Assembly (NCBI RefSeq): GCF_900104305.1
Contig: NZ_FNJC01000001.1
Coordinates: 372,001 to 436,000, forward strand
Source: Filomicrobium insigne
Lineage (GTDB): Bacteria > Pseudomonadota > Alphaproteobacteria > Rhizobiales > Hyphomicrobiaceae
DNA length: 64,000 nt
Direction: 5' to 3'
Part shown: piece after piece, positions 1-64,000 of the stretch
Numbering within the stretch: position 1 is the first letter of the stretch
Layout: each line of letters begins with the position of its first letter
The notes under the pieces: generated by a model
What the model was told of the DNA's origin: nothing
Database searches by the model: none
The model's input: the letters and a program-made list of their open reading frames with translations, nothing else
Translations under genes and position numbers: made by a program

Positions 1-1442
1 GGCGTACCTTCGATGATCGATTGGCCGACGATCACTTGGTCCCAAAGTGCGATGTTCCCGGCTTGGTCGACCGCGCCCTTCAATCGGTGAACGTAGAGCG
101 GACGGTAGTATCCGGCGTGGAGATCATCCTCGCGTGTAAAGACGAGTTTTATAGGCTTTTTTCTGCCCAGCGCCTTCGCCGCTTCCGCCGCTTCCGAAGC
201 CACATCCGCATTCGGTGTTGCGCGGCGACCAAAACTTCCACCCGCCATCATCGTGTTCAGCTTCAGTTCCTCTGGGCGACAACCGAGGATCTGAGCCGCT
301 ACCGCCTGATCGACGGTTTGCATCTGAGTGCCGGCCCACGCCTCACCACCCGACGCATCCGCCTCGATTAAAAAATCGAGGGGTTCCATTGGAGCTTGTG
401 AGAGGAAGGGAAAGACGTACTCCGCTTGAAGCGTCTTAGCATTTTCAGGTAACGCCTTTTCCGCATCACCTTCTTTTCTCACGACGCGCCCGACCGTCGC
501 GGCCTTCTTCTTATAGTCGGCAACGATCTCATCGGTAGATCGAGTCTCGGCCCCCGTCTCGTCCCACTCGATCTTCAACACATCTCGCGCGGTTTTTGCG
601 GGCCAAAAGCCTTTTGCATAAACTGCGACGCCTTGCGGGATCTTCTTGACGTCAACCACGCCCTTGATCTTGCGGGCATCCGTATCGTCCACCGACTTCA
701 CCTTGGCGCCGAACAGCGGTGGCCGCGCAATGACGACCGTCAGCATATCAGGGCGCGTGGCGTCCATCGTGAATACCGCTTTACCCGTTGCTTTGTCCTG
801 TGTGTCGAGCTTCGGCCGATCCGTGCCAATGAGTTTGAAGTCAGAGGGCGATTTCAGGCTAGGTTCAGCCGGGGGCGACCGTTTGGACGCGGCGTCCGCG
901 AAGTCTCCGAACTTTCCTGTCTTGTTTGATACCTTGTGGGAGATGATGCCGGCTTCGATGGTGATCTCTTCCGCAGGGACCTGCCAGGTTTCAGCGGCGG
1001 CCGCGACAAGCATCGCGCGGGCGGCGGCGCCGGCCTTGCGCATTTGCTCGTAGGAATTGGCCATGGCGGTCGAACCGCCCGTGCCTTGAATGCCAAAAGC
1101 GAGATTTTTGTAAAGTGCCGTATTCGCAGGAGCCAGCTCTCCGCGCATTTGCGACCAGTCGGCATCCATCTCTTCAGCAACCAATGTCGTCAATCCCGTC
1201 AGGGGACCTTGGCCGAATTCTATATGTTTGACGAGAACGGTCACGGTGCTATCGGGTGCGACGCGCACGAACGCATTTGGTGCGAATGCAGTATCTGTAG
1301 CGCCTCCTTTGATGACGGCAGCAGCCCCCGATTGGGCGCGCGCACGCATCGGCAGGACCATTGCTAAAACCAAACCGGCGCCAGTTGCGGCGGCCCCACG
1401 CAAAACTGTTCGGCGATCGGCCTCGATCACGGATTTCAACAT
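1..1442 (-). CDS. Molybdopterin-binding large subunit of isoquinoline 1-oxidoreductase type (partial)
   Basis: Large subunit of a xanthine-oxidase-family molybdenum hydroxylase, which hydroxylates N-heterocycles or oxidises aldehydes. The frame is open from an ATG at 1442 to the left window edge, so the C-terminus is missing. The N-terminus carries a twin-arginine-like signal (RRTVLRGAAATGAG followed by a hydrophobic stretch and ARAQ), and next comes the family pattern KHIEFGQGPLTGLTTLVAEE and a GTGGSTAMA segment. The last visible residues (QVIVGQSIIEGT) fit the IorB family. It lies 14 bp downstream of its small iron-sulfur subunit in the same direction, the usual pairing. The true substrate cannot be read from the sequence. 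Confidence 0.88.
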   Translation of the reverse strand, partial: MLKSVIEADRRTVLRGAAATGAGLVLAMVLPMRARAQSGAAAVIKGGATDTAFAPNAFVRVAPDSTVTVLVKHIEFGQGPLTGLTTLVAEEMDADWSQMRGELAPANTALYKNLAFGIQGTGGSTAMANSYEQMRKAGAAARAMLVAAAAETWQVPAEEITIEAGIISHKVSNKTGKFGDFADAASKRSPPAEPSLKSPSDFKLIGTDRPKLDTQDKATGKAVFTMDATRPDMLTVVIARPPLFGAKVKSVDDTDARKIKGVVDVKKIPQGVAVYAKGFWPAKTARDVLKIEWDETGAETRSTDEIVADYKKKAATVGRVVRKEGDAEKALPENAKTLQAEYVFPFLSQAPMEPLDFLIEADASGGEAWAGTQMQTVDQAVAAQILGCRPEELKLNTMMAGGSFGRRATPNADVASEAAEAAKALGRKKPIKLVFTREDDLHAGYYRPLYVHRLKGAVDQAGNIALWDQVIVGQSIIEGT

Positions 1443-1456
1443 ATTCTACGCCCTCC

Positions 1457-1918
1457 TCAGCCTTTGAGTTCAGCCGCAGCGTTCTTGATCGCCTGGCGAA
1501 TGCGTACGTATGTGGCGCATCGGCAGATGTTTCCCGTCATGGCGCCGTCTATGTCTTCATCAGTGGGATCGGAAATGTCTCGAAGCAAGGCGACTGCGGA
1601 CATGATCTGTCCGGATTGACAGTATCCGCACTGAGGGACGTCGATTTCCACCCAGGCCTTCTGAATGGCGCTTGCTTCCGGGCCTTCGACACCTTCAATC
1701 GTGGTTATATCGCTGCCGTTGATCAGTTCGACGGGCGTGACGCACGAACGCTGCGGCATACCATCAACGAATACGGTGCACGCTCCGCATTGAGCCACGC
1801 CACAGCCGAATTTGGTGCCCGTCAGTCCGAGTTCGTCGCGCAGGACCCACAATAACGGCGTATTAGGGTCGACATCGACCTCCCGCGGTTCTCCATTGAC
1901 GTTGAATGTGATGGCCAT
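1457..1918 (-). CDS. (2Fe-2S)-binding small subunit of isoquinoline 1-oxidoreductase type
   Basis: A 153-residue two-cluster ferredoxin-like subunit that passes electrons from the molybdenum centre of the neighbouring large subunit. An N-terminal plant-type [2Fe-2S] motif is visible ([17 protein letters not shown]), and a C-terminal helical [2Fe-2S] domain follows with [10 protein letters not shown] and [16 protein letters not shown]. The length is normal for IorA-like subunits. The ATG at 1918 is preceded by a strong AAAGGAGGGG ribosome binding site. It is first in a two-gene operon with the large subunit. It carries no FAD domain, so a separate electron acceptor such as a cytochrome is expected. 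Confidence 0.92.
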
Positions 1919-2071
1919 GGGTCCCCTCCTTTGAGGTGGAGTTTAACTTTTGCGGAAATTGCGCCAATCCAGAGGATTGATGTGACCCTGAGCAAAAATA
2001 ACCCTGACGACAACCATACAACGGAGCGAACGGTTCCATTCAGCAAGGATAGGTTTTCAGATGGTAACGGC

Positions 2072-2854
2072 TTAGGACGTCCTGGGAGTCAGTCGGATAG
2101 GGGCTACGATCAAACCTTGCGCGTCTTCCATTAGCATAGCCTCAACCCCATAGACGCAAGATAAATTTTCTGTGGTCACAACCTTAGACGCCGGCCCGTC
2201 CGCGACGATCTTGCCCTGTGAAATGAGGATGATGCGTTGGCACCAGCGCGCCGCCAGAGGGAGTTCATGGAGGGACGCGATGACAGTCCGTCCACTCTTC
2301 GCAATCGCCGCAAACGTCTCTACCAAGGCAATCTGATGTGCGGGATCAAGACCTGCTGCCGGCTCGTCAGCGATGATGATCGGTGTCTCTTGAGCCAACA
2401 CGCGTGCCATGAGCACACGTGCCATCTCGCCGCCTGACAGCTCTGTGGCGCGGCGATGGGCAAGTGCCGTAATATCCATGCGCTCCATGGCGTCAGCAAC
2501 AATTGCACCGTCGGCCATCGTCATTTTCGCGAAGGGCCGGCAATGGGGAAGGCGGCCCAGAGCAACGATCTCCGTGACTGACACCGGCCAGGCAATATCA
2601 CGGATCTGCGGGAGATAGGCGAGACTGCGCGCGCGGCCTTCTGCGCCTAGATCGGCGAGCGGCTTGCCGTCTAGCGTGATCCTCCCCTCATAAGGAATCT
2701 CTTGCGTGATCGTGCGCAGAAGTGTCGATTTACCCGCACCGTTAGGGCCGAGCAGGCCAACGAATTCACCACCCTCCATGTTGAGCGAAACGCGATCAAG
2801 CACTTTGCGGTCACCGAGCGTGACGGTGACATTGTCTAGGGAGAGACGGCTCAT
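2072..2854 (-). CDS. btuD: Cobalamin-type ABC transporter ATPase (BtuD-like)
   Basis: Nucleotide-binding subunit of a FecCD/BtuCD-type importer, 260 residues from the chosen start. It shows Walker A (GLLGPNGAGKSTLL), the signature LSGGEMARVLMARVLAQE, Walker B (IIIADEPAAGLD) and the switch histidine (SLHELP). I chose the ATG at 2854 because it overlaps the permease stop as ATGA, giving translational coupling; an upstream in-frame start would add 11 residues. It is the last gene of the riboswitch-controlled B12 operon. Taken alone the family also covers haem and siderophore ATPases; the riboswitch and BtuB context point to cobalamin. Confidence 0.87.
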   Translation of the reverse strand: MSRLSLDNVTVTLGDRKVLDRVSLNMEGGEFVGLLGPNGAGKSTLLRTITQEIPYEGRITLDGKPLADLGAEGRARSLAYLPQIRDIAWPVSVTEIVALGRLPHCRPFAKMTMADGAIVADAMERMDITALAHRRATELSGGEMARVLMARVLAQETPIIIADEPAAGLDPAHQIALVETFAAIAKSGRTVIASLHELPLAARWCQRIILISQGKIVADGPASKVVTTENLSCVYGVEAMLMEDAQGLIVAPIRLTPRTS

Positions 2855-3855
2855 AATAGGGTCCGCCGTGTCTTGATGATCAACCAAAGGAAGAACGGTG
2901 CGCCGACAAGTGCGGTCAATACGCCAAGCTTGAGATCGCTATCAGGAGCTATGAGGCGGACGGCGATGTCTGCGGTGAGCAGCAAGGCCGCGCCAGACAA
3001 CGCGCTAGTCAAGAGCAAACGGCTTGGCCGGGAACCGACCAACGGCCGCATGAGATGGGGGACCACAAGGCCAACAAAACCGATCGCGCCGGAAACAGAA
3101 GTGGCAGCGCCCACGCTAATAGCCGTACCGAACACCACCAACGCTTGAACGCGATCAAGACGTATCCCGAGACTTTTCGCTGTCGCTTCGCCAAGGGTCA
3201 GAGCATCGAGGGACCGACCTAGGATGGCGATCATGCCCCAGCCGACAAGCATGAACGGTCCGGCAAGCCACACGTGGCTCATCGAGCGATCCGCCAGGGA
3301 GCCAAGCATCCAATATACAATCTCAAGTGCCGCGAACGGATTCGGTGACAAATTGAGTGCGAGCGCCGTCATCGCACCAGCAAAACTTGTGACCGCTACA
3401 CCTGCGAGGATTAAGCTTGCGGCGTCGCTCCTTCCTCCTGCCAACAAGCGCACAACCAAGACGGCCACGATGGCGGCTGATAGCGCAAGCACCGGCAAAG
3501 AGAGCGGCAGAACAATTACAAGACCGGTGTAGATCGCCAAGACGGCACCGAGGGAGGCGGACGCACTGATACCTAACAGACCCGGCTCTGCGAGCGGGTT
3601 CCGCAGATAGCCCTGAAGCGCGGCTCCCGTCAGCCCCAGACTCGCACCAACCATCACCCCCAATATGGCGCGTGGGAGGCGAATCTCGCGCATGACAAGT
3701 GTCACTGCGTCGGTAGAGCTTCCCGAAACCAGCGCTACGAGGCTATCGGTAAAGCCAATGGCGGCTGGGCCGGTCAACAACGATACTCCGAACAGGAGGA
3801 TTACGAGTGCAGAGAGTATCGCGATGAGGGCTGGGTAGGGCATCGGCACGGTCAT
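2851..3855 (-). CDS. btuC: Cobalamin-type ABC transporter permease (BtuC/FecCD family)
   Basis: Inner-membrane permease of 334 residues with about nine or ten hydrophobic segments, typical of the FecCD family. Family landmarks include LRLPRAILG-like (REIRLPRAILGVMVGASLGLTGAALQGYLRNPLAEPG, read as separate blocks), the GAIGFVGLVVPHLMRPLVG region that contacts the ATPase, and a GVLTALVGAPFFLWLI end. The start overlaps the BtuF-like stop (ATGA at 3852-3855) and the end overlaps the ATPase start, so the three are coupled. It would move cobalamin from the periplasm to the cytoplasm. Confidence 0.88.
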   Translation of the reverse strand: MTVPMPYPALIAILSALVILLFGVSLLTGPAAIGFTDSLVALVSGSSTDAVTLVMREIRLPRAILGVMVGASLGLTGAALQGYLRNPLAEPGLLGISASASLGAVLAIYTGLVIVLPLSLPVLALSAAIVAVLVVRLLAGGRSDAASLILAGVAVTSFAGAMTALALNLSPNPFAALEIVYWMLGSLADRSMSHVWLAGPFMLVGWGMIAILGRSLDALTLGEATAKSLGIRLDRVQALVVFGTAISVGAATSVSGAIGFVGLVVPHLMRPLVGSRPSRLLLTSALSGAALLLTADIAVRLIAPDSDLKLGVLTALVGAPFFLWLIIKTRRTLL

Positions 3856-4754
3856 TGCCTCGTCGCACTCCGATCATGAATCGTGGTGACGGCGGCACGG
3901 GCAGCGGAAAGATCACGGATCAGATCAATCAAATGCGGTGTGGCGCAGATCCATCTGTTGGTTGCGGACATCGCTTTGGCCGAGGTCGCTTCGAGAGCAC
4001 GCAGAGCCGGGTGGGCAAATACCTGCTGCGCGAGGGCTGGCGCTCCTTCCCAAGTGGTATCGGTCACGACCAAATCAGGTGCAGCCATGACGAGCTTCTC
4101 CAAGGGCAACTTAGCGGTGCCGCTTAAGCCGAATTGGACGGCTATGTTATCCAGGCCCGCGGCTTTCAGGACCTCATTGGCTAGCGTACCCACGCCAGAT
4201 GTATAGCTATTGGCGTGGAACAGCGCCGCCGTTCGGCGGGGTCCCGGACGCTTTCGAAGCTGGGCGAGATCGGCATCAAACCGGGCGAGCAACTCGCGCG
4301 CTCGTTCGGGACGATGCAAAGCATCGCCCATTCGTTTGATATTGGCACGCATGTCGGAAAACGAATTTTCGAAGGGAAACTCGACAACTGGGAAACCCAG
4401 CCGCTCCAGCATCGCCACTGTGGTTCGTGTCGTCATGGCACCAACGAGTATGAGATCGGGCCGCATCAAGAAGACTTCTTCAGCCAGGCCATGGTTAGGC
4501 TTGTAGGCGCGCGCCTGCTTGGCCATCATCGACATGCTGGGATCGGAGGCCAAATTCGATACTGAGTAGAGCTGTCCCGGCGCCGCGATCATCATCGCGA
4601 GCTGGTCTGTACAGAGGTTCATGGAAATGACCCGACGAGGTGCCGTCGGGTCACGGTTATCGCTCTCAGCGGACGCTATTCCCGGGAGCGGGAAGGAAAG
4701 AGCTAGCAGCACACCGAGCGCCGCGTACCATGCGCTTAGCTGACGCAAGCGCAT
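3852..4754 (-). CDS. btuF: Periplasmic cobalamin-binding protein of ABC transporter (BtuF-like)
   Basis: Solute-binding protein of the helical-backbone class, 300 residues. The start at 4754 gives a clean signal peptide (MRLRQLSAWYAALGVLLALS, then PLPGIASAES); longer in-frame starts reach into the btuB-like gene and lack a signal. The mature start RRVISMNLCTDQLAMMIA and the segment RPDLILVGAMTTRTTVAMLERLGFPVVEF, read in parts, are typical of B12/iron-chelate binders. It lies 16 bp after the TonB receptor gene and overlaps the permease gene by 4 bp. Its role as the B12 carrier follows from operon context rather than from a diagnostic residue. Confidence 0.85.
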   Translation of the reverse strand: MRLRQLSAWYAALGVLLALSFPLPGIASAESDNRDPTAPRRVISMNLCTDQLAMMIAAPGQLYSVSNLASDPSMSMMAKQARAYKPNHGLAEEVFLMRPDLILVGAMTTRTTVAMLERLGFPVVEFPFENSFSDMRANIKRMGDALHRPERARELLARFDADLAQLRKRPGPRRTAALFHANSYTSGVGTLANEVLKAAGLDNIAVQFGLSGTAKLPLEKLVMAAPDLVVTDTTWEGAPALAQQVFAHPALRALEATSAKAMSATNRWICATPHLIDLIRDLSAARAAVTTIHDRSATRQ

Positions 4755-4770
4755 GGTTGCCCCCAAGCGT

Positions 4771-6681
4771 TCAGTCCGGCCAAAGGTCCATGCGCAAGCC
4801 GCCATAAATCGCCAGATCGGATGTGCCGTAGCCATAGGCGGTCTGATAGTCCTCGTCGAGCAGGTTTTCGCCGCGGATGTACGCTTCCATGCCAGGCCGG
4901 AATTCGTAAGACACCTTTGCATTCAGCAGCAGGTAATCATCGAGTGGCACGATGCCCAATCCGAAGATCTCATCCACGTTCTCCGTCACGTATTTCGCTG
5001 TGACATTGAGCTTAAGCTTATCCAGCGGCTGCGCATCGATGCCGAATGCAAAATTGTGACGTGGCACACGCGGTAGCGGAAGTCCATTCTCCCGCTCCGT
5101 CTCCGTAAACGTATAGGCCGCACTGATGGCCACGCGATCTGTCAGGAAGGCGCTCGCCGCAATCTCCACGCCGTTGCGATAAGTAACGCCCGGCACGTTC
5201 ATATATCCGGTCGTATAGGCAATCAGGTTCTCGGTATCGAGTTCAAAATAGGTCACGCCCAGAGTGGCACGGCCATCGAAAAAGCCCTGCTCGATGCCCG
5301 CATCCCAGCTCACGCTTTCTTCCGGGTTTAGATCGGGATTAGCGCCAAATGGACCGTAGAGTTCATTAAGGCTGGGCGTGCGGAAGCCCGTTGAGTGGCT
5401 GGCACGAATTTTGGTGTCGGTCTCTGTGAAGAGATAAGCGGCCGTGAGCCGATGTGTATTGAAGTTGCCGAATTCGCTATGGTCATCAATGCGGCCGCCA
5501 AACGTGAGCGTCAAGTTGTCGATGGGTTCGACCATCAGCTGGGCGAAGGTGCCGAAGATGTTGGCCTCGTCGCGCTTTCCAGGAGCGTTAAAAGACTCCG
5601 CTCCGGTTTCCTCCCAGTCGGCGCCAGCAAGAAGCGAAAGAGACTCGTTAAAGCTGATGACGCCGTTGTACTCGGCCTTAACGCGATCACCATTGTACCA
5701 AGTCACCGGGGCAAACACCGAGCTGCTCACATCATCGCGTTCGATCTTCATACCTTGCAGCGCGAAGGTATTTTTGAAGCGTCCTTCGAACAGCTCGATG
5801 TTGGTGCCGACCCGACCGGCGAACTGAGACGTCTTACCTTCCTCGATGGGGCTGTCGACCGGACCAGAGGCATCGTATTCGCCTTCTGCGTTAAAGGCGC
5901 GCGTTGCGAAGAAGACTGTGATGCCGTCAGCGACTTTCATTTCACCGCGGCCGGAAAATGTCAGATTATTGTAGCCGTCGTCCTCCGGCGCATTGTCCGC
6001 TGCGGAAAAGCCCTCGGTATCAATTCCCAAAAGGCTGAACGAGATATCTCCGCGATCTGTCGCATAGCCCGCGGTGGTCGCGCCGCGCCAAGTGTTGTAG
6101 GTGCCGTATTCAGCCGCAACCGATTGAGAATACCCCAGCTTCGTCGCGCGCCGCGTATCTATGGACACGACACCAGCTACGGCATCGCCACCGTAAAGCG
6201 TGCTTTGCGAACCTTTCAGGATTTCAATGCGTGCAAAATCGTCCACCAGAAGGTGCTCGAATCTTGCTGACGTCTGCGGTGCGGAGGGGTCGCTAATATC
6301 CATGCCGTCGATCAGAATTTTTACATAGTTCTGATTGGCGCCGCGCATCGTTATACCGGTGGTGGATCCCGCCGGACCATTGCGGGTGAAATTCACGCCG
6401 GGAACCGTCTCCAGGTAGTCCTGCAGAAACGGTCGCGACTGCTTTTCAAGATCCTCCTGCGTGATAAGAGAAACCGACGAACCAACAGCGGCTGCATCAG
6501 TCGGTGTACGGTTCGCGGAAAAAATGACGATTCCGGGCAGCATGATTTCGCCTTCTTGGGCGAGAGCCGCTTCACTGGCTAACGCTGGCAAAACGACTAT
6601 CGCCGTAAGCGCCAACCAACTAGAACACTTGAGCGTATTGGCGCTTGTTGTTCCGCCTTTAAAACTCTTTCTCATCAACAT
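4771..6681 (-). CDS. btuB: TonB-dependent vitamin B12 outer-membrane receptor (BtuB-like)
   Basis: A 636-residue outer-membrane receptor with a signal peptide ending near ALAQEGEIML, a TonB-box-like stretch (GIVIFSANRTPTD), and an N-terminal plug containing ITQEDLEKQS, VPGVNF, GITMRGANQNYVKILIDG and RIEILKGSQSTLYGGDAVAG. A beta-barrel with the usual aromatic C-terminus (GGLRMDLWPD) follows. The ATG at 6681 is chosen because a GGAG lies 8 nt upstream; a GTG at 6690 is in frame. It is the first gene of the four-gene uptake operon and the direct target of the cobalamin riboswitch upstream, which supports B12 as ligand. Confidence 0.9.
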   Translation of the reverse strand: MLMRKSFKGGTTSANTLKCSSWLALTAIVVLPALASEAALAQEGEIMLPGIVIFSANRTPTDAAAVGSSVSLITQEDLEKQSRPFLQDYLETVPGVNFTRNGPAGSTTGITMRGANQNYVKILIDGMDISDPSAPQTSARFEHLLVDDFARIEILKGSQSTLYGGDAVAGVVSIDTRRATKLGYSQSVAAEYGTYNTWRGATTAGYATDRGDISFSLLGIDTEGFSAADNAPEDDGYNNLTFSGRGEMKVADGITVFFATRAFNAEGEYDASGPVDSPIEEGKTSQFAGRVGTNIELFEGRFKNTFALQGMKIERDDVSSSVFAPVTWYNGDRVKAEYNGVISFNESLSLLAGADWEETGAESFNAPGKRDEANIFGTFAQLMVEPIDNLTLTFGGRIDDHSEFGNFNTHRLTAAYLFTETDTKIRASHSTGFRTPSLNELYGPFGANPDLNPEESVSWDAGIEQGFFDGRATLGVTYFELDTENLIAYTTGYMNVPGVTYRNGVEIAASAFLTDRVAISAAYTFTETERENGLPLPRVPRHNFAFGIDAQPLDKLKLNVTAKYVTENVDEIFGLGIVPLDDYLLLNAKVSYEFRPGMEAYIRGENLLDEDYQTAYGYGTSDLAIYGGLRMDLWPD

Positions 6682-6954
6682 CGTGACCACTCCGTTTCCC
6701 GCATTGGATCGGTGCGAAAAGCGGCAGAGCCAATCAATGAAATCGCGATCGAAAGTGGACTACGTCATCGGTATCCGGCTCTCGGCCGGCAACAAATATC
6801 TCGTCGTGCGTCGGTGCAATCAAAGCTCACGCCGCATTGTCGAGATTCACGCTAGTCGGACTTGCTCCGCAGAACCATTGCTCAACCCGTGCTTCTCTTC
6901 ACATGGGTCGCCACAACGGACATCCGCTCCCAAGCGCGCCCCGCGCGAGGAATG

Positions 6955-7165
6955 GGCGACACGCCACTGGCAGGTCTCCTGGCTTGCAGCTCAGACGCAT
7001 CAGGTCCTTCCTTCCCAGTTCTCCAAACACAGTGGAGAGCCCAGTGGATTGAGGATGACGCTCGCCGCTTACAGTTGCGGGGGCAGCCGCGGCTTATCGC
7101 AAATGTTTGCGAGACCGCGTTCCCTTTTCATTCAGTGGGCTTCAGCCCGCTGAACACCAATAGCG
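6955..7165 (-). promoter_or_regulatory. Cobalamin (AdoCbl) riboswitch
   Basis: On the minus strand the leader of the btuB gene shows the conserved blocks in order: TTGGTG at about 7158, AAAGGGAA near 7123-7130, GCCCCCGCAACTGTAAGCGG around 7070-7090, then CCACTGGG, TGGGAAGG and the B12 box AAGCCAGGAGACCTGCC at 6969-6985. This is the classic cobalamin riboswitch layout. It ends about 270 nt before the btuB start and should reduce expression of the whole uptake operon when B12 is plentiful. Edges are approximate. Confidence 0.95.
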
Positions 7166-7170
7166 CAGGC

Positions 7171-7199
7171 AACAAATCAGTTGGCTGTAGGAGAGTCAA
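7171..7199 (-). promoter_or_regulatory. Candidate promoter of the B12 uptake operon
   Basis: On the minus strand, a TTGACT box (7194-7199) and a weak TTTGTT box (7171-7176) are separated by 17 nt and lie just ahead of the riboswitch aptamer. The -35 is good and the -10 poor (3 of 6). Placement is right, but this is a motif call only. Confidence 0.35.
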
Positions 7200-7285
7200 T
7201 CTGCGCGAGGCCGCAACATGTGGAGTCTCGCTTCGAGACTGGCGGAAAGGGCACACGTCTGGCGTCTGGCTGGAATGTTCCCCAA

Positions 7286-7320
7286 CGAAAAGAGGACCCG
7301 GGCCTATGGCCGGGTCCTCC
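7286..7320 (-). terminator. Rho-independent terminator after the chemoreceptor gene
   Basis: Inverted repeat GAGGACCCGG / CCGGGTCCTC (7292-7301 with 7310-7319) with a short loop. On the minus strand it is followed by CTTTTC, and it lies about 35 bp beyond the chemoreceptor stop. It separates that operon from the B12 operon. Confidence 0.75.
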
Positions 7321-7353
7321 CGATAGCTTCTGCCTTTTATCTCTTCGAGGGAG

Positions 7354-9042
7354 CTACGCTGCCGAACGGACCGTATCGAGGAAACTCGAGACTTCCGTCT
7401 TCAGATGCACCGCCTGGCGCGACAGTTCGGTCGACGAACTCAAGACCTGCGATGCAGCTGACGAAGAATCATTGGCAGCCTGATTGACACCGATAATGCT
7501 GGAGGAAACTTCTCGCGTTCCTTCCGCAGCCTGCATGACGTTGCGGGAGATTTCCGACGTCGCTGCAGCCTGCTCCTCGACCGCAGCAGCAATCGACGCC
7601 GCGATTTCGCTCAATTCGCCAATCGCATTTGTCGAGGCACTGATGGCCACCGTGGAGCCCTCCGTTGCCGTTTGGATGTTTTGGATCTGCGTGGAGATAT
7701 CCGAAGTTGCCTTCGCAGTCTGTTCGGCGAGAGCCTTCACTTCCTGAGCGACGACGGCGAAGCCCTTGCCGGCCTCTCCCGCACGTGCTGCTTCGATCGT
7801 GGCGTTGAGTGCGAGCAGGTTCGTCTGCTGCGCAATTTCCTGGATCAGTGTCACGACGGAACCGATTTCATGGGCCGCTTGCGACAATGTCGTAATGCGT
7901 TCCACTGTATTGTCGATCTCCTTGGCAGCGTGGCTTGCCTTGCGAGACGACGCATCAGCCTGACGACCGATTTCCTGGACAGCGCCTGCCATCTCTTCCG
8001 TGACGCTAGCGACACTTCTGACGTTTACCGAGGCCTGCTCAGAGGCTGCGGCAACGGACGACGATTGAGCGCTTGTCTCTTCCGCAGCCGCCGCCATCGT
8101 ACTTGCCGCCGATTGCAACTGAGAGGATGCACTGGCGACGAACTCGATGATGGAACCAACCTTGGTTTCAAACTCATCGGCAAGATGCATCATCGCCTTA
8201 CGGTTCTCGACCTGCAGCTTCTCGCGCTCCGCAGCGGCTTCACGCTCATGTTCCTGAGACCGGATGATGCCGTCCTTAAAGACCTTGAGCGAGGCAGCCA
8301 TGCGGCCGATTTCGTCGCGATCCGTTATACCCTTCGGCTCAGCAGTCATATCATGCTTTGCCAAACGTTCGGTCACGCTCGCTAGAGCTTTCAAACGCCT
8401 GGAGACGCCCAAGTAAACGAGTACGCCGGAGAGAATGGTGCCTAACAAAATGACTGACGCTGCTACAGCGACCGCCAAGTTCAGGCGTTCTGCTGCGGTC
8501 GCAGCCCCCTTCGATGCGCCTCTTAGCATCACGGAGAGCGCCATTTCAGCTTCGTTCAAGGCAGACGAAATCTCATCCAAGCTAGCCATCGTGTGGGCCT
8601 GAAGTTCGATGGTATGCGCCATATCAACAGTCATTGGATCTCGCATGGCTTCGATCTGCGGATTCGCCGCATCCGTTACCCACGTGCTCCACGCATCGCC
8701 AAACCTGTCCAAGGACGCACCAACACCCGCAAAGAACGTCGATGTCAAACGGCGAACACTTTCAAGATCCGCAGAAACTCTTTTGACGTCCTGCTCGAAG
8801 TTTTTCACCTTTTCGCGGTTCCCCGTAATGAGGAAGTGACGCAGCTCCGCTATCAGCCTGTTAGAGCGATCTCGCAGGTCCGTCATTTTAGACTGTGCCG
8901 CGATCACGTCGAACGTTACTTGCGACGCGCTATCGACATCGTCGGTCTGAACCTTCACGACCGCAAACGACCCGAGAGCTACGAGCGATAGCGCCGCGAA
9001 AGCGCCAATCATTTTGTTTGTTACTGAGATATTGTTGAGCAT
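7354..9042 (-). CDS. Methyl-accepting chemotaxis protein
   Basis: A 562-residue transmembrane chemoreceptor. Residues about 10-29 form the first membrane helix, about 30-185 a periplasmic helical-bundle sensor, about 188-210 the second helix, followed by a HAMP domain ([16 protein letters not shown] onward) and a long coiled-coil signalling domain. The highly conserved hairpin tip [24 protein letters not shown] (residues around 405-430) identifies it with certainty. The C-terminus (FLDTVRSAA) lacks a CheR-binding pentapeptide. It is the second gene of an operon, 11 bp after a periplasmic sensor-like protein that may present the ligand. The signal it senses is not evident. Confidence 0.95.
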
Positions 9043-9053
9043 GGCATTGCCTA

Positions 9054-9659
9054 TCAGAACGCTGGGGTACGGCGCCGTGAAAGCTCCGTCAGATTGATTT
9101 CCACGGTGATCGCGCCAAACGCGTCACCACTGTCTTTGTCGGCAAGCGTCATGCTGACCTGAGATGTCCAGATCTTCAGACCGTCGTCGAACTCCGGCTT
9201 GTCAATAAAGATTTCTGTCGGCCCAATGGCGAAGGTTTTTTGAAACTTCTCCTCATCGCCCTGCCAGTAGTCGGTCGTAATGGAGCTTTGGCCTACATTG
9301 AGTCCATTCACATCCATTATGAAGATCTCTTTATAAAGACCAACGGATGCAGCTTGGCGTTTCAAGAGATAATTCGAAAGCGGACTCGCGATCGTTGCCG
9401 AAATCAGCGGCTTATCATCAGCCTGCGCTTCCTCGCGCCACGTTTTATCGAGCTCGTCAATCTCATCCTGCGTCAAGACACCATGGCGCTGATTTTGGGC
9501 CTCGACAGCCAGCTTGACGATGGGCTGACTTGACCAACCCTTGATCTCTTCGATCACATCCGGCGTAATCAGGCTTTCAACACGCCCCGGAAACTCCTGA
9601 GCCAATGACGAAGATGCAGCCAAGCACATGAGTGGAATAAATGCGAAATTTCTCATCAT
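9054..9659 (-). CDS. Periplasmic sensor-like protein (PDC/Cache-like), chemoreceptor partner
   Basis: A secreted protein of about 200 residues. The start at 9659 has a strong GGGGGAG ribosome binding site and gives a signal peptide ([20 protein letters not shown]). The mature part contains [17 protein letters not shown], followed by [22 protein letters not shown] and [11 protein letters not shown]. This order of alternating strands resembles a PDC/Cache ligand-binding fold (IFIxDxxGxxV...TxDYWQGDE), but no membrane anchor or output domain is present. It is first in an operon with the chemoreceptor, so I infer that it binds a small molecule and docks to that receptor. The fold assignment is by eye. 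Confidence 0.7.
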
Positions 9660-10131
9660 CACTCTCCCCCAATCCTTCCCTTTCCTGATCACTACAGGAA
9701 TCACGATAAAAAATGACTTAATATGCATATTGAAAATAGGTAGTTACGCTTTTCTGCTCTCATTGTGGCTTAGGCAACCGAAATACTCCCTACATCCTCA
9801 ACGTTCGGCCATAAGGAAAACCATTACCGGCTAAACTCCCGTAATCGCGGGCTTTTGCATCCGATTCAATTGAGGCTCGAGGTGTACGGTGCACAGCCCC
9901 ACTTCAAAACGAGAGCTATTTCTCGCCGACGTATTTAATTTTGAAAATGTCGATATCTTTTTGGTGCCTATCGTTGACACCCAAGCAGAAGTCCGGGTGA
10001 TATCTACCGCCAAACATCTCTAACCACGGACAATATCAAACCATATAAGTTGCACAGACTCCCGCATGCGGACGCTTGTATGGCCTCCCGCACAATTTCG
10101 AAAAAATACCAATTTAGGCGCTTGCGACGTC
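9660..10131. other. Intergenic region, no gene seen
   Basis: AT-rich stretch between the chemoreceptor operon and the GntR gene. It should hold the promoter of the chemoreceptor operon. A short weak hairpin (CCCG...CGGG near 9838-9853) was seen, but no convincing reading frame with a ribosome binding site. Confidence 0.5.
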
Positions 10132-10905
10132 TTACCTAAGGCGCACCAAATAATGCGCGCCCGAAAGCAAACAAATGCTCACGCGCCACTCGATCGGAGC
10201 CTCATTCAAAGCGTACATAGTACGATCGAGCCGGATCAAAGGAAGGCCCGGCGCAATTTCTAACGCCTTCGCTTCTCGCTCCCCCGCAGCGACGGCCGTA
10301 ATCCGCTCTTCACCGTGAGAAACTGTTAAACCGTATTCTTTTTGGAAGTGATCATAGAGCGTGTTGGGAATGGTCTTTTCCTTGACGAGCCCAGGAAAAA
10401 ACTGGCGTGGCAACACGATCGTTTCGTAGATCATAGGCTTACCGGCGTGGGTACGCACGCGTGAGACCCGGATGACCTCTGCGCCCACATCGAGCTTTAG
10501 CCGTTCCCGCTCTTCTTTGTTGGCACGCGCAATACTCATGCGTGTGTTTTGCGAGTCCGGCTCGATATGCCCCCCCCCATCCTCAAACAGGTTGAAGAAG
10601 CGGAAGAGCATCTTGTCCGGCGTGTGTTCCGCCACGAAGGTTCCGCGGCCCTGACGGCGCTCTACGAGATTATCGACGGCCAAGGCATTGAGCGCCTTAC
10701 GCACGGTCCCCTGGCTGACACCTATCTCTCGCGCCAGTTCGAACTCGCTCGGAATGAGCTGACCTGGCCGCCATACTCCCGTTCGAATGCGATCAACAAA
10801 GATCGCCTCTACCTGAGCGTAAAGAGGCTGTGCCGCGAGCGCCGTCGTTAGTTCGGCGCCCGATGGGGAAGCTTCTTTCGAATTCGGCTTGCGGGTTGCG
10901 CTCAT
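10132..10905 (-). CDS. GntR/HutC-family transcriptional regulator (SuyR-like)
   Basis: A 257-residue regulator with an N-terminal winged helix-turn-helix (PLYAQVEAIFVDRIRTGVWRPGQ..., then LAREIGVSQGTVRKALNALA and RRQGRGTFVAEHT) and a C-terminal UTRA effector domain (VRTHAGKPMIYETIVLPRQFFP, in parts; IRLDRTMYALNEAPIEWRV). It is divergent from the suyAB-type cluster that starts 69 bp away, the usual arrangement for a local repressor. A palindrome resembling a HutC-type operator sits immediately before its start, consistent with autoregulation and control of the cluster. The ligand is probably the cluster's hydroxyacid substrate or a derivative (inference). Confidence 0.9.
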   Translation of the reverse strand: MSATRKPNSKEASPSGAELTTALAAQPLYAQVEAIFVDRIRTGVWRPGQLIPSEFELAREIGVSQGTVRKALNALAVDNLVERRQGRGTFVAEHTPDKMLFRFFNLFEDGGGHIEPDSQNTRMSIARANKEERERLKLDVGAEVIRVSRVRTHAGKPMIYETIVLPRQFFPGLVKEKTIPNTLYDHFQKEYGLTVSHGEERITAVAAGEREAKALEIAPGLPLIRLDRTMYALNEAPIEWRVSICLLSGAHYLVRLR

Positions 10906-10913
10906 GTCTTATG

Positions 10914-10925
10914 TCTTATACAAGA
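10914..10925. promoter_or_regulatory. Candidate GntR operator
   Basis: TCTTATACAAGA is a near-perfect palindrome (TCTTRTAYAAGA) lying 8 bp upstream of the GntR start in the divergent gap to suyA. A partly overlapping direct repeat ATGTCTT ATGTCTT precedes it. HutC-type regulators bind sites of this kind; assignment is by position and symmetry only. Confidence 0.5.
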
Positions 10926-10974
10926 GGTCGATGTGTGTGCAATTTATTTCACATAGCGAAACAGAGGACGGACA

Positions 10975-11265
10975 GTGGCAGAAGTTCCCCATTTCCTGGT
11001 TCACAGCCCAAAGGACAACGTTGGCGTCGTTGTCATCGAAGGGCTCAAAGCCGGCACGGACATGCTCGGCGTAATCACTGAGACGAATACGACTCTCAAT
11101 CTTACCGCGCTTCATGACATTCCGATCGGTCACAAGGTCGCCCTGAACGATCTCGCAGCTGGCAGCACCGTCATCAAGTACGGCGAGGACATCGGAAAAA
11201 TGGTCGGAGACGCCAGCTGTGGCGGTCACGTTCATGTTCACAACCTAAAGACCAAGCGCTGGTGA
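10975..11265 (+). CDS. suyA: UxaA-family lyase small subunit, (2R)-sulfolactate sulfo-lyase alpha type
   Basis: A 96-residue SAF-domain protein, the small subunit of a two-part UxaA-family lyase. The start [20 protein letters not shown] and the end [18 protein letters not shown] match my memory of SuyA, which with SuyB splits (R)-3-sulfolactate to pyruvate and sulfite. Altronate and galactarate dehydratases share the fold but are usually fused and recognise sugar acids. The next gene, the large subunit, follows within 11 bp. The neighbours (tripartite transporter, two opposite-handed hydroxyacid dehydrogenases) also fit the sulfolactate set. Substrate remains inferred. Confidence 0.68.
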
Positions 11266-11276
11266 GGACCAAGGGA

Positions 11277-12458
11277 ATGGCGTCGCAATATTCGAATCTT
11301 TCGTTCAAAGGCTATCGGCGTGACAACGGCCGCGTCGGCGTCCGTAATCACGTGGTGATTCTGCCGGTTGACGATATCTCAAATGCCGCCTGCGAAGCTG
11401 TCGGCAATAACGTCAAGGGCACGCTCGCCCTGCCGCATTCTTACGGACGGCTTCAGTTTGGCGAAGATCTGGAGCTTCATTTCCGCACTCTGATCGGCAC
11501 AGGCTCCAACCCCAACGTAGCGGCCTGTGTCGTTATTGGTATCGAGCCTGGCTGGACCAAGCGGATCGTCGACGGAATCGCGAAGACAGGGAAACCCGTA
11601 GCGGGCTTCTCCATCGAGCAGAATGGTGATTTCAAGACGATCATGGACGCGTCGCGCCAAGCTAAGGAGTTTGTCCACTATGCGACAGAACTCCAACGTG
11701 AGGAGTGCGGTATTTCCGAGCTTTGGGTGTCGACGAAGTGTGGTGAAAGCGACACCACAACCGGGCTTGGCTCTTGCCCGACCGTCGGCAACATGTACGA
11801 CAAACTTCTGCCAGAAGGGATCTACGGTGTCTTCGGCGAAACGTCGGAAATCACAGGTGCCGAACATATCTGCAAAGCCCGTGCAATCAATCCGGAGGTT
11901 GGCGAGCGCTGGTACAAAATGTGGAAGGCTTACCTGGATGACGTCATCGAAGCGAACAAGGTCGATGACCTGTCTGAAAGCCAGCCGACAAAGGGAAACA
12001 TAGAAGGCGGCCTGAGCACGATTGAAGAGAAGGCACTCGGCAACCTTGAGAAGATCGGACGCACGAGCCGCTACATCGACATACTGAAGCCTGCTGAAGC
12101 TCCAGCTTCCGGCCCCGGCCTCTACTATATGGACACATCCTCAGCGGCGGCGGAATGCGTCACACTGATGGCGGCTGGTGGGTATGCGGTACATACGTTC
12201 CCAACGGGTCAGGGCAATGTGGTCGGCAATCCAATTGTTCCGGTCATAAAGATTTCGGCCAACCCAAGAACCGTACGGACGATGAGCGAACATATCGATG
12301 TCGACGTCTCGGGAATTCTTCGTCGTGACATGACGCTTGATGATGCAGGTGATGCGCTCATCGAAATGATCGTGCGCACGGCGAACGGGCGCAATACGGC
12401 GGCAGAAGCGCTCGGCCACCGTGAATTTGTCATGACAAAACTGTACAGAAGCGCATAG
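11277..12458 (+). CDS. suyB: UxaA-family lyase large subunit, (2R)-sulfolactate sulfo-lyase beta type
   Basis: A large subunit of 393 residues with family landmarks: [22 protein letters not shown] near the N-terminus (in parts), [40 protein letters not shown], and the metal-site region [19 protein letters not shown]. The C-terminal part has [21 protein letters not shown] prefer the ATG at 11277, with GAGGA 8 nt upstream, to a GTG at 11262. With SuyA it would release sulfite from sulfolactate in the cytoplasm. No sulfite oxidase or exporter lies in this cluster, so detoxification would have to be encoded elsewhere. Confidence 0.7.
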
Positions 12459-12638
12459 TTCACGAGCACTTTTGAGGAAACGCGGGAGAAATAAGAGCCG
12501 ATACGGCCGGTTCTCCTGTCCAATAAGACTTCACCAGGTTCTGGGAAGCGAAAAAGCTCAGCAGGAATTCTTATTTGGGCTCGGCGATATCGCTTCCTAG
12601 CTTCTCCAGGTGAATAGCCAAGGGAGGACGAACTCAAA

Positions 12639-13607
12639 ATGTTGTCTGGATCCAAATCTCTTTTCAAGACAATCGCTGCGGCGACACTGGCTCTCGGCTT
12701 CGGCACGATAGCTAGCCAAGCTGACGACTTTCCTTCTAAACCCATCAACTACATCATTCCGTTCGGACCCGGCGGTGAATCCGATATCACCGCACGGCAT
12801 CAGCAGCCGTTCTTCAAGAAGATGTTCGGCCAGGACCTGGTTATTTCCTATAAACCCGGCGGCGGTGGTGCAACGGCATGGGCCCAGCTCAATTCGATGC
12901 CGAATGACGGCTATACGATCATGGGCATCAACCTTCCGCATATCATCATCAAGCCGATGCAGAAGGATGTTGGCTTCAAGACAGAAGACCTCGCCGGCTT
13001 CTATATGTTCCACTACACGCCGGATGCCATCGTCGTCACAAATGATAGCCCGTTCAAGTCGCTCGACGACCTCATCAAGTTCGCCAAGGAAAAGCCGGGT
13101 GAGCTGACCTTCTCCGGATCGGGCAAGGGCACGGCCAATCACTTGGCACAGGTGACATTTGATAAGCTTGCCGGTGTCAAAACAACCTACGTACCGTTTA
13201 AGGGGACGGGTGCAGCGGTTCAGGCCCTGCTTGGCAATCAGGTTGTGGCAAGTTGGGGCTACACATCCGTGGGTGCCAAACATGCCGACAAGGCCCGCAT
13301 GCTTGCCGTCGCCATGGAAGAGCGCCACCCCGCTTTCCCTGACGTTCCTACTTTTAAGGAACTCGGGTTCGACATCGTCTCCGGTGCCTATCGCGGAATC
13401 GCAGTACCCAAATCTACCCCACCAGAAATCCAAAAGAAGCTTTCGGATATGATTGGCAAAATCAATGCCGATCCGGAATTCCGCAAGCGCATGGAAGCTG
13501 ACGGGTTTTCGCTCGTTGATGTCGGCGTCGATGGCATGGAAGCGTTTCTCGCAGAAAAGGCCAAAGGATATGCTGAAGCTGCGAAGGAAGCCGACGTTAT
13601 CAAATAG
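12639..13607 (+). CDS. Tripartite tricarboxylate transporter substrate-binding protein (TctC/Bug family)
   Basis: A 322-residue periplasmic binding protein of the Bug/TctC family with a signal peptide (MLSGSKSLFKTIAAATLALG then FGTIASQADD). Family features include FPSKPINYIIPFGPGGESDI, the ligand-loop GKGTANHLAQVTFDKLAGV, YVPFKGTGAAVQALLGNQV and a C-terminal helix rich in Lys and Ala. A GGGAGGA ribosome binding site precedes the ATG at 12639. It is the first of three transporter genes, so it probably delivers the carboxylate substrate of the cluster (SlcH in the sulfolactate systems). The upstream 180 bp gap shows no extra gene. Confidence 0.9.
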   Translation: MLSGSKSLFKTIAAATLALGFGTIASQADDFPSKPINYIIPFGPGGESDITARHQQPFFKKMFGQDLVISYKPGGGGATAWAQLNSMPNDGYTIMGINLPHIIIKPMQKDVGFKTEDLAGFYMFHYTPDAIVVTNDSPFKSLDDLIKFAKEKPGELTFSGSGKGTANHLAQVTFDKLAGVKTTYVPFKGTGAAVQALLGNQVVASWGYTSVGAKHADKARMLAVAMEERHPAFPDVPTFKELGFDIVSGAYRGIAVPKSTPPEIQKKLSDMIGKINADPEFRKRMEADGFSLVDVGVDGMEAFLAEKAKGYAEAAKEADVIK

Positions 13608-13647
13608 CTTTTGCGTCTAGTCCAATAGCAGGCTTGAGGGGGTACTC

Positions 13648-15156
13648 ATGGCCGCGATAGAGCACTTGCTAGCGGCGTTGAGCCCCTTCAATGTCCTGTT
13701 GGCCTTGGGAGGCGTAATAGCCGGCACAATTGTCGGCTCCCTACCAGGGCTGACCGCGACGATGGCCGTGGCGGTTCTCGTTCCCATCACATTCTCGATG
13801 GAGCCCGCTTCGGCACTTATCTTGATGGGTGCGATTTACACGGGTGCCATCTATGGCGGCGCGTATGCCGCGATACTTCTCAACACACCCGGAACACCTT
13901 CCGCCATCGCCACGACTTTCGATGGCTACCCGATGGCCAAGCGGGGCGACGGCGATCTCGCTATGACGATTGCGTGTCTCGCTTCGGTTGTCGGCGGCCT
14001 GGTCGGCGCCCTGTTCCTAATGGTGCTAGCCCCGCCGCTCGCCGGTGTGGCTTTGGCCTTTGGTCCGGTGGAATACTTCTGGCTCGCTGTCTTCGGTCTG
14101 TCGCTGATTGCTTCCCTTTCCGAGGGGAACCTGCTCAAGGCGCTTATGGGTGGTTGCCTGGGGCTTTTGCTTTCAACGGTGGGAGTCGCTGAAGTCAGCG
14201 CGGATATCCGGCTGACCTTCGGTTCCCAGGTGCTTATTGGCGGCATCGAGACTGTTTCGGCACTGATCGGGCTGTATTGTATACCGGTTTTGATTGACCT
14301 GGTCGCAACGCCAGCGCGTCATCTTAAGGTGACTCAAGAAAGCAAGGGTTTGCGTTTGCGCGAAGGCCTCGCGCTTTCCTGGAAACACAAATTCAACTTG
14401 ATGCGCTCATCGATTGTCGGGACGTTCGTCGGCATCCTGCCAGGAGCTGGCGGTTCGATCGCAGGTCTTGTTGCCTATTCGGAAGCGATGCGCTCGTCGA
14501 GAAATCCCGAGAAATTCGGCAAAGGTGCACCTGAGGGCATCCAGGCTTCCGAATCCGCAAATAATGCCACTGTCGGCGGAGGTTTCATTCCGACATTGGT
14601 TCTCGGCATTCCCGGAACGCCACCTGACGCGGTTATCCTCGGTGCATTGCTGGTTCAAGGTGTGAAAGTCGGGCCCAACCTTTTCACGAGCCAAGGCTCG
14701 ATCGTCTACACGTTTATATGGGGCTTGTTTCTCGCGACGATTCTCATGCTGCCGGTCGGCTTGCTGATCGGTCGCTACGCTTATCGAACGATCATTACCA
14801 TTCCGAAGGCTCTGTTGGTTCCGACGGTCGCCTTCATGACGTTGATCGGGTCTTATTCCATACGGAACTCGACCTCCGACGTGGCAATCATGGTTATTCT
14901 CGGCTGCATCGGGTGGGTTCTCGGCCGGTTCGGGTTTTCCGCTTCACCGATCGTTCTCGGCCTAATCCTTGGGTCTATTGCCGAGCAAGGCTTCGTCCAA
15001 GCCTGGACCATCGGGGCGGCCACGCACAACCTTGGCGGCATATTCTTTGGCCGGCCAATTTCGATAGCAATAATCCTCTTTATCGTCCTCTCGCTGTTCG
15101 GACCTTCTCTGGTTCGATTCATTCGCGGCAAGAAGGAGCGCCCAAATGACGGCTGA
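13648..15156 (+). CDS. tctA: Tripartite tricarboxylate transporter large permease (TctA)
   Basis: A 502-residue inner-membrane permease with about twelve membrane helices and the two TctA signatures: GSLPGLTATMAVAVLVP near the N-terminus and NTPGTPSAIATTFDGYPMAK around residue 90, echoed by LGIPGTPPDAVILGALLVQG near 320. It forms the transport channel that works with the periplasmic protein just upstream and the small subunit downstream, whose start lies inside its last codons. The sodium-coupled mechanism is a family property. Confidence 0.94.
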   Translation: MAAIEHLLAALSPFNVLLALGGVIAGTIVGSLPGLTATMAVAVLVPITFSMEPASALILMGAIYTGAIYGGAYAAILLNTPGTPSAIATTFDGYPMAKRGDGDLAMTIACLASVVGGLVGALFLMVLAPPLAGVALAFGPVEYFWLAVFGLSLIASLSEGNLLKALMGGCLGLLLSTVGVAEVSADIRLTFGSQVLIGGIETVSALIGLYCIPVLIDLVATPARHLKVTQESKGLRLREGLALSWKHKFNLMRSSIVGTFVGILPGAGGSIAGLVAYSEAMRSSRNPEKFGKGAPEGIQASESANNATVGGGFIPTLVLGIPGTPPDAVILGALLVQGVKVGPNLFTSQGSIVYTFIWGLFLATILMLPVGLLIGRYAYRTIITIPKALLVPTVAFMTLIGSYSIRNSTSDVAIMVILGCIGWVLGRFGFSASPIVLGLILGSIAEQGFVQAWTIGAATHNLGGIFFGRPISIAIILFIVLSLFGPSLVRFIRGKKERPNDG

Positions 15157-15622
15157 GTCGCAGGCCCGAGATACCGCAACGCCCTTTATGGCTGCCGCCT
15201 TTGCCGGTCTTGCCACCCTAGTCCTGTGGGACACGACCAGCTACACCGATGCCGATTCCTTCGTTTTCCCACGGACGATTGCCATCGTGCTTATGGCGCT
15301 TTCGATCGTCCTCGCGCTGCAGTGGCTTTTCGGGTTTGGTAAAACGAATGGACAAGCCGCCTCCGGCGCCTCAACATTCCGGCGGATCGTGCTTGCCGCG
15401 GCAATGTTGGGCGGAGCACTGGCGATGCCCTATCTCGGCTTTCTGCTCGCTGGCCTCATCGCATTTGCGGTGATCCTCGTTACTGCGATGTACGATCCCT
15501 GGACGCCCTATCGCCTGGTCGTCTATCCCGTCGCCGGCGCGGTGATCGTTGGAGGTTTCTACCTTCTCTTTTCGCGCGCACTTCAAGTTCCCCTCCCCAC
15601 TGGACTCTGGACAGGCTTCTAG
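15146..15622 (+). CDS. tctB: Tripartite tricarboxylate transporter small permease (TctB)
   Basis: A 158-residue protein with four hydrophobic segments (TPFMAAAFAGLATLVLW, FPRTIAIVLMALSIVLAL, IVLAAAMLGGALAMPYLG, LVVYPVAGAVIVGGFYLLF), typical of TctB. The ATG at 15146 has AAGGAG upstream and overlaps the tctA end by 11 bp. The order binding protein, large subunit, small subunit differs from the textbook tctCBA order but is common in alphaproteobacteria. Confidence 0.85.
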   Translation: MTAESQARDTATPFMAAAFAGLATLVLWDTTSYTDADSFVFPRTIAIVLMALSIVLALQWLFGFGKTNGQAASGASTFRRIVLAAAMLGGALAMPYLGFLLAGLIAFAVILVTAMYDPWTPYRLVVYPVAGAVIVGGFYLLFSRALQVPLPTGLWTGF

Positions 15623-15627
15623 ACGCA

Positions 15628-16797
15628 ATGAAAATCACGAATATCCGAACGGGCATCGGACCGATCGCGTCCGACATACGCAACGCGTACATTTCCTTCT
15701 CGACCATGACCATCAATCTGGTCGCGGTCGAAACAGATGTCGTTCGCGATGGCGCGCCCGTCATTGGCTACGGGTTCTCGTCGAATGGCCGCTATGCGCA
15801 AACCGGCATCATCAAGGAGCGCTTCATCCCGCGCATCCTGGAGGCGGACCCGGCGACCTATGCGGATGAAGCAAACGGAACAATTGATCCGCAAGCTGTC
15901 TGGCGTACTTTCATGTCAAACGAGAAGCCGGGTGGCCATGGAGATCGGGCTCACGCCGCCGGCGCGCTCGACATGGCCGTGTGGGACGCTGCCGCGAAGA
16001 TTGCCGGCAAGCCCCTCTGGCGCCTTCTGTCCGAACGGTACAACGGAGGACAGTTTGATGAGCGTGTACTCGTCTATCCGGGTGGTGGCTACTATTACCC
16101 TGGGAAAGAACTCGACGGCCTCAAGGCCGAGATGCACGGCTACCAGGAGCAAGGTTACAAGCACGTCAAGATGAAGATCGGCGGGGCCGATTTAGCTCTC
16201 GATGTGAAGCGGATCGAAGCTGTGCTTGAGGTCGTCGGCGACGGAAGCCATCTGGCTGTCGACGCCAACGGCCGGTTTGATCTCGAAACCTCCCTCGCCT
16301 ACGGGCGGGCAATGGAGCCCTATGGCTTGTTCTGGTATGAGGAAGCTGGCGACCCGTTGGATTACCGGCTCAATGCCGTTTTGTGCGAACACTACGCGGG
16401 CCCAATCGCCACGGGTGAAAACCTGTTCTCACATCAGGATGCGCGCAATCTTCTGCGGTACGGCGGCATGCGTCCGGATCGCGACTGGATCCAAGTCGAT
16501 CCGGCGTTATCTTACGGCCTGAGCGAATATCTCCGTTTCCTCGACGTCGTAAAAGCGCATGGATGGTCGCCGCGGCGTCTCATCCCGCACGGCGGGCACC
16601 AGCTCGCGCTGAATATGGCTGCCGGACTGCAGATGGGCGGCTCGGAGAGCTACCCGGGCGTGTTCCAGCCCTATGGTGGCTTTGCCGACAAACTTCCCAT
16701 CGTCGACGGCTATGCCACCCTTCCTGAAGATCCCGGCCTGGGCATCGAATTGAAACCGAAGATGTACAGCGAGATCCGCCGCCTGTTGGACTACTAA
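15628..16797 (+). CDS. tarD: Enolase-superfamily dehydratase, D(-)-tartrate dehydratase type
   Basis: A 389-residue enolase-superfamily enzyme, the same length as the Bradyrhizobium D-tartrate dehydratase and very like it as I recall the sequence (IRNAYISFSTMT, GYGFSSNGRYAQ, NEKPGGHGDR, VYPGGGYYYPGK). The catalytic set is present: Lys in VKMKIGG, metal ligands in LAVDANGRF, FWYEEAGDPLDY and ATGENLFS, and the base His in IPHGGHQLALN. It would dehydrate D-tartrate to oxaloacetate. It sits inside a sulfolactate-type operon, 6 bp after tctB, which is unexpected and suggests a broader or different substrate range for the cluster. Confidence 0.8.
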   Translation: MKITNIRTGIGPIASDIRNAYISFSTMTINLVAVETDVVRDGAPVIGYGFSSNGRYAQTGIIKERFIPRILEADPATYADEANGTIDPQAVWRTFMSNEKPGGHGDRAHAAGALDMAVWDAAAKIAGKPLWRLLSERYNGGQFDERVLVYPGGGYYYPGKELDGLKAEMHGYQEQGYKHVKMKIGGADLALDVKRIEAVLEVVGDGSHLAVDANGRFDLETSLAYGRAMEPYGLFWYEEAGDPLDYRLNAVLCEHYAGPIATGENLFSHQDARNLLRYGGMRPDRDWIQVDPALSYGLSEYLRFLDVVKAHGWSPRRLIPHGGHQLALNMAAGLQMGGSESYPGVFQPYGGFADKLPIVDGYATLPEDPGLGIELKPKMYSEIRRLLDY

Positions 16798-16800
16798 GCC

Positions 16801-17745
16801 ATGCCAGATATCGTTATCTCCGAATTCATCGACGCCGCTCCCGTGGCAGCGTTGCGAGAAAAGTACGACGTGCTGTCCGACGAGACATTGTGGGACAAGC
16901 CTGCAGAACTTAAGGCTGCCCTAACCGACGCCGTAGCCATTATCGTGCGCAACCGCACCCAGGTGACCGCAGAGGTCATTGAGGCGGCACCCCGGCTGCG
17001 CGCGGTCGGACGCCTTGGCGTCGGGCTCGACAACATCGACCTTGCCGCCTGCCGTGCCCGCAATATCGCCGTGCTTCCCGCAACCGGTGGTAATGCCGTT
17101 TCGGTGGCGGAGTATGTGCTCTGTGCCTCCATGTTACTTTTGCGAGGGACCGCATTTTTTGGCTCGCAGCGGCTCGCAAACGGTGAGTGGCCGCGCGCAG
17201 AAATGAGCCAGGGCCAGGAAATTTCCGGTAAGGTTCTCGGCCTGATCGGCTTCGGGTCCATCGGCCAGTCAACCGGCGAGCTTGCGCGCAATGCTGGATT
17301 TGTCACGCTGGCTTATGATGACTTCGTGCCAGCGGACAGTCCCGCCTGGGCGCAAACGGAACACGTCTCGTTGGACGACCTGCTGGCGCGATCCGATGTC
17401 GTCAGTCTGCACTGCCCTTTAACGGATGACACGCGCGGCCTCATCGGAGAGCGTGAAATCAATTCCATGAAGCCCGGTGCTATTCTGATCAATACCGCGC
17501 GGGGTGGGATTGTCAGCGAAGCCGCCGTTGCTGCAGCCTTGCGGAGCGGGCATTTGGCCGGCGCGGCGCTGGATGTGTTCGAGACTGAGCCGATAGACAA
17601 GGATTCTGCTGCTGCATTCAAAGGACTTGCGAACGTCATTCTAACGCCGCATATCGCCGGCGTGACACGCGAGGCTAATATTCGCATCAGCGCTGTGACG
17701 GTCGAAAACGTTCTTAACGTCCTGAACAACAACGAGACACCATGA
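16801..17745 (+). CDS. slcC: D-2-hydroxyacid dehydrogenase family, (S)-sulfolactate dehydrogenase type
   Basis: A 314-residue NAD-dependent 2-hydroxyacid dehydrogenase. The Rossmann motif GLIGFGSIGQSTGELA is at about residue 148-163, and the catalytic Arg (INTARGGIVSE), Glu (FETEPIDKD) and His (LTPHIAGVTREAN) are all visible. The N-terminus MPDIVISEFIDAAPVAALRE resembles SlcC of the Chromohalobacter sulfolactate pathway, which oxidises (S)-sulfolactate to sulfopyruvate. With the adjacent ComC-type enzyme it could convert one enantiomer into the other through the keto acid. Phosphoglycerate dehydrogenase-like annotation would be the generic alternative. Confidence 0.75.
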   Translation: MPDIVISEFIDAAPVAALREKYDVLSDETLWDKPAELKAALTDAVAIIVRNRTQVTAEVIEAAPRLRAVGRLGVGLDNIDLAACRARNIAVLPATGGNAVSVAEYVLCASMLLLRGTAFFGSQRLANGEWPRAEMSQGQEISGKVLGLIGFGSIGQSTGELARNAGFVTLAYDDFVPADSPAWAQTEHVSLDDLLARSDVVSLHCPLTDDTRGLIGEREINSMKPGAILINTARGGIVSEAAVAAALRSGHLAGAALDVFETEPIDKDSAAAFKGLANVILTPHIAGVTREANIRISAVTVENVLNVLNNNETP

Positions 17746-18755
17746 CAACCACCCGAGTTCCAGTCGAGGAGCTGCGCGCGCTTGCCGAGCGTTGCCTCAT
17801 CGCGGCCAATACCAGCGAATGGAATGCCCAATCCGTTGCCAAAGCCTTGGTGCAAGCGGACATCGACGGGCAGAAGGGACACGGCGTCGTACGCGTCGCG
17901 ACTTACAGCGCCCAGTCGCGGACCGGTAAGGTCGATGGTCACGCGAAGCCGAAGATGACGCGAACGCGCCCCGGCAGTCTCATGATCGACGTCGCGAACG
18001 GCTTTGCGTTTCGCGCTTTCGAGTTGGCGACCGAGGAACTGCCCAAACTCGCGCATGAGACCGGGATCGCGGCGGCCGGCTTCGTACGCTCACATCATGC
18101 CGGTGCGCTCGGGCAAGCGGTGGAACGGCTCGCTGATGCCGGCATGATGGCGATGATGTTCGCCAATACCCCGCACGCGATGACAGCCTGGGGCGGCAAG
18201 CGCGGCGTTTTCGGAACCAACCCCATTGCCTTCGCGGCTCCGCGCGCCAACGGTGCGCCCATCATTATCGATCTGGCTCTCTCGCAAGTTGTGCGCGGCA
18301 AAATCCTCTCTGCAGCTCAACGCGGCGAGCCTATTCCTGAGGGCTGGGCCAACGATGCCGAAGGCCGCCCGACGACGGACGCCAAAGCCGCGCTTAAGGG
18401 GACTGTTCTGCCGATCGGAGGCCCGAAGGGTGCGGCTCTCGCGCTGATGGTAGAAATCCTCGCGGGCTCATTGACCGGCGCCAATCAAGCCTTCGAAGCG
18501 ACCTCCCTCTTTGACGGCGAGGGCAATCCTCCCGGAATCGGGCAATTCCTCATCGCAATTGATCCGGGAGCTTTTGGAGGTCCGGCGGCTGCTCAGAAAA
18601 TCGAGCTTCTTGCGAGCACGATCGAAGCCGATATAGGGACCCGCCTGCCGGGTGCAAGCCGTCGCGAGACGCGTGAAGCCGCCGCTCGCGACGGTGTCAG
18701 CATTGAAGACGGTCTTCTCGCTTCACTGAACGAAATGGCGCAACAGACCGCCTAA
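17742..18755 (+). CDS. comC: Ldh2/malate dehydrogenase family, (R)-sulfolactate dehydrogenase type
   Basis: A 337-residue member of the Ldh2 (non-Rossmann) hydroxyacid dehydrogenase family. Landmarks are the DGQKGHGVVRV segment near residue 45, the catalytic-region AAAGFVRSHHAGALGQAVE, and AWGGKRGVFGTNPIAFAAPR; the C-terminal GPKGAALALMVEILAGSLTG is also family-typical. It overlaps slcC by 4 bp (ATGA). Family members ComC reduce sulfopyruvate to (R)-sulfolactate; combined with SlcC this would supply the (R)-isomer to SuyAB. It is the last gene of the operon. Confidence 0.76.
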   Translation: MTTTRVPVEELRALAERCLIAANTSEWNAQSVAKALVQADIDGQKGHGVVRVATYSAQSRTGKVDGHAKPKMTRTRPGSLMIDVANGFAFRAFELATEELPKLAHETGIAAAGFVRSHHAGALGQAVERLADAGMMAMMFANTPHAMTAWGGKRGVFGTNPIAFAAPRANGAPIIIDLALSQVVRGKILSAAQRGEPIPEGWANDAEGRPTTDAKAALKGTVLPIGGPKGAALALMVEILAGSLTGANQAFEATSLFDGEGNPPGIGQFLIAIDPGAFGGPAAAQKIELLASTIEADIGTRLPGASRRETREAAARDGVSIEDGLLASLNEMAQQTA

Positions 18756-18766
18756 GACGGCGGTCT
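18745..18766 (+). terminator. Possible terminator hairpin at the end of the hydroxyacid operon
   Basis: AGACCGCC / GGCGGTCT form an 8-bp stem with the comC stop codon in the loop. No T-run follows, so it may act only as a transcript-end hairpin between convergent operons. Confidence 0.35.
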
Positions 18767-18807
18767 GGACTATCGTAACGTCCGAACGTGTAAGCGGCGA
18801 CGCGTTG

Positions 18808-20469
18808 CTAAACGCGCGCGCCCGTCGGCTGGATGATGATGCTGCCATGATCGCCGCCAATGATCTCTTCGTCTGACAGCTTGAAGTTCTCCATCGCCAC
18901 AGTGCCGTAGCGTGAGAAGTAGTCCTTCAACGACCGCTCAATCCCCGGATCATAGTCAGGCCGCGCGACATGCGTTGCGCCTTGCGTGACGTGGACGACT
19001 TTGCCGTTGCGAACAATCAATTCGCCGTTCTTGAACACGAAGAGTGGTGTCGCGAACATGGCTTCGCGATCTGGGTTATCCTCATAGACGGTGATGTCCG
19101 CACATGCACCAACGCCAAGATGGCCGCGATCCCGCAAGCCCAGACTCCGTGCAGGCCCAGCGCGGGTCATGATCGCAATCTCGTAAAGCGTATACTCACG
19201 ATCCAGCGTACTCAACGTGCTGGACGCGGCCGCATCCGGATTGATCTTCTGCATCATGTCGTTGCGGAAGCCCTTGTCCATCAACAGCCTGATAAGATGC
19301 GGGTAACACGTGAACGGTGCGCCATTCGGGTGATCTGTGGTCAAGAAGATGCGCCAGGGATCGTCGATCAAGAGGAAGGTCTCAAGGCCAATCGCCCATT
19401 GCAGAGCGTTGACGAAGCTCTTGTCGCGATAACGCATGGGAACGACACCGCAACCGGCATCGCACTCGATGTCCATGACGACCCACTTGTTGGGATGCGC
19501 GCTCTTTGTATTGCCGTACTGGCGCATGCTGTCGCCGGAGGCCGTACACGTCTGGCCGAACAAGACCTGCCCGACGTCGATCGAGACGTTCTTGTGTTGG
19601 TTGACCATTTCGGCAACGCGTGCCGCACCTGAGGAAAACTTCCTGTCCCCTTCCGTGCCGTAGCTATGGAACTGGATGTGGGTCAGGTGGACGGGCAGGT
19701 CTTCCATTGCCCGGATGGTGTTGAGGGTCGTTTCGACGTTACCAGGAACGCCCAAGTTGCAGCCATGGACATGGAGGGGGTGAGCGACGCCCAGTTCCTT
19801 CAATCCGCGCGCAAGCGTGACGAGGATATCGCGTGGCGTGACGCCATAGTATGAGTTCTGTTCGTCCAGGTCTAACTTACGCTGGTTGAACTTGAACGCG
19901 CTGATCCCGCCCGGATTGACGACCTTGACAGCGATTGCCTGCGACGCGTGCATCGTCCAAGCGATGTAATCCTTGATGGCTGCGAAATCCTGCCGTCCCG
20001 CGAGCTGGCGCAAGAAAAAGTCATCGCTGCCCAGCATTGCGAACGCGCCCTTGTCGACCATCGGCGTGTCGCCCATTTCCATATGGGCCTGGCGCGCGTT
20101 GGCAGGCAGCATGGCGGGCTCAAAGCAGGCGGTGTAGCCCATTTCTGCGTACCGGTAGCCGGTCGTGAGCGTGGACGGAACCGCGTGACCGCCGCCAGCT
20201 CGTGTAATGTCGGTGTGCGCAACCTCATGACCACGATGGTCGTCGGGCAGCATCATCCGGCCGATGGTCATCTTGCCACCACCGATGTGCGTGTGGGGAT
20301 CAATGGCGCCAGCCATTACGACCCTTCCACGAAGCCCGTATTCCTGATCGACGCGCGCATCTGCCGGCGGCGAAACAATCCGACCATCTTGGATATAGAT
20401 GTCGCGAACTTCTCCGTCGATGCCATTAGCCGGATCGTAGACCTTCGCGTTAGCGAGCTTTATCAGCAT
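18808..20469 (-). CDS. fhcA: Formyltransferase/hydrolase complex subunit A (FhcA)
   Basis: A 553-residue amidohydrolase-fold subunit, related to formylmethanofuran dehydrogenase subunit A. The binuclear-metal motif DPHTHIGGGK is at about residue 58-67, followed by the family blocks PDDHRGHEVAHTD, RAGGGHAVPSTLTTGYRYAE (in parts), HVHGCNLGVPGN and HLTHIQFHSYGTEGD, and the late DHPNGAPFTCYP. In methylotrophs the Fhc complex turns formyl-tetrahydromethanopterin into formate, and FhcA is the hydrolase. It follows fhcB by 18 bp and ends the operon; fhcD and fhcC, which normally follow, are absent here. Confidence 0.95.
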   Translation of the reverse strand: MLIKLANAKVYDPANGIDGEVRDIYIQDGRIVSPPADARVDQEYGLRGRVVMAGAIDPHTHIGGGKMTIGRMMLPDDHRGHEVAHTDITRAGGGHAVPSTLTTGYRYAEMGYTACFEPAMLPANARQAHMEMGDTPMVDKGAFAMLGSDDFFLRQLAGRQDFAAIKDYIAWTMHASQAIAVKVVNPGGISAFKFNQRKLDLDEQNSYYGVTPRDILVTLARGLKELGVAHPLHVHGCNLGVPGNVETTLNTIRAMEDLPVHLTHIQFHSYGTEGDRKFSSGAARVAEMVNQHKNVSIDVGQVLFGQTCTASGDSMRQYGNTKSAHPNKWVVMDIECDAGCGVVPMRYRDKSFVNALQWAIGLETFLLIDDPWRIFLTTDHPNGAPFTCYPHLIRLLMDKGFRNDMMQKINPDAAASSTLSTLDREYTLYEIAIMTRAGPARSLGLRDRGHLGVGACADITVYEDNPDREAMFATPLFVFKNGELIVRNGKVVHVTQGATHVARPDYDPGIERSLKDYFSRYGTVAMENFKLSDEEIIGGDHGSIIIQPTGARV

Positions 20470-20487
20470 TATTAAGCGTCCCGGAGA

Positions 20488-21765
20488 TTAGAGTGTTGCA
20501 CGCACGGCCTGTAGTACGTCAGCGACGCGCGGGAGTTCGGAGCGATGCAAATTCTGCAGCGGAAGCGAAACGACGCTGTCGACGCGGATCAAGCGCCCAA
20601 CGTGATCTACACCCGGCGTACCTACCGGAATAAACACTTCGGGCTGGCGTTTCACTTGCAGTCCCGGCGTACCGAGCACTACCGTAGGGATATTAGTTTC
20701 AGGCGGGGCTAGCTGAGTGGATATGGAGGCGACCCAGACAAGCAAATCCCCCTCTCCATCGGTCACCATACGATCTACCGAATAGATCGCCGGATCGTAG
20801 TCCGGCTTCCCGGTTGCATAGCTTACGCGGAGCGGGAAGCCGCTTTGCCAGCTGCACAGCGAGCTGGCCGTGGTCAGGCCCTCGTTGCCGCCGAGCGTCA
20901 AACCGCCTGAACGCGTTGTCGTGTTCAAGTCTTTGACGATTTCGCTGATCGTATGCACGGCGAGGTGGCCGTTGGCGAAATCAAACGCCGCAGGAGACCA
21001 GACCAATACACTATAATGAGCGTCTCGCAGGAGTGCGGCCAACGATTCAAGATCGCTTATCGCGATCCCCGCCACGTCTTGCCCTGAAACCGGGAAATCT
21101 CGCAGGCGGGCCCGCAAGACGGACAGAACATCTCCAATCTGGTCGCTCGGGCAGGGCAGTGTGATGACATCGCCGATGCGCGGCCCGACTGCGCCCGACG
21201 TATCGAGTCCCTCACCAATGAAAACTATCGTCCGTTTTTCGGGCGTGGTGTCGAACATCGACTCCGGCGGGCAAACGATCCGCTCAAAGAACCGCGGATG
21301 CATTTTCTGCACATCGGTCCCGACGATCACGATCACATCGGCCCGGTTGCGGACTTCCGTGAGCGTAGACATGATCCAGCCGGCTGATTGGAGCACGCTC
21401 AGATTGCGTTCCAGAGCTGCGCTGAGTGCATGGTCAACGGTACCCCCACTGCGATCCGCCAGCGCCATGATGGCACGCATGCCGTCCACGTCGGTCGCTG
21501 ACCCACTGTAGAGCGGCTGCTTCGCGGCCCGCACCAGCTCCGACACCTTTTGGATAGCTTCGCTCAGCTCTACGTCGCGGCCGGAGATTTGTGGTTTTGC
21601 TCCGGAGACAGACCGGGCAAAACCACTGCTGGATTTCGGGCAGCCATTCTTTATGACCTTCAAGCTACCCGCATCCGAGCGAGCAACTTCCAGGTCATCG
21701 CACAGCATGCCGCAAAACGGGCAAGGCACATTGGTGAAACTCTGGGACGCAGCGTGTTCGCTCAT
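20488..21765 (-). CDS. fhcB: Formyltransferase/hydrolase complex subunit B (FhcB)
   Basis: A 425-residue homologue of the molybdopterin subunit of formylmethanofuran dehydrogenase. The N-terminus keeps a cysteine motif, CPFCGMLCDDLEV followed by NGCPKSS, as in [4Fe-4S] subunits, and the middle has VIVIVGTDVQKMHPRFFER, like the family's cofactor-binding region. In methylotrophs FhcB has no known redox role and is a structural part of the Fhc complex. A RBS-like AGAGG precedes the ATG at 21765. It is the first gene of a two-gene operon with fhcA. Confidence 0.92.
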   Translation of the reverse strand: MSEHAASQSFTNVPCPFCGMLCDDLEVARSDAGSLKVIKNGCPKSSSGFARSVSGAKPQISGRDVELSEAIQKVSELVRAAKQPLYSGSATDVDGMRAIMALADRSGGTVDHALSAALERNLSVLQSAGWIMSTLTEVRNRADVIVIVGTDVQKMHPRFFERIVCPPESMFDTTPEKRTIVFIGEGLDTSGAVGPRIGDVITLPCPSDQIGDVLSVLRARLRDFPVSGQDVAGIAISDLESLAALLRDAHYSVLVWSPAAFDFANGHLAVHTISEIVKDLNTTTRSGGLTLGGNEGLTTASSLCSWQSGFPLRVSYATGKPDYDPAIYSVDRMVTDGEGDLLVWVASISTQLAPPETNIPTVVLGTPGLQVKRQPEVFIPVGTPGVDHVGRLIRVDSVVSLPLQNLHRSELPRVADVLQAVRATL

Positions 21766-22891
21766 CCATTACCTCTATCTGAGCTGGATTTCGCCGTGGC
21801 GGTCGGTCGATTAATCTTAAACCACGGGTTGCCGATTTGAGCAATCTCAGTGGATTTTCCGCATGATTTCAATCAGTTGACTGATGGAACGTAGGTTTCG
21901 CCTCTTGAATTCACTCGAACTGAGTAGATCAGCATGCGGAACTTTTTAAGGCTTTGGCGACAACCGCCGACTGTTAAGTAGTGGCCAGACCTTACTTAGC
22001 CCTTGCAGAAAGCCAAGTATGGATCTTGCTGCTTGGCCGGCGGCACTTTTAAACTGGCGAAGCATAATCTTCGTTTTGTTGTGTCGCCGTTTGTAGAAGC
22101 TAATCTGGGCCGGCGTAGTCCCTTGGCGAATACACGTTTCGACCGCCGCAATTTTTGCACAATCTCCGCAAAACGGCGATAGTTTGACATCTAAAACGAT
22201 AACTAGTCACACCCCAGAAAATATAAATAAAAAACTGTCTCGCGGTCTTTTGAGATTACCCTCAAACTCGCGTCTTCTTCTTTTAATACAATAAATGAGC
22301 AGATACTTTTGCAGCGCCTGTTTCGTGTTTCGAATGGCCAGGACGGCTTGAACTCAAAAGCGTGTTTGCCGGTGCATCTCTTTCCGCCGGCGATCCCAGC
22401 AACCTTTCTATAACGGCCAAGTTGTGCAAGCTACAAGTCTCCCGCCAACACACTGTTGTTACATAATTTTTAACGAATTCTCTTCGCCACTTCCTGTCTC
22501 GCGGAAGGCCGGCGTAAACTTAGAAAGAGCGCAGGAACAGATAAGCTGACACAAAACGTATGTATCAAATGTCGCAGTGCGGAATAGTGCACATTGCTGA
22601 TATTGAGCGTTTTGAAAAATTACTCGCCCGGCGATCAAAAAGGGCCTGCTACAAGCGCGCATTTTCTTTTTAGCGGTGGTGCAAATATGTCGCTGAGCGC
22701 AAAGAGCCTTTTTCTGTCATCTTTCCGTCCAAAGCGGTGGCAAAAGTTACCACCGTGATTTGCCGTCAGACTTGCCGGGCACACCGTAAACGGTCTTAGG
22801 CGCAGGCTTTTAGAGTTTCGCAATCAACTTGGCGCTGAGGCGCTTTCTGCGGCAATCATTCGTCCCGAAACACCAGCTAATCAGAGCGACA
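21766..22891. other. Long intergenic region, no gene seen
   Basis: About 1.1 kb of relatively AT-rich DNA between divergent fhcB and opgH. Short reading frames exist (for example 64 codons at 21996-22190, minus) but lack a ribosome binding site and recognisable features. It should contain the promoters of both operons. I see no RNA gene, repeat or clear gene remnant. Confidence 0.5.
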
Positions 22892-24688
22892 ATGCAATAT
22901 ACTTCGGAAGACGTGCAGGTTCTGCGCGAGCGTCTCTCTGCGCGAGATACGCGATCCAACCCTCGTTGGTGGACTGTGCCGGCTCGGCGCCTCTCCATGG
23001 TCGGGCTGAACATTGCGACACTGGCTGCGTTGTTTGCCGGCGTAGCAACAGTGCTAGGCGGCGACGGCTGGACACTGGTCGATGTCCTGATCATGGCATG
23101 TGTGGTGCTCAGCGCGCCTTGGACCGTACTTGCATCATGGAATGCGATTATCGGATTGTTTCTAACTCTAGCCTACCGGGATCCGGCGAAGATTGTCGCT
23201 CCCTTCTGGTCTGACGCCTCACCTCGAGCTCCTATCAAGTCACGCTGCGCACTGCTCATGACTGTTCGCAACGAAGACCCTGATCGGGCTTTCGCTCGGC
23301 TGGAGGCCATACGGGCAAGCCTCGAACAGACGGGGCAGAGCGCGGCTTTCGATCTGTTTGTACTGTCCGATACGGACATCCCGGCGATTGCCGAGCGCGA
23401 AGAGCAGCTTTTTGCCGACAAGCGCCACCAGTTTGCCGGGCTTGGAAATGCCTACTATCGCAGACGGAGCGCCCGCACGGGTTTCAAGGCTGGGAATGTC
23501 TGGGAATTCGTTGAGACGCGCGGTAGCAACTATGACCTTATGATCCCGCTCGACGCCGACAGTCTGATGTCCGGCTCCACAATCGTGCGCATGGTCACCA
23601 CGATGGAACGGCATCCTGAAATCGGCATCCTGCAAAGTCTTGTTGTTGGTGCTCCCACTGAAAGCGGATTTGCTCGGATCTTCCAGTTCGGGATGCGGCA
23701 GGGCATGCGCGCTTTCACGCTGGGAAGTGCGTGGTGGCAGCAAGATTGCGGGCCGTTCTGGGGCCACAACGCCGTTATTCGGGTCGAAGCGTTCGCCCGT
23801 CATTGCGACCTGCCGGTATTGCCAGGTCGCGCTCCGTTGGGCGGTCATCTGCTCTCTCATGACCAAGTCGAAGCGGTTCTTATGCGCCGCGGGGGTTATG
23901 AAGTGCGTGTTATTCCAGAAGAGACGGAAAGCTGGGAAGAGAACCCAGTCACAATCCTTGACTATATGCAGCGCGACCAACGCTGGTGTAATGGAAACAT
24001 GCAGTACTGGCGGCTTCTCGGAATGCCGGGGCTGGCCACTGTCAGCCGCTTTCAGATAGCGCAAGCGATCGCGATGTATATCGCGCCAGTAGCCTGGATG
24101 CTGATGATGACGCTGGCGGCGGTCAAGGCCGCGACGGAAACCATGGAGACGTTCGATCCCACACTCGCGGTTGGTCTCTACGTCTCGATGTTCATTCTAA
24201 GCCTCATGCCCAAAATCGTAGGCGCCATCCAGATCGCACTGGAGCCGAACGGCGTGGCGCGGCTTGGCGGGCCTATGAGATTCGCCGCAGGGCTTCTCGT
24301 CGAGTTCCTTTTCTCTCTCTTGATGGCTCCGGTGGTTGCCTTCCGCGTTTCCATTTTCATGGTCGGATTGTTGTTTGGCGCGCGCATCTCATGGGGCGGG
24401 CAGACCCGGGATGCTTACCGGCTCAGCTGGGCAGAAGCCGCACGGGCTATGTGGCCGCAGACGTTGTTCGGCGCAGTGTTGACTGCTGTGTTCGCGCACT
24501 ATGCTCCGCAGGCTTTGCCTTGGGCTGCACCAGTTCTCTGCGGCCTCCTTCTGGCGATACCATTTGCCGTCCTGACGTCCTCTCCGCAATTTGGGACCTG
24601 GATGCGACGTCACGGCATCGCACGTACGCCTGAAGAGGCACAGACAACGACGACCTATGTTAGCGGATACGCACCGCTCGCAGGCTAA
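22892..24688 (+). CDS. opgH: Periplasmic glucan glucosyltransferase (OpgH/MdoH)
   Basis: An inner-membrane family 2 glycosyltransferase of 598 residues from the ATG at 22892 (an upstream TTG at 22829 would add 21). It has two N-terminal membrane helices, the catalytic domain with LMTVRNEDPDRAFARLEAI, FVLSDTDIP, YYRRRSARTGFKAGNVWEF, the metal-binding DADSLMSG, and the product-gating QRDQRWCNGNMQYWRLL, then several C-terminal helices. It builds the beta-glucan backbone of osmoregulated periplasmic glucans from UDP-glucose. It is shorter than the enteric protein (about 850), lacking long N- and C-terminal extensions. No opgG lies beside it. Confidence 0.93.
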   Translation: MQYTSEDVQVLRERLSARDTRSNPRWWTVPARRLSMVGLNIATLAALFAGVATVLGGDGWTLVDVLIMACVVLSAPWTVLASWNAIIGLFLTLAYRDPAKIVAPFWSDASPRAPIKSRCALLMTVRNEDPDRAFARLEAIRASLEQTGQSAAFDLFVLSDTDIPAIAEREEQLFADKRHQFAGLGNAYYRRRSARTGFKAGNVWEFVETRGSNYDLMIPLDADSLMSGSTIVRMVTTMERHPEIGILQSLVVGAPTESGFARIFQFGMRQGMRAFTLGSAWWQQDCGPFWGHNAVIRVEAFARHCDLPVLPGRAPLGGHLLSHDQVEAVLMRRGGYEVRVIPEETESWEENPVTILDYMQRDQRWCNGNMQYWRLLGMPGLATVSRFQIAQAIAMYIAPVAWMLMMTLAAVKAATETMETFDPTLAVGLYVSMFILSLMPKIVGAIQIALEPNGVARLGGPMRFAAGLLVEFLFSLLMAPVVAFRVSIFMVGLLFGARISWGGQTRDAYRLSWAEAARAMWPQTLFGAVLTAVFAHYAPQALPWAAPVLCGLLLAIPFAVLTSSPQFGTWMRRHGIARTPEEAQTTTTYVSGYAPLAG

Positions 24689-24708
24689 AGCACTCGCACA
24701 AACATCGC

Positions 24709-24750
24709 GGCGGCAAGCGTGGTAACAACGCGCTTGCCGCCATTTTTTAT
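24709..24750 (+). terminator. Rho-independent terminator after opgH
   Basis: Stem GGCGGCAAGCG / CGCTTGCCGCC (24709-24719 with 24731-24741) followed by ATTTTTTATT. It lies 20 bp after the opgH stop and is a strong intrinsic terminator. Confidence 0.93.
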
Positions 24751-24793
24751 TACCTTAGCCGAGGCAATAAGCTCCCGACGGGAGGCGGTCTTC

Positions 24794-25069
24794 TTACTCT
24801 TTCATGCTGGTGCGCGGCAGGATCACCGTGAGACCCCACCCGCTCAGAGCGGCAACGCCCAACCAGATGAACAGAGATGCGGCCTGTAGCGTGCCAAGCA
24901 GCCATATGCCCGGCAGCAAAGCTACAGCTGATACCAAATAACGGACAACCGTCGCCGCAGCTCTGGGCCTATGACGCGTCCGTCGTCGTTTCGAGTCCGT
25001 CAGCGCGAGGACGATAAGCCCTGCGATGGTGATCATGCCTGCGACCGCAACAATAGATTGGATGTTCAC
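24794..25069 (-). CDS. Small membrane protein, unknown
   Basis: A 91-residue protein with three hydrophobic segments: IVAVAGMITIAGLIVLAL at the N-terminus, then VVRYLVSAVALLPGIWLL after a basic loop (DSKRRRTRHRPR), and AASLFIWLGVAALSGWGLTV. I do not recognise the family. Its start overlaps the stop of the next upstream gene by 4 bp (ATGA), so the two are coupled and probably form a complex or act in one process. It is the last of five small membrane-protein genes in a row. Confidence 0.7.
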   Translation of the reverse strand: MNIQSIVAVAGMITIAGLIVLALTDSKRRRTRHRPRAAATVVRYLVSAVALLPGIWLLGTLQAASLFIWLGVAALSGWGLTVILPRTSMKE

Positions 25070-25503
25070 TCGGCCGGCCCCTCGCTCAGAGTACCCACTT
25101 GTTGTCCAGCCGGTTTAACCTGCCTGCGTGCGCTCTTTGACCATGCGAACCACAGTCCGCACAGGCCTGCGATCATCAGGCATAGATCGATTGCGATCAC
25201 GTCCACCTTGCCTGCCGCCAGGGCTTCATTCCAACCTTGCCCGGAAAGGGTCATTCGCACGATGGGTAGGGCGAAGAGTGCGGGGCCCATGAGCCAGGCA
25301 AACAGACTACCGAGACGGCCAGGGTTAGAGATCAGGATCCCCGCTAAAATGACCACGGCGGAGACAATGACGAACGCGAGCGGTGTCCATGACACCGGAT
25401 CACCAGCAGGATAGGTCGCCAAAAATGCGTAGGCTGAGCCTAACATGGCGAGCGGCAGGCCATATGCCGTTACAATGATTGCTCTGCACCTGCGACCCCG
25501 CAA
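25066..25503 (-). CDS. Membrane protein, unknown
   Basis: A 145-residue protein with four hydrophobic segments (VTAYGLPLAMLGSAYAFLA, LAFVIVSAVVILAGILI, LFAWLMGPALFALPIV, IDLCLMIAGLCGLWFAW). The family is not recognised. Coupled by overlap to the 91-residue protein that follows. The N-terminal seven residues (MRGRRCR) are basic, suggesting an inside-facing start. The tail KPAGQQVGTLSEGPAE is likely cytoplasmic. Function unknown. Confidence 0.65.
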   Translation of the reverse strand: MRGRRCRAIIVTAYGLPLAMLGSAYAFLATYPAGDPVSWTPLAFVIVSAVVILAGILISNPGRLGSLFAWLMGPALFALPIVRMTLSGQGWNEALAAGKVDVIAIDLCLMIAGLCGLWFAWSKSARRQVKPAGQQVGTLSEGPAE

Positions 25504-25590
25504 ACATTACTTTTTTCGTCAACATACAGTCACAAAATACGGACGACAATACTCGCTAGGATGCGGCTGCCGGTCTGTCCGGTGATATTT

Positions 25591-26016
25591 TTAGCGGAGG
25601 GTCAGAATGCGCCATAGTAAGGAGGCGACAAGCATGCCAGCCGCCAGCCAAGCGGCATAATGCGCGAAGCAATAAAACGCCTGTCGCCGAGCCGCTGATA
25701 TTATCTGCTGCGCAATCGCCGCATGCGGACGCTCGTTAGGCTCCAGCATGAGCCAGAGTTCGGTGTTCTTGTAAGGTCTCTTGTCAGCGTACAGAGCCTT
25801 CAGCGCCAATGTCAGACATGCGATTAGGCTAAGGAAGCCACCCGCCGACAATGCAAGGTCCATCTGGTCCGACAGGCCGACAACCGTCGTCGCGAGACCC
25901 AGGAATCCAAAACCGCACGCCCGCCCCACGGAGACGCCGGCGAGATAATGAATACGCTTCAACATCTTGCTTGTCCTGAACCGACGCCAGAACAGGTAGG
26001 CTGCATTCTTGGCCAA
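25591..26016 (-). CDS. Membrane protein, unknown
   Basis: A 141-residue protein with two central helices (GFGFLGLATTVVGLSDQMDL and FLSLIACLTLALKALYA, allowing for edges), a soluble loop with KRPYKNTELWLMLEPNERPH, and a C-terminal helix YAAWLAAGMLVASLLWRIL. The family is not recognised. The N-terminal RRFRTSKMLKRIHYLAG is strongly basic. It stands between other small membrane proteins on the same strand, 87 bp upstream of the next. No enzymatic motif is visible. Confidence 0.65.
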   Translation of the reverse strand: MAKNAAYLFWRRFRTSKMLKRIHYLAGVSVGRACGFGFLGLATTVVGLSDQMDLALSAGGFLSLIACLTLALKALYADKRPYKNTELWLMLEPNERPHAAIAQQIISAARRQAFYCFAHYAAWLAAGMLVASLLWRILTLR

Positions 26017-26073
26017 GCTATAAGTATGTGATTTTCATTCTGAATGTACAAGCTACCCCAGCTTGCGCAGAAA

Positions 26074-26421
26074 TCAGCCCCCAGCCGCAGCCATGAAGGC
26101 AGGTGCCGTGAGGAGGGCCGTCCCCGCTAACCAGATGCCCAGCGAAATGGACGTGCTCGACTTCTCTCCTCGAATCCGCTCGTAGATCGCAGCGGGTACG
26201 CCGGCAGTAATCAGCGTACATGCAGAGATGAATACCGACGTCAAATAGAGAAAAGCCAACGGAGACGCCAAGAATGTCCCCGCGACGAACGGCCTAAGCA
26301 AAATTGCCACCAGATCGAACCAAGGGGAGAAATGCATCCCGTTGACGAGTGACAATGCCGCGGTGGCCACAAGAAGGACGTCCTTGCGGAGAAGCTCTTC
26401 GCGGTCTTGCAGATCGTTCAT
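26074..26421 (-). CDS. Membrane protein, unknown
   Basis: A 115-residue protein with three hydrophobic segments (VAILLRPFVAGTFLASPLAF, YLTSVFISACTLITAGVPAA, ISLGIWLAGTALLTAPAFM). The N-terminus MNDLQDREELLRKD is acidic. The stretch AGVPAAIYERIRG resembles loops in other conserved alphaproteobacterial membrane proteins, but I cannot name the family. It follows the YggT-like gene by 5 bp, so they are surely co-transcribed. Confidence 0.7.
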   Translation of the reverse strand: MNDLQDREELLRKDVLLVATAALSLVNGMHFSPWFDLVAILLRPFVAGTFLASPLAFLYLTSVFISACTLITAGVPAAIYERIRGEKSSTSISLGIWLAGTALLTAPAFMAAAGG

Positions 26422-26426
26422 ATCCG

Positions 26427-26738
26427 TTAGGCCCCCACCGACGCACTCATGCCCGCCGCCACGGCGGTTAGAAACCAGAACATGCGCCCGGCCATCAACC
26501 AGACAATAGCGAAGACCAGAACGAGTCCATTGGGAACGATCGCCGGCGTAATGTAGCGCACAAGCTTAAGGACCGGGTCCGTGACGCGGCGGAATACGTG
26601 AAGAACGACGGCCTTGCTATTGGAACCGAAGATGAGATCCAGAATATACCGACCGATCAAAGTGTAGATGAGGGCGGACATCACGAGATTGGGTACGTGA
26701 AACCACCAGTTCTGCAGGAAACTATCGGCCGGGGTCAT
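26427..26738 (-). CDS. YggT-family membrane protein
   Basis: A 103-residue protein with YggT-family architecture: an N-terminal helix (VPNLVMSALIYTLIGRYILD), the conserved RRVTDPVLKLVRYITPAIVP-like segment (VLHVFRRVTDPVLKLVRYIT, ending TPAIVP), and a second hydrophobic half (GLVLVFAIVWLMAGRMFWFL). The TDPxL...R..P pattern between two membrane segments is the family hallmark. YggT proteins are linked to osmotic tolerance and envelope processes, but no biochemical role is established. It heads the small membrane-protein operon. Confidence 0.75.
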   Translation of the reverse strand: MTPADSFLQNWWFHVPNLVMSALIYTLIGRYILDLIFGSNSKAVVLHVFRRVTDPVLKLVRYITPAIVPNGLVLVFAIVWLMAGRMFWFLTAVAAGMSASVGA

Positions 26739-26779
26739 GGCAGGTCCTACTATGGCGCGGAAGGGAGGCTCGGCGAACA

Positions 26780-26812
26780 GAAGACGGCGAGGTGCGAGAC
26801 CCCGCCGTCTTC
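26780..26812 (-). terminator. Terminator hairpin after the symporter operon
   Basis: GAAGACGGCG / CGCCGTCTTC (26780-26789 with 26803-26812), a 10-bp stem with a 13-nt interior, 21 bp beyond the symporter stop. No long T-run on either strand, so strength is uncertain. Confidence 0.6.
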
Positions 26813-26832
26813 GTTAATCAAGTTGTTGCCCA

Positions 26833-28824
26833 TCAATGAGGCAAGTTCAACGCGTCCTTATCACGGATGATGGCTTCGCCGGATGCCTGACGTGTGGCGT
26901 CGACCATATCCTGGATTCGCTGGCTGGGAGCCGGCGTGAACAAGGAGACGATCCAGATGGTCAGGAAGCCAATCGGCAGACCGAACAGAGCACAGGAAAT
27001 GTTCCTCACACCCCACCAGTTGGCGATCGACTGCGCATGCTTATCAAAGGCGGCGCACTGTGCCGCATCCGAAGCACACGCGGCCTGAAGCTGCGCGAAC
27101 TTTGCGATTTGATCAGGCGTCGCATTCGACAGGAAGCTCCACATCTCATAGAAGCCCGGAGCGAAGTAGCGCGTTCCGACGAGGTAGTAGAGACAGATCC
27201 CGAAACCAAAGATCATGCCAAGTACCGCTCCCGTAGTCGTGGCGCGTTTCCACCAGATTCCGAGCACGAGGGCTGGGAATATGCCGGCCGCCGCGAGCGA
27301 GAACGCCCACGCCACCATCGACAAGATGTCCGCCGGTTTCGTCGATGCCGTGTATGCCGCGCACACCGCCACGATGACCAGCAGTATGCGAGCGACCAAA
27401 AGTCGGCGGAACGTCGGCGCATTCCGATCAATCATCTTGTAGTAGATGTCGTGTGAAAGCGCGTTGGCGATGGCAAGAAGCAGACCGTCAGCTGTCGACA
27501 GCGCGGCGGCGAGACCACCGGCTGCTACGAGACCTGCGATCACATAAGGCATCCCCGCGATCTCAGGAGTCGACAGAACGATCACGTCAGGGTTGATCGT
27601 GAGATCCTGAAGCCGCAACACGCCGGGATGACCAGCGATATTACTGCAAGCGGCCTTAACCGCTTCGAGGTTCACGGCGTCCACGCCGCAGACCTTGATG
27701 AGCCCGATCGCTCCGTAGTTGAACAACCACTCACGGATACTATCCAGATCGCGGCCCACAACGTCGGAATAGACCTCAAGCTTCGCGAATGCCGCATAGG
27801 CCGGCGCCGTGAAGTACAGGAGGAAAATAAAGAACAGCGACCAAGCCACCGACTTGCGAGCCTCACGCACGGATGGTGTCGTGAAGTAGCGCATGAGGAT
27901 ATGCGGCAAGGATGCCGTACCGACCATCAAGCAGAAGATCAGAGCGAAGAAGTTGAGAGGATCATACGTCACAAAGGGTTTGATGTGCGGCTTCAGCGTT
28001 GCCGCGTCCGCCAGACCGCTCGAGACCATCGATTGCTCAAGTGCCGTGATATCCTGCAGGGCTTGTCCATAGGTCAGCTGAGGAATCGGGATGCCGTATT
28101 TCTGGGTCGAGAGAACAACCACGGGCAACAGGTAGGCAACGATCAAAACGATGTACTGTGCCACCTGCGTCCAGGTCACGGCCTTCATGCCGCCCAACAT
28201 CGAGCAGAGCAAGATGCCCAACAGACCGACGTAAACCGCAACGGTGAAGTCCATCCCCAAGAAGCGGGATGCGATGATACCGGTCGCGTAGATCTGCGCT
28301 GTTACATAAGTAAACGAACAGCACACCAGCACGATAACGGCGAGAAACCGTGCGAAGTTGCCGCCAAAACGCTCGGCGAAGAAGTCCGGTACAGTGAAAG
28401 CGCCGAACTTGCGCAGGAATGGTGCAATCAGAATCGCGACGAGAACGTAGCCACCTGTCCATCCCAGCACGAAAGCCAAGCCATCGTAACCGAGCAAGAA
28501 GAGCGTTCCGGCCATACCGACGAATGAAGCCCCCGACATCCAGTCGGCGCCTGTCGCCATACCATTGTAGAACGCAGGAACGCGCCGGCCGGCAACATAG
28601 TATTCGCCGACTTCAGCCGTACGTGAGATAATCCCGATGATAGCATAGACGGCGATCGTCAAGAACACGAAGCCGTACCCGATGAACTTATTCGGGACTC
28701 CCATCTGTTCAAGGATTGCGAGAACTACAACGAACGCAAAAAAGCCGCCCGTATAAAGTGTATATATTCGGCCTAGGTTGGAGATAAAGTCTCCACCGCC
28801 TTTGTTTGAATCGACTTGTGCCAT
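26833..28824 (-). CDS. Sodium:solute symporter, acetate permease type (ActP-like)
   Basis: A symporter of 663 residues with about thirteen membrane helices. The family signatures GYVLVAILIAPFLRKFGAFTVPDFFAERFGG (in parts), YVTAQIYATGIIASRFLG and GGLAAALSTADGLLLAIANALSHDIYYKM identify the sodium:solute symporter family, ActP-like branch. The ATG at 28824 has a GGGGAGG site 5 nt upstream. A DUF4212 gene precedes it by 11 bp, the hallmark of the two-component VC_2705-type subfamily. It probably imports acetate or a related short-chain acid; the nearby PHA and acyl-CoA ligase genes fit that. A large loop at about 375-440 is unusual for ActP itself. Confidence 0.88.
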   Translation of the reverse strand: MAQVDSNKGGGDFISNLGRIYTLYTGGFFAFVVVLAILEQMGVPNKFIGYGFVFLTIAVYAIIGIISRTAEVGEYYVAGRRVPAFYNGMATGADWMSGASFVGMAGTLFLLGYDGLAFVLGWTGGYVLVAILIAPFLRKFGAFTVPDFFAERFGGNFARFLAVIVLVCCSFTYVTAQIYATGIIASRFLGMDFTVAVYVGLLGILLCSMLGGMKAVTWTQVAQYIVLIVAYLLPVVVLSTQKYGIPIPQLTYGQALQDITALEQSMVSSGLADAATLKPHIKPFVTYDPLNFFALIFCLMVGTASLPHILMRYFTTPSVREARKSVAWSLFFIFLLYFTAPAYAAFAKLEVYSDVVGRDLDSIREWLFNYGAIGLIKVCGVDAVNLEAVKAACSNIAGHPGVLRLQDLTINPDVIVLSTPEIAGMPYVIAGLVAAGGLAAALSTADGLLLAIANALSHDIYYKMIDRNAPTFRRLLVARILLVIVAVCAAYTASTKPADILSMVAWAFSLAAAGIFPALVLGIWWKRATTTGAVLGMIFGFGICLYYLVGTRYFAPGFYEMWSFLSNATPDQIAKFAQLQAACASDAAQCAAFDKHAQSIANWWGVRNISCALFGLPIGFLTIWIVSLFTPAPSQRIQDMVDATRQASGEAIIRDKDALNLPH

Positions 28825-28835
28825 CGACACCTCCC

Positions 28836-29087
28836 CTATTCCTCAGCGAAGCCTTCTTCGCGGTCGATGTTGTCCTGCAATTTCGCAAACGCGAAGAGCA
28901 TGATGACGAACGCGATCAACGACCCTTGCGCGGCCATGTAGAAGCCGAGCGGGAAGCCGAGGATGACGATGGTGTTAAGTTGAATAACGAACATGTGGAT
29001 GATGAAGCTGAAGAACAGCCACAACACGAACATCGTCCACATGAGCCTACTGGTTCTGCGCCAGTGTCTTGCTCCGTCCTGTTGCAT
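28836..29087 (-). CDS. DUF4212 small subunit of sodium/solute symporter
   Basis: An 83-residue protein with two membrane helices (RLMWTMFVLWLFFSFIIHMF and ILGFPLGFYMAAQGSLIAFV) and the typical DUF4212 pattern: RRTSRLMW, GFPLGFYMAAQGS and FAFAKLQDNIDREEGFAEE at the end. Members are found next to an ActP-like permease and are thought to be its small partner. A GGGAGAAA site precedes the ATG at 29087. It is the first gene of the symporter operon. Confidence 0.92.
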   Translation of the reverse strand: MQQDGARHWRRTSRLMWTMFVLWLFFSFIIHMFVIQLNTIVILGFPLGFYMAAQGSLIAFVIMLFAFAKLQDNIDREEGFAEE

Positions 29088-29433
29088 GGTCGTTTCTCCC
29101 TTTATCGCGCGATCGCGCGGGATACAGGACGGATGTAAGCAGCCCGCAGCGCTATCGGCTCAGGCAAACCGCCCCAAATTGGGAGATTAATCTTCAGTAA
29201 ACGCCACGCATAGAGAACTTAAGTCGTATTTCTATGCATAATTGAATAATTACCACACTTAAATAGTGTGCACCGCAATAATACCCGCATCAACTACTTC
29301 AATTACTCTATAGTAAATCTTCGGCGTCATCTAATACCATTTGCGGCAAGGTAATTTTGCAGCAAAAACGTCCAGTTCGTAATAATTTTCGGCCGTCTCA
29401 GTATTCCTCTCATCAGGAGATAATATTGCTCCC
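29088..29433. other. Divergent intergenic region, no gene
   Basis: AT-rich gap between the symporter operon and the DUF294 gene. It must hold two outward promoters. A small inverted repeat CACACT/AGTGTG (29254-29270) with an AT loop may be an operator. No FixK-type site was found here by eye. Confidence 0.5.
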
Positions 29434-31566
29434 ATGACCGAAACCAGTTATTGCACGCCGCTTGTCGGCTTGGACGCGGTCGTTCTTGACATTGAAGCAA
29501 CAGGTCTTGATTCAACCACCGCGCGAATTGTGCAAATAGGTGCGATTAAAGTTCACGGCGGCGTGATCGACAAGTATCGATGCTTCAATCGGCTTGTCAA
29601 TCCGGACATCCCGATCCCCCCGTCTTCGACGACCATTCACGGTATCGCAGATGCCGACGTCGCCACCGCTGCTCCGTTTAAAGACGTGTGGCCTGAATTA
29701 CGCGATTTTATCGGGACTTCCATACTTGTCGGGCATGCTACTGCATATGATCTTGCCGTGTTGCAGCGCGAGTGCCAACTCGCCGGAATCGAATGGCGGC
29801 CACGACACGCCCTAGACATCCGGACACTTGCGCAAATCGCTGCCCCTACTCTCGCCGGACATAGTCTCGACAGCTTATGTGCATGGCTGGATATCAAGAT
29901 CGAGGGACGGCACACGGCGCTCGGCGATGCCACCGCCACAGCGAGAGCATTCTTAGCGCTACTTCCGCTGCTCCGCGCGAAAAATGTGCGGACCCTTGCC
30001 GAAGCAGAAGCCGCGACACGCCACGCCATTGAACGTGATGCTCAAGCTGCGGGCGGGCTCATGGCGACGTTTGAAGATGCTCCGACCGGAAAGGCCACCG
30101 ACGAGCCTGATGACAAGGTTCAAGGTCCACTGATGCGGACCGACACTTATCCCTATCGTCACCGCGTCTACGAAGTCATGGGCATGCCACCGGTGCGCGT
30201 TTCTCCAAACGACACCATGCACGAGGTTTCCCGCACGCTCATTAATCGCAAAGTGAGCTCAGCTTTCGTAGAAATTGGCGATGGCCGGCATGGGATCGTG
30301 ACGGAACGCGATATCATGCGCGCGATCGCTTCCCGCGGAGCCGACGCTCTTGCTCGACCGGTCGCTGACATTATGAATACACCGCTGCAGTCAATCTCCG
30401 ACCAAGCCTTTCTCTATCGCGCGATCGCGCGCATGCAGCGGTTCGGCTTCCGTCACCTCGGCGTACATAATGCCAATGGCGAGATCATTGGCGCTTTGAC
30501 CATGCGCGATCTGCTGCGATACCGCGCCTCCTCCGCTATTGCACTTGGCGATGAAATCGACGTCGCGAATACCGTTGGCGAACTCAGTCAGGCCTGGGCC
30601 AAGTTACCTGTCATTGCGAAAGAGTTGATCGCCGAAGACGTTCGTGCCTTCACGATCGCAAATGTCATCAGTTCTGAATTGCGGGTTTTGACGCGACGCG
30701 CCTCGCAACTTGCTGAAGCACGAATGAAGGACGCTGGGCATGGTGCGCCGCCAGTTCCCTATGCCGTTCTGGTTTTAGGATCGGCAGGGCGCGGGGAAAG
30801 CCTCCTCGCGGCAGATCAAGACAACGCCATCATCTTCAACAGCGGCGAGCCTGGCGGACCTGAAGACAGATGGTTCGAAAAACTTGGAAGGCATTTATCC
30901 GATATTCTTGATGAGGTCGGCGTTCCTTACTGCAAAGGGGGCGTGATGGCACGCAATGCCGCCTGGCGCATGAGTTTCGCTGACTGGAAAGGCATGATCG
31001 AAAGCTGGGTGCGCCGGCAGCGCCCGAAAGACCTGCTTAACGTCGACATCTTCTTTGACGGCATCCCAGTTTTTGGTGATGTCGCTCTCGGTGAAGCTAT
31101 ATGGGAGCACGCATATGCGTGCGGATCTCAATCCACCCCCTTCATCAAATTGCTGACCGAGGCTGCTCGGATACCAGGTGGTCAGGCTTTTACGCTTTTT
31201 GGTGGCTTCAGGCGTGATGAGAAGGGTCGCGTTGATCTTAAGAAGGTCGGCTTATTTCCGATCATCACAGCCGCACGCGTTCTTTCGATCAAGTATGACG
31301 CGCGTGCGAGGAGCACCCCTGAGCGTTTTCGCAAAATTGCGGCCAAGGGCGCGGCTTCGCCTGATGCGATCGAACGTCTACTCGTCGCACACGAAACGAT
31401 CATCAGATCTATTCTTGAACAGCAGATCACCGACATTGCGGATGGCGTACCGCCGGGGAACAAGGTCGCAACGGCGCGTCTGGACCGTGCGCAACGTGCT
31501 GCACTCAAAGCAGCGGTCGCTGACGTATACATAGCAACAGACCTCGTCGGTGAAGGACGCATCTAA
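29434..31566 (+). CDS. Exonuclease-CBS-DUF294 nucleotidyltransferase-like fusion protein
   Basis: A 710-residue multidomain protein. Residues about 10-180 are a DEDDh exonuclease (LDIEATGLD, VGHATAYDLAVL, HTALGDATATARAF); about 245-370 a CBS pair (VSSAFVEIGDGRHGIVTERD and FGFRHLGVHNANGEIIGAL); about 440-540 a nucleotidyltransferase-like domain with GSAGRGESLLAADQDNAIIF; and the rest a C-terminal helical domain typical of DUF294 proteins. The CBS pair suggests control by adenine nucleotides. Genes of this class often neighbour ActP/DUF4212 symporters, as here. Substrates of either catalytic-like domain are unknown. Confidence 0.9.
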   Translation: MTETSYCTPLVGLDAVVLDIEATGLDSTTARIVQIGAIKVHGGVIDKYRCFNRLVNPDIPIPPSSTTIHGIADADVATAAPFKDVWPELRDFIGTSILVGHATAYDLAVLQRECQLAGIEWRPRHALDIRTLAQIAAPTLAGHSLDSLCAWLDIKIEGRHTALGDATATARAFLALLPLLRAKNVRTLAEAEAATRHAIERDAQAAGGLMATFEDAPTGKATDEPDDKVQGPLMRTDTYPYRHRVYEVMGMPPVRVSPNDTMHEVSRTLINRKVSSAFVEIGDGRHGIVTERDIMRAIASRGADALARPVADIMNTPLQSISDQAFLYRAIARMQRFGFRHLGVHNANGEIIGALTMRDLLRYRASSAIALGDEIDVANTVGELSQAWAKLPVIAKELIAEDVRAFTIANVISSELRVLTRRASQLAEARMKDAGHGAPPVPYAVLVLGSAGRGESLLAADQDNAIIFNSGEPGGPEDRWFEKLGRHLSDILDEVGVPYCKGGVMARNAAWRMSFADWKGMIESWVRRQRPKDLLNVDIFFDGIPVFGDVALGEAIWEHAYACGSQSTPFIKLLTEAARIPGGQAFTLFGGFRRDEKGRVDLKKVGLFPIITAARVLSIKYDARARSTPERFRKIAAKGAASPDAIERLLVAHETIIRSILEQQITDIADGVPPGNKVATARLDRAQRAALKAAVADVYIATDLVGEGRI

Positions 31567-31604
31567 TCTGTCGCACCAAGATGAGTGCGGCATCTCGTGC
31601 ATGT

Positions 31605-31618
31605 TTGCGTCAAGTCAA
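31605..31618. promoter_or_regulatory. Candidate FixK/FNR-type site
   Basis: TTGCGTCAAGTCAA matches the rhizobial FixK pattern TTG(A/C)-N6-(T/G)CAA and lies 60 bp before the DUF6455 start. A single half-degenerate match like this is weak alone. Confidence 0.4.
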
Positions 31619-31677
31619 CGCCGCACGAAATCGCTCTATGCCATTTCGCAGGATGAACTCAAGTTGTGGAGGATATC

Positions 31678-32001
31678 ATGGATTGGCCGAGGTTCCGCCA
31701 CGTCGAGCGGCAAGCCCGCCGTTTGAGCGATATGATCGAGAAACTCGATGTCGACACATTAAGCCTTATTCGCCTGCGTCAGGGCAATGCGTATGCGGAG
31801 GCTCGTACAAAATGTTTGCATTGCACCAACGCAGCCGAGTGTTTGGAATGGCTTGAGAATTGGCCTCACGGCGGTGAGCCCGCCGCGTTCTGCCCTATCA
31901 TTTCGCTGCTGGAAAGCTGCCGTCGGTCTTCGAAGACTGCCTCGAACGCCCCCTGTGAGACGGACCATCGCCGGCTCAGTTTGCATTTAAATAATAGGTA
32001 G
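31678..32001 (+). CDS. DUF6455 family protein
   Basis: A 107-residue cytoplasmic protein with two cysteine groups, KCLHCTNAAECLEWLENW and AAFCPIISLLESC. The CxxCxxxxxCxxWL...PxFCP pattern is that of DUF6455 proteins of alphaproteobacteria and suggests metal or iron-sulfur binding. The ATG at 31678 has GGAGG 5 nt upstream. It has no known function. A FixK-like site upstream and neighbours such as a cytochrome c and the PHA genes suggest it belongs to the micro-oxic response. Confidence 0.82.
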   Translation: MDWPRFRHVERQARRLSDMIEKLDVDTLSLIRLRQGNAYAEARTKCLHCTNAAECLEWLENWPHGGEPAAFCPIISLLESCRRSSKTASNAPCETDHRRLSLHLNNR

Positions 32002-32023
32002 AGAGAGAAGGCTTGGGTCTGGT

Positions 32024-32037
32024 TTGACCCAAGTCAA
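32024..32037. promoter_or_regulatory. FixK/FNR-type site upstream of the host-attachment gene
   Basis: TTGACCCAAGTCAA is a perfect palindrome of the FNR/FixK type (TTGAC-N4-GTCAA), 73 bp before the ATG of the host-attachment protein gene. Position suits activation. Confidence 0.6.
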
Positions 32038-32109
32038 GGACGAGCACGCAGCATTCCGCATAGCCTCGTAGTCCGCAAGATTAACGATAAGATCTGGGTG
32101 CGGAACGTC

Positions 32110-32541
32110 ATGAAGCGGATTAAGCGATGGATTTTAGTTGCGGGTAACGCAAGGGCCCGCATTGTTGAACGGCTCGGGACGGGGCGGAACACGCGTATTC
32201 TTGAGCCATACCGATTTGACGAAGATGTTCCACTTTGCCGGGAACTTCCTTGCGAATGCGCAGATGATCCGAATTACGATGCTGTTCCTTTGTGCCGGCG
32301 ACCCTGCTCTCCGGAAACGAAGTTTGCTTGTAAGCTCGCCGACCTCCTGCAGGAGCGCTCCACGAGGGGAGACTTTGACAGGCTTTTGATTGTTGCGCCG
32401 CCTTCTATGATCGCAGATCTGCATGCCTCGTTCGACGATGGGATGCGTGTCAAGGTTATCGCTGAAGTGGCCGCAGATCTCACGCAAGCAGCCAACGTAG
32501 AGATCGTCCACCGTCTCGAAACAGAAAACCTTCTCTGCTAG
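32110..32541 (+). CDS. Host-attachment family protein
   Basis: A 143-residue protein of the host-attachment family (related to bacterial archaeo-eRF1-like baeRF domains). It begins with the nucleotide-fold start WILVAGNARARIVER and contains FDRLLIVAPPSMIADLHASF and VKVIAEVAADLTQAANVEIV, matching the family pattern LxIVAPPxxLGDLR...KxVxAExxKDLTxxP. It carries an unusual cysteine-rich insertion (CRELPCECADD, CRRPCSPETKFAC) at residues about 40-75. The upstream FixK-type palindrome suggests induction at low oxygen. The name is historical; function is unknown. Confidence 0.8.
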   Translation: MKRIKRWILVAGNARARIVERLGTGRNTRILEPYRFDEDVPLCRELPCECADDPNYDAVPLCRRPCSPETKFACKLADLLQERSTRGDFDRLLIVAPPSMIADLHASFDDGMRVKVIAEVAADLTQAANVEIVHRLETENLLC

Positions 32542-32609
32542 TCTCGATTATCTGTTTGGAGACGCCTGCCATGCCCAGCGCGTCATAAATATTATTGTGA
32601 GGTACGCCA

Positions 32610-32981
32610 ATGGCGCTGAAGCATGTTCGCTTGGAACTCGCCAGAGACCCAGATTTTCCCAACGGCAGTCGAGACCGTGGCTACGAGTTTGTCGCTCCGC
32701 TCGATGATAATGGACATCTCGATGCCAAAGAGTGGCGGCAGAATCGGGATCGGTGTCGCGTCAAACGCATCTGGCCCCACGAACCTTCTCCAATTGGCCA
32801 TCTGGTCCATAAGCCAGGTGGTGTCTGGGCGTTCGACTACGACACAACGCGCAGTGACGATGACGAGGCAGGCTTCAAACTCGACAAACACAAGCTCGTG
32901 CCAGGAGAATATATATCGTTCCGAGAGAGCGACGGAGAAATGCGGACATTCTACGTCGTCGCTGTTTCAGATCTCGATTAA
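32610..32981 (+). CDS. Conserved hypothetical protein
   Basis: A 123-residue acidic, soluble protein with no signal or membrane segment. It has regular beta-rich blocks (KHVRLELARDPDFPNGS, GYEFVAPLDDNGHLD, GHLVHKPGGVWAFDYD, PGEYISFRESDGEMRTFYVV). I believe relatives occur beside micro-oxic genes in rhizobia and purple bacteria, but I cannot name a family. A GAGG site precedes the ATG at 32610. Lies 23 bp before the cytochrome c gene in the same direction. Confidence 0.75.
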   Translation: MALKHVRLELARDPDFPNGSRDRGYEFVAPLDDNGHLDAKEWRQNRDRCRVKRIWPHEPSPIGHLVHKPGGVWAFDYDTTRSDDDEAGFKLDKHKLVPGEYISFRESDGEMRTFYVVAVSDLD

Positions 32982-33003
32982 TCCCTTCACATAGGCCTGA
33001 TTC

Positions 33004-33432
33004 ATGATTTCCATGACCGACGCTCATCGCGCAACTTGGATTTTGGTCGGCGTCATGCTTGCATCAGCTTGCGCTAAAATGGCTTTTGCAGCAGATGCTC
33101 CGCAAAGCCCTCCCGATATGACGCGTGGCAAAGCAATCGCAGAACGTTGGTGTGTGAGTTGCCACGTAATAGCAAGCGATAGCAACGCAACCGTCCCGGC
33201 CGGCGTGCCAACATTTCGCGCCATCGCCAATCGTAAGGGACAAACCGCCGACAATATCCGGCACGTCTTGATGATGCCTCACGTTCCTATGCCGGACATG
33301 CAGCTTACACGTGGCGAGATGGATGATCTGATCGCTTATATTGACTCTTTGCGTGATGCTAAGTCGGGACCGGCACTGCTCCCCAAGCCTCAAAAGGGTG
33401 ATCAGAAGCCGGCCATTCCTCACAATACGTAA
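33004..33432 (+). CDS. Secreted class I cytochrome c
   Basis: A 142-residue monohaem cytochrome. A signal peptide (ILVGVMLASACAKMAFAADA) is followed by RGKAIAERWCVSCHVIAS with the haem-binding CVSCH at about residue 55. The distal methionine region is VLMMPHVPMPDMQLTRGEMD, and the C-terminal helix is DDLIAYIDSLR. It would carry electrons in the periplasm. Its position in a block with FixK-type sites fits a micro-oxic respiratory role; partners are not encoded nearby. Confidence 0.9.
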   Translation: MISMTDAHRATWILVGVMLASACAKMAFAADAPQSPPDMTRGKAIAERWCVSCHVIASDSNATVPAGVPTFRAIANRKGQTADNIRHVLMMPHVPMPDMQLTRGEMDDLIAYIDSLRDAKSGPALLPKPQKGDQKPAIPHNT

Positions 33433-33461
33433 GGACGCTGGCTTCCCTACGGATCGCGATC

Positions 33462-35333
33462 TCAGCGTTCCAGAACATAAGTTCCAGGCGCTGGATACAT
33501 AGGCTTATAAGGCACTCGACCGAGTGGCGGCGGCGTGGTGGGTTTTCCCGAGATATCGCTGAGCCAAGCCGTCCATTCCGGCCACCAGGACCCGGGCTTT
33601 CGCGGGGCGCTGGCGGCCCAAGCATCCGGGTCTGGGCTTGGCGTTGCACGTGGGTGGCGGAGCACCTGATACGAACGACGCGGATGACCAATTTCTGAAA
33701 CGATACCGGCATTGTGCCCGCCTGAGGTCAAGACGAAATCGACCTCGACATCGAGAAGATGAACGAGCTTAAACACCGAATGCCAGGGCGCCACGTGATC
33801 AGTCGTTGTGCCGACTGCGAACACCGGGACCTCAATGCATTCGAGTTGGATGGGACGCCCATCGACGCGAAAACGACCCTGCGCGAGATCATTGCCCAAG
33901 AAAAGCTTTCGTAGATAATCCGACTGCATCCGATAAGGCATGCGGGTCGCATCGGCGTTCCATGCCATAAGGTCCGTCATGTCCGGCCGATCACCCATAA
34001 GGTACTCGTGAACCATGCGGGACCAGATGAGGTCTTGCGACCTCAACATCTGGAATGCCCCGGCCATGTAGCGCTGATCGAGGTACCCCGACTGCCACAT
34101 CATGTCCTCGATAAACGAAACCTGCCCTTCATCTATGAAAAGGCCAAGTTCCCCCGGCTCCTCAAAATCCACTTCCGCCGCGAAGAAGGACAAGCTGGCG
34201 AGACGATCATCTCCATCACGCGCCATGGCTGACGCAGCAATCGACAACAGAGTGCCGCCCAAGCAATAGCCGACGGCATGCACCTTTTCTCTGCCGGTTA
34301 CTGTTTCGACCACATCGAGAGCTGCCATAACTCCCAACCTGCGATAATCGTCCATCGACATATCGCGTAGCTCGGGCCCTGGATTGCGCCAGGAAATACA
34401 GAAGACCGTGAACCCTTGCGCAACAAGATAGCGAATGAGCGAATTGTGAGGCGACAAATCGAGTATGTAATACTTCATGATCCAGGCCGGGATGATAAGG
34501 ATCGGCTCCGGCCGGACTTTTTCGGTCTTCGGCTTATATTGGATGAGCTCGATAAGCTCATTCCTGAAAATGACTTCACCCGGCGTAACGGCTACGCGTT
34601 TCCCAACTTCAAAGTCTTCGGCACCCGCTGGACGCTGGCCGCTGACGGATCGGCCGATATCCTCTGTCGCATGACCTAAGCCACGCATAAAATTAGCGCC
34701 GTGCTCTTTGACGGTCTGCTCGATAATTTCGGGGTTCGTCGCAACGAAGTTCGCAGGCGACATCATGTCGAGAAACTGCCGGCTATAGAATTCGACGAGC
34801 CGTTCGTGCCGAGCCGTCACACCATGTACGCTTGTGGTGGCATCATGCCACCAGTCCTGTCCTAACAAGAAGGCCTGATGGAGCATATTGAACGGGAAGA
34901 CCTGCCATCCGCGATGTTGGAAGCGCCGGTCCTGAGGTGGTGGGCAAACGCACGGCGTCGCGCCTTGACCCTGACATGTGCATTCCCACGCATAATGAAA
35001 AAGCTTCGACCAGTTTTCGACTGCTCGGACCTGAAGCTCGTATTGCTTGCCAGGCAACGTGGCCAAGTGCAAAGCCCAGTCCCACCAAGCGCCTGCCAAG
35101 CTTATAGGAGATAGGCCAAACGTCAGTGGGGCCCACGCCGCATGAAACTGCCGATCGGCTAGCCGAAAGACACTTTCCTGCTCTTGCGCTGTGCGGCTCT
35201 CAACGACGCTCTCGGATGCTGGATACGCGACAAGCCCACCTTGCCGTCGATCCTTTGCGCTCATGTCTTTAGGCAGCTGCGCATCAACTGACAGGTCCGC
35301 AACGTCACTTTCCCGTGGAACGGGCGCCCCCAT
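33462..35333 (-). CDS. phaC: Class I poly(3-hydroxyalkanoate) synthase
   Basis: A 623-residue PHA polymerase that builds poly-3-hydroxybutyrate from hydroxyacyl-CoA. The lipase-like box GYCLGGTLL holds the catalytic Cys (about residue 357), and the catalytic His lies in TSGGHNAGIVSEIG; the Asp is in FAVGTTTDHVAPW. The N-terminal domain has the class I pattern (AWWDWALHLATLPGKQ). I chose the ATG at 35333 because AGGAGGACTA lies directly upstream; a frame extension of six residues exists. It carries an unusual Cys/Pro-rich insertion (CTCQGQGATPCVCPPPQ). It follows a phasin gene by 61 bp. Confidence 0.94.
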   Translation of the reverse strand: MGAPVPRESDVADLSVDAQLPKDMSAKDRRQGGLVAYPASESVVESRTAQEQESVFRLADRQFHAAWAPLTFGLSPISLAGAWWDWALHLATLPGKQYELQVRAVENWSKLFHYAWECTCQGQGATPCVCPPPQDRRFQHRGWQVFPFNMLHQAFLLGQDWWHDATTSVHGVTARHERLVEFYSRQFLDMMSPANFVATNPEIIEQTVKEHGANFMRGLGHATEDIGRSVSGQRPAGAEDFEVGKRVAVTPGEVIFRNELIELIQYKPKTEKVRPEPILIIPAWIMKYYILDLSPHNSLIRYLVAQGFTVFCISWRNPGPELRDMSMDDYRRLGVMAALDVVETVTGREKVHAVGYCLGGTLLSIAASAMARDGDDRLASLSFFAAEVDFEEPGELGLFIDEGQVSFIEDMMWQSGYLDQRYMAGAFQMLRSQDLIWSRMVHEYLMGDRPDMTDLMAWNADATRMPYRMQSDYLRKLFLGNDLAQGRFRVDGRPIQLECIEVPVFAVGTTTDHVAPWHSVFKLVHLLDVEVDFVLTSGGHNAGIVSEIGHPRRSYQVLRHPRATPSPDPDAWAASAPRKPGSWWPEWTAWLSDISGKPTTPPPLGRVPYKPMYPAPGTYVLER

Positions 35334-35394
35334 TAGTCCTCCTCTGCGCACTCACCTTGCGCAAATTGGCAACCACGCCTGCCACCATATGATT

Positions 35395-35874
35395 TCAGGC
35401 CGCCTTCGGCGAAGACAACTCGTCGGCGAGTGCTTCGGCTTCCCTTTGGATCCGATCGGCTGTCTCGGACGCAAACTTCGAACCTATATTCGCCATCTTC
35501 CCGGCTTCGCTCGAATAATCGTTCAGGGCGTTCTGGAAGAAATCGGTGTAGATATGAACGGCGTCATCGATTTCCTTGCTAGCATTCAAATCTTCGAGCA
35601 GCTTCACATCCTGCTCATAACGATGCTTGAGGAACGCCAAAGCCTCAATCTGGTAGCTCATCATGGATTTGAACGCATGCCCCTGGAGTCGGCCAAGTGC
35701 CAGAAAAGCCTGCTGACCGAATAAGGCTGTTTGCGGCTGGGTAAAAACGTTCATTCTATTCATCATTGCTCTCTGCGGCTTCGTTCCATCTGGTCTGTCT
35801 AACACTATTTGGTCCTCCAGGTTCCCGATCTCAATCTTGGATCGGCCTCCGCCTTTCGACAATCTCGCTGTCAT
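35395..35874 (-). CDS. phaP: Phasin-like PHA granule protein
   Basis: A 159-residue amphipathic helical protein. After a basic N-terminal stretch (MTARLSKGGGRSKIEIG) it has the phasin-like core QQAFLALGRLQGHAFKSMMS, YQIEALAFLKHRYEQDVKLL and a helical tail. Phasins coat PHA granules. The start at 35874 has a GAGGAGAGAGG region upstream; an internal start at 35766 is possible. It precedes phaC in the same direction, so both probably share the promoter with the FNR-type palindrome 106 bp upstream. Confidence 0.75.
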   Translation of the reverse strand: MTARLSKGGGRSKIEIGNLEDQIVLDRPDGTKPQRAMMNRMNVFTQPQTALFGQQAFLALGRLQGHAFKSMMSYQIEALAFLKHRYEQDVKLLEDLNASKEIDDAVHIYTDFFQNALNDYSSEAGKMANIGSKFASETADRIQREAEALADELSSPKAA

Positions 35875-35979
35875 AAGCCTCTCTCCTCACAGGTGCATTG
35901 CACTTGCTATTCAAGAGCAACTGTTTCGTGCGATCTGGAAGCTCCCAACTCAATGTTAGAGTAGTCACCGCGGCTAACA

Positions 35980-36007
35980 GTTCACGTTGATCTTGATCAA
36001 CGTGAAC
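35980..36007. promoter_or_regulatory. 28-bp perfect inverted repeat containing an FNR/FixK box
   Basis: Two 13-bp arms (GTTCACGTTGATC and its exact complement) around a TT centre. The core at 35987-36000 is TTGATCTTGATCAA, a perfect TTGAT-N4-ATCAA box for FNR/FixK/Anr proteins. It is about 106 bp upstream of the phasin start and 40 bp past the acyl-CoA ligase stop. The outer arms exceed what FNR needs and could also form a transcript-end hairpin. Confidence 0.75.
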
Positions 36008-36046
36008 TGCGACGCGCTGGCGCTGCCGTACACTAAAGTATTCCGC

Positions 36047-38728
36047 CTACTTCAGCTGGAGAGACACGATCGAGAGACCCGGATCGCCCGTATCGAGATG
36101 CGCCTGAAATCCCATCTCGTGGCACAACTTCAGCATCTTCGTATTGTCTCTCAGAACGAACCCGTCGATCCGCGAAATGCCGTCAGCCTTTGCAAAGCGG
36201 ATGAGCTCTTCCAGAAGAGCGTATCCCAACCCTCGTCCTTGTTGATCCGTTCGCACAACGAGGCCGAACTCAGACATCTCCTTGTCCGGGTCCGAAGACA
36301 GACGGCCTATGCCCGCCAATTCGCCAGATGCTACGTCTATCGCGACGAAGGCAATGTCCCGCTCGTAGTCGAGTTGTGTAAGCCGCAACAGCATCTCGTT
36401 TGGAAAGTGCTTGCGCGGCGCAAGGAGCCGCAAACGTAAATCTTCTGCCGATACCTTCTCCAGGAAAGTCGGATAAAGGGCGACGTCCGCGGGCTTGATG
36501 GGACGAACATGATACCGCGTGCCGTGGAGGATCAGATCTTTCTCCCAACCTGAGGGATAAGGACGGACGGCAAGATCAGGATTGGGAGTGGGGCAATCGA
36601 TATTTTCTGGATTGATCTCGATCCTCGCATCGAGAGCTACGACGCCATCGCTATCGGCAATCAGCGGATTTATGTCCAATGAGACTATGCAGGCAAAGTC
36701 AACGATCATGCGTGAAAGCGCATTCAACGCACGGCTGATCGCCTCGCGGTTGGCTGCCGGGCGGTCGCGGTAGCCAGCCAGAAGGCGGCCGATCCGCGTA
36801 CGATCTATGAGATCGCCAGCAAGGACGTCATCCAATGGAGGCAGGCCGGTCGCGGTGTCGGCGACGACCTCGACGGCCGTCCCGCCGGCGCCGAACAAGA
36901 TGACTGGTCCGAAGACCGGATCACGGCTCATCCCGAGCAGCAGTTCCTGCGCATTTTTACGGGCAACCATCGGCTGCAAGGTGAAGCCGTCGATCGTGGC
37001 GTCGGGCCTCTCTTTTGCAACTCTCTTCACCATTTTCTCTGCAGCAGCACGCGCAGCTGCAGCTGTTTCGATGTTGAGCGCAACGCCTCCGATATCGGAT
37101 TTGTGGGAAATTTGCCTCGATAGTAGCTTGACGACGATCTTGTCCGACGTTTCCAGCAGCTTCAATGCCAGCTTTTCGACGTCATCGACCGAAGGCGCCT
37201 CGACCATATCCGGTACTGGAATTTCGTAGGCTGCCAGAGCTGCTTTGGCTTCAGGCTCGGTAAGTATGCTGCGACCTTCATTGGCAACTTTCTGGAAGAT
37301 CTCGAAGACGCGCTCTCGATTGACGTGCATGTCCTCGCTGCCGTGGGTCGGCACACGCATCAGCGCCTTCTGCGCTCGTGACCAGTCGCTCAAATATGAG
37401 ACTGCGACGGCCGCATCGTCCGGCGTCTCGAAACTCGCCAGTCCGCTATCTTGCAGAATATGCCGCGCCGGGATGGCGGACTTACCGCCTAGCCAACACG
37501 TCAGAACCGGCTTCCCGGCAATCGTGCCGCTGCTGGCGAGTGCCCCTACCGCTTTCGCAGCATCACTCGCTGACGCCAGTCCTGTCGGACAGTTTAAAAC
37601 CAACAGGGCGTCCATGTTGGGGTCCGCAGCCACGGCAGCAACAGCTTCCTTGTAACGGCCGGGGGGTGCATCACCGATAATGTCAACCGGGTTGGCGCGC
37701 GACCAGTTGGACGGCAACGCCCGATCTAGCCTTGCGATGGTCTCGGGCGAAAGTTCAGGAAGCTCTCCCTTGCAGTCGACCAGACGATCTACAGCAAGCA
37801 CGCCTGCGCCGCCGCCATTCGTTACGATGCCGACCCGAGAGCGCTTCAACTGCTTGAACCGCGCTAATACCTCTGCCGCGTCAAAGAGCTCGCCTAAATC
37901 GTGCACGCGAAGAATGCCGGCCCGATTCAAGGCTGCGTCAACCGCGGCATCCCCGCCTGCCAATGCCCCCGTGTGCGTTGCGGCCGCCTTGGCCGCCTGT
38001 TCATGCCGACCCGACTTAATCGCGATGACAGGCTTTATGCGGGCTGCAGCACGGGCAGCAGACATAAACTTGCGCGGGTTGGGTATTGTCTCAAGGTACA
38101 TAAGGATGGCGCGTGTTTTCCCATCCCCCGCAAGCATGTCTAGGTAATCGCCAACATCGACATCCGCCATGTCACCAAGAGAAACGATGTGTGAAAAGCC
38201 GACATTCTCGTCAGCCGCCCAATCGATAAGGGAGGTCGCGATTGCCCCGGATTGAGAGAGAAGTGCCAGTCCGCCAGGGCGCGGAAACATGTGCGCGAAG
38301 CTAGCATTCAGCTTAGCCTCTGGAACGATCAACCCCACCGTGTTCGGCCCGATAATGCGGAAAAGGAACGGCTTGGCAGCATCGAGCATCGCCTGTCGCA
38401 AACCGTTCTCGCGCGTAAGGCCCGCCGTTATCACAACGGCTGCGCGGGTACCTTTCTCACCAAGCTCGTGGATGAGACTGGGAATAGCTCCAGGCGGCGT
38501 GGCGATGACTGCAAAATCGGGAATGCTAGAAATGTCGCTCACCCGTGCATAGCAACGACGCCCTGCGACTTCATCATACTTCGGATTGACCGGCCATATT
38601 TCTCCGGCGAACCCCGCTTCAATAATATTTCGCATCAAGATGTGGCCGAGCGAGCCTTCGCGACTGGAGGCCCCCAGGACGGCAATCGACTTAGGGCGAA
38701 CCGCATGTTCGAGGTTACGGATTGTCAT
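36047..38728 (-). CDS. NDP-forming acyl-CoA ligase fused to GNAT acetyltransferase (Pat-like)
   Basis: An 893-residue fusion. Residues about 1-450 are CoA-binding and ligase domains (IAVLGASSREGSLGHILMRN, FRIIGPNTVGL, LLSQSGAIATSLIDWA, GRHEQAAKAAATHTGALAGG); about 480-690 an ATP-grasp domain (LTEPEAKAALAAYEIPVPD, EKMVKRVAKERPDATIDGF, ILFGAGGTAVEVVAD); and about 730-893 a GNAT acetyltransferase (LVVRTDQQGRGLGYALLEEL). The phosphoryl-transfer His of ADP-forming acetyl-CoA synthetases appears kept in THTG, so it may be an active ligase as well as a lysine acetyltransferase. It follows an alcohol dehydrogenase gene on the same strand. Confidence 0.9.
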   Translation of the reverse strand: MTIRNLEHAVRPKSIAVLGASSREGSLGHILMRNIIEAGFAGEIWPVNPKYDEVAGRRCYARVSDISSIPDFAVIATPPGAIPSLIHELGEKGTRAAVVITAGLTRENGLRQAMLDAAKPFLFRIIGPNTVGLIVPEAKLNASFAHMFPRPGGLALLSQSGAIATSLIDWAADENVGFSHIVSLGDMADVDVGDYLDMLAGDGKTRAILMYLETIPNPRKFMSAARAAARIKPVIAIKSGRHEQAAKAAATHTGALAGGDAAVDAALNRAGILRVHDLGELFDAAEVLARFKQLKRSRVGIVTNGGGAGVLAVDRLVDCKGELPELSPETIARLDRALPSNWSRANPVDIIGDAPPGRYKEAVAAVAADPNMDALLVLNCPTGLASASDAAKAVGALASSGTIAGKPVLTCWLGGKSAIPARHILQDSGLASFETPDDAAVAVSYLSDWSRAQKALMRVPTHGSEDMHVNRERVFEIFQKVANEGRSILTEPEAKAALAAYEIPVPDMVEAPSVDDVEKLALKLLETSDKIVVKLLSRQISHKSDIGGVALNIETAAAARAAAEKMVKRVAKERPDATIDGFTLQPMVARKNAQELLLGMSRDPVFGPVILFGAGGTAVEVVADTATGLPPLDDVLAGDLIDRTRIGRLLAGYRDRPAANREAISRALNALSRMIVDFACIVSLDINPLIADSDGVVALDARIEINPENIDCPTPNPDLAVRPYPSGWEKDLILHGTRYHVRPIKPADVALYPTFLEKVSAEDLRLRLLAPRKHFPNEMLLRLTQLDYERDIAFVAIDVASGELAGIGRLSSDPDKEMSEFGLVVRTDQQGRGLGYALLEELIRFAKADGISRIDGFVLRDNTKMLKLCHEMGFQAHLDTGDPGLSIVSLQLK

Positions 38729-38809
38729 TGAGCTTCACCTCGCCATCGTGACAACATGCTCTTTTGGAAAGAGCTTTGTTGGATCGGTGGTACCCATATC
38801 GGCCGAACA

Positions 38810-39793
38810 TTACGGCACCAGTACCGCTGCTCCATTAAGTCGACCGGAGCGCAAATCCGCCAACGCGTCGTTGGCCGCGTCCAGGGGATAAACCGTGGTA
38901 TGCGTCTTCACCCCAGCCTTGCGGGCTACAGGGAAGAACTCCCGCGCATCCTGACGCGTTAGGTTTGCCACCGATACAAGCTCGCGCTCGCCCCAGATCA
39001 AGCGGTAGCGCATTTGCGGAATGTCGCTCATGTGAATGCCACCGCACACGACCCTTCCGCCTTTAGCGACCGCCGCAAGAGCGGCCGGGACGAGCGCGCC
39101 CACCGGTGCAAAAATTATCGCAGCATCGAGAAGTTCCGGCGAAGGTTCATCTGAACCGCCCACCCATGTGACCCCAAGGCTTCGCGCAAACTCTTGCGAT
39201 TTCGTATCTCCGGGGCGGGTGAAGGCGTACACGGCACGCCCCTGCCACAGACATATCTGAGTAATGATATGAGCCGCCGCACCAAAACCGTAGATCCCTA
39301 TCATTTTGCCTTCACCAGCATGGCGCAACGACCTCCATCCAATCAAACCTGCACACAGGAGAGGTGACGTTGCTATCGGATCAGCGTTGGGATCGAGGTC
39401 AAACGCGAAGTCCGACGTGGCCACCGTATGCGTGGCAAATCCTCCGTCGCGCGTGTAACCAGTGAACAAAGGATGGTCACAGAGGTTTTCACGATCGCTC
39501 CGGCAATAACCGCACTGCCCACAAGTCTGGCCCAGCCAGGGTATGCCAACGCGGTGTCCAATTCGATCTGCGGAAACACCCGGTCCGACGGCATCAACAA
39601 TGCCGACGATCTCGTGCCCTGGCACCAACGGCAACTTTGGCTCTGACAGATCACCATCAACGATATGAAGGTCGGTCCGGCACACCGCACATGCTTCTAT
39701 CTTTACACGTACTTCACCTTCGCCGGGCGTTGGATCTGGCCGCTCGACAAGTTGCAGAGGCTTGTCAAGCTTTTCGAAAATCATTGCCTTCAT
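38810..39793 (-). CDS. Zinc-dependent alcohol dehydrogenase
   Basis: A 327-residue medium-chain dehydrogenase. The catalytic zinc ligands lie in ACAVCRTDLHIVDGDL and VPGHEIVGIVDAV, and the structural zinc site in LGQTCGQCGYCRSDRENLCD. The nucleotide-binding stretch is MIGIYGFGAAAHIITQICL. The ATG at 39793 is preferred to a GTG two codons earlier. It probably oxidises or reduces alcohols or aldehydes in fermentative balance; in other alphaproteobacteria such a gene stands next to the same Pat-like fusion and PHA genes. A FixK-type site lies 91 bp upstream. Confidence 0.9.
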   Translation of the reverse strand: MKAMIFEKLDKPLQLVERPDPTPGEGEVRVKIEACAVCRTDLHIVDGDLSEPKLPLVPGHEIVGIVDAVGPGVSADRIGHRVGIPWLGQTCGQCGYCRSDRENLCDHPLFTGYTRDGGFATHTVATSDFAFDLDPNADPIATSPLLCAGLIGWRSLRHAGEGKMIGIYGFGAAAHIITQICLWQGRAVYAFTRPGDTKSQEFARSLGVTWVGGSDEPSPELLDAAIIFAPVGALVPAALAAVAKGGRVVCGGIHMSDIPQMRYRLIWGERELVSVANLTRQDAREFFPVARKAGVKTHTTVYPLDAANDALADLRSGRLNGAAVLVP

Positions 39794-39883
39794 GCGCACA
39801 CCCTGCAGTCAATTTTTCGCTGTTGACGGTCTAGGCCGTGGCCGCTTCCATACCTAAATAAATAGGACCAACACTCGTTGGCT

Positions 39884-39897
39884 TTGATGCAGTGCAA
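39884..39897. promoter_or_regulatory. Candidate FixK-type site between adh and hpf
   Basis: TTGATGCAGTGCAA matches TTG(A/C)-N6-(T/G)CAA. It lies in the divergent gap, 91 bp before the alcohol dehydrogenase start and 103 bp before hpf, and could serve either. Confidence 0.45.
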
Positions 39898-39999
39898 AGA
39901 GTTTGGAACATTTCACGGCGGGGGTTTCACTTACATAATCCATCCGTTTCCGTCGCATCCAGCTTTGACGCTGTAGGCTTCACTTCGCGAGGCAAGACT

Positions 40000-40329
40000 A
40001 TGCAAGACCCACTCATCATCACGTTTCGGCATCTAGAGTCTTCTGAGGCGGTCGAGAACCAAGTCCGACAACGTCTCACGGATCTTCAGAAGCTCTATCC
40101 CAGGATCGTTGCCTGTGAAGTCGTGATAGAAGCTCCTCAAAAACGGAAAGTTACAGGCCGGGAGTTCAAGGTCCACCTGAAACTCTCAATTCCTGGTCCG
40201 GATATTAACGTCACAGGTGAGGCAAGTCGCGGTGAAGCCGCTGAGGATGTCAACGTAGCCGTGCGCGAGGCCTTCGAGGCTGCTGAGCGTATTCTCGTGG
40301 AGCGTAAGGAGAAATTGGCCAGACACTAA
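40000..40329 (+). CDS. hpf: Short ribosome hibernation-promoting factor (HPF/YfiA family)
   Basis: A 109-residue protein with the HPF fold: ITFRHLESSEAVENQVRQRL, LQKLYPRIVACEVVIEAPQ, FKVHLKLSIPGPDINVTGEA and the helix VNVAVREAFEAAERILVERK. It lacks the C-terminal dimerisation domain of long HPF, so it belongs to the short class that binds 30S subunits and stalls translation. I chose the ATG at 40000 (GAGG 8 nt upstream); a longer frame starts at 39892 but lacks homology. The FixK-type site upstream suggests use during oxygen-limited arrest. Confidence 0.88.
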   Translation: MQDPLIITFRHLESSEAVENQVRQRLTDLQKLYPRIVACEVVIEAPQKRKVTGREFKVHLKLSIPGPDINVTGEASRGEAAEDVNVAVREAFEAAERILVERKEKLARH

Positions 40330-40355
40330 CCACGGCATACCGAGTTGCAAATATG

Positions 40356-40391
40356 CTTCCCCGGTCATCAGGCCGGGGAAGACATCTTATT
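40356..40391 (+). terminator. Probable terminator after hpf
   Basis: CTTCCCCGG / CCGGGGAAG (40356-40364 with 40373-40381) with an 8-nt loop, 27 bp after the hpf stop, followed by a short T-rich run (ACATCTTATT). Confidence 0.7.
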
Positions 40392-40797
40392 AAGGGCCTT
40401 CAATTTTAAGTGTTATTTGCGCCTCTTAAGCGGCTCTCTGTTCGGCAGCATCGAGCCTTACCATTTGCATTGACGCCTCCATGATGCTCTGCGTCTTTTG
40501 CGGCTCCCTAGCCACGTTACTCAAGCTTGCGCCTCACGCGCCTTTTAATTTTTAATTCCGCCCATCATATTCCGTCGGCTGAACTATTTTTCTCCTGCCA
40601 CTTTTGCAAAACGCAATGAATCAACACCTTGCAACTCCGCACCCACCGCATGAATTTCGAAATTATCTCTATAGCTATCCATTAACTATTGCCGCGCCTC
40701 GAAAATTAATTGATACGCCAAAGCAAAATTTTCTTTTATAGTGGGCACTGAGAATGGGGGGTCTCATAGCGGATTCATTCACTGCGGAGACCTAAAA
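40392..40797. other. Intergenic region, no gene seen
   Basis: AT-rich 400 bp between the hpf terminator and the repeat-bearing secreted protein gene. It should hold that gene's promoter. No RNA gene or reading frame with a good ribosome binding site was seen. Confidence 0.5.
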
Positions 40798-41112
40798 ATG
40801 AGACCTTATCTGACATCGGCACTTCTTATTCTCTTGGCCGGCGCAATATCCTCACCAGCGATCTCTCAGGACAATACGAAAGGTGGTCCGCCCAAGTCCA
40901 TGGGCGATGAAGCCGGAAAACTGCCTGCGACCGGGACCATGAGCGAGCGTCTCCCAGAAATGGGAGCTACTCCTCGCCCCTCCCCCGAAATGGAAACCGG
41001 ATCTGTCGGCCCCAAAGGCCCCGCTAAGACCATGGGCGACGAAGCCGGGAAACTTCCTGCAACCGGAAATATGAGCGGTGCGGTCCCAAAGATGACCACT
41101 CCGGAAAAATAA
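40798..41112 (+). CDS. Small secreted protein with internal repeat
   Basis: A 104-residue protein. The ATG at 40798 has GGAGA 9 nt upstream and gives a signal peptide (MRPYLTSALLILLAGAISSP then AISQ). The mature part is Pro/Gly-rich and unstructured-looking, with two copies of MGDEAGKLPATG (residues 35-46 and 79-90) separated by ERLPEMGATPRPSPEMETGS. No family recognised; similar secreted Gly/Pro-rich repeats exist in Hyphomicrobiales, I think. It precedes the HdeD gene by 79 bp on the same strand. Confidence 0.8.
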   Translation: MRPYLTSALLILLAGAISSPAISQDNTKGGPPKSMGDEAGKLPATGTMSERLPEMGATPRPSPEMETGSVGPKGPAKTMGDEAGKLPATGNMSGAVPKMTTPEK

Positions 41113-41191
41113 TGGTGTTCGACGCGGTCGTGCAATCGCATGGCCGCGAACTCGATAAGGTTTTGCAACCCCAATTCCTGGAGATTAAATC

Positions 41192-41755
41192 ATGGCGGAC
41201 AAATCAATTACCTATACCGATTCTGGCGGTGCGAGTTGGTGGGGCGCTATTCTGCTCGGGGTCGTCTTTGTTATCGCCGGGCTTTTCATTCTCGGAGATT
41301 TGGCCCTTGCAACGGTTATCAGTGCTGTGCTGATCGGTATCGTTCTGCTTGTTGCTGGTATCGCGGAAATCATTCATTCCTTCTCCGCACAGCATTGGCG
41401 CGGCTTCCTGCTGAGGCTGTTGGTCGGCTTCTTGTACGCAGCCGGTGGTGTCCTACTTGTCGCCGACCCGCTGCGCGCTTCGATCGCCCTCACGCTCGTT
41501 TTCGGGATCGCGTTGATCGCTTCCGGTATCGTGCGTCTTTTCCAAGCCTTTCAATACTGGGACTGGGCCGGATGGCTTCTATTACTTTCCGGAGTCGTCG
41601 GCATCGCCGCTGGTGCAGTCATCCTCACTCAGTGGCCGATCAGTGGCCTATGGGTGCTTGGCCTCGTCGTGGGCGTGGATCTGCTCATCCATGGGTTCTG
41701 GTGGATTTCGCTTGGTTGGCGCATGCGGCATGACCATCGCGCCGTTCCAGCGTGA
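41192..41755 (+). CDS. HdeD family membrane protein (DUF308)
   Basis: A 187-residue protein with six membrane helices in three paired repeats: WGAILLGVVFVIAGLFILGD, VISAVLIGIVLLVAGIAEII, RLLVGFLYAAGGVLLVADPL, ASIALTLVFGIALIASGIVR, LLLLSGVVGIAAGAVILTQW and WVLGLVVGVDLLIHGFWWIS. The recurring GxxxxxxGxxxL and D/NP turns are typical of HdeD/DUF308 proteins, linked to acid resistance in Escherichia. A GGAGA site precedes the ATG at 41192. Confidence 0.9.
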   Translation: MADKSITYTDSGGASWWGAILLGVVFVIAGLFILGDLALATVISAVLIGIVLLVAGIAEIIHSFSAQHWRGFLLRLLVGFLYAAGGVLLVADPLRASIALTLVFGIALIASGIVRLFQAFQYWDWAGWLLLLSGVVGIAAGAVILTQWPISGLWVLGLVVGVDLLIHGFWWISLGWRMRHDHRAVPA

Positions 41756-41811
41756 CGTTTCCGGACTTCTGCCGAACCAGAAGGGTATGTTGGGAGTAGG
41801 GATAGCAACGG

Positions 41812-42876
41812 ATGCCATCGGGTGGGGGCAAGACGACCAACAGATCTGGTTCCCGCCGTCGAACGACGGTGAAGCTCATTGACCTCGCGCTGCAAGGTGG
41901 GGGGTCTCATGGCGCATTTACTTGGGGCGTATTGGATAGGCTTCTCGAAGAGCCTGACCTCAAGATTGACGCCATCTCTGGCACATCGGCCGGCGCGATG
42001 AATGCTGCCGTCCTCGCCGATGGCTGGACAGACAACGGCGCGATTGGTGCACGCGCGGCTCTTGATGCCTATTGGAATCGCGTATCTCGGGCCGCCGCCT
42101 TAAGCCCCCTGCAACGAACTCCAATCGATCGGATGCTCGGGCGTTGGACGCTTGATACGTCACCAGCCTTCATCGCGATGGATTTGATGTCGCGAGTTTT
42201 CTCGCCCTACGACCTCAATCCGCAAGGGTTCAATCCACTTACCCGGATCCTGGAAGAGAGTATCGATTTTGAGAGGCTCTCCCGCGCGCCGATCAAACTG
42301 TTCGTTACGGCTACAAACGTCCGAACCGGGCGCGGCCGCATCTTCCGGAACGCGGAAATTACGCCGGAGGTCCTACTCGCCTCCGCATGTCTGCCAACAC
42401 TGTTTCAATCCGTGGAAATAGACGGTGAACCCTACTGGGATGGTGGATTTGCGGGAAATCCGACAATTACGCCCCTGGTCCGTGAAAGCGATGCGCAGGA
42501 TACGATCCTCGTACAAATCAACCCTCGGGAGCGCCCGGGAACGCCCAGGACCGCAGCGGAGATTTTCAATCGACTGAATGAGGTCTCCTTCAATGCGACG
42601 CTCATGAAAGAGCTGAGGATGATCGCGCTTTTGCGTCAGGTGGCCGACCCTGGCTCGGGAGAAGGTGCGCGTTGGGCTAGTATGCGAACCCATCGGATCA
42701 TGAGCGACATGATGGTGACGTTGGGTTACTCGTCAAAGCTAAACGCCGAATGGGCCTTCCTCACCATGCTGCGGGATGAAGGGCGACGTTGCGCTTCAGA
42801 ATTTCTCGATGTGCACAAAAACGATATCGGGCAGAGCTCCACGGCCGATCTCGATGTTCTTTTGGCGGAGTGCTAG
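41812..42876 (+). CDS. Patatin-like phospholipase
   Basis: A 354-residue patatin-fold esterase. The oxyanion hole LALQGGGSHGAFTWGVLDRL lies at about residue 24-43, the catalytic Ser in ISGTSAGAMNAAVLADG, and the Asp in YWDGGFAGNP. It has no signal peptide, so it is likely cytoplasmic, acting on lipids or, as in some PHB-making bacteria, on the polyester granule. The gene is followed 3 bp later by a GntP permease gene, so they are co-transcribed. The lipid or polymer substrate is unknown. Confidence 0.92.
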   Translation: MPSGGGKTTNRSGSRRRTTVKLIDLALQGGGSHGAFTWGVLDRLLEEPDLKIDAISGTSAGAMNAAVLADGWTDNGAIGARAALDAYWNRVSRAAALSPLQRTPIDRMLGRWTLDTSPAFIAMDLMSRVFSPYDLNPQGFNPLTRILEESIDFERLSRAPIKLFVTATNVRTGRGRIFRNAEITPEVLLASACLPTLFQSVEIDGEPYWDGGFAGNPTITPLVRESDAQDTILVQINPRERPGTPRTAAEIFNRLNEVSFNATLMKELRMIALLRQVADPGSGEGARWASMRTHRIMSDMMVTLGYSSKLNAEWAFLTMLRDEGRRCASEFLDVHKNDIGQSSTADLDVLLAEC

Positions 42877-42879
42877 GTC

Positions 42880-44334
42880 ATGGGGCTTTTCGGAATCCTG
42901 ATCGCCCTGGGATTGTTGATCTGGTTTGCCTACCGGGGCTGGAGCATTCTTCTGTTGGCGCCGGCAGCGGCGCTCCTGGCAGCCGCCCTTTCAAATCAGC
43001 CGTTACTTGCTCACTGGACGCAAACGTTCATGGGCAGCGCTGCAAACTTCTTCGCGCAATTCTTTCCTCTATTTCTCCTCGGCGCGCTGTTTGGCAAGTT
43101 GATGGACGACAGCGGATCGGTCCGAGCCATTTCGCGCTTCATGACTGAGCGTCTTGGACCGAGCCACGCCATGTTGGCGGTCGTGCTTGCTGGGGCGATG
43201 GTCACGTATGGCGGCGTTAGTCTGTTTGTCGCCTTCTTTGTTCTGGCCCCCATGGCGCAGGAACTGTTTCGCGCGGCGAACATCCCACGGCGGCTGATGC
43301 CCGCAGCCATCGCGCTCGGGACATCGACCTTCACAATGTCGGCGTTGCCGGGAACACCGGCCATTCAAAATGCCATTCCGATGCCGTTCTTCGGAACAAC
43401 CCCGTTTGCGGCACCTGGACTTGGAATTGTTGCCGCGCTCATCATGTTCGGGTTCGGGATGTGGTGGCTCAACCGCGTGGAGGCTTCGGCGCGAGATGCA
43501 GGTGAGGGCTTTGGCGGCGACAATGCGAGCCCGCTTGATACAGTGGCCGACGATCAGCTTATTCGAGAACGGGCAACAACCGCGCGCGAGTTTGACCCCG
43601 CAGAGTTGCGACATGGGCAACAGAGCGACAGCCTTCCGCCGATTGGACTCGCAGTGCTGCCACTTGTTGCGGTCGTCGGCATCAACCTGCTTATGGCAAC
43701 CTTTATCTTGCCGTCGCTGGATTTCTCATTCCTGGCAGAGGAGCGTTGGGGAGCAACGTCTTTGTCAGCGGTGGGTGGCGTCTGGTCTGTTGCCGTCGCA
43801 CTGGCTTCCGCAACACTGATTTTGATCCTCACAAACAGGCAACGGCTGCCGGCATTGCGCGAAAGCATGGACGCAGGCGCCAACGCCGCGGTGCTGCCTG
43901 CCGTCAGTGTTGCAAGCCTGGTGGGCTTCGGCGCGGTCATTGCCGCATTGCCGGCGTTTGCGTTGGTCCGGGATTGGGTCCTCTCTATCGAGGGCGGGCC
44001 TCTTGTCTCGCTCACGGTCGCGACCAATGTTTTGGCTGCGCTCACCGGCTCCGCATCAGGTGGGCTCACGATTGCGCTGGATACGCTTGGCGAAACATAC
44101 ATGCAGCTTGCCCATGAACTGGGTATCAACCCGGAGCTGCTGCATCGTGTGGCGGTGATCGGCTCGGGCACTCTCGACAGCCTCCCGCACAACGGCGCCG
44201 TCGTGACCCTGCTTGCCGTGTGCGGGACCACGCACGGGGACAGCTATCGAGATATCGTCATGGTGGCGATCGTCGGCGCCATTATCGCCCTCGTCGCCGT
44301 AATCCTCCTGGGCTCGTTGTTTGGGTCCTTCTGA
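42880..44334 (+). CDS. GntP-family permease
   Basis: A 484-residue permease with about twelve helices, from IALGLLIWFAYRGWSILLLA to VAIVGAIIALVAVILLGSLF. Landmarks are ALFGKLMDDSGSVRAISRFM near residue 70, VLAGAMVTYGGVSLFVAFFV and FTMSALPGTPAIQNAIPMPF. GntP proteins carry gluconate and related hydroxyacids or 3-hydroxybutyrate. Since it is coupled to a patatin gene, 3-hydroxybutyrate made from PHB is an attractive but unproven substrate. Confidence 0.9.
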   Translation: MGLFGILIALGLLIWFAYRGWSILLLAPAAALLAAALSNQPLLAHWTQTFMGSAANFFAQFFPLFLLGALFGKLMDDSGSVRAISRFMTERLGPSHAMLAVVLAGAMVTYGGVSLFVAFFVLAPMAQELFRAANIPRRLMPAAIALGTSTFTMSALPGTPAIQNAIPMPFFGTTPFAAPGLGIVAALIMFGFGMWWLNRVEASARDAGEGFGGDNASPLDTVADDQLIRERATTAREFDPAELRHGQQSDSLPPIGLAVLPLVAVVGINLLMATFILPSLDFSFLAEERWGATSLSAVGGVWSVAVALASATLILILTNRQRLPALRESMDAGANAAVLPAVSVASLVGFGAVIAALPAFALVRDWVLSIEGGPLVSLTVATNVLAALTGSASGGLTIALDTLGETYMQLAHELGINPELLHRVAVIGSGTLDSLPHNGAVVTLLAVCGTTHGDSYRDIVMVAIVGAIIALVAVILLGSLFGSF

Positions 44335-44373
44335 GCCCCTCCCGCCGCCTAGATGACGCTCAGACCGGAGACC

Positions 44374-45087
44374 TCAGGATGTCTCTTCTTTATCGACGCC
44401 CGTGAGCCGCTTGCTCCAGTCCTCAACCTTGGACGTCTCAAGGCGGCGTTGCATCAGGCGGCGCCAGCTTTCTGCAAGTGTTGGGATTGCGGCAAGCGCG
44501 GTCAGTTCTTCGAAGGCGAGCGTGCGCTGATAGAGAACCGAAATCGCGCGAGCGAGCGGCCATTCGGGATGTGGGCGTTCAATCAGGCAAAGCGTGTCGC
44601 CCGGCTCAATGCTCCCCTCTTCGAGAACTCGATAGTACCAGCCCGAACGCCCTGAACGTTGGACGCGCATGGCCATGTCCGCCACGCCGAAGCGCGCATT
44701 CAATTTCCAACATGGCTGCCGGCCTTGGGACACCTGTAACACCACAGCGCCCAGACGCATTGTGTCCCCCAGACAGACATCAGCTTCAGTCAATCCATAA
44801 GTGGAGATGTTTTCACCGAAGGCAGGAGGCTCATCGAGCAATGGCGAAATTTCGGGTATCTCCGCTGACCACGTCGCATAGTGATCCCGGGCGTAATGAT
44901 GCAGCGCCTTCTCTGGCCCGCCATGATGCCGGGGATCAGCTTGCTCGTCGCCAACCAACCCCGTGCGGGTAACGCGCCAGGGACCGGCAACAGCTGACTT
45001 ATCGATGGCACTAAGCGCCCCTGATGGCCCTAACGGCCGTGAAACCCCGGCATACATATGTTCAATGATTGCCAAGCCGGCTGTCAT
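44374..45087 (-). CDS. MOSC domain protein (YiiM-like)
   Basis: A 237-residue protein with MOSC/3-alpha architecture as in YiiM. It shows GLVGDEQADPRHHGGPEKAL, HHYARDHYATW, FGENISTYGLTEADVCLGD, LQVSQGRQPCWKLNARFG (the presumed catalytic Cys) and a C-terminal YQRTLAFEELTALAAIP helical region. YiiM-type enzymes reduce N-hydroxylated bases such as 6-hydroxylaminopurine, with a molybdenum cofactor. It stands alone between convergent neighbours. Confidence 0.92.
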   Translation of the reverse strand: MTAGLAIIEHMYAGVSRPLGPSGALSAIDKSAVAGPWRVTRTGLVGDEQADPRHHGGPEKALHHYARDHYATWSAEIPEISPLLDEPPAFGENISTYGLTEADVCLGDTMRLGAVVLQVSQGRQPCWKLNARFGVADMAMRVQRSGRSGWYYRVLEEGSIEPGDTLCLIERPHPEWPLARAISVLYQRTLAFEELTALAAIPTLAESWRRLMQRRLETSKVEDWSKRLTGVDKEETS

Positions 45088-45486
45088 CCAAGCCCGTCCT
45101 TACTCGCCTTGTTTTGCTGTCATACGTGAACCGTTTGAGCCGCTCGTGTCCTGTGTCCAAACGGCCCTTAAGATGGGACCATCAGCACCATGCGTCGCGG
45201 CATCCGGCCTCAGCGCACATTCTGTTGGGTCCATTTTAACGAATCGTTTTTCGTGCTTTACTGCGCTGAAGTAAAAGCATTTTGCGATACGGTTCCGCGT
45301 TTCTTCACATCCAAATTTTTCTGTGAATCACCATTACGTCGGCTTCACGGTGGCGAACTGTACCAAATTCGCAACAATGCCTCAGGTATGCGCACCTGTT
45401 TATGTGCTGTTAACCCGCGACTCAGTTAATCCTACTAGCAATGTTTCTTGGATTTTGGCTCCGGCAAGGGGGAAGCCGTAACAGCT
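45088..45486. other. Intergenic region, no gene seen
   Basis: 400 bp between divergent MOSC and bcsS genes. Contains promoters of both presumably. The part near 45290-45420 is AT-rich. Nothing else recognisable. Confidence 0.5.
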
Positions 45487-46329
45487 ATGGCAATAAAGAA
45501 ATCGACGATCGCTCTGGCCTCGGCATTTACTGCCGGCCTCATCGCAACCTCAGCATTCGCAGGTGACGATGGCTTTTATCAACCGTCGTACGGCGATCTG
45601 GCATACCCGATCGTCACGTTTTCCGGTGGTGAACTGACCAATGGCGCTCGCGAGGGTTACTCCGGCATCTACTATGGCTTCAATCGGGATTTAGGCCAGT
45701 CCGGCTGGATTGGCCGGATTTACGGCTCGATCGGCGATTACGATTATGACTATGGCCCTGGGCAAGGACCGTTCGGTAATGGACCCGGCTCCGTTGACGG
45801 TGACTATTGGACCGGCGACATCATGTTCGGCTATTTGTGGGTTCGTAACGGTTTCGACCTCTCGGTGCTTGTTGGTGCTGAATACTACGATCGTGAATCT
45901 GTTACGTCTGATCCCAACCCCAATTTCCGTGGTCGTGATGAGGATGATGAATTCGGGTTCAAGGTTGTTGCCGATATCGAATCCAACGACCTGAGCAATT
46001 CGCCCCTGTATTTCGCTCTCGGCGGTAGCTACTCGACAGCTTTCGACAACTATTATTCTCTTGCCCGGGTTGGCTACAGCTTCGACCGTTTCACGATTGG
46101 GCCTGAGGCTTGGGCTCTGGGCGACGATTCCGGTGATGCACAGCGCCTTGGCGGCTTCTTGAAGCTAGACTTTGAGATTGGCACTGTCGCTACCACGATC
46201 ATCGGCTCTGGCGGTTACCAGTTTGCTGATGACGGATTTGCAGGTGAGTTCGGTGAAGAAGGTGGTTATGCCACCATTGAGTTCCGGATGGCTCTTGGTG
46301 AACCTCGTCGCGGCCTTCCTATGAAGTGA
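45487..46329 (+). CDS. bcsS: BcsS family outer-membrane beta-barrel protein
   Basis: A 280-residue secreted protein with a signal peptide (MAIKKSTIALASAFTAGLIA then TSAFA). The mature protein has alternating Gly- and aromatic-rich strands (YSGIYYGFNRDLGQSGWIGR, YWTGDIMFGYLWVRNGFDLS, FKVVADIESNDLSNSPLYFA, ATIEFRMALGEPRR), the signature of BcsS proteins associated with cellulose operons in Hyphomicrobiales. The ATG at 45487 has GGGGGAAG upstream. It is an orphan here: no cellulose synthase genes lie nearby. It is followed by a strong terminator. Confidence 0.78.
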   Translation: MAIKKSTIALASAFTAGLIATSAFAGDDGFYQPSYGDLAYPIVTFSGGELTNGAREGYSGIYYGFNRDLGQSGWIGRIYGSIGDYDYDYGPGQGPFGNGPGSVDGDYWTGDIMFGYLWVRNGFDLSVLVGAEYYDRESVTSDPNPNFRGRDEDDEFGFKVVADIESNDLSNSPLYFALGGSYSTAFDNYYSLARVGYSFDRFTIGPEAWALGDDSGDAQRLGGFLKLDFEIGTVATTIIGSGGYQFADDGFAGEFGEEGGYATIEFRMALGEPRRGLPMK

Positions 46330-46370
46330 CCTAGCGACATATCCGCAAGTTCACTTGCGCCTTTACAAAT

Positions 46371-46405
46371 AAAAAAAGCCGTGGCTTACCGCCACGGCTT
46401 TTTTT
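46371..46405. terminator. Strong bidirectional terminator
   Basis: AAAAAAAGCCGTGGC and GCCACGGCTTTTTTT pair with a 5-nt loop. A-run and T-run flank the stem, so it can terminate the bcsS transcript and the opposing small gene at 46427-46630. Confidence 0.95.
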
Positions 46406-46426
46406 AGATCCTAATCTTCTCAAAAC

Positions 46427-46630
46427 TCAGGAATGTTCTTGGTGGCTGATTGCGTTTTGGGGAGATGCCGCCCCACGCAAAACAGTTTCGACCGACGCTT
46501 CTTCGACCTTGACCGGCTCCGTTTGCGTTCCACGAGGCCGGCACATGGCCGAATTTATCGATACTCCCTCGCGAAGCAGCCAACCGCTCGCGACGCCGCC
46601 ATTCTCATTCTTGACTAAGTAGGCCTTCAT
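46427..46630 (-). CDS. Small protein, unknown
   Basis: A 67-residue protein (starts MKAYLVKNENGGVASGWLLR, ends NAISHQEHS). An excellent ribosome binding site, AGGAGGAAGCA, lies directly before the ATG at 46630, which argues it is real. One Cys, no signal peptide or membrane segment; the C-terminal half is polar. A terminator follows 22 bp after the stop. No family recognised. It lies 39 bp after the VOC gene on the same strand and may be co-transcribed with it. Confidence 0.6.
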   Translation of the reverse strand: MKAYLVKNENGGVASGWLLREGVSINSAMCRPRGTQTEPVKVEEASVETVLRGAASPQNAISHQEHS

Positions 46631-46669
46631 TGCTTCCTCCTGAACGCGTATTTTGCTGGAGCGCTCGGT

Positions 46670-47260
46670 TCAGCAGTTGGGCTTTTGAGCGGGCGTCACG
46701 ATGCCGAAGACGTTGCCCATCGGGTCGTTCACAACTGCGATGACATCACCGTTCTCGGTCTCCATTGGATCGCGCAGGATGGTGCCACCATTAGCCTCCA
46801 CCTTCTCGATGGTCGCGGCCACGTCCTCAACTTCCATATAAGTGAACCAACCTAATCCTGTATGCGGCGCAACCGGATGATTGGCTCGCATTAGTCCGGC
46901 GACCTCCTGGTTGCCGTTCAGGAAAATAGTATAGCGATCCTCGGGAGAGCTGGGCTCCTGGGTCTGATCATCAGCATCAACGACCTTCGTATTCCAACCC
47001 ATTACCTTGGAATAGAAGTCCGTCAGCTTTTCCGTTTCTGGGGCGAGCAATTCACTCCACCAGATAAAGCCTACACCGGAGCAGGAACCTCGGTTCGGTG
47101 TGGTATTTGTTGTTGCCTCGACGGCTTGCGCAGGCGCACACGCCAACACGAGCCCCGCAAAGGCCATAGACGCCACCAACTTAACGTGCTGACGAAGGTT
47201 AAGAGTCTTAAATAGACGGGCACCATTTTGGGGCGTCTGGATCATAATCGGATTCGACAT
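46670..47260 (-). CDS. Secreted VOC (glyoxalase-like) protein
   Basis: A 196-residue protein with a long signal peptide (RQHVKLVASMAFAGLVLACA then PAQAVEA) and a single vicinal-oxygen-chelate domain: FIWWSELLAPETEKLTDFYS, KVMGWNTKVVD, VAGLMRANHP, GLGWFTYMEVEDVAATIEKV, and DPMGNVFGIVTPA. The metal-ligand positions usual in glyoxalases are only partly recognisable. VOC proteins are normally cytoplasmic, so the export signal is notable. Function unknown. A GAGG site precedes the ATG at 47260. Confidence 0.85.
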   Translation of the reverse strand: MSNPIMIQTPQNGARLFKTLNLRQHVKLVASMAFAGLVLACAPAQAVEATTNTTPNRGSCSGVGFIWWSELLAPETEKLTDFYSKVMGWNTKVVDADDQTQEPSSPEDRYTIFLNGNQEVAGLMRANHPVAPHTGLGWFTYMEVEDVAATIEKVEANGGTILRDPMETENGDVIAVVNDPMGNVFGIVTPAQKPNC

Positions 47261-47523
47261 ACTGTCCTCTAAAGGCAGGTTTTACAATTTTGAGAGCCAA
47301 TGAGGGGACAGAAGCAATTCCAATGCCAGGTGCAGAACGACGGGTTTCGTGAGTTCGGTCGTTTAATAAATGCATGACCTGCTGCGGTAATAAAAAATTT
47401 ACAATGTGCCCTGTGATGCCAATTGGGTTTGGTATTTTGTTTGCTCAGTAAATAATTCGTCGCTTCGCACCCAACACCTCTGCATCGAACTGCTCTCATT
47501 CCAGCACGAGACACACTGACGAA

Positions 47524-48540
47524 ATGGCCCACCGTAACTATCACGAAATTGATGCCAACAGCCCTTCGGCCTGCGGTCGCGCGCTTGGTAAAATGTTTGG
47601 ATCTATCATTAGGGGCTACCTCGCCGAATCCCGTGAAGACGAGGACTGGCAGGAGCTGTTGAATGAAGCCAAGCCGCTGCTCCAGCAAACCGCTCGTTAC
47701 TTTCCCGCTTATGTCGAGGAATTGGACGCCTATGCCGATGCGGCTGGTGTCCCTCTAATCGAACTGTGGGCGATGAGCATCGAGGATGAACTTGGCGATG
47801 ACGACTATGAGAAATGCACGACGGTCGTTACCAACAACGGCCGCTTAATCGCTCATAATGAAGATTGGGATCCGGATGCATCCGACGATATCTGCATCCT
47901 GAAAAAGAGATGCGGAGACACGACAACTCTAGAGCTTTATTATTATGGCTGCCCCTTAGGGGGGACGGCCTTGTCCATCAGCTCGAACGGTTATGTGCAA
48001 GCCATCAACAGCTTGGATCATACGGACTGGCAGATCGGCGTTCCTAAGCTCGTGATCGCCCGCAGAATGGCCGAAATTCGTAGTTTACATGCAGAGCTCA
48101 ACGGTGTTCTTGCTGTTCCGCGCTCTTCAGGCTTTGCTCACAATCTCGTAGGCAGCGATGGGGATGTTTGCGTTGTGGAGTGTACCGCTATGCGACACAG
48201 CGTGCGGTATCCAGACACTCCCAGCATTCATACAAATCATCTACTCTCTCCGACGCTAAGATGTTTCCAAGACGAGACCGACGGCAAAAGTACATTCCGA
48301 CGTTACGACAGCGCGTGCGATCTCGCCCGGCCGGGCATGGACATGGCCTCGATGAAAGAGCTGATGAGTGACGAAAGCCGGGGCGCCGTTTCAAGCCTGT
48401 TCAATCGCAATACCATCGCGCGAGCTATCGTCGATATAGACCAGCAAACAGCGAGTTTCTGGTTACGACGAGAGCGCAAAAAAGGCTGGATTGATTACCC
48501 GATAAATTTCCTCTGCGACAAGACAGAGTTCATCGCATGA
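47524..48540 (+). CDS. C45 family Ntn-hydrolase (acyl-CoA:6-aminopenicillanate acyltransferase-like)
   Basis: A 338-residue member of the C45 peptidase/acyltransferase family. The autocatalytic cysteine is in YEKCTTVVTNNGRLIAHNED (Cys about residue 98), and the mature N-terminus would be Cys. FAHNLVGSDGDVCVVECT and IHTNHLLSPTL are other family blocks. The fold performs amide hydrolysis or acyl transfer, as in penicillin acyltransferase. Its start overlaps the next gene by 4 bp (ATGA), forming an operon. It has no signal peptide. A link to the nearby beta-lysine genes is suspected from position only. Confidence 0.85.
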   Translation: MAHRNYHEIDANSPSACGRALGKMFGSIIRGYLAESREDEDWQELLNEAKPLLQQTARYFPAYVEELDAYADAAGVPLIELWAMSIEDELGDDDYEKCTTVVTNNGRLIAHNEDWDPDASDDICILKKRCGDTTTLELYYYGCPLGGTALSISSNGYVQAINSLDHTDWQIGVPKLVIARRMAEIRSLHAELNGVLAVPRSSGFAHNLVGSDGDVCVVECTAMRHSVRYPDTPSIHTNHLLSPTLRCFQDETDGKSTFRRYDSACDLARPGMDMASMKELMSDESRGAVSSLFNRNTIARAIVDIDQQTASFWLRRERKKGWIDYPINFLCDKTEFIA

Positions 48541-49589
48541 CCTTTCCACTTGCGAAGCGCATTTGGACGACAGCGAGCAGACAGCGCTTCATGTGGGGAA
48601 GCCTAGTGCTGGCTTCCATTGTCACTTTGATATTAGCTAGCTTTTTGTTGTCACGGGGCCCAGCAAAGGAGCCTTTCACGACCGAGCAAATGAGGTTTGT
48701 CACCAATGTTGTGCCGGGTACGACAAATGACGAACCCGTCGAAGTCCAAGCTACGCTCTACATTCCAAAGGCCGTAGAATTTCCCATTCCCGCGGTCGTG
48801 ATCACGCCCTCGAGCAGTGGTGTCGAAGAGACGCGTGAGGTGTACTACGCGCGGGAGCTAACAAAGGTCGGTGCTGCGGTGCTTATCATCGACAGCTTCG
48901 CATCGCGCGGCCTGACGGATTCTCTTTATGACCAGAGCGTGTTGGAGCAATGGGATGTCGAAAACGACGCTATTGCTGGCCTTGCCAAACTGGTCGCAGA
49001 CGAGCGTTTCATTCCGGATCGCATTGCGATTATGGGCGTATCGAAAGGCGGCACCGTCGCAATGGATACTGCCTTGACGATCCGGCGCAAATGGATGGGC
49101 GTAGACGATATCGCCTTTGCAGCACACATTGCCATTTCTCCCGACTGCACTTGGATTACGCGCAACGCGCAGACAACTGGGGCGCCCATACTATTTATGT
49201 TGGCTGAACTTGATGATCAGACGCCGGCCAAACCCTGCCTGGCAGAATCCTTGCGCATAAAGAACGCGGGAAACGAACGCATTGAAACCAAAGTGTATAA
49301 AGGAGCGCATCACGCGTGGGAGGAACTTGGCTGGTGGCCTGAACACGATCCTGAGGCCGAGAACTACTCGAAATGTCGTGTCTGGATTGAGGATGACGGC
49401 AAAATGTACTCCGCGCACACGGGTGAGCTCCTGCCCGAGGATGATTGGCACTCTTGGGCCAGAGACTCCTGCATGATCCAAGGCGTGACGTGTTGCGGTG
49501 GTTCATGGTCTCTTAAGAAACAGGCAACGGACGACATCATTGCTTTTCTGCGTCGGACGGGCGTTCTTGACGAGAAGCCTACAAGCTGA
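48537..49589 (+). CDS. Membrane-anchored alpha/beta hydrolase, dienelactone-hydrolase-like
   Basis: A 350-residue alpha/beta hydrolase with an N-terminal helix (FMWGSLVLASIVTLILASFL) that anchors or exports it. The nucleophile elbow GVSKGGTVAMDTAL, an acid region AELDDQTPAKPCL and the catalytic His in KVYKGAHHAWEEL are visible. It has an extra Cys-containing C-terminal part (DSCMIQGVTCCGGS). Overlaps the C45 gene start by 4 bp. The substrate is unknown; a role in processing an exported polymer or its precursor is only a guess. Confidence 0.82.
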   Translation: MTFPLAKRIWTTASRQRFMWGSLVLASIVTLILASFLLSRGPAKEPFTTEQMRFVTNVVPGTTNDEPVEVQATLYIPKAVEFPIPAVVITPSSSGVEETREVYYARELTKVGAAVLIIDSFASRGLTDSLYDQSVLEQWDVENDAIAGLAKLVADERFIPDRIAIMGVSKGGTVAMDTALTIRRKWMGVDDIAFAAHIAISPDCTWITRNAQTTGAPILFMLAELDDQTPAKPCLAESLRIKNAGNERIETKVYKGAHHAWEELGWWPEHDPEAENYSKCRVWIEDDGKMYSAHTGELLPEDDWHSWARDSCMIQGVTCCGGSWSLKKQATDDIIAFLRRTGVLDEKPTS

Positions 49590-49608
49590 CGCGGCTAGAA
49601 TTGCTGGC

Positions 49609-50289
49609 CTAGTGAGCCTGCAAAATGCCGGACACATCTGACATCGATATCTCCAAGCTATCAGATGATGTAACCAACGCCGCGCGAAAGAATTCCGGCG
49701 CGGGCAGGTCATAAGCGAACCAATGTTCCGATCCTTGAGGCATGCTCGTATCCTCGATCTCGCGGTCCGGCGTCATCGAGGAAATCCGCTCAAGATTGGC
49801 AGAAAAACCACAGCCCGTCGCTTTGAGGTATGCCTCTTTGCGGGTCCAGATGGTGAAGAAGATTTCGCTGCGGTCAAGCCGTGGAGCGCGCTCGACGGCT
49901 GCATATTCCTCGGGACTGAAGATCTCAGCCGCCACTGCCAAATGATTGATGGATTTGTCGGCGCGCTCGATGTCGATTCCGACAGCGCCCGGAGCAATCG
50001 CGATCAAGGCACGGCCGGCCGCGTGCGATACGTTGAAATGGATTTGATCGTCTCCGACAAGGCGCGGCTTTCCGTTCACACCTGTGGTGAACGTGAAATC
50101 TCTCGGACTTCTATCTGTGTATGCGCCGAGAACCGTTCTGAGTAATGCACGGGTTTTGACGAACTCCTCTCGCACCAGAAGATGGCTGATCGAGGCAGCT
50201 CTCTGCGCTTCACTGGAGTCCAGAATCGGATAGCAGTCCTCTGCCGTTAAACGGCAGAGGTCCGCCCCGTACACACGGATTTGGGTCAT
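49609..50289 (-). CDS. 4'-phosphopantetheinyl transferase, Sfp type
   Basis: A 226-residue Sfp-like enzyme that attaches the phosphopantetheine arm to a carrier-protein serine. Key motifs are KPRLVGDDQIHFNVSHAAGR, GIDIERAD (Mg-binding Asp106 and Glu108) and WTRKEAYLKATG (Lys151, Glu152 and following). Start at 50289 with GGGAG 6 nt upstream. It follows kamA by 51 bp on the same strand. The only carrier domain seen in the window is in the Pls-like synthetase, its obvious partner. Confidence 0.95.
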   Translation of the reverse strand: MTQIRVYGADLCRLTAEDCYPILDSSEAQRAASISHLLVREEFVKTRALLRTVLGAYTDRSPRDFTFTTGVNGKPRLVGDDQIHFNVSHAAGRALIAIAPGAVGIDIERADKSINHLAVAAEIFSPEEYAAVERAPRLDRSEIFFTIWTRKEAYLKATGCGFSANLERISSMTPDREIEDTSMPQGSEHWFAYDLPAPEFFRAALVTSSDSLEISMSDVSGILQAH

Positions 50290-50340
50290 GGCTCACTCCC
50301 GCGCGTTGAAAGCCGGGCGCGGGCCAGTCCTTTGGGGTTG

Positions 50341-51663
50341 TTACTCGGCGGCCATCACGGAAGGCTTCGCCGTGGGGAGTACCGAAGGAAGACGTGCCAA
50401 AATGGCATCGCGGCCACCTGGAGCACGCCATTCGGCACGCGCTGCGGGATCAAGCGTCCTCAGCGGATCGAAGTAGAAGTACATCCGGTTCCGATCGACC
50501 GACGGCGACCGGTAGCCCGTCGCTCCGAACTTCGAGTTCTGATACTCGAAGCTGTGGACGTCGCGCTTGCCACCGCCACCTGGGGTGTCCACGATGAACA
50601 ATGGCGTGTTGAATCCGGCGGTCGCTCCGCGCACCTCACGCTCCAGCATTTGCATGTCACTTACTGGAACTCGGAAGTGCTCTGTACCCATGACCATGTC
50701 GCATGAGTAGACATAGTAAGGCTGGATGTTCACGGCGCTCAGCTTCTTGATCAGTTCGATCATTGTGCTGGGATTGTCGTTTACGCCGCGCAGGAGAACC
50801 GCCTGGTTGCGAACGTGAATGCCATCCGAAAAGAGCCGACGCATAGCCTTCTCAACCAGCGGCGTGACCTCGCGCGGATGGTTGAAGTGGGTGTGAACGA
50901 AGACGCTCTTGAATAAGGAGCGGCCACGCTGCGCCACCTCATTGATCGCTTCGTACCAAGGATCATCCGAAAGGAACTTCATCGGTTGAACGGAAACCGA
51001 TTTGGTTGCGAAGCGAATACGCCTTACGTGCTCGATGTCGAGGAGCGCATGGCCGATGAGTTTGATATTCGCTGGCTTCAGGCGGGCGATGTCGCCGCCG
51101 GAAACCACAACGTCCTCAATGCTTGGGTTTGAGCGGATGTAGTTGAGGGCGGCCAACCAGCCGCTTGCACTTGTAACCGTATCTTTTTGCAACGACTCCG
51201 TCGCCTGGCCTACGGCATAGCTGCGCGTGCAGTATTGGCAATATACCGGGCAAACAGAGGTGACGAGGAACAGAACCTTGTCGGGATAACGGTGTATCAG
51301 GTTCGGAGCCGGCGATGTTTTACGCTCGTCCAGCGAGTCTACTGACGTGCATGGATGATCTTCTTCAAGCTCGGAGAGCATCGGCAAGAACTGCCGGCGA
51401 ATTGGATCGCTTTCTGCATTGCGCCAGTCAATCAAGTCGAGGATGTATGGATTAAGCCGGATTGACATGCCGACCTTTTTCAAACCCTCGCGCATTTCGT
51501 TAACAAAGCTTTCCGGCGCGACATTTCCAAGCGCTGCCTCAAGCTGATCAATTCGGAAAACCGAATTCTTATCTTGCCATTTATGATCAAGAAATTCTGA
51601 CTTATCAGTCGCAGCATAGAGCCCCGACGTATTCTCAAAGCCCAGGATGTCGGTGTGGGGCAT
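50341..51663 (-). CDS. kamA: Lysine 2,3-aminomutase
   Basis: A 440-residue radical-SAM/PLP enzyme that converts L-alpha-lysine to L-beta-lysine. The cluster motif CPVYCQYCTR (Cys138, 142, 145), the PLP lysine in TPGGGGK (Lys366), and the two lysine-binding aspartates Asp322 (YSCDMVMG) and Asp359 (FIVDTPGG), as in the clostridial enzyme, are all kept; glutamate aminomutases lack these aspartates. HTHFNHPREVTPLVE and NQAVLLRGVNDN are further landmarks. No acetyltransferase (ablB) for N-acetyl-beta-lysine is next to it; it is divergent from a Pls-type synthetase and followed by the phosphopantetheinyl transferase. Confidence 0.95.
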   Translation of the reverse strand: MPHTDILGFENTSGLYAATDKSEFLDHKWQDKNSVFRIDQLEAALGNVAPESFVNEMREGLKKVGMSIRLNPYILDLIDWRNAESDPIRRQFLPMLSELEEDHPCTSVDSLDERKTSPAPNLIHRYPDKVLFLVTSVCPVYCQYCTRSYAVGQATESLQKDTVTSASGWLAALNYIRSNPSIEDVVVSGGDIARLKPANIKLIGHALLDIEHVRRIRFATKSVSVQPMKFLSDDPWYEAINEVAQRGRSLFKSVFVHTHFNHPREVTPLVEKAMRRLFSDGIHVRNQAVLLRGVNDNPSTMIELIKKLSAVNIQPYYVYSCDMVMGTEHFRVPVSDMQMLEREVRGATAGFNTPLFIVDTPGGGGKRDVHSFEYQNSKFGATGYRSPSVDRNRMYFYFDPLRTLDPAARAEWRAPGGRDAILARLPSVLPTAKPSVMAAE

Positions 51664-51875
51664 GGTTCAACTCCGCCTCAAATTCGTATCAAATTTGAAC
51701 AACTGGCCATACCCTGCGCAAATCACAGACCGATTCCTGGTTAAGCTCGACGCTCCTCCTCTTAGTGGTTAAAAAAGTATTTACAGATCCGTTTGCTTTT
51801 TTCTGGCTATAATCGGCACGAAGTTTGCGTTCCGACACACGCACCAATCTTTTTTTCGCGCATGTGGCGGTTTTC
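51664..51875. promoter_or_regulatory. Divergent promoter region kamA/pls
   Basis: 212-bp shared gap. Near kamA there are two TCAAATT repeats (51678-51684 and 51689-51695), the palindrome TCAAATTTGA (51689-51698), and the inverted pair GTTCAA/TTGAAC (51665-51670, 51695-51700), which encloses the kamA ribosome binding site. Toward pls, TATAAT at 51810-51815 is a candidate -10, but no good -35 was found at 16-18 bp. Confidence 0.45.
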
Positions 51876-54800
51876 ATGAGTTCTGTTCTTAAAGAGAATA
51901 AATGGCGTGATGCGGCACTTGCGGCCGGTGATACGCTCGCCGCTGCTGATTTTGGTATCGACGCACGGACTGAATCGCGAGAAACGCGCATTCAATCCAA
52001 ATCCGACTCTCTCATGTCTCGACTGGATCAATTGTCTCGTTCCGGTCGATCATGGAAGCCAACGCGGATGGCGCCCTGCCTCCACGAAATATTCGAGCGG
52101 CAGGCTGACCGCACACCCGATGCAATTGCTCTTGAATGCGGCGATAAGGCTCTGAGCTATCTCGAGCTGGAAGAGGAAGCCAATAGAATGGCGCGCTACC
52201 TGCGCGCTCTTGGTGTTACCCCCGGACGCTTTGTAGGGATTTCACTCGACCGGTCTCAGTGGCCCATTATTACGATTCTGGCTGTCCTAAAGTCAGGCGG
52301 CGCCTACGTTCCGATCGAACCCTCACTGCCAAACGACCGCATTCGCTATATCGCGGAAGCCGCAGATCTGGCGATTGTCGTGACAGAGGCTGAATACGAG
52401 GCGCGCTTGTCAGAGATCAGCGCTGGCAAAGTCGTGACCGTCGAGCAGTATCGTATGTCCGCGAGTGGCTATAGTGACACGCGCTTATCGCGTAGCGAGT
52501 CGCGCGTCCAAGCGGACGACATCTGCTACGTCTTGTTCACTTCCGGCACGACAGGGCGTCCGAAAGGCGTCGTTACGGAACATCGGAATGTCGTTCACTT
52601 CGTTGAAGCCTTCAATGAAGTGTGCAGCACGACGGCCGACGATCGCGTTTACCAGGGTTTTGCTCTGGGATTCGATGGCTCCGTGGAAGAGATGTGGATG
52701 GCATTCTCGAACGGCGCGACGCTCGTCTGCGGCGACAAGGCCACGCCGCGTTTCGGTGCGGATCTCGCGGACTACCTCAAGTCCCGGAAGATAACCTTCC
52801 TGTCGACTGTTCCCACGTTGCTGTCCACTCTGACACAGAACATTCCTTCTCTGAGACAGCTCGTTGTTAGCGGAGAGGCTTGCCCCGCTGACCTCGTGAA
52901 CCGCTGGTGCCGTCCAGGCCTTACGATGCGCAACGTCTATGGCCCAACGGAAGCGACGGTCAACACGACGGCGAGCGTACTTGAGGCCGGAAAGCCGGTA
53001 ACCATCGGGCGTCCGCTCCCGGGCTATAACCTGCACATTCTCGATAGCGAGATGCGGCCTGTTCCGCATGGGGAAAAGGGCGAGCTTTACGTCAGCGGCG
53101 ATGGCTTATCTCGCGGTTACCTCAATCAACCGGAACTCACTGGGCGTGCCTTCATCTCGTGGGCGCCGCCGTCTGATGCCGTCTCCGATGAGCTAGCGAC
53201 CTCTCAGACGCTCCGCCTCTACAAGACTGGCGATCAGGTCCGCTGGAATTCTGACGGTGAACTGGAATTCTTCGGCCGCATCGACAGTCAGGTCAAGCTG
53301 CGGGGCTTCCGTATCGAGCTGTCTGAAATCGAAGCAATTCTCGTCGAACAGTCAGAGATCACGTCGTCTGCTGTCAAAGTCTATGATGCCGATGGTGTTC
53401 AAAGCCTTGCCGCATATGTGCTGCTAACAGAAGGCGCAGGCGCCCTGGACCGGTCGCACTTGCTTGCCATTCTTCGGGATCGGCTTCCCACCTATATGGT
53501 GCCCGCCTATCTCGACGTCTTAGACAAGTTCCCGATGCTGACCAGCGGCAAGGTGGACCGTAATCGTCTGCCTGCACCAACGCGCGCGCTGGTGACAGAG
53601 GACGCTTCGACCGACGCTGAAATGTCGGAATTTGAAGAGCGCGTCGCTGCGGTCTGGGCGAAGCTTCTGAAGGTCCCCAAGGTTGGGCCTGAGCAGAACT
53701 TCTTCACAGATCTTGGCGGACACTCGTTGCTTGCCGCTCAACTCGTTACGGCGCTGCGTGCTGACTTAAGCGTAAGCGTACCGGTTCGTGACACCTATGC
53801 GCATCCGACCGTTCGGCAGTTAGCGGCCCATATTGAAAAGGTCAGCGCTCAGGCCAAGACCAAAACGGCGGCCACGGCTGCTACGGCTGTTCCAGCCAAG
53901 GCCATCGCCCCGAAGCGCCCCTGGTCAACCGTACTATTTCAAGTCCTTTATATGCTGTCGATTGTGCCGCTACTGGCTTTGCCGATCGTCTATATTCTGC
54001 CGCTCGCCATGGAGGCGTTACAGAAACGTGCCTCCGTTGTCGAACTGGCCATCACGAGCCTTGCGGTCGTCCTGGCCACCTGGCTGGCGCTGGTTGTTAT
54101 CGCAATCGCCGCAAAGTGGACCATTATCGGACGGTTCCGCCCAGGTCGTTATCCTCTGTGGGGCAGCTATTACCTCCGCTGGTGGATTGTCTCTCGTCTG
54201 CAGCACCTGAGCGGGATGTCGGCTCTCAACGGTACGCCGTTAGCGCCTGTCATGTGGCGACTCATGGGTGCACGCGTTGGACGACGCTGCGTCCTCAACC
54301 CGAGCCTCATCTACGCGTGGGACTGCATCAAAATCGGAAATGACGTCAGCATCGGCGTTGACGCGCAGCTTCCTGCATTGCGAATGGAGGATGGCGAACT
54401 CGTCGTCGGCAACGTGGAGATTGGCGAACGCTGTTTCATCGGCTGCCACTCCGCTCTCGGCCTGAACGTCAAAATGGGTGCCGATTCTCGCCTCGACGAT
54501 CAGTCGATGCTTCCCGACGGATCCATCGTCCCGGCTAGCGCTGCCTTTCGTGGCTCGCCAGCTCAGCAGAGCGAAGTTGCGACACCCGAGGGCGCTCCCG
54601 TCCTGTTTGGCTGGTTCCGTCTTACGACGTTCACATTGCTGCAACTCTCGTTGGGTTTCATCGTCACGCTTGTGACAGTGGCCCCCGTCGCCGTGTCAGC
54701 ATGGCTCACCGCGATGTTGGTGTTGCATTACCCTGCGAATGTCGCCGCCTTGGGCTTTCTTGCGATCATACCCGCAACGATGACCTTCTTCGCTCTCTGG

Positions 54801-56006
54801 GTCGGGCTCTGCAAGAACCTTGTTTATCCCAATCCGAAGCCGGGCGTTTATAAAGTCTACTCAATTGCCTATCTGCAGCATTGGCTATCCAGCCTTGTGA
54901 TGCAAATTGCGCAAGTTATCGGCATGCCGATTTTCACGACCCTCTATCTGCCGGCGTGGATGCGCTACCTTGGAGCACGCCTCGGAAAACATACCGAGAT
55001 GTCGACGGTCTGGCGGGTCAATCCTGACATGCTGATCGCAGGTGACGGCGTATTCTTCGCCGATGGAAGCATGACGGGAAGTACGCGGACGCACCTTGGC
55101 CGTTTCGAAGTCGCGACCAACGAAATCGGCGACCGCTCCTTCCTTGGAAACAGCGCCATTTTATCGACCGGCGTGAATCTCGGCAGCGATTGCCTTCTGG
55201 GCGTCCTTTCATCATCGCCGCATACGTCGGATGCGATCCCTGACGGCACGGACTGGCTTGGTTCACCGGGTTTCCGCCTGCCGAACCGTCAGAAAGTGAC
55301 GTGCTTCGATCAGCGGCTGACATATAAACCTTCGTTTTGGTTGTACTTCCAGCGTGCACTCATCGACGGCCTCCGCGTCGTTCTGCCGGGATACGTCTTT
55401 GGCGGCATCGGGATTGCGAGCCTGCTCGTGGTCGTGGCCGTCTACAATTGGTACGGCGTCTGGGGCGCATATACCGCTATTCCGGTGATGTCCTGGTTCG
55501 CGCTGATGACCTGCATCGGAACCGTCGTCGGCCTCAAATGGCTTGTGATGGGACGCTTCAAACCCGAGGTTGTCCCACTTTGGAGCCGTTATGTCTGGTG
55601 GAACGAGTTGATCAACGGCCTCTACGAAACGCTCTTGGCGCCGCTCATCACGAACTTCTTCGGTACGCCGTTCGCATCCGTACTTCTTCGGCTTATGGGC
55701 TGCAAGATCGGCCGCTACTGCTACATCGAAACGGCGCTGTTCTCAGAGTTCGATCTGGTCAACATCGGCGATCACGCGTCACTGAACGCCGGCACCGTGG
55801 TCCAGAACCATCTGTTTGAAGATCGCGTGATGAAGTCGTCAGAGCTTCACATTGGGGAAGGTTGCACAATCGGCAACATGAGCATTGTTCTCTACGACAC
55901 CGTTATGGAACCGGGTGCGGTTCTGGGTCCATTGTCGCTGCTCATGAAGGGTGAGACGATGCCCAAAGGCAGTCGGTGGCACGGCAGCCCAACGGTATCA
56001 GCTTGA
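51876..56006 (+). CDS. Pls/PosA-type non-ribosomal peptide synthetase (poly-amino-acid synthetase)
   Basis: A 1376-residue membrane synthetase. Residues about 50-575 are an adenylation domain (A3 LFTSGTTGRPKGVV near 220; GFDGSVEEMW near 267; YGPTEATVN near 355; SGKVDRNRLP near 555); about 585-660 a carrier domain (LGGHSLLAAQ, Ser about 617). Then come three repeats of membrane helices plus a left-handed beta-helix domain (hexapeptide-like GARVGRRC, GARLGKHT, MGCKIGRY; about 798-897, 1033-1133, 1273-1376). This is the layout of epsilon-poly-L-lysine synthetase. It is divergent from kamA and served by the nearby phosphopantetheinyl transferase. The ATG at 51876 is chosen over a TTG at 51825; the ribosome site is weak. 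Confidence 0.9.
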   Translation: MSSVLKENKWRDAALAAGDTLAAADFGIDARTESRETRIQSKSDSLMSRLDQLSRSGRSWKPTRMAPCLHEIFERQADRTPDAIALECGDKALSYLELEEEANRMARYLRALGVTPGRFVGISLDRSQWPIITILAVLKSGGAYVPIEPSLPNDRIRYIAEAADLAIVVTEAEYEARLSEISAGKVVTVEQYRMSASGYSDTRLSRSESRVQADDICYVLFTSGTTGRPKGVVTEHRNVVHFVEAFNEVCSTTADDRVYQGFALGFDGSVEEMWMAFSNGATLVCGDKATPRFGADLADYLKSRKITFLSTVPTLLSTLTQNIPSLRQLVVSGEACPADLVNRWCRPGLTMRNVYGPTEATVNTTASVLEAGKPVTIGRPLPGYNLHILDSEMRPVPHGEKGELYVSGDGLSRGYLNQPELTGRAFISWAPPSDAVSDELATSQTLRLYKTGDQVRWNSDGELEFFGRIDSQVKLRGFRIELSEIEAILVEQSEITSSAVKVYDADGVQSLAAYVLLTEGAGALDRSHLLAILRDRLPTYMVPAYLDVLDKFPMLTSGKVDRNRLPAPTRALVTEDASTDAEMSEFEERVAAVWAKLLKVPKVGPEQNFFTDLGGHSLLAAQLVTALRADLSVSVPVRDTYAHPTVRQLAAHIEKVSAQAKTKTAATAATAVPAKAIAPKRPWSTVLFQVLYMLSIVPLLALPIVYILPLAMEALQKRASVVELAITSLAVVLATWLALVVIAIAAKWTIIGRFRPGRYPLWGSYYLRWWIVSRLQHLSGMSALNGTPLAPVMWRLMGARVGRRCVLNPSLIYAWDCIKIGNDVSIGVDAQLPALRMEDGELVVGNVEIGERCFIGCHSALGLNVKMGADSRLDDQSMLPDGSIVPASAAFRGSPAQQSEVATPEGAPVLFGWFRLTTFTLLQLSLGFIVTLVTVAPVAVSAWLTAMLVLHYPANVAALGFLAIIPATMTFFALWVGLCKNLVYPNPKPGVYKVYSIAYLQHWLSSLVMQIAQVIGMPIFTTLYLPAWMRYLGARLGKHTEMSTVWRVNPDMLIAGDGVFFADGSMTGSTRTHLGRFEVATNEIGDRSFLGNSAILSTGVNLGSDCLLGVLSSSPHTSDAIPDGTDWLGSPGFRLPNRQKVTCFDQRLTYKPSFWLYFQRALIDGLRVVLPGYVFGGIGIASLLVVVAVYNWYGVWGAYTAIPVMSWFALMTCIGTVVGLKWLVMGRFKPEVVPLWSRYVWWNELINGLYETLLAPLITNFFGTPFASVLLRLMGCKIGRYCYIETALFSEFDLVNIGDHASLNAGTVVQNHLFEDRVMKSSELHIGEGCTIGNMSIVLYDTVMEPGAVLGPLSLLMKGETMPKGSRWHGSPTVSA

Positions 56007-56012
56007 TTATTG

Positions 56013-56043
56013 CGTCCGCCTGTCACCCTTCGACAGGTGGACG
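56013..56043. terminator. Hairpin between convergent pls and DUF808 genes
   Basis: CGTCCGCCTGTC / GACAGGTGGACG (56013-56024 with 56032-56043) forms a 12-bp stem with one G-T pair and a 7-nt loop. It lies just past the pls stop and overlaps the DUF808 stop. No T-run, so activity is uncertain. Confidence 0.5.
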
Positions 56044-57003
56044 CCCCTGACGAAACAGGCCTTTCCCAAATTCGATCAGCGGTGTGACCACGTAATGCGC
56101 GATAGGCATAACCGCGAAACCCACTGCGAGACCAAACAAGCCGTCCAGTGTTGCCTTCACAATCCATTCCAGCGTTACACCAGCCGCCGGCACAGTATGG
56201 CTGACGGCAGTGGCTGCGTCATGAATGATGTGTCCTATCCCGGTCCAGCCAAACACCTCGACTCCGTGAATTACGATGGAGCCGCCTACCCATAGCATTG
56301 CCGCAGTGCCAACTGTCGAGATGAACGCCATCACGCCGGGCATACTTCTCACAATTCCTCGACCAATGGCACGGGTCACCGACCAATCGCCGGTCCGGCT
56401 GAGCTTTAAACCCCAATCGTCCGCCTTCACAAGAATCGCAACCGTTCCGTAGACGAGGGCAGTAATTCCAACGGCGATGAGGGCGAGCACGGCGGCTTGC
56501 ATCCAGATAGTTTCAGCTTCGACAGTCGCCAACGCAATCGTCATGATTTCCGCTGATAGGATGAAGTCGGTCTTGATCGCACCAGCGACCCGCTCGCGTT
56601 CCAGACGCGCGGCATCCAGTGTTTCGGGTTTGGGGCCGTGATCCTTCGACGGTACGAGCCAATGTAGTATTTTTTCGGCACCCTCGAAGCAGAGATAGGC
56701 GCCACCCAACATCAGCAGCGGCGTCAACAGCCAGGGAAAGAACGCATTCAACAGCAGTGCAGCGGGCAGAAGAATAACGATCTTGTTGAAAAGAGAGCCG
56801 CGCGCAATCTTCATCACGATGGGAATTTCCCGGGCGGCGGGGAGCCCGTGCAGATACTTCGGCGTTACGGCGCCATCGTCGATCACGACGCCGGCGACTT
56901 TCGTGCCAGCCTTCGCGGCCTGGGTCGCAACGTCATCAAGTTGAGCAGCCGCCAATTTTGTGAGGGCCGCGACATCGTCGAGAAGGGCAAGCAGACCGCT
57001 CAT
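56023..57003 (-). CDS. DUF808 domain protein (YedI family)
   Basis: A 326-residue inner-membrane protein. The start MSGLLALLDDVAALTKLAAA, followed by LDDVATQAAKAGTKVAGVV, ALLLNAFFPWLLTPLLMLGG and AILVKADDWGLKLSRTG, matches the YedI/DUF808 family. It has several membrane helices with a soluble N-terminal amphipathic part. Function unknown. It converges with the synthetase gene and shares a possible terminator hairpin with it. Confidence 0.93.
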   Translation of the reverse strand: MSGLLALLDDVAALTKLAAAQLDDVATQAAKAGTKVAGVVIDDGAVTPKYLHGLPAAREIPIVMKIARGSLFNKIVILLPAALLLNAFFPWLLTPLLMLGGAYLCFEGAEKILHWLVPSKDHGPKPETLDAARLERERVAGAIKTDFILSAEIMTIALATVEAETIWMQAAVLALIAVGITALVYGTVAILVKADDWGLKLSRTGDWSVTRAIGRGIVRSMPGVMAFISTVGTAAMLWVGGSIVIHGVEVFGWTGIGHIIHDAATAVSHTVPAAGVTLEWIVKATLDGLFGLAVGFAVMPIAHYVVTPLIEFGKGLFRQGRPPVEG

Positions 57004-57104
57004 AATTTCCGTGCTCCTCTGAGTGTTTCAGGACGAAGGACGATGCAGTTCGTAAACTTGGAAGCTGTTTGGCTTATGGCGTTCCAAGCGCTGGCGCGCA
57101 AGAC

Positions 57105-58040
57105 CTAGGGCGCGCGGCGTGGGTGTAGCCGACCTGGCCAAATTCCATTCACGACCAATTCCGAGCAGAGGTCTATAAGCAATCGCGCCGTCGCGAGACT
57201 GGCCCGTGGCCGAACGCTATCCTGTCTCGTAGCGAGATGAAGCGTCCAGTCTATCCGCGGCTGAACGAGCGGTATCGCGGCGATCGTCCCCCGTTCAATG
57301 TGCTCTCGGACGAGGTAGGTGGGAAAGATTGTCGGATATCCCTTTTGCACCAACGATACGATGCCAGGAAACGAATCCACATCGGCTATGATCTTGAGAC
57401 TGACCCCCTCGGACTTCGATATTCGATCGATTAGTCCCCGAATGCTGTGGACCTGGCTCGGCATGACGAGTTCCAACTGGTCGAGCTCATCGAGACGGAT
57501 CTGCTTGCGCGACGCCAATTCATGCGAGCCTGAAACCAACAGCCTGGGCTCTTCGATTAGGATGGGCTCACTACGCAAACCCGCCATGGGTTGAATGTCG
57601 AAGAGTATTGCCATGTCGAGCCGCCCCAACTGCAGCTGCTCGACCAGCACGCCGCTCATCGCTTCAATGACATGAAGACGCACGAGCGGGTGGCGTGTGC
57701 ACAATCTATGGACAAGTTCCGCCGTAATGCCGCCCGCTACAGTAGTCGGAAGGCCGAGACGGACGTCGCCGATCGGCTCCTCGATGAGGTCCTGCGCGAC
57801 CGTGGTCATATCAGCTACATCATGCAGAATCGCATAGGCTTTCTGCAGAACGAACTTCCCCTCTTCTGTGACGTCCGCTCCGCGAGAATGCCGCGCAACC
57901 AATTGAACTTTAAGCTCATCTTCCAGCCTCTTTAGTGAGGCGCTCAACGCTGGCTGCGTTAGATTGAGTTTGCGCGCGGCACCCGAAAGACTCCCCGACT
58001 CCGCGATGCCGATAAGCGTCCTTAAATCTCGCAGTTCCAT
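57105..58040 (-). CDS. LysR-family transcriptional regulator
   Basis: A 311-residue regulator from the ATG at 58040, which has AGGGGGCAT upstream. The helix-turn-helix is in SGSLSGAARKLNLTQPALSA (residues about 15-34), followed by the linker helix RLEDELKVQLVARHSRG and a two-lobed effector domain with VRLGLPTTVAGG and LDMAILFDIQP. It is divergent from the TRAP-transporter operon and most likely controls it in response to its substrate. Two palindromes in the gap are candidate binding sites. Confidence 0.94.
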   Translation of the reverse strand: MELRDLRTLIGIAESGSLSGAARKLNLTQPALSASLKRLEDELKVQLVARHSRGADVTEEGKFVLQKAYAILHDVADMTTVAQDLIEEPIGDVRLGLPTTVAGGITAELVHRLCTRHPLVRLHVIEAMSGVLVEQLQLGRLDMAILFDIQPMAGLRSEPILIEEPRLLVSGSHELASRKQIRLDELDQLELVMPSQVHSIRGLIDRISKSEGVSLKIIADVDSFPGIVSLVQKGYPTIFPTYLVREHIERGTIAAIPLVQPRIDWTLHLATRQDSVRPRASLATARLLIDLCSELVVNGIWPGRLHPRRAP

Positions 58041-58067
58041 ATGCCCCCTCTGTGCTGCACAACACAG

Positions 58068-58082
58068 TTGCAAGTACTGCAA
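58068..58082. promoter_or_regulatory. Candidate LysR-type operator
   Basis: TTGCAAGTACTGCAA, arms TTGCA/TGCAA, fits the T-N11-A rule of LysR proteins and lies 28 bp upstream of the regulator start. Confidence 0.5.
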
Positions 58083-58141
58083 ATAATTATAGCATCGTTT
58101 CTTTGATATAAATATTGTTTATACCTAACATATCTATTTTT

Positions 58142-58156
58142 CGTATTGTCAATACG
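58142..58156. promoter_or_regulatory. Second palindrome in the LysR/TRAP gap
   Basis: CGTATTGTCAATACG, a perfect palindrome with 7-bp arms around one base, about 100 bp before the TRAP binding-protein start. Confidence 0.45.
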
Positions 58157-58255
58157 CCTTTTTAATCAATAGCGTAATCAAACGATGATGGCCGATGTAA
58201 TAACCGTGCCACATGCCGTTTTGTTGTGAATCTAAACAGTATACGGGGGTATCTT

Positions 58256-59323
58256 ATGATCGCGCGGCGCGGGTTTACCGCTGTTTGCCTATCGCTACCA
58301 TTAATGGCTCTATCAAGCCTTGCTCATGCTGACACGATCAGCCTGCGAATGGGCTCAGGGCACCCCATAGGCCTTCTCGCGTACACGGAGACGGCGCACA
58401 AGTGGTTCGCGCCTGAACTGAAGAAACGCATCGAAGAGCGTACAGAGCACAAAGTCAAAATCCAGGAGCTGCACGCCGGTCAAGTCGCAAAGGTGACCGA
58501 GGTTCTGGAAGCAACGCGCGATGGGCTTCTCGACATCGGCTTTATCAGCCTGATTTTTGAACCCTCGAACGGTTTCTTGCAGACGTTCTCGCTGTTTCTG
58601 CCGTTCGGCAGCCCGGACGCCGAAGTGGTGACCAAAGCGGCGCAGGCGACCTTCGCAGAGTTCCCTGAGATGAAGGACGTCTTTGAGAAGCAGCACAATC
58701 AAGTTTATCTCGGCGGGTCATGCTTGGCTAATTATGGCCTGGGCACGAACTTCGCCTGGGAAAAATTCGCGGATCTCGAAGGTCATAAAATCGCTGGCGC
58801 AGGCACCAATCTCGATTGGATCGTCAAAGCGACTCCTGTCGCCTCAAACCTCAATGAAGCGTACCAGTCCATCCAATCCGGCGTATACGAAGGCTATGTG
58901 AGCGCCTCGACATGGTGGAAAGCGTTCAAATTAAATGAGGTCGCTCCGTATTTCACAAAAGCTGATTTCGGTGCGCAGTACGTCAACGCCGTCACCATCA
59001 ACAAGCAAAAGTGGGATCGCCTGCCAAAAGAAGTGCAGGATATCCTCAAAGAGATGGGTGAGGAGTGGGCCGGCGTTACGGCCGAGGTCTGCAAGCGTAA
59101 CGACGCAAGTGGCCTTGAACAGCTCAAGGCGCTCAAGGTCGACGTCCGCGAAATCTCCGATGAGGCTCGCAAAGAATGGGCAACAGCGTTGAAGGACTTC
59201 CCTCAGCGCATGGCCACTGATGCGGCGTCACGCGGGCTATCAGGTGCCAAAGTCATGAACTTCTACATGACGAAGCTCGAAGAGCTCGGCCACAAGTGGC
59301 CCTACCGTTACGAAGTAAAATAA
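58256..59323 (+). CDS. TRAP transporter substrate-binding protein (DctP family)
   Basis: A 355-residue periplasmic binding protein. The ATG at 58256 (GGGGGT upstream) gives a signal peptide (MIARRGFTAVCLSLPLMALS then SLAHA). The DctP family features GSGHPIGLLAYTETAHKWFA, VTEVLEATRDGLLDIGFISL, GLGTNFAWEKFADLEGHKIA and AYQSIQSGVYEGYVSA are visible. The conserved Arg in the family's carboxylate-binding helix is not obvious here, so the ligand may not be a simple dicarboxylate. First of five genes. Confidence 0.92.
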   Translation: MIARRGFTAVCLSLPLMALSSLAHADTISLRMGSGHPIGLLAYTETAHKWFAPELKKRIEERTEHKVKIQELHAGQVAKVTEVLEATRDGLLDIGFISLIFEPSNGFLQTFSLFLPFGSPDAEVVTKAAQATFAEFPEMKDVFEKQHNQVYLGGSCLANYGLGTNFAWEKFADLEGHKIAGAGTNLDWIVKATPVASNLNEAYQSIQSGVYEGYVSASTWWKAFKLNEVAPYFTKADFGAQYVNAVTINKQKWDRLPKEVQDILKEMGEEWAGVTAEVCKRNDASGLEQLKALKVDVREISDEARKEWATALKDFPQRMATDAASRGLSGAKVMNFYMTKLEELGHKWPYRYEVK

Positions 59324-59403
59324 TACGTTTGCGGCGTCACTGGGTTCTTCATCCACCTCGTGACGCCCACACCCTTCTTTTACATTCCAAGGAGTGACGC
59401 CAG

Positions 59404-59952
59404 GTGTTGCAGACCATCGACACAGTCGTCGAGCGCATCAGCGAAGCTTTGAAATATCTGGCTGCGATCCTTCTTCTTCTGATCGCGGGGCTCATTACCA
59501 CTGACGTGGTGATGCGTTCTCTCCTGAATAAACCGATCATCGGCATCGCCGAAATCGTCGCGAACGGCATCGTCATCATCGCCTATCTACAGCTCAGCTA
59601 TACTGTGCGTATCGGCGCGATGTTGCGCTCGGAACTACTCATAAATTGGCTGGGGCCTCGCGGGAAGATCGTACTTGAGACTGTAATCGCCATCCTCGGC
59701 ATTGGTCTCTTTAGCCTGATCGCCTGGTCGTCTTATGCGCCGATGATGCGCGCCATTGCGACCAGCGAGTTCGAAGGACATGCCTCATTCCAGCTTCCGA
59801 CGTGGCCCCTGCGCGTTATCATCGTCTCGTGTTCTATTTTCGCAGTCGTCAACTACGTCCTTCTCGCCGTAAAGGCTGTCCTTAAAGGCGAAACCGCACA
59901 CACCTCCCATGAGGTCCCTGCAGACGAAAGCAGCAAAGTGGGAGCACACTAA
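59404..59952 (+). CDS. TRAP transporter small permease (DctQ)
   Basis: A 182-residue protein with four membrane helices (YLAAILLLLIAGLITTDVVM, GIAEIVANGIVIIAYLQLSY, VLETVIAILGIGLFSLIAW, LRVIIVSCSIFAVVNYVLLA). Starts with GTG at 59404, which has AAGGAG 9 nt upstream. Its stop overlaps the ATG of the large permease by one base (TAATG). Confidence 0.9.
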   Translation: MLQTIDTVVERISEALKYLAAILLLLIAGLITTDVVMRSLLNKPIIGIAEIVANGIVIIAYLQLSYTVRIGAMLRSELLINWLGPRGKIVLETVIAILGIGLFSLIAWSSYAPMMRAIATSEFEGHASFQLPTWPLRVIIVSCSIFAVVNYVLLAVKAVLKGETAHTSHEVPADESSKVGAH

Positions 59953-61280
59953 TGGGCGGGCCTGAATTCGCGATTGCAATCATTGCAGTCCTTCTTTTGC
60001 TGGTTATGTGCAGCGTTCCAGTGGTCCTGGCACTCGGGCTATGCAGCTTCTTCGGGCTTGCCTATCTTACCGGTAGCCTCGAGATAGCTGGTTCGCTTCT
60101 GGCCAACACGACATATGAAGCGATCCGAGACTACGTGTTCGCCGTCATTCCGCTCTTCGTGTTGATGGGTGAATTCATTTCGCGATCCGGCGCGGCGTCG
60201 GATCTCTACAATCTGGTCAACCGCGGCTTTAAGCGGTTGCCCGGCCGTCTGGCGCTCGCGACCGTTGGCGGAAACGCCGTCTTTGGTGCCGTAACGGGTG
60301 TGAGCATTGCATCGGCGGCTGCGTTTTCGCGGATCGCCTACCCGCAGATGCTTCGGCACAATTACGACAAGTCGGTTGCCCTGGGATCAATCGCGGGCAG
60401 TGCCTCTCTCGGCATGCTCATTCCACCGAGTGTCCTGCTGATTGTCTGGGGTGTGATCTCCGAGCAGTCGATCGGCCGCCTTTTCGTGGCAGGTGTCCTA
60501 CCTGGCATTTTATTGGCGACCATGTTCTTCGTCTTCATTATTGGTTTCGCCATACTTCGGCCTTCCGCATTCGGCGGCGCTCACGCGAATACGGCGATCG
60601 CGGAAGATGAAAACGGCGAAAGCCGACTCAATGAAGTGTTCGGTGGCCTCGGCGTTGCGCTTCTCATTTTTGCCGTGCTCGGCGGAATTTGGTTGGGCGC
60701 CTTTACGCCAACGGAAGCTGCTGGCATCGGTGCACTGCTTGCTCTCGTCCTCGCAGTCCTAAAAGGCGTTCCGCTTACGGGGCTAAAAGAGGCTGTGCTT
60801 GAAACCGGACGTATCTCCGCGCCGCTTCTGTTCTTGCTCATCACAGCGCAGATGTATTCCCGCCTTCTTGCACTCGGCGGAATCGTAGACTTCATCCAGA
60901 CGCTGTTCCTCAGCGTCGGCGACTCTCCACTGACGATTCTCCTCATCATGGTCGCGGTCTGGTTCGTGCTGGGAATGTTCATCGATTCCGTTTCGATCAT
61001 TCTGCTCACGGTTCCCATCTTCGCGCCCCTCGCGCTGAGCGCCGGGTACGATCCTATCGCGTTTGCCATTATCGGAATCGTCGCGATCGAGGCAGGCCTC
61101 CTGACACCGCCGCTCGGCCTGTGCGTCTATACAGTCAAAGGCTGCGTCAACGATCCCGATGCCACTCTCGGGCGGATATTCCAAGGCTCGATCCCCTACT
61201 GGATCATCCTCTTGATCCTGGTGTTCCTGGTCGCGGCCTTCCCCGCTCTCGCAACATGGCTGCCATCGCTCATGCAGTGA
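59952..61280 (+). CDS. TRAP transporter large permease (DctM)
   Basis: A 442-residue permease with about twelve helices and DctM landmarks: IPLFVLMGEFISRSGAASDL, GNAVFGAVTGVSIASAAAFS, GSIAGSASLGMLIPPSVLLI and VWFVLGMFIDSVSIILLTVP. It uses the sodium gradient to import the solute captured by the binding protein. Coupled to dctQ and followed by the hydrolase genes. Confidence 0.95.
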   Translation: MGGPEFAIAIIAVLLLLVMCSVPVVLALGLCSFFGLAYLTGSLEIAGSLLANTTYEAIRDYVFAVIPLFVLMGEFISRSGAASDLYNLVNRGFKRLPGRLALATVGGNAVFGAVTGVSIASAAAFSRIAYPQMLRHNYDKSVALGSIAGSASLGMLIPPSVLLIVWGVISEQSIGRLFVAGVLPGILLATMFFVFIIGFAILRPSAFGGAHANTAIAEDENGESRLNEVFGGLGVALLIFAVLGGIWLGAFTPTEAAGIGALLALVLAVLKGVPLTGLKEAVLETGRISAPLLFLLITAQMYSRLLALGGIVDFIQTLFLSVGDSPLTILLIMVAVWFVLGMFIDSVSIILLTVPIFAPLALSAGYDPIAFAIIGIVAIEAGLLTPPLGLCVYTVKGCVNDPDATLGRIFQGSIPYWIILLILVFLVAAFPALATWLPSLMQ

Positions 61281-61327
61281 GCAGCCGCCCCCCCTTACTA
61301 TCAACGCCAACTACCGGAGGTACGCCC

Positions 61328-62032
61328 GTGGCACGCCGAATCGTCGATCTGAGTCTGACCGTCGAAGATAATATGCCGGCTCATAAGCTATTCCAGAGCC
61401 CCATTTACTTGAAAGCCTTGTCGCACGAAGCGACTCAGTCAATGGGCCTGGGCGTGCCCGGCGACGCCATGACGTTCCAAACAAACTACATCGGAATGCT
61501 CGATCACGTCGGCACGCACGTCGACGCGTTCCTGCACGTTAATCCCAAGGGCGCGCCCATCGACGAGATGCCGCTTGACCTGTTCATGGGCAAGGCGGTT
61601 TGCTTCGACCTGCGTCACATCGGAGACCTAGAAGACATCACCGAAGCACATATGGCCGAAGCCGAGCAAAAAGCTGGTGTGAAGGTTGATGGGCACATCG
61701 TGCTTCTGTGCACGGGCTTCCATGCGCGCAACTGGGGAGATCGCAACAAGATCGTGTGGGGTAACCCCGGCCTCACGGTCGAGGCTACTCGCTGGCTCCA
61801 CGACCGTGGCTCTCGCATGCACGGTGTCGAAGGCCCTTCAACGGACAAGCCTTCCGACAATATTTTCGCTCAGCACAGGCTGTGCCGCGACCTCGGCATT
61901 TCGCACTTTGAGTGGCTCGTCAATCTTGAAGAACTCGTCGGCAAAGGCGAGTTTGAATTCATCGGCCTACCGATCAAATTCAAAGGCGGATCGGGTTCTC
62001 CAGTTCGTGCAGTGGCGATCCTGGAAGAGTAA
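61328..62032 (+). CDS. Cyclase family (metal-dependent) hydrolase
   Basis: A 234-residue protein of the kynurenine formamidase/isatin hydrolase (cyclase) superfamily. The metal motif is in LDHVGTHVDAFLHV, with SLTVEDNMPAH near the start and GLTVEATRWLHDRG and VEGPSTDKPSDNIFAQHRLC later. The GTG at 61328 is chosen because GGAGG lies 7 nt upstream; a longer frame lacks homology. Members open cyclic imides, lactams or amides. Operon with the TRAP transporter and an amidase, so it probably opens or deformylates an imported N-containing compound. Confidence 0.85.
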   Translation: MARRIVDLSLTVEDNMPAHKLFQSPIYLKALSHEATQSMGLGVPGDAMTFQTNYIGMLDHVGTHVDAFLHVNPKGAPIDEMPLDLFMGKAVCFDLRHIGDLEDITEAHMAEAEQKAGVKVDGHIVLLCTGFHARNWGDRNKIVWGNPGLTVEATRWLHDRGSRMHGVEGPSTDKPSDNIFAQHRLCRDLGISHFEWLVNLEELVGKGEFEFIGLPIKFKGGSGSPVRAVAILEE

Positions 62033-62101
62033 TTCTTACACGCTGGGGGAGGCGGCGCGCTTCCCCCGCAAAAAATCTCAAAACACTATGGGAGAGAGCG
62101 G

Positions 62102-63505
62102 ATGGCGACCGGGTTTGCCTTCATGGGTGTGCGCGAAATGGCGGGCCTTTTTGCCCGCAAAGAAGCCTCGCCAATTGAAGTGCTCGATGATGTCATCGGC
62201 CGGTTGTCAACGCTCGAACCCAAACTGAATATGTTTGCGTGCCTCGATCTTGAGGGCGCACGCAAACTGGCCCAAGCCTCTGAACAAAGAATGATGCGTG
62301 GCGAGCGCATCGGCATACTTGATGGCATCCCGACGTCGATCAAAGACCTGATCGCCATGCAGGGGCTTCCGCTTCGTTCCGGGTCGAAGGCCTCGGCGGA
62401 TACCCCGGCCGCGCTTGACGCTCCCGTCACAGAACGCTTGCGCAACGCAGGCGCCGTTCTCTTGGGCAAATCGACAACCAGCGAGTTTGGCTGCAAGGCT
62501 GTTGGCGACAGCCCGCTCACAGGGATAACGCGGAATCCCTGGAACCTTGATATGACCCCCGGCGGTTCGAGTTGCGGGGCGGCTGCGGCCGTTGCCTCCG
62601 GTCTGCTTCCCTATACGATTGGAACCGATGGCGGAGGATCGTTACGCATCCCTGGCGCGTTATGCGGCCTCGTTGGCTTCAAAGCGCAGTTTGCTCGCAT
62701 TCCCATTTTTCCGGTTTCCGCAACACCGACGCTGGCGCACGTTGGTCCATTGACGCGGACCTGCGAAGATGCGGCGGCCGTTCTTTCGGTGATTTGCGGA
62801 TATGATCGCCGTGATCCGTTCACCGTAGCCGGACCGGTGCCTGACTTTGCGCCAGGTCAACCCGCCGGGCGGCCTCTAAGGATCGCCTGGAGCCCAACGC
62901 TCGGTTATGCGCGAGCCGATGCGGAAGTCCTTTCGCTCTGTGAAAAAGCCGCGAAATCTTTTGAAGCTCTCGGTCACCACGTGGATGTTGTCGATCACGT
63001 CATGGACGACCCTGGTGATATCTGGACGGCAGAATTCTATGCCGGCGTGGGGACACGCCTGCGTGCAACCGTTGAAACAGCACCCGAATTGATTGATCCG
63101 GCCGTTTTGGAAGTTCTCAAAGAGGCGATTTCTCAAGATATGCGGTCCTACTACGACCGCGTGTTCGCACGGTATGCATTCCGTGAAAAGATGCGTGAGT
63201 TCTTTGAGGACTACGATCTGCTTCTTTCACCGACGTTGCCGACGGCAGCGTTCCCGGTCGGGTTGAATACGCCGCCGGGGTACGAGGACAGAAGCATCGT
63301 TTCGTGGGTGTATTACACTTATCCCTTTAATCTGACGGGACAGCCTGCTGCTTCCATCCCAGCCGGGCTGACGAGTGATGGATTGCCCGTTGGACTCCAG
63401 ATCGTGGCCGGGGCCCACGACGATGCCCTGCTGTTCGAGGCCGCCTCAGCCTACGAACCGACCTCGGAATTCACCGCCCAAGCGCAATGGCCCACAATTG
63501 TATAG
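62102..63505 (+). CDS. Amidase (amidase signature family)
   Basis: A 467-residue serine amidase. The Ser-cisSer-Lys triad is seen: Lys in GIPTSIKDLIAMQGLP (residues around 76-92), the glycine-rich GGSSCGAAAAVASGLLPYTI with the cis-Ser, and the nucleophile Ser in GTDGGGSLRIPGALCGLVGF. A GGGAGAGAG site precedes the ATG at 62102. It hydrolyses an amide in the cytoplasm. As the last gene of the TRAP cluster it probably takes the product of the cyclase-family enzyme. Substrate unknown. Confidence 0.93.
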   Translation: MATGFAFMGVREMAGLFARKEASPIEVLDDVIGRLSTLEPKLNMFACLDLEGARKLAQASEQRMMRGERIGILDGIPTSIKDLIAMQGLPLRSGSKASADTPAALDAPVTERLRNAGAVLLGKSTTSEFGCKAVGDSPLTGITRNPWNLDMTPGGSSCGAAAAVASGLLPYTIGTDGGGSLRIPGALCGLVGFKAQFARIPIFPVSATPTLAHVGPLTRTCEDAAAVLSVICGYDRRDPFTVAGPVPDFAPGQPAGRPLRIAWSPTLGYARADAEVLSLCEKAAKSFEALGHHVDVVDHVMDDPGDIWTAEFYAGVGTRLRATVETAPELIDPAVLEVLKEAISQDMRSYYDRVFARYAFREKMREFFEDYDLLLSPTLPTAAFPVGLNTPPGYEDRSIVSWVYYTYPFNLTGQPAASIPAGLTSDGLPVGLQIVAGAHDDALLFEAASAYEPTSEFTAQAQWPTIV

Positions 63506-63526
63506 CGTGGGAACTTCCGCCTCCGC

Positions 63527-64000
63527 TTACTCTTCGCGGAACGCCTTTGTGAACTGATCGGTGATGGGTTTCACGATGTAAGATAGGGCCGTGCGGTCTT
63601 CTGTCGTGATGAAGACTTCAACTGGCATGCCCGGAAGCAGCGTCTTATCCCCGAGCTTGGCGAGTTCGTCAGGCAGCACTTCGATGTCTGCCATATAGTT
63701 GACCTCACCTGTGGCCGCATCGCGCGTCGTTGCCGGTGACACGCGTGCCACGCGGCCTTCCAATTCAGGTGTCGTGCGCTGATTGAACGTTGAGAAGCGT
63801 AGCCTTGCACGCTGCCCTTCCGCAACCTGATCGATGCTTACCGGGGAAACTTTCGCTTCTATCTTGAGTTTGGCGCCTTCCGGCACAATGGTGGCCAAAA
63901 CTGCAGCCGGAGAAATCACACCACCGATTGTGTGAATGTTCAGTTCGTTGATGGTGCCGGATATCGGCGCGCGAATATCCGTACGCGCCAGGCGATCTTC
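63527..64000 (-). CDS. Type I secretion membrane fusion protein (HlyD/PrtE family), partial
   Basis: C-terminal part of an HlyD-type adaptor, cut by the right window edge. The visible frame starts inside the lipoyl/beta-barrel hybrid region (RTDIRAPISGTINELNIHTI, GGVISPAAVLATIVPEG) and continues through LKIEAKVSPVSIDQVAEGQR to the C-terminal LPGMPVEVFITTEDRTALSY and IVKPITDQFTKAFREE. It joins an ABC exporter to an outer-membrane channel; the partners are outside the window. Confidence 0.93.
   Translation of the reverse strand, partial: EDRLARTDIRAPISGTINELNIHTIGGVISPAAVLATIVPEGAKLKIEAKVSPVSIDQVAEGQRARLRFSTFNQRTTPELEGRVARVSPATTRDAATGEVNYMADIEVLPDELAKLGDKTLLPGMPVEVFITTEDRTALSYIVKPITDQFTKAFREE

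Follow-up and report, generated by a model that had tools for sequence, protein, structure and literature searches.

The presence of a lysine 2,3-aminomutase-like gene (kamA) next to a Pls-type peptide synthetase gene in the alphaproteobacterium Filomicrobium insigne raises the question of which amino acid the synthetase polymerizes. The stretch of DNA analyzed, called the window here, comprises 64,000 nucleotides (NZ_FNJC01000001.1, positions 372,001 to 436,000). A preliminary description of it proposed a homopolymer of beta-lysine, or a polymer of mixed alpha- and beta-lysine. Yamanaka and colleagues reportedly described an epsilon-poly-L-beta-lysine synthetase from Streptoalloteichus hindustanus in 2022 (doi 10.1021/acschembio.1c00832, via PMC10522769); this antibiotic-like polymer has so far been reported from one actinomycete. 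Before the Acinetobacter enzyme, such cationic polymers were identified from Actinomycetes alone among bacteria (PMC10522769, 2023), and their biological significance has been called unclear (PMC9606270). This kind of system has thus been known since 2022, and the window holds a further case, in the Alphaproteobacteria; we found no report of an alphaproteobacterial poly-beta-lysine cluster in open-access papers. Taken as a whole, the locus is best explained as a cluster that would make epsilon-poly-L-beta-lysine, a reading in which we have high confidence, and it is a genuine and probably working one.

The phosphopantetheinyl transferase, kamA and synthetase genes are three intact reading frames within 49609-56006, the limits first given for the cluster (Table 1). 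While these three genes are real, those limits missed two neighboring hydrolase genes (47524-49589), of the C45 and alpha/beta hydrolase families, which are also members of the cluster in the nearest relatives and whose reading frames overlap by four bases. The kamA and synthetase genes, initially called an operon pair, are divergent and hence do not form one operon. The gap between them measures 212 bases, counted from the first ATG of the synthetase (which gives a protein of 1376 aa; the listed TTG at 51825 is a possible start as well), and a consensus scan of this gap yielded no match to a sigma-70 promoter. The genome has two PF01648 loci, one of which encodes the Sfp-type transferase noted after kamA (226 aa; 65 bits vs. 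a cut-off of 25); a transferase-like gene also adjoins kamA in two of the relatives (L031 and L033). Further out on the strand of the C45 gene, ~1.2 kb before it, a BcsS-type cellulose biosynthesis protein is encoded, and a glyoxalase-family gene on the opposite strand separates the two (window 45448-47260).

Table 1. Features of the predicted poly-beta-lysine cluster, in window coordinates.
Feature	Position	Strand	Basis
C45-family autoproteolytic N-terminal-nucleophile hydrolase/acyltransferase; predicted polymer cutting, release or modification	47524..48540	+	NF040521, linkage, fold
Alpha/beta hydrolase, a single hydrophobic stretch at its N-terminal end; role unclear	48537..49589	+	PF01738, hydrophobic stretch, partial linkage
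4'-phosphopantetheinyl transferase; predicted carrier-domain activator	49609..50289	-	PF01648, similar gene in relatives
Radical SAM aminomutase of the KamA family; predicted to provide L-beta-lysine as a lysine 2,3-aminomutase	50341..51663	-	TIGR00238, residues, linkage
Gap from which kamA and the synthetase gene diverge; presumed to hold the promoters	51664..51875		sequence
Pls/PosA-family non-ribosomal peptide synthetase; predicted epsilon-poly-beta-lysine synthetase	51876..56006	+	TIGR02353, pocket, clade

The synthetase combines adenylation and carrier domains with the Pls/PosA terminal domain (TIGR02353, 570 bits vs. a cut-off of 423), and has three membrane/beta-helix units; six hydrophobic stretches lie in its C-terminal half. 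It is a full member of the Pls/PosA family, beyond merely ‘Pls-like’, with the TIGR02353 architecture common to Pls (epsilon-poly-L-lysine) and PosA (delta-poly-L-ornithine). Read from an alignment, at code positions that we take to be those of the GrsA numbering, its adenylation pocket is DGESVSVVNK. It has the Asp at position 1 and Glu at position 3 reported for the family (PMC10522769). The code given for the S. hindustanus enzyme that makes epsilon-poly-beta-lysine is DGESISVVNK, shared with an uncharacterized Methylomarinum protein, while the pockets of PosA (DMEHNGTVSK) and Pls (Ala at position 2) are unlike that of the window (PMC10522769). At E 1e-50, the S. hindustanus genome has two family members, with pockets DGESVSVVNK and DFECLSCVSK; we take the first to be the published enzyme because it is the sole full synthetase with a DGE pocket found there. 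Its pocket is identical to that of the window in our alignment, and the I rather than V at position 5 of the published code stems either from the reading or from the record. The alignment reading supersedes one by regular expression, in which the letters at positions 4-6 were spurious; a profile search against the PDB for the code, with linear gramicidin synthetase alignments among the matches listed, was not used. S. hindustanus also has a stand-alone adenylation-carrier protein with a DGESVSVVNK pocket that lacks the C-terminal polymerizing domain (L112:4363-6141).

Further DGE-pocket synthetases were collected in one scan of the genome_contigs collection with the FDGSVEE.W motif written as a DNA pattern, which returns exact matches only, so that the set is incomplete. 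The scan gave 55 stretches, 32 in adenylation domains of Pls/PosA-type synthetases; the 23 outside such synthetases were excluded. Also left out of the counts were L112 (adenylation-carrier only) and L043 and L047, in which the adenylation and terminal parts lie in separate genes; L106 was merged with L109 (one genome), and duplicate loci (L031, L032, L033, L172, L175, L177 and L179) were removed. With the window included, there are 31 DGE-pocket synthetases across nine phyla; MnTg02, which has no phylum label, was assigned to the Pseudomonadota because it groups with rows of that phylum. In L043 (1538-4159, 4997-6772) and L047 (6017-7813, 8656-11067) the Pls-type terminal and adenylation parts appear as separate neighboring matches, and their pocket readings are probably misalignments. 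Five synthetases from relatives (L036, L037, L038, L039 and L042) share the pocket DLED(I/V)G(T/S)VVK, and no gene for a monomer was recognized for them; DLEDIGTV(T/V/I)K is among the codes listed without a matched known polymer (PMC10522769).

A tree of adenylation domains with 49 rows (a quick search, as was the KamA tree below) places all 33 DGE rows on one side of a single branch (SH-aLRT 97), and support for this branch is 92 once the code columns and their neighbors are removed. The alignment with characterized enzymes that had been suggested as a check gives the window synthetase the pocket and clade of the S. hindustanus enzyme, which also shares its family and domain order. The two synthetases with poly-lysine-like pockets, DAES(I/V)GTVVK, form a branch apart from the DGE clade, the nearest one to it.

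KamA adjoins 21 of the 31 DGE synthetases and none of 16 with other pockets (Fisher p = 4e-6, related genomes being non-independent samples), with at most ~1.2 kb between alignment ends; the flanking DNA is uneven: several DGE loci end at the synthetase, and on one side 7 of the 16 controls have <2.2 kb. KamA was not found beside the other ten, and searches of these whole genomes found a KamA-family gene at E 1e-15 in nine. In Enhygromyxa and one Pirellulales genome, the KamA and synthetase genes are both found close to the ends of contigs, as would be compatible with a severed link. The Myxococcales, Oligoflexia and four Bdellovibrionota-type genomes have their best KamA on a contig other than that of the synthetase. 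For S. hindustanus, the assembly that we examined places KamA on a different contig or ~36 kb from the synthetase, at odds with its description as ‘adjacent’ in PMC10522769. Linkage in relatives was another check proposed at the outset: a close KamA (68-80% identity) occurs in 4 of 99 relatives, each with a DGE synthetase alongside. In samples by class and by phylum, a close KamA at E 1e-90 was found solely in the F. insigne genome itself (1/385 and 1/398). Plasmids of Rhizobium and Klebsiella also carry KamA genes (46-50% identity); no synthetase is among the annotated neighbors in three of these records, and the fourth, L139, is an unannotated one.

The linked proteins are spread over three regions of the KamA tree, with 5 actinobacterial, 9 window-like and 7 short sequences, and unlinked rows, including the rhizobial and Klebsiella plasmid genes, are interspersed with them. 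On this tree the linkage label has to change 8 times, and well-supported branches force 6 of these changes. This pattern suggests, on a quick tree that warned of long-branch joins, that an aminomutase joined a DGE-type synthetase more than once. The branch of the window (five alphaproteobacterial-type rows and Citricoccus) has the same six members in the KamA and synthetase trees (support 98-99), as expected for a KamA-synthetase pair that moved together.

Synthetases with a DFEC pocket provide an internal control. An aminotransferase of one cluster adjoins 6 of the 7, and the four of these six that we scanned are all diaminobutyrate transaminases, three above the EctB cut-off; the one beside the S. 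hindustanus DFEC synthetase is above the cut-off of the wider family TIGR00709. Production of poly-D-Dab is reported for S. hindustanus (PMC8225329), and we infer that its second synthetase is pddA. Given the adjacent diaminobutyrate transaminases and the poly-D-Dab of S. hindustanus, the rule that the neighboring gene makes the monomer is valid for a second monomer. With two pocket types paired with a monomer gene, products may be predicted from genomes.

The C45 protein scores 142 bits with NF040521 (cut-off 85) and has a family match to PF03417. Its homologues at E 1e-20 are present in 4 of the 99 relatives, exactly those with a close KamA, a coincidence expected once in 3.8 million random choices if kinship is ignored, and are absent from the relatives behind 15 of the 16 control synthetases. 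C45 genes adjoin 8 of the 31 DGE synthetases, in five phyla, vs. 0 of the 16 others (p = 0.04). Whole-genome searches covered 22 of the other 27 DGE genomes (L084, L094, L105, L116 and L134 were left out) and found a homologue at E 1e-10 in five, four of them strong (39-41% identity). All four follow the synthetase in the same orientation, at distances between alignment ends of ~20 bases in Bacteriovoracaceae, ~30 in Planctomycetaceae, ~50 in Enhygromyxa and 1.7 kb in Chitinivibrionales. The Citricoccus homologue found in the genome-wide search is weak (30% identity), and the Planctomycetaceae genome has an additional weak one. At this threshold none was found in 17 of the 22, among them S. 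hindustanus and a Hyphomicrobiales genome on the window's own branch (L095) that has KamA, synthetase and alpha/beta hydrolase.

The alpha/beta hydrolase (PF01738, 38 bits) is less tightly linked to the cluster than C45: it is present in the window, L031, L032 and L095 and absent from L033, and a homologue with 58% identity occurs in a genome (G011, C11:176-1132) with neither a close KamA nor C45. This last case, like the 23 of 31 DGE loci beside which no C45 gene was found and the 17 genomes without a homologue, would fit the view that both hydrolases are bystanders and take no part in the polymer system. We consider this unlikely for the pair, given that strong C45 homologues track the cluster exactly among the 99 relatives, are missing from the relatives behind 15 of the 16 controls, and in the 22 genomes all come shortly after the synthetase on its strand.

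Eight C45 sequences have Cys98, Asp114 and the stretch from H111 to W115 in common. A sequence search of the PDB with the C45 protein gave no match at E 1, and a structure model built from 5 sequences (mean pLDDT 77) is best matched by isopenicillin N acyltransferase (TM 0.73-0.77), followed by acid ceramidase and NAAA. The protein thus shares family and fold with the isopenicillin N acyltransferase/Tan/acid ceramidase type (PF03417, C45), but its identity to the isopenicillin N acyltransferase and acid ceramidase of solved structure is ~15%, and it adjoins poly-beta-lysine-type synthetases. A simple scan found no hydrophobic stretch, so it is probably cytoplasmic. Tan, an animal relative with the same Pfam domain, degrades N-beta-alanyl dopamine, an amide of a beta-amino acid (PMC10194958), which is a hint only as to the C45 substrate. 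In epsilon-poly-lysine producers, Pld enzymes hydrolyze the polymer and lower its toxicity to the producer (PMC8506220). From its linkage, its fold and the parallels with Tan and Pld, we infer that C45 is a protective or processing amidase; we found no report of a C45 partner for poly-beta-lysine synthetases in open-access papers.

The KamA protein itself (440 aa) belongs to the KamA family (TIGR00238, 230 bits vs. a cut-off of 199). Its best-scoring model is lysine 2,3-aminomutase (AblA, TIGR03820) with 277 bits, far under the cut-off of 525; it is not filed as AblA, and the linked KamA proteins of L113, L111, L117, L098 and L090 are likewise under this cut-off. Three annotated AblA proteins that we compared lie in a different part of the KamA tree. 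The AblA/AblB pathway, which makes beta-lysine as an osmolyte, has a KamA-family aminomutase in common with the window, but the F. insigne genome as a whole, and not just the surroundings of the cluster as first noted, gave no match to ablB; a second KamA-family gene lies elsewhere in it. Alignment with 2A5H shows that three cysteines and R134, D293, D330 and K337 are retained (C138, C142, C145, R147, D322, D359 and K366 in the window protein), which we take to be the radical SAM cluster cysteines, the PLP lysine and the substrate-binding residues. The preliminary description had relied on intact substrate aspartates. They are indeed retained, but the same seven residues are present in 22 of 22 other, unlinked KamA-family proteins of relatives (putatively labeled EpmB-like by script), so the aspartates prove little and were ruled out as proof of a lysine substrate.

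The polymer might then contain both alpha- and beta-lysine, or another beta-diamino acid made by KamA. Family models show that KamA-family members use several amino acids, the retained residues do not discriminate among them, and an unusual substrate, L-arginine, is reported in the synthetase family (PMC10522769). We nevertheless judge this very improbable: the pocket is that of the enzyme reported for the beta-lysine polymer, the best KamA model, albeit under its cut-off, is lysine 2,3-aminomutase, and the mixed polymer in particular is less likely because the poly-lysine-like pockets form a separate branch. Slightly less probable still is ordinary epsilon-poly-alpha-lysine as the product, with KamA in the service of an osmolyte pathway or lysine breakdown, for although KamA enzymes have established roles beyond polymer supply and DAES synthetases are the nearest branch, the DAES pockets differ, both of those loci lack a KamA alongside, the genome has a second KamA-family gene and no ablB, and KamA linkage is limited to the DGE pocket among the synthetases compared.

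We therefore favor the beta-lysine homopolymer, on which pocket code, phylogeny and gene linkage agree. KamA would convert L-lysine to L-beta-lysine by shifting its amino group from the alpha to the beta position, and the phosphopantetheinyl transferase would arm the carrier domain of the synthetase. The adenylation domain would activate L-beta-lysine and load it onto the carrier, and the three membrane/beta-helix units would couple successive residues, presumably via the epsilon-amine. The C45 enzyme may attack amide bonds of the product, most likely for self-protection or turnover, as Pld does for epsilon-poly-lysine; alternatively, it could release or cap the chain. The window differs from S. 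hindustanus in having C45 and both the KamA and transferase genes alongside the synthetase, while the KamA of the S. hindustanus assembly is non-adjacent and no C45 was found there at E 1e-10.

The C45 enzyme is a candidate for self-protection and possibly a tool for beta-lysine isopeptides. More tentatively, and with slightly less than even confidence, poly-beta-lysine may be a widespread bacterial trait for which aminomutases were recruited several times, with a dedicated C45 enzyme in five phyla that cuts, caps or releases beta-lysine isopeptides; this would be a new activity of the C45 family and a new component of poly-beta-lysine systems. A compact alphaproteobacterial cluster that brings its own monomer source, an activator for the carrier and a recurrent hydrolase offers a defined gene set with which the purpose of the polymer can be tested.

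KamA-family genes also occur in a different setting on plasmids. Adjacent to such a gene on a Klebsiella plasmid (L138, CP067934.1 stretch, 7962-11858) are a gene annotated as a ‘class I tRNA ligase family protein’ and one for an MFS transporter. A Streptomyces plasmid (L166, NZ_CP016083.1 stretch, 7926-13899) likewise has a KamA-family gene near one annotated as such a ligase. Paired with a ligase of the tRNA-synthetase-like type, the KamA-family enzyme perhaps serves to make a different beta-amino acid product.
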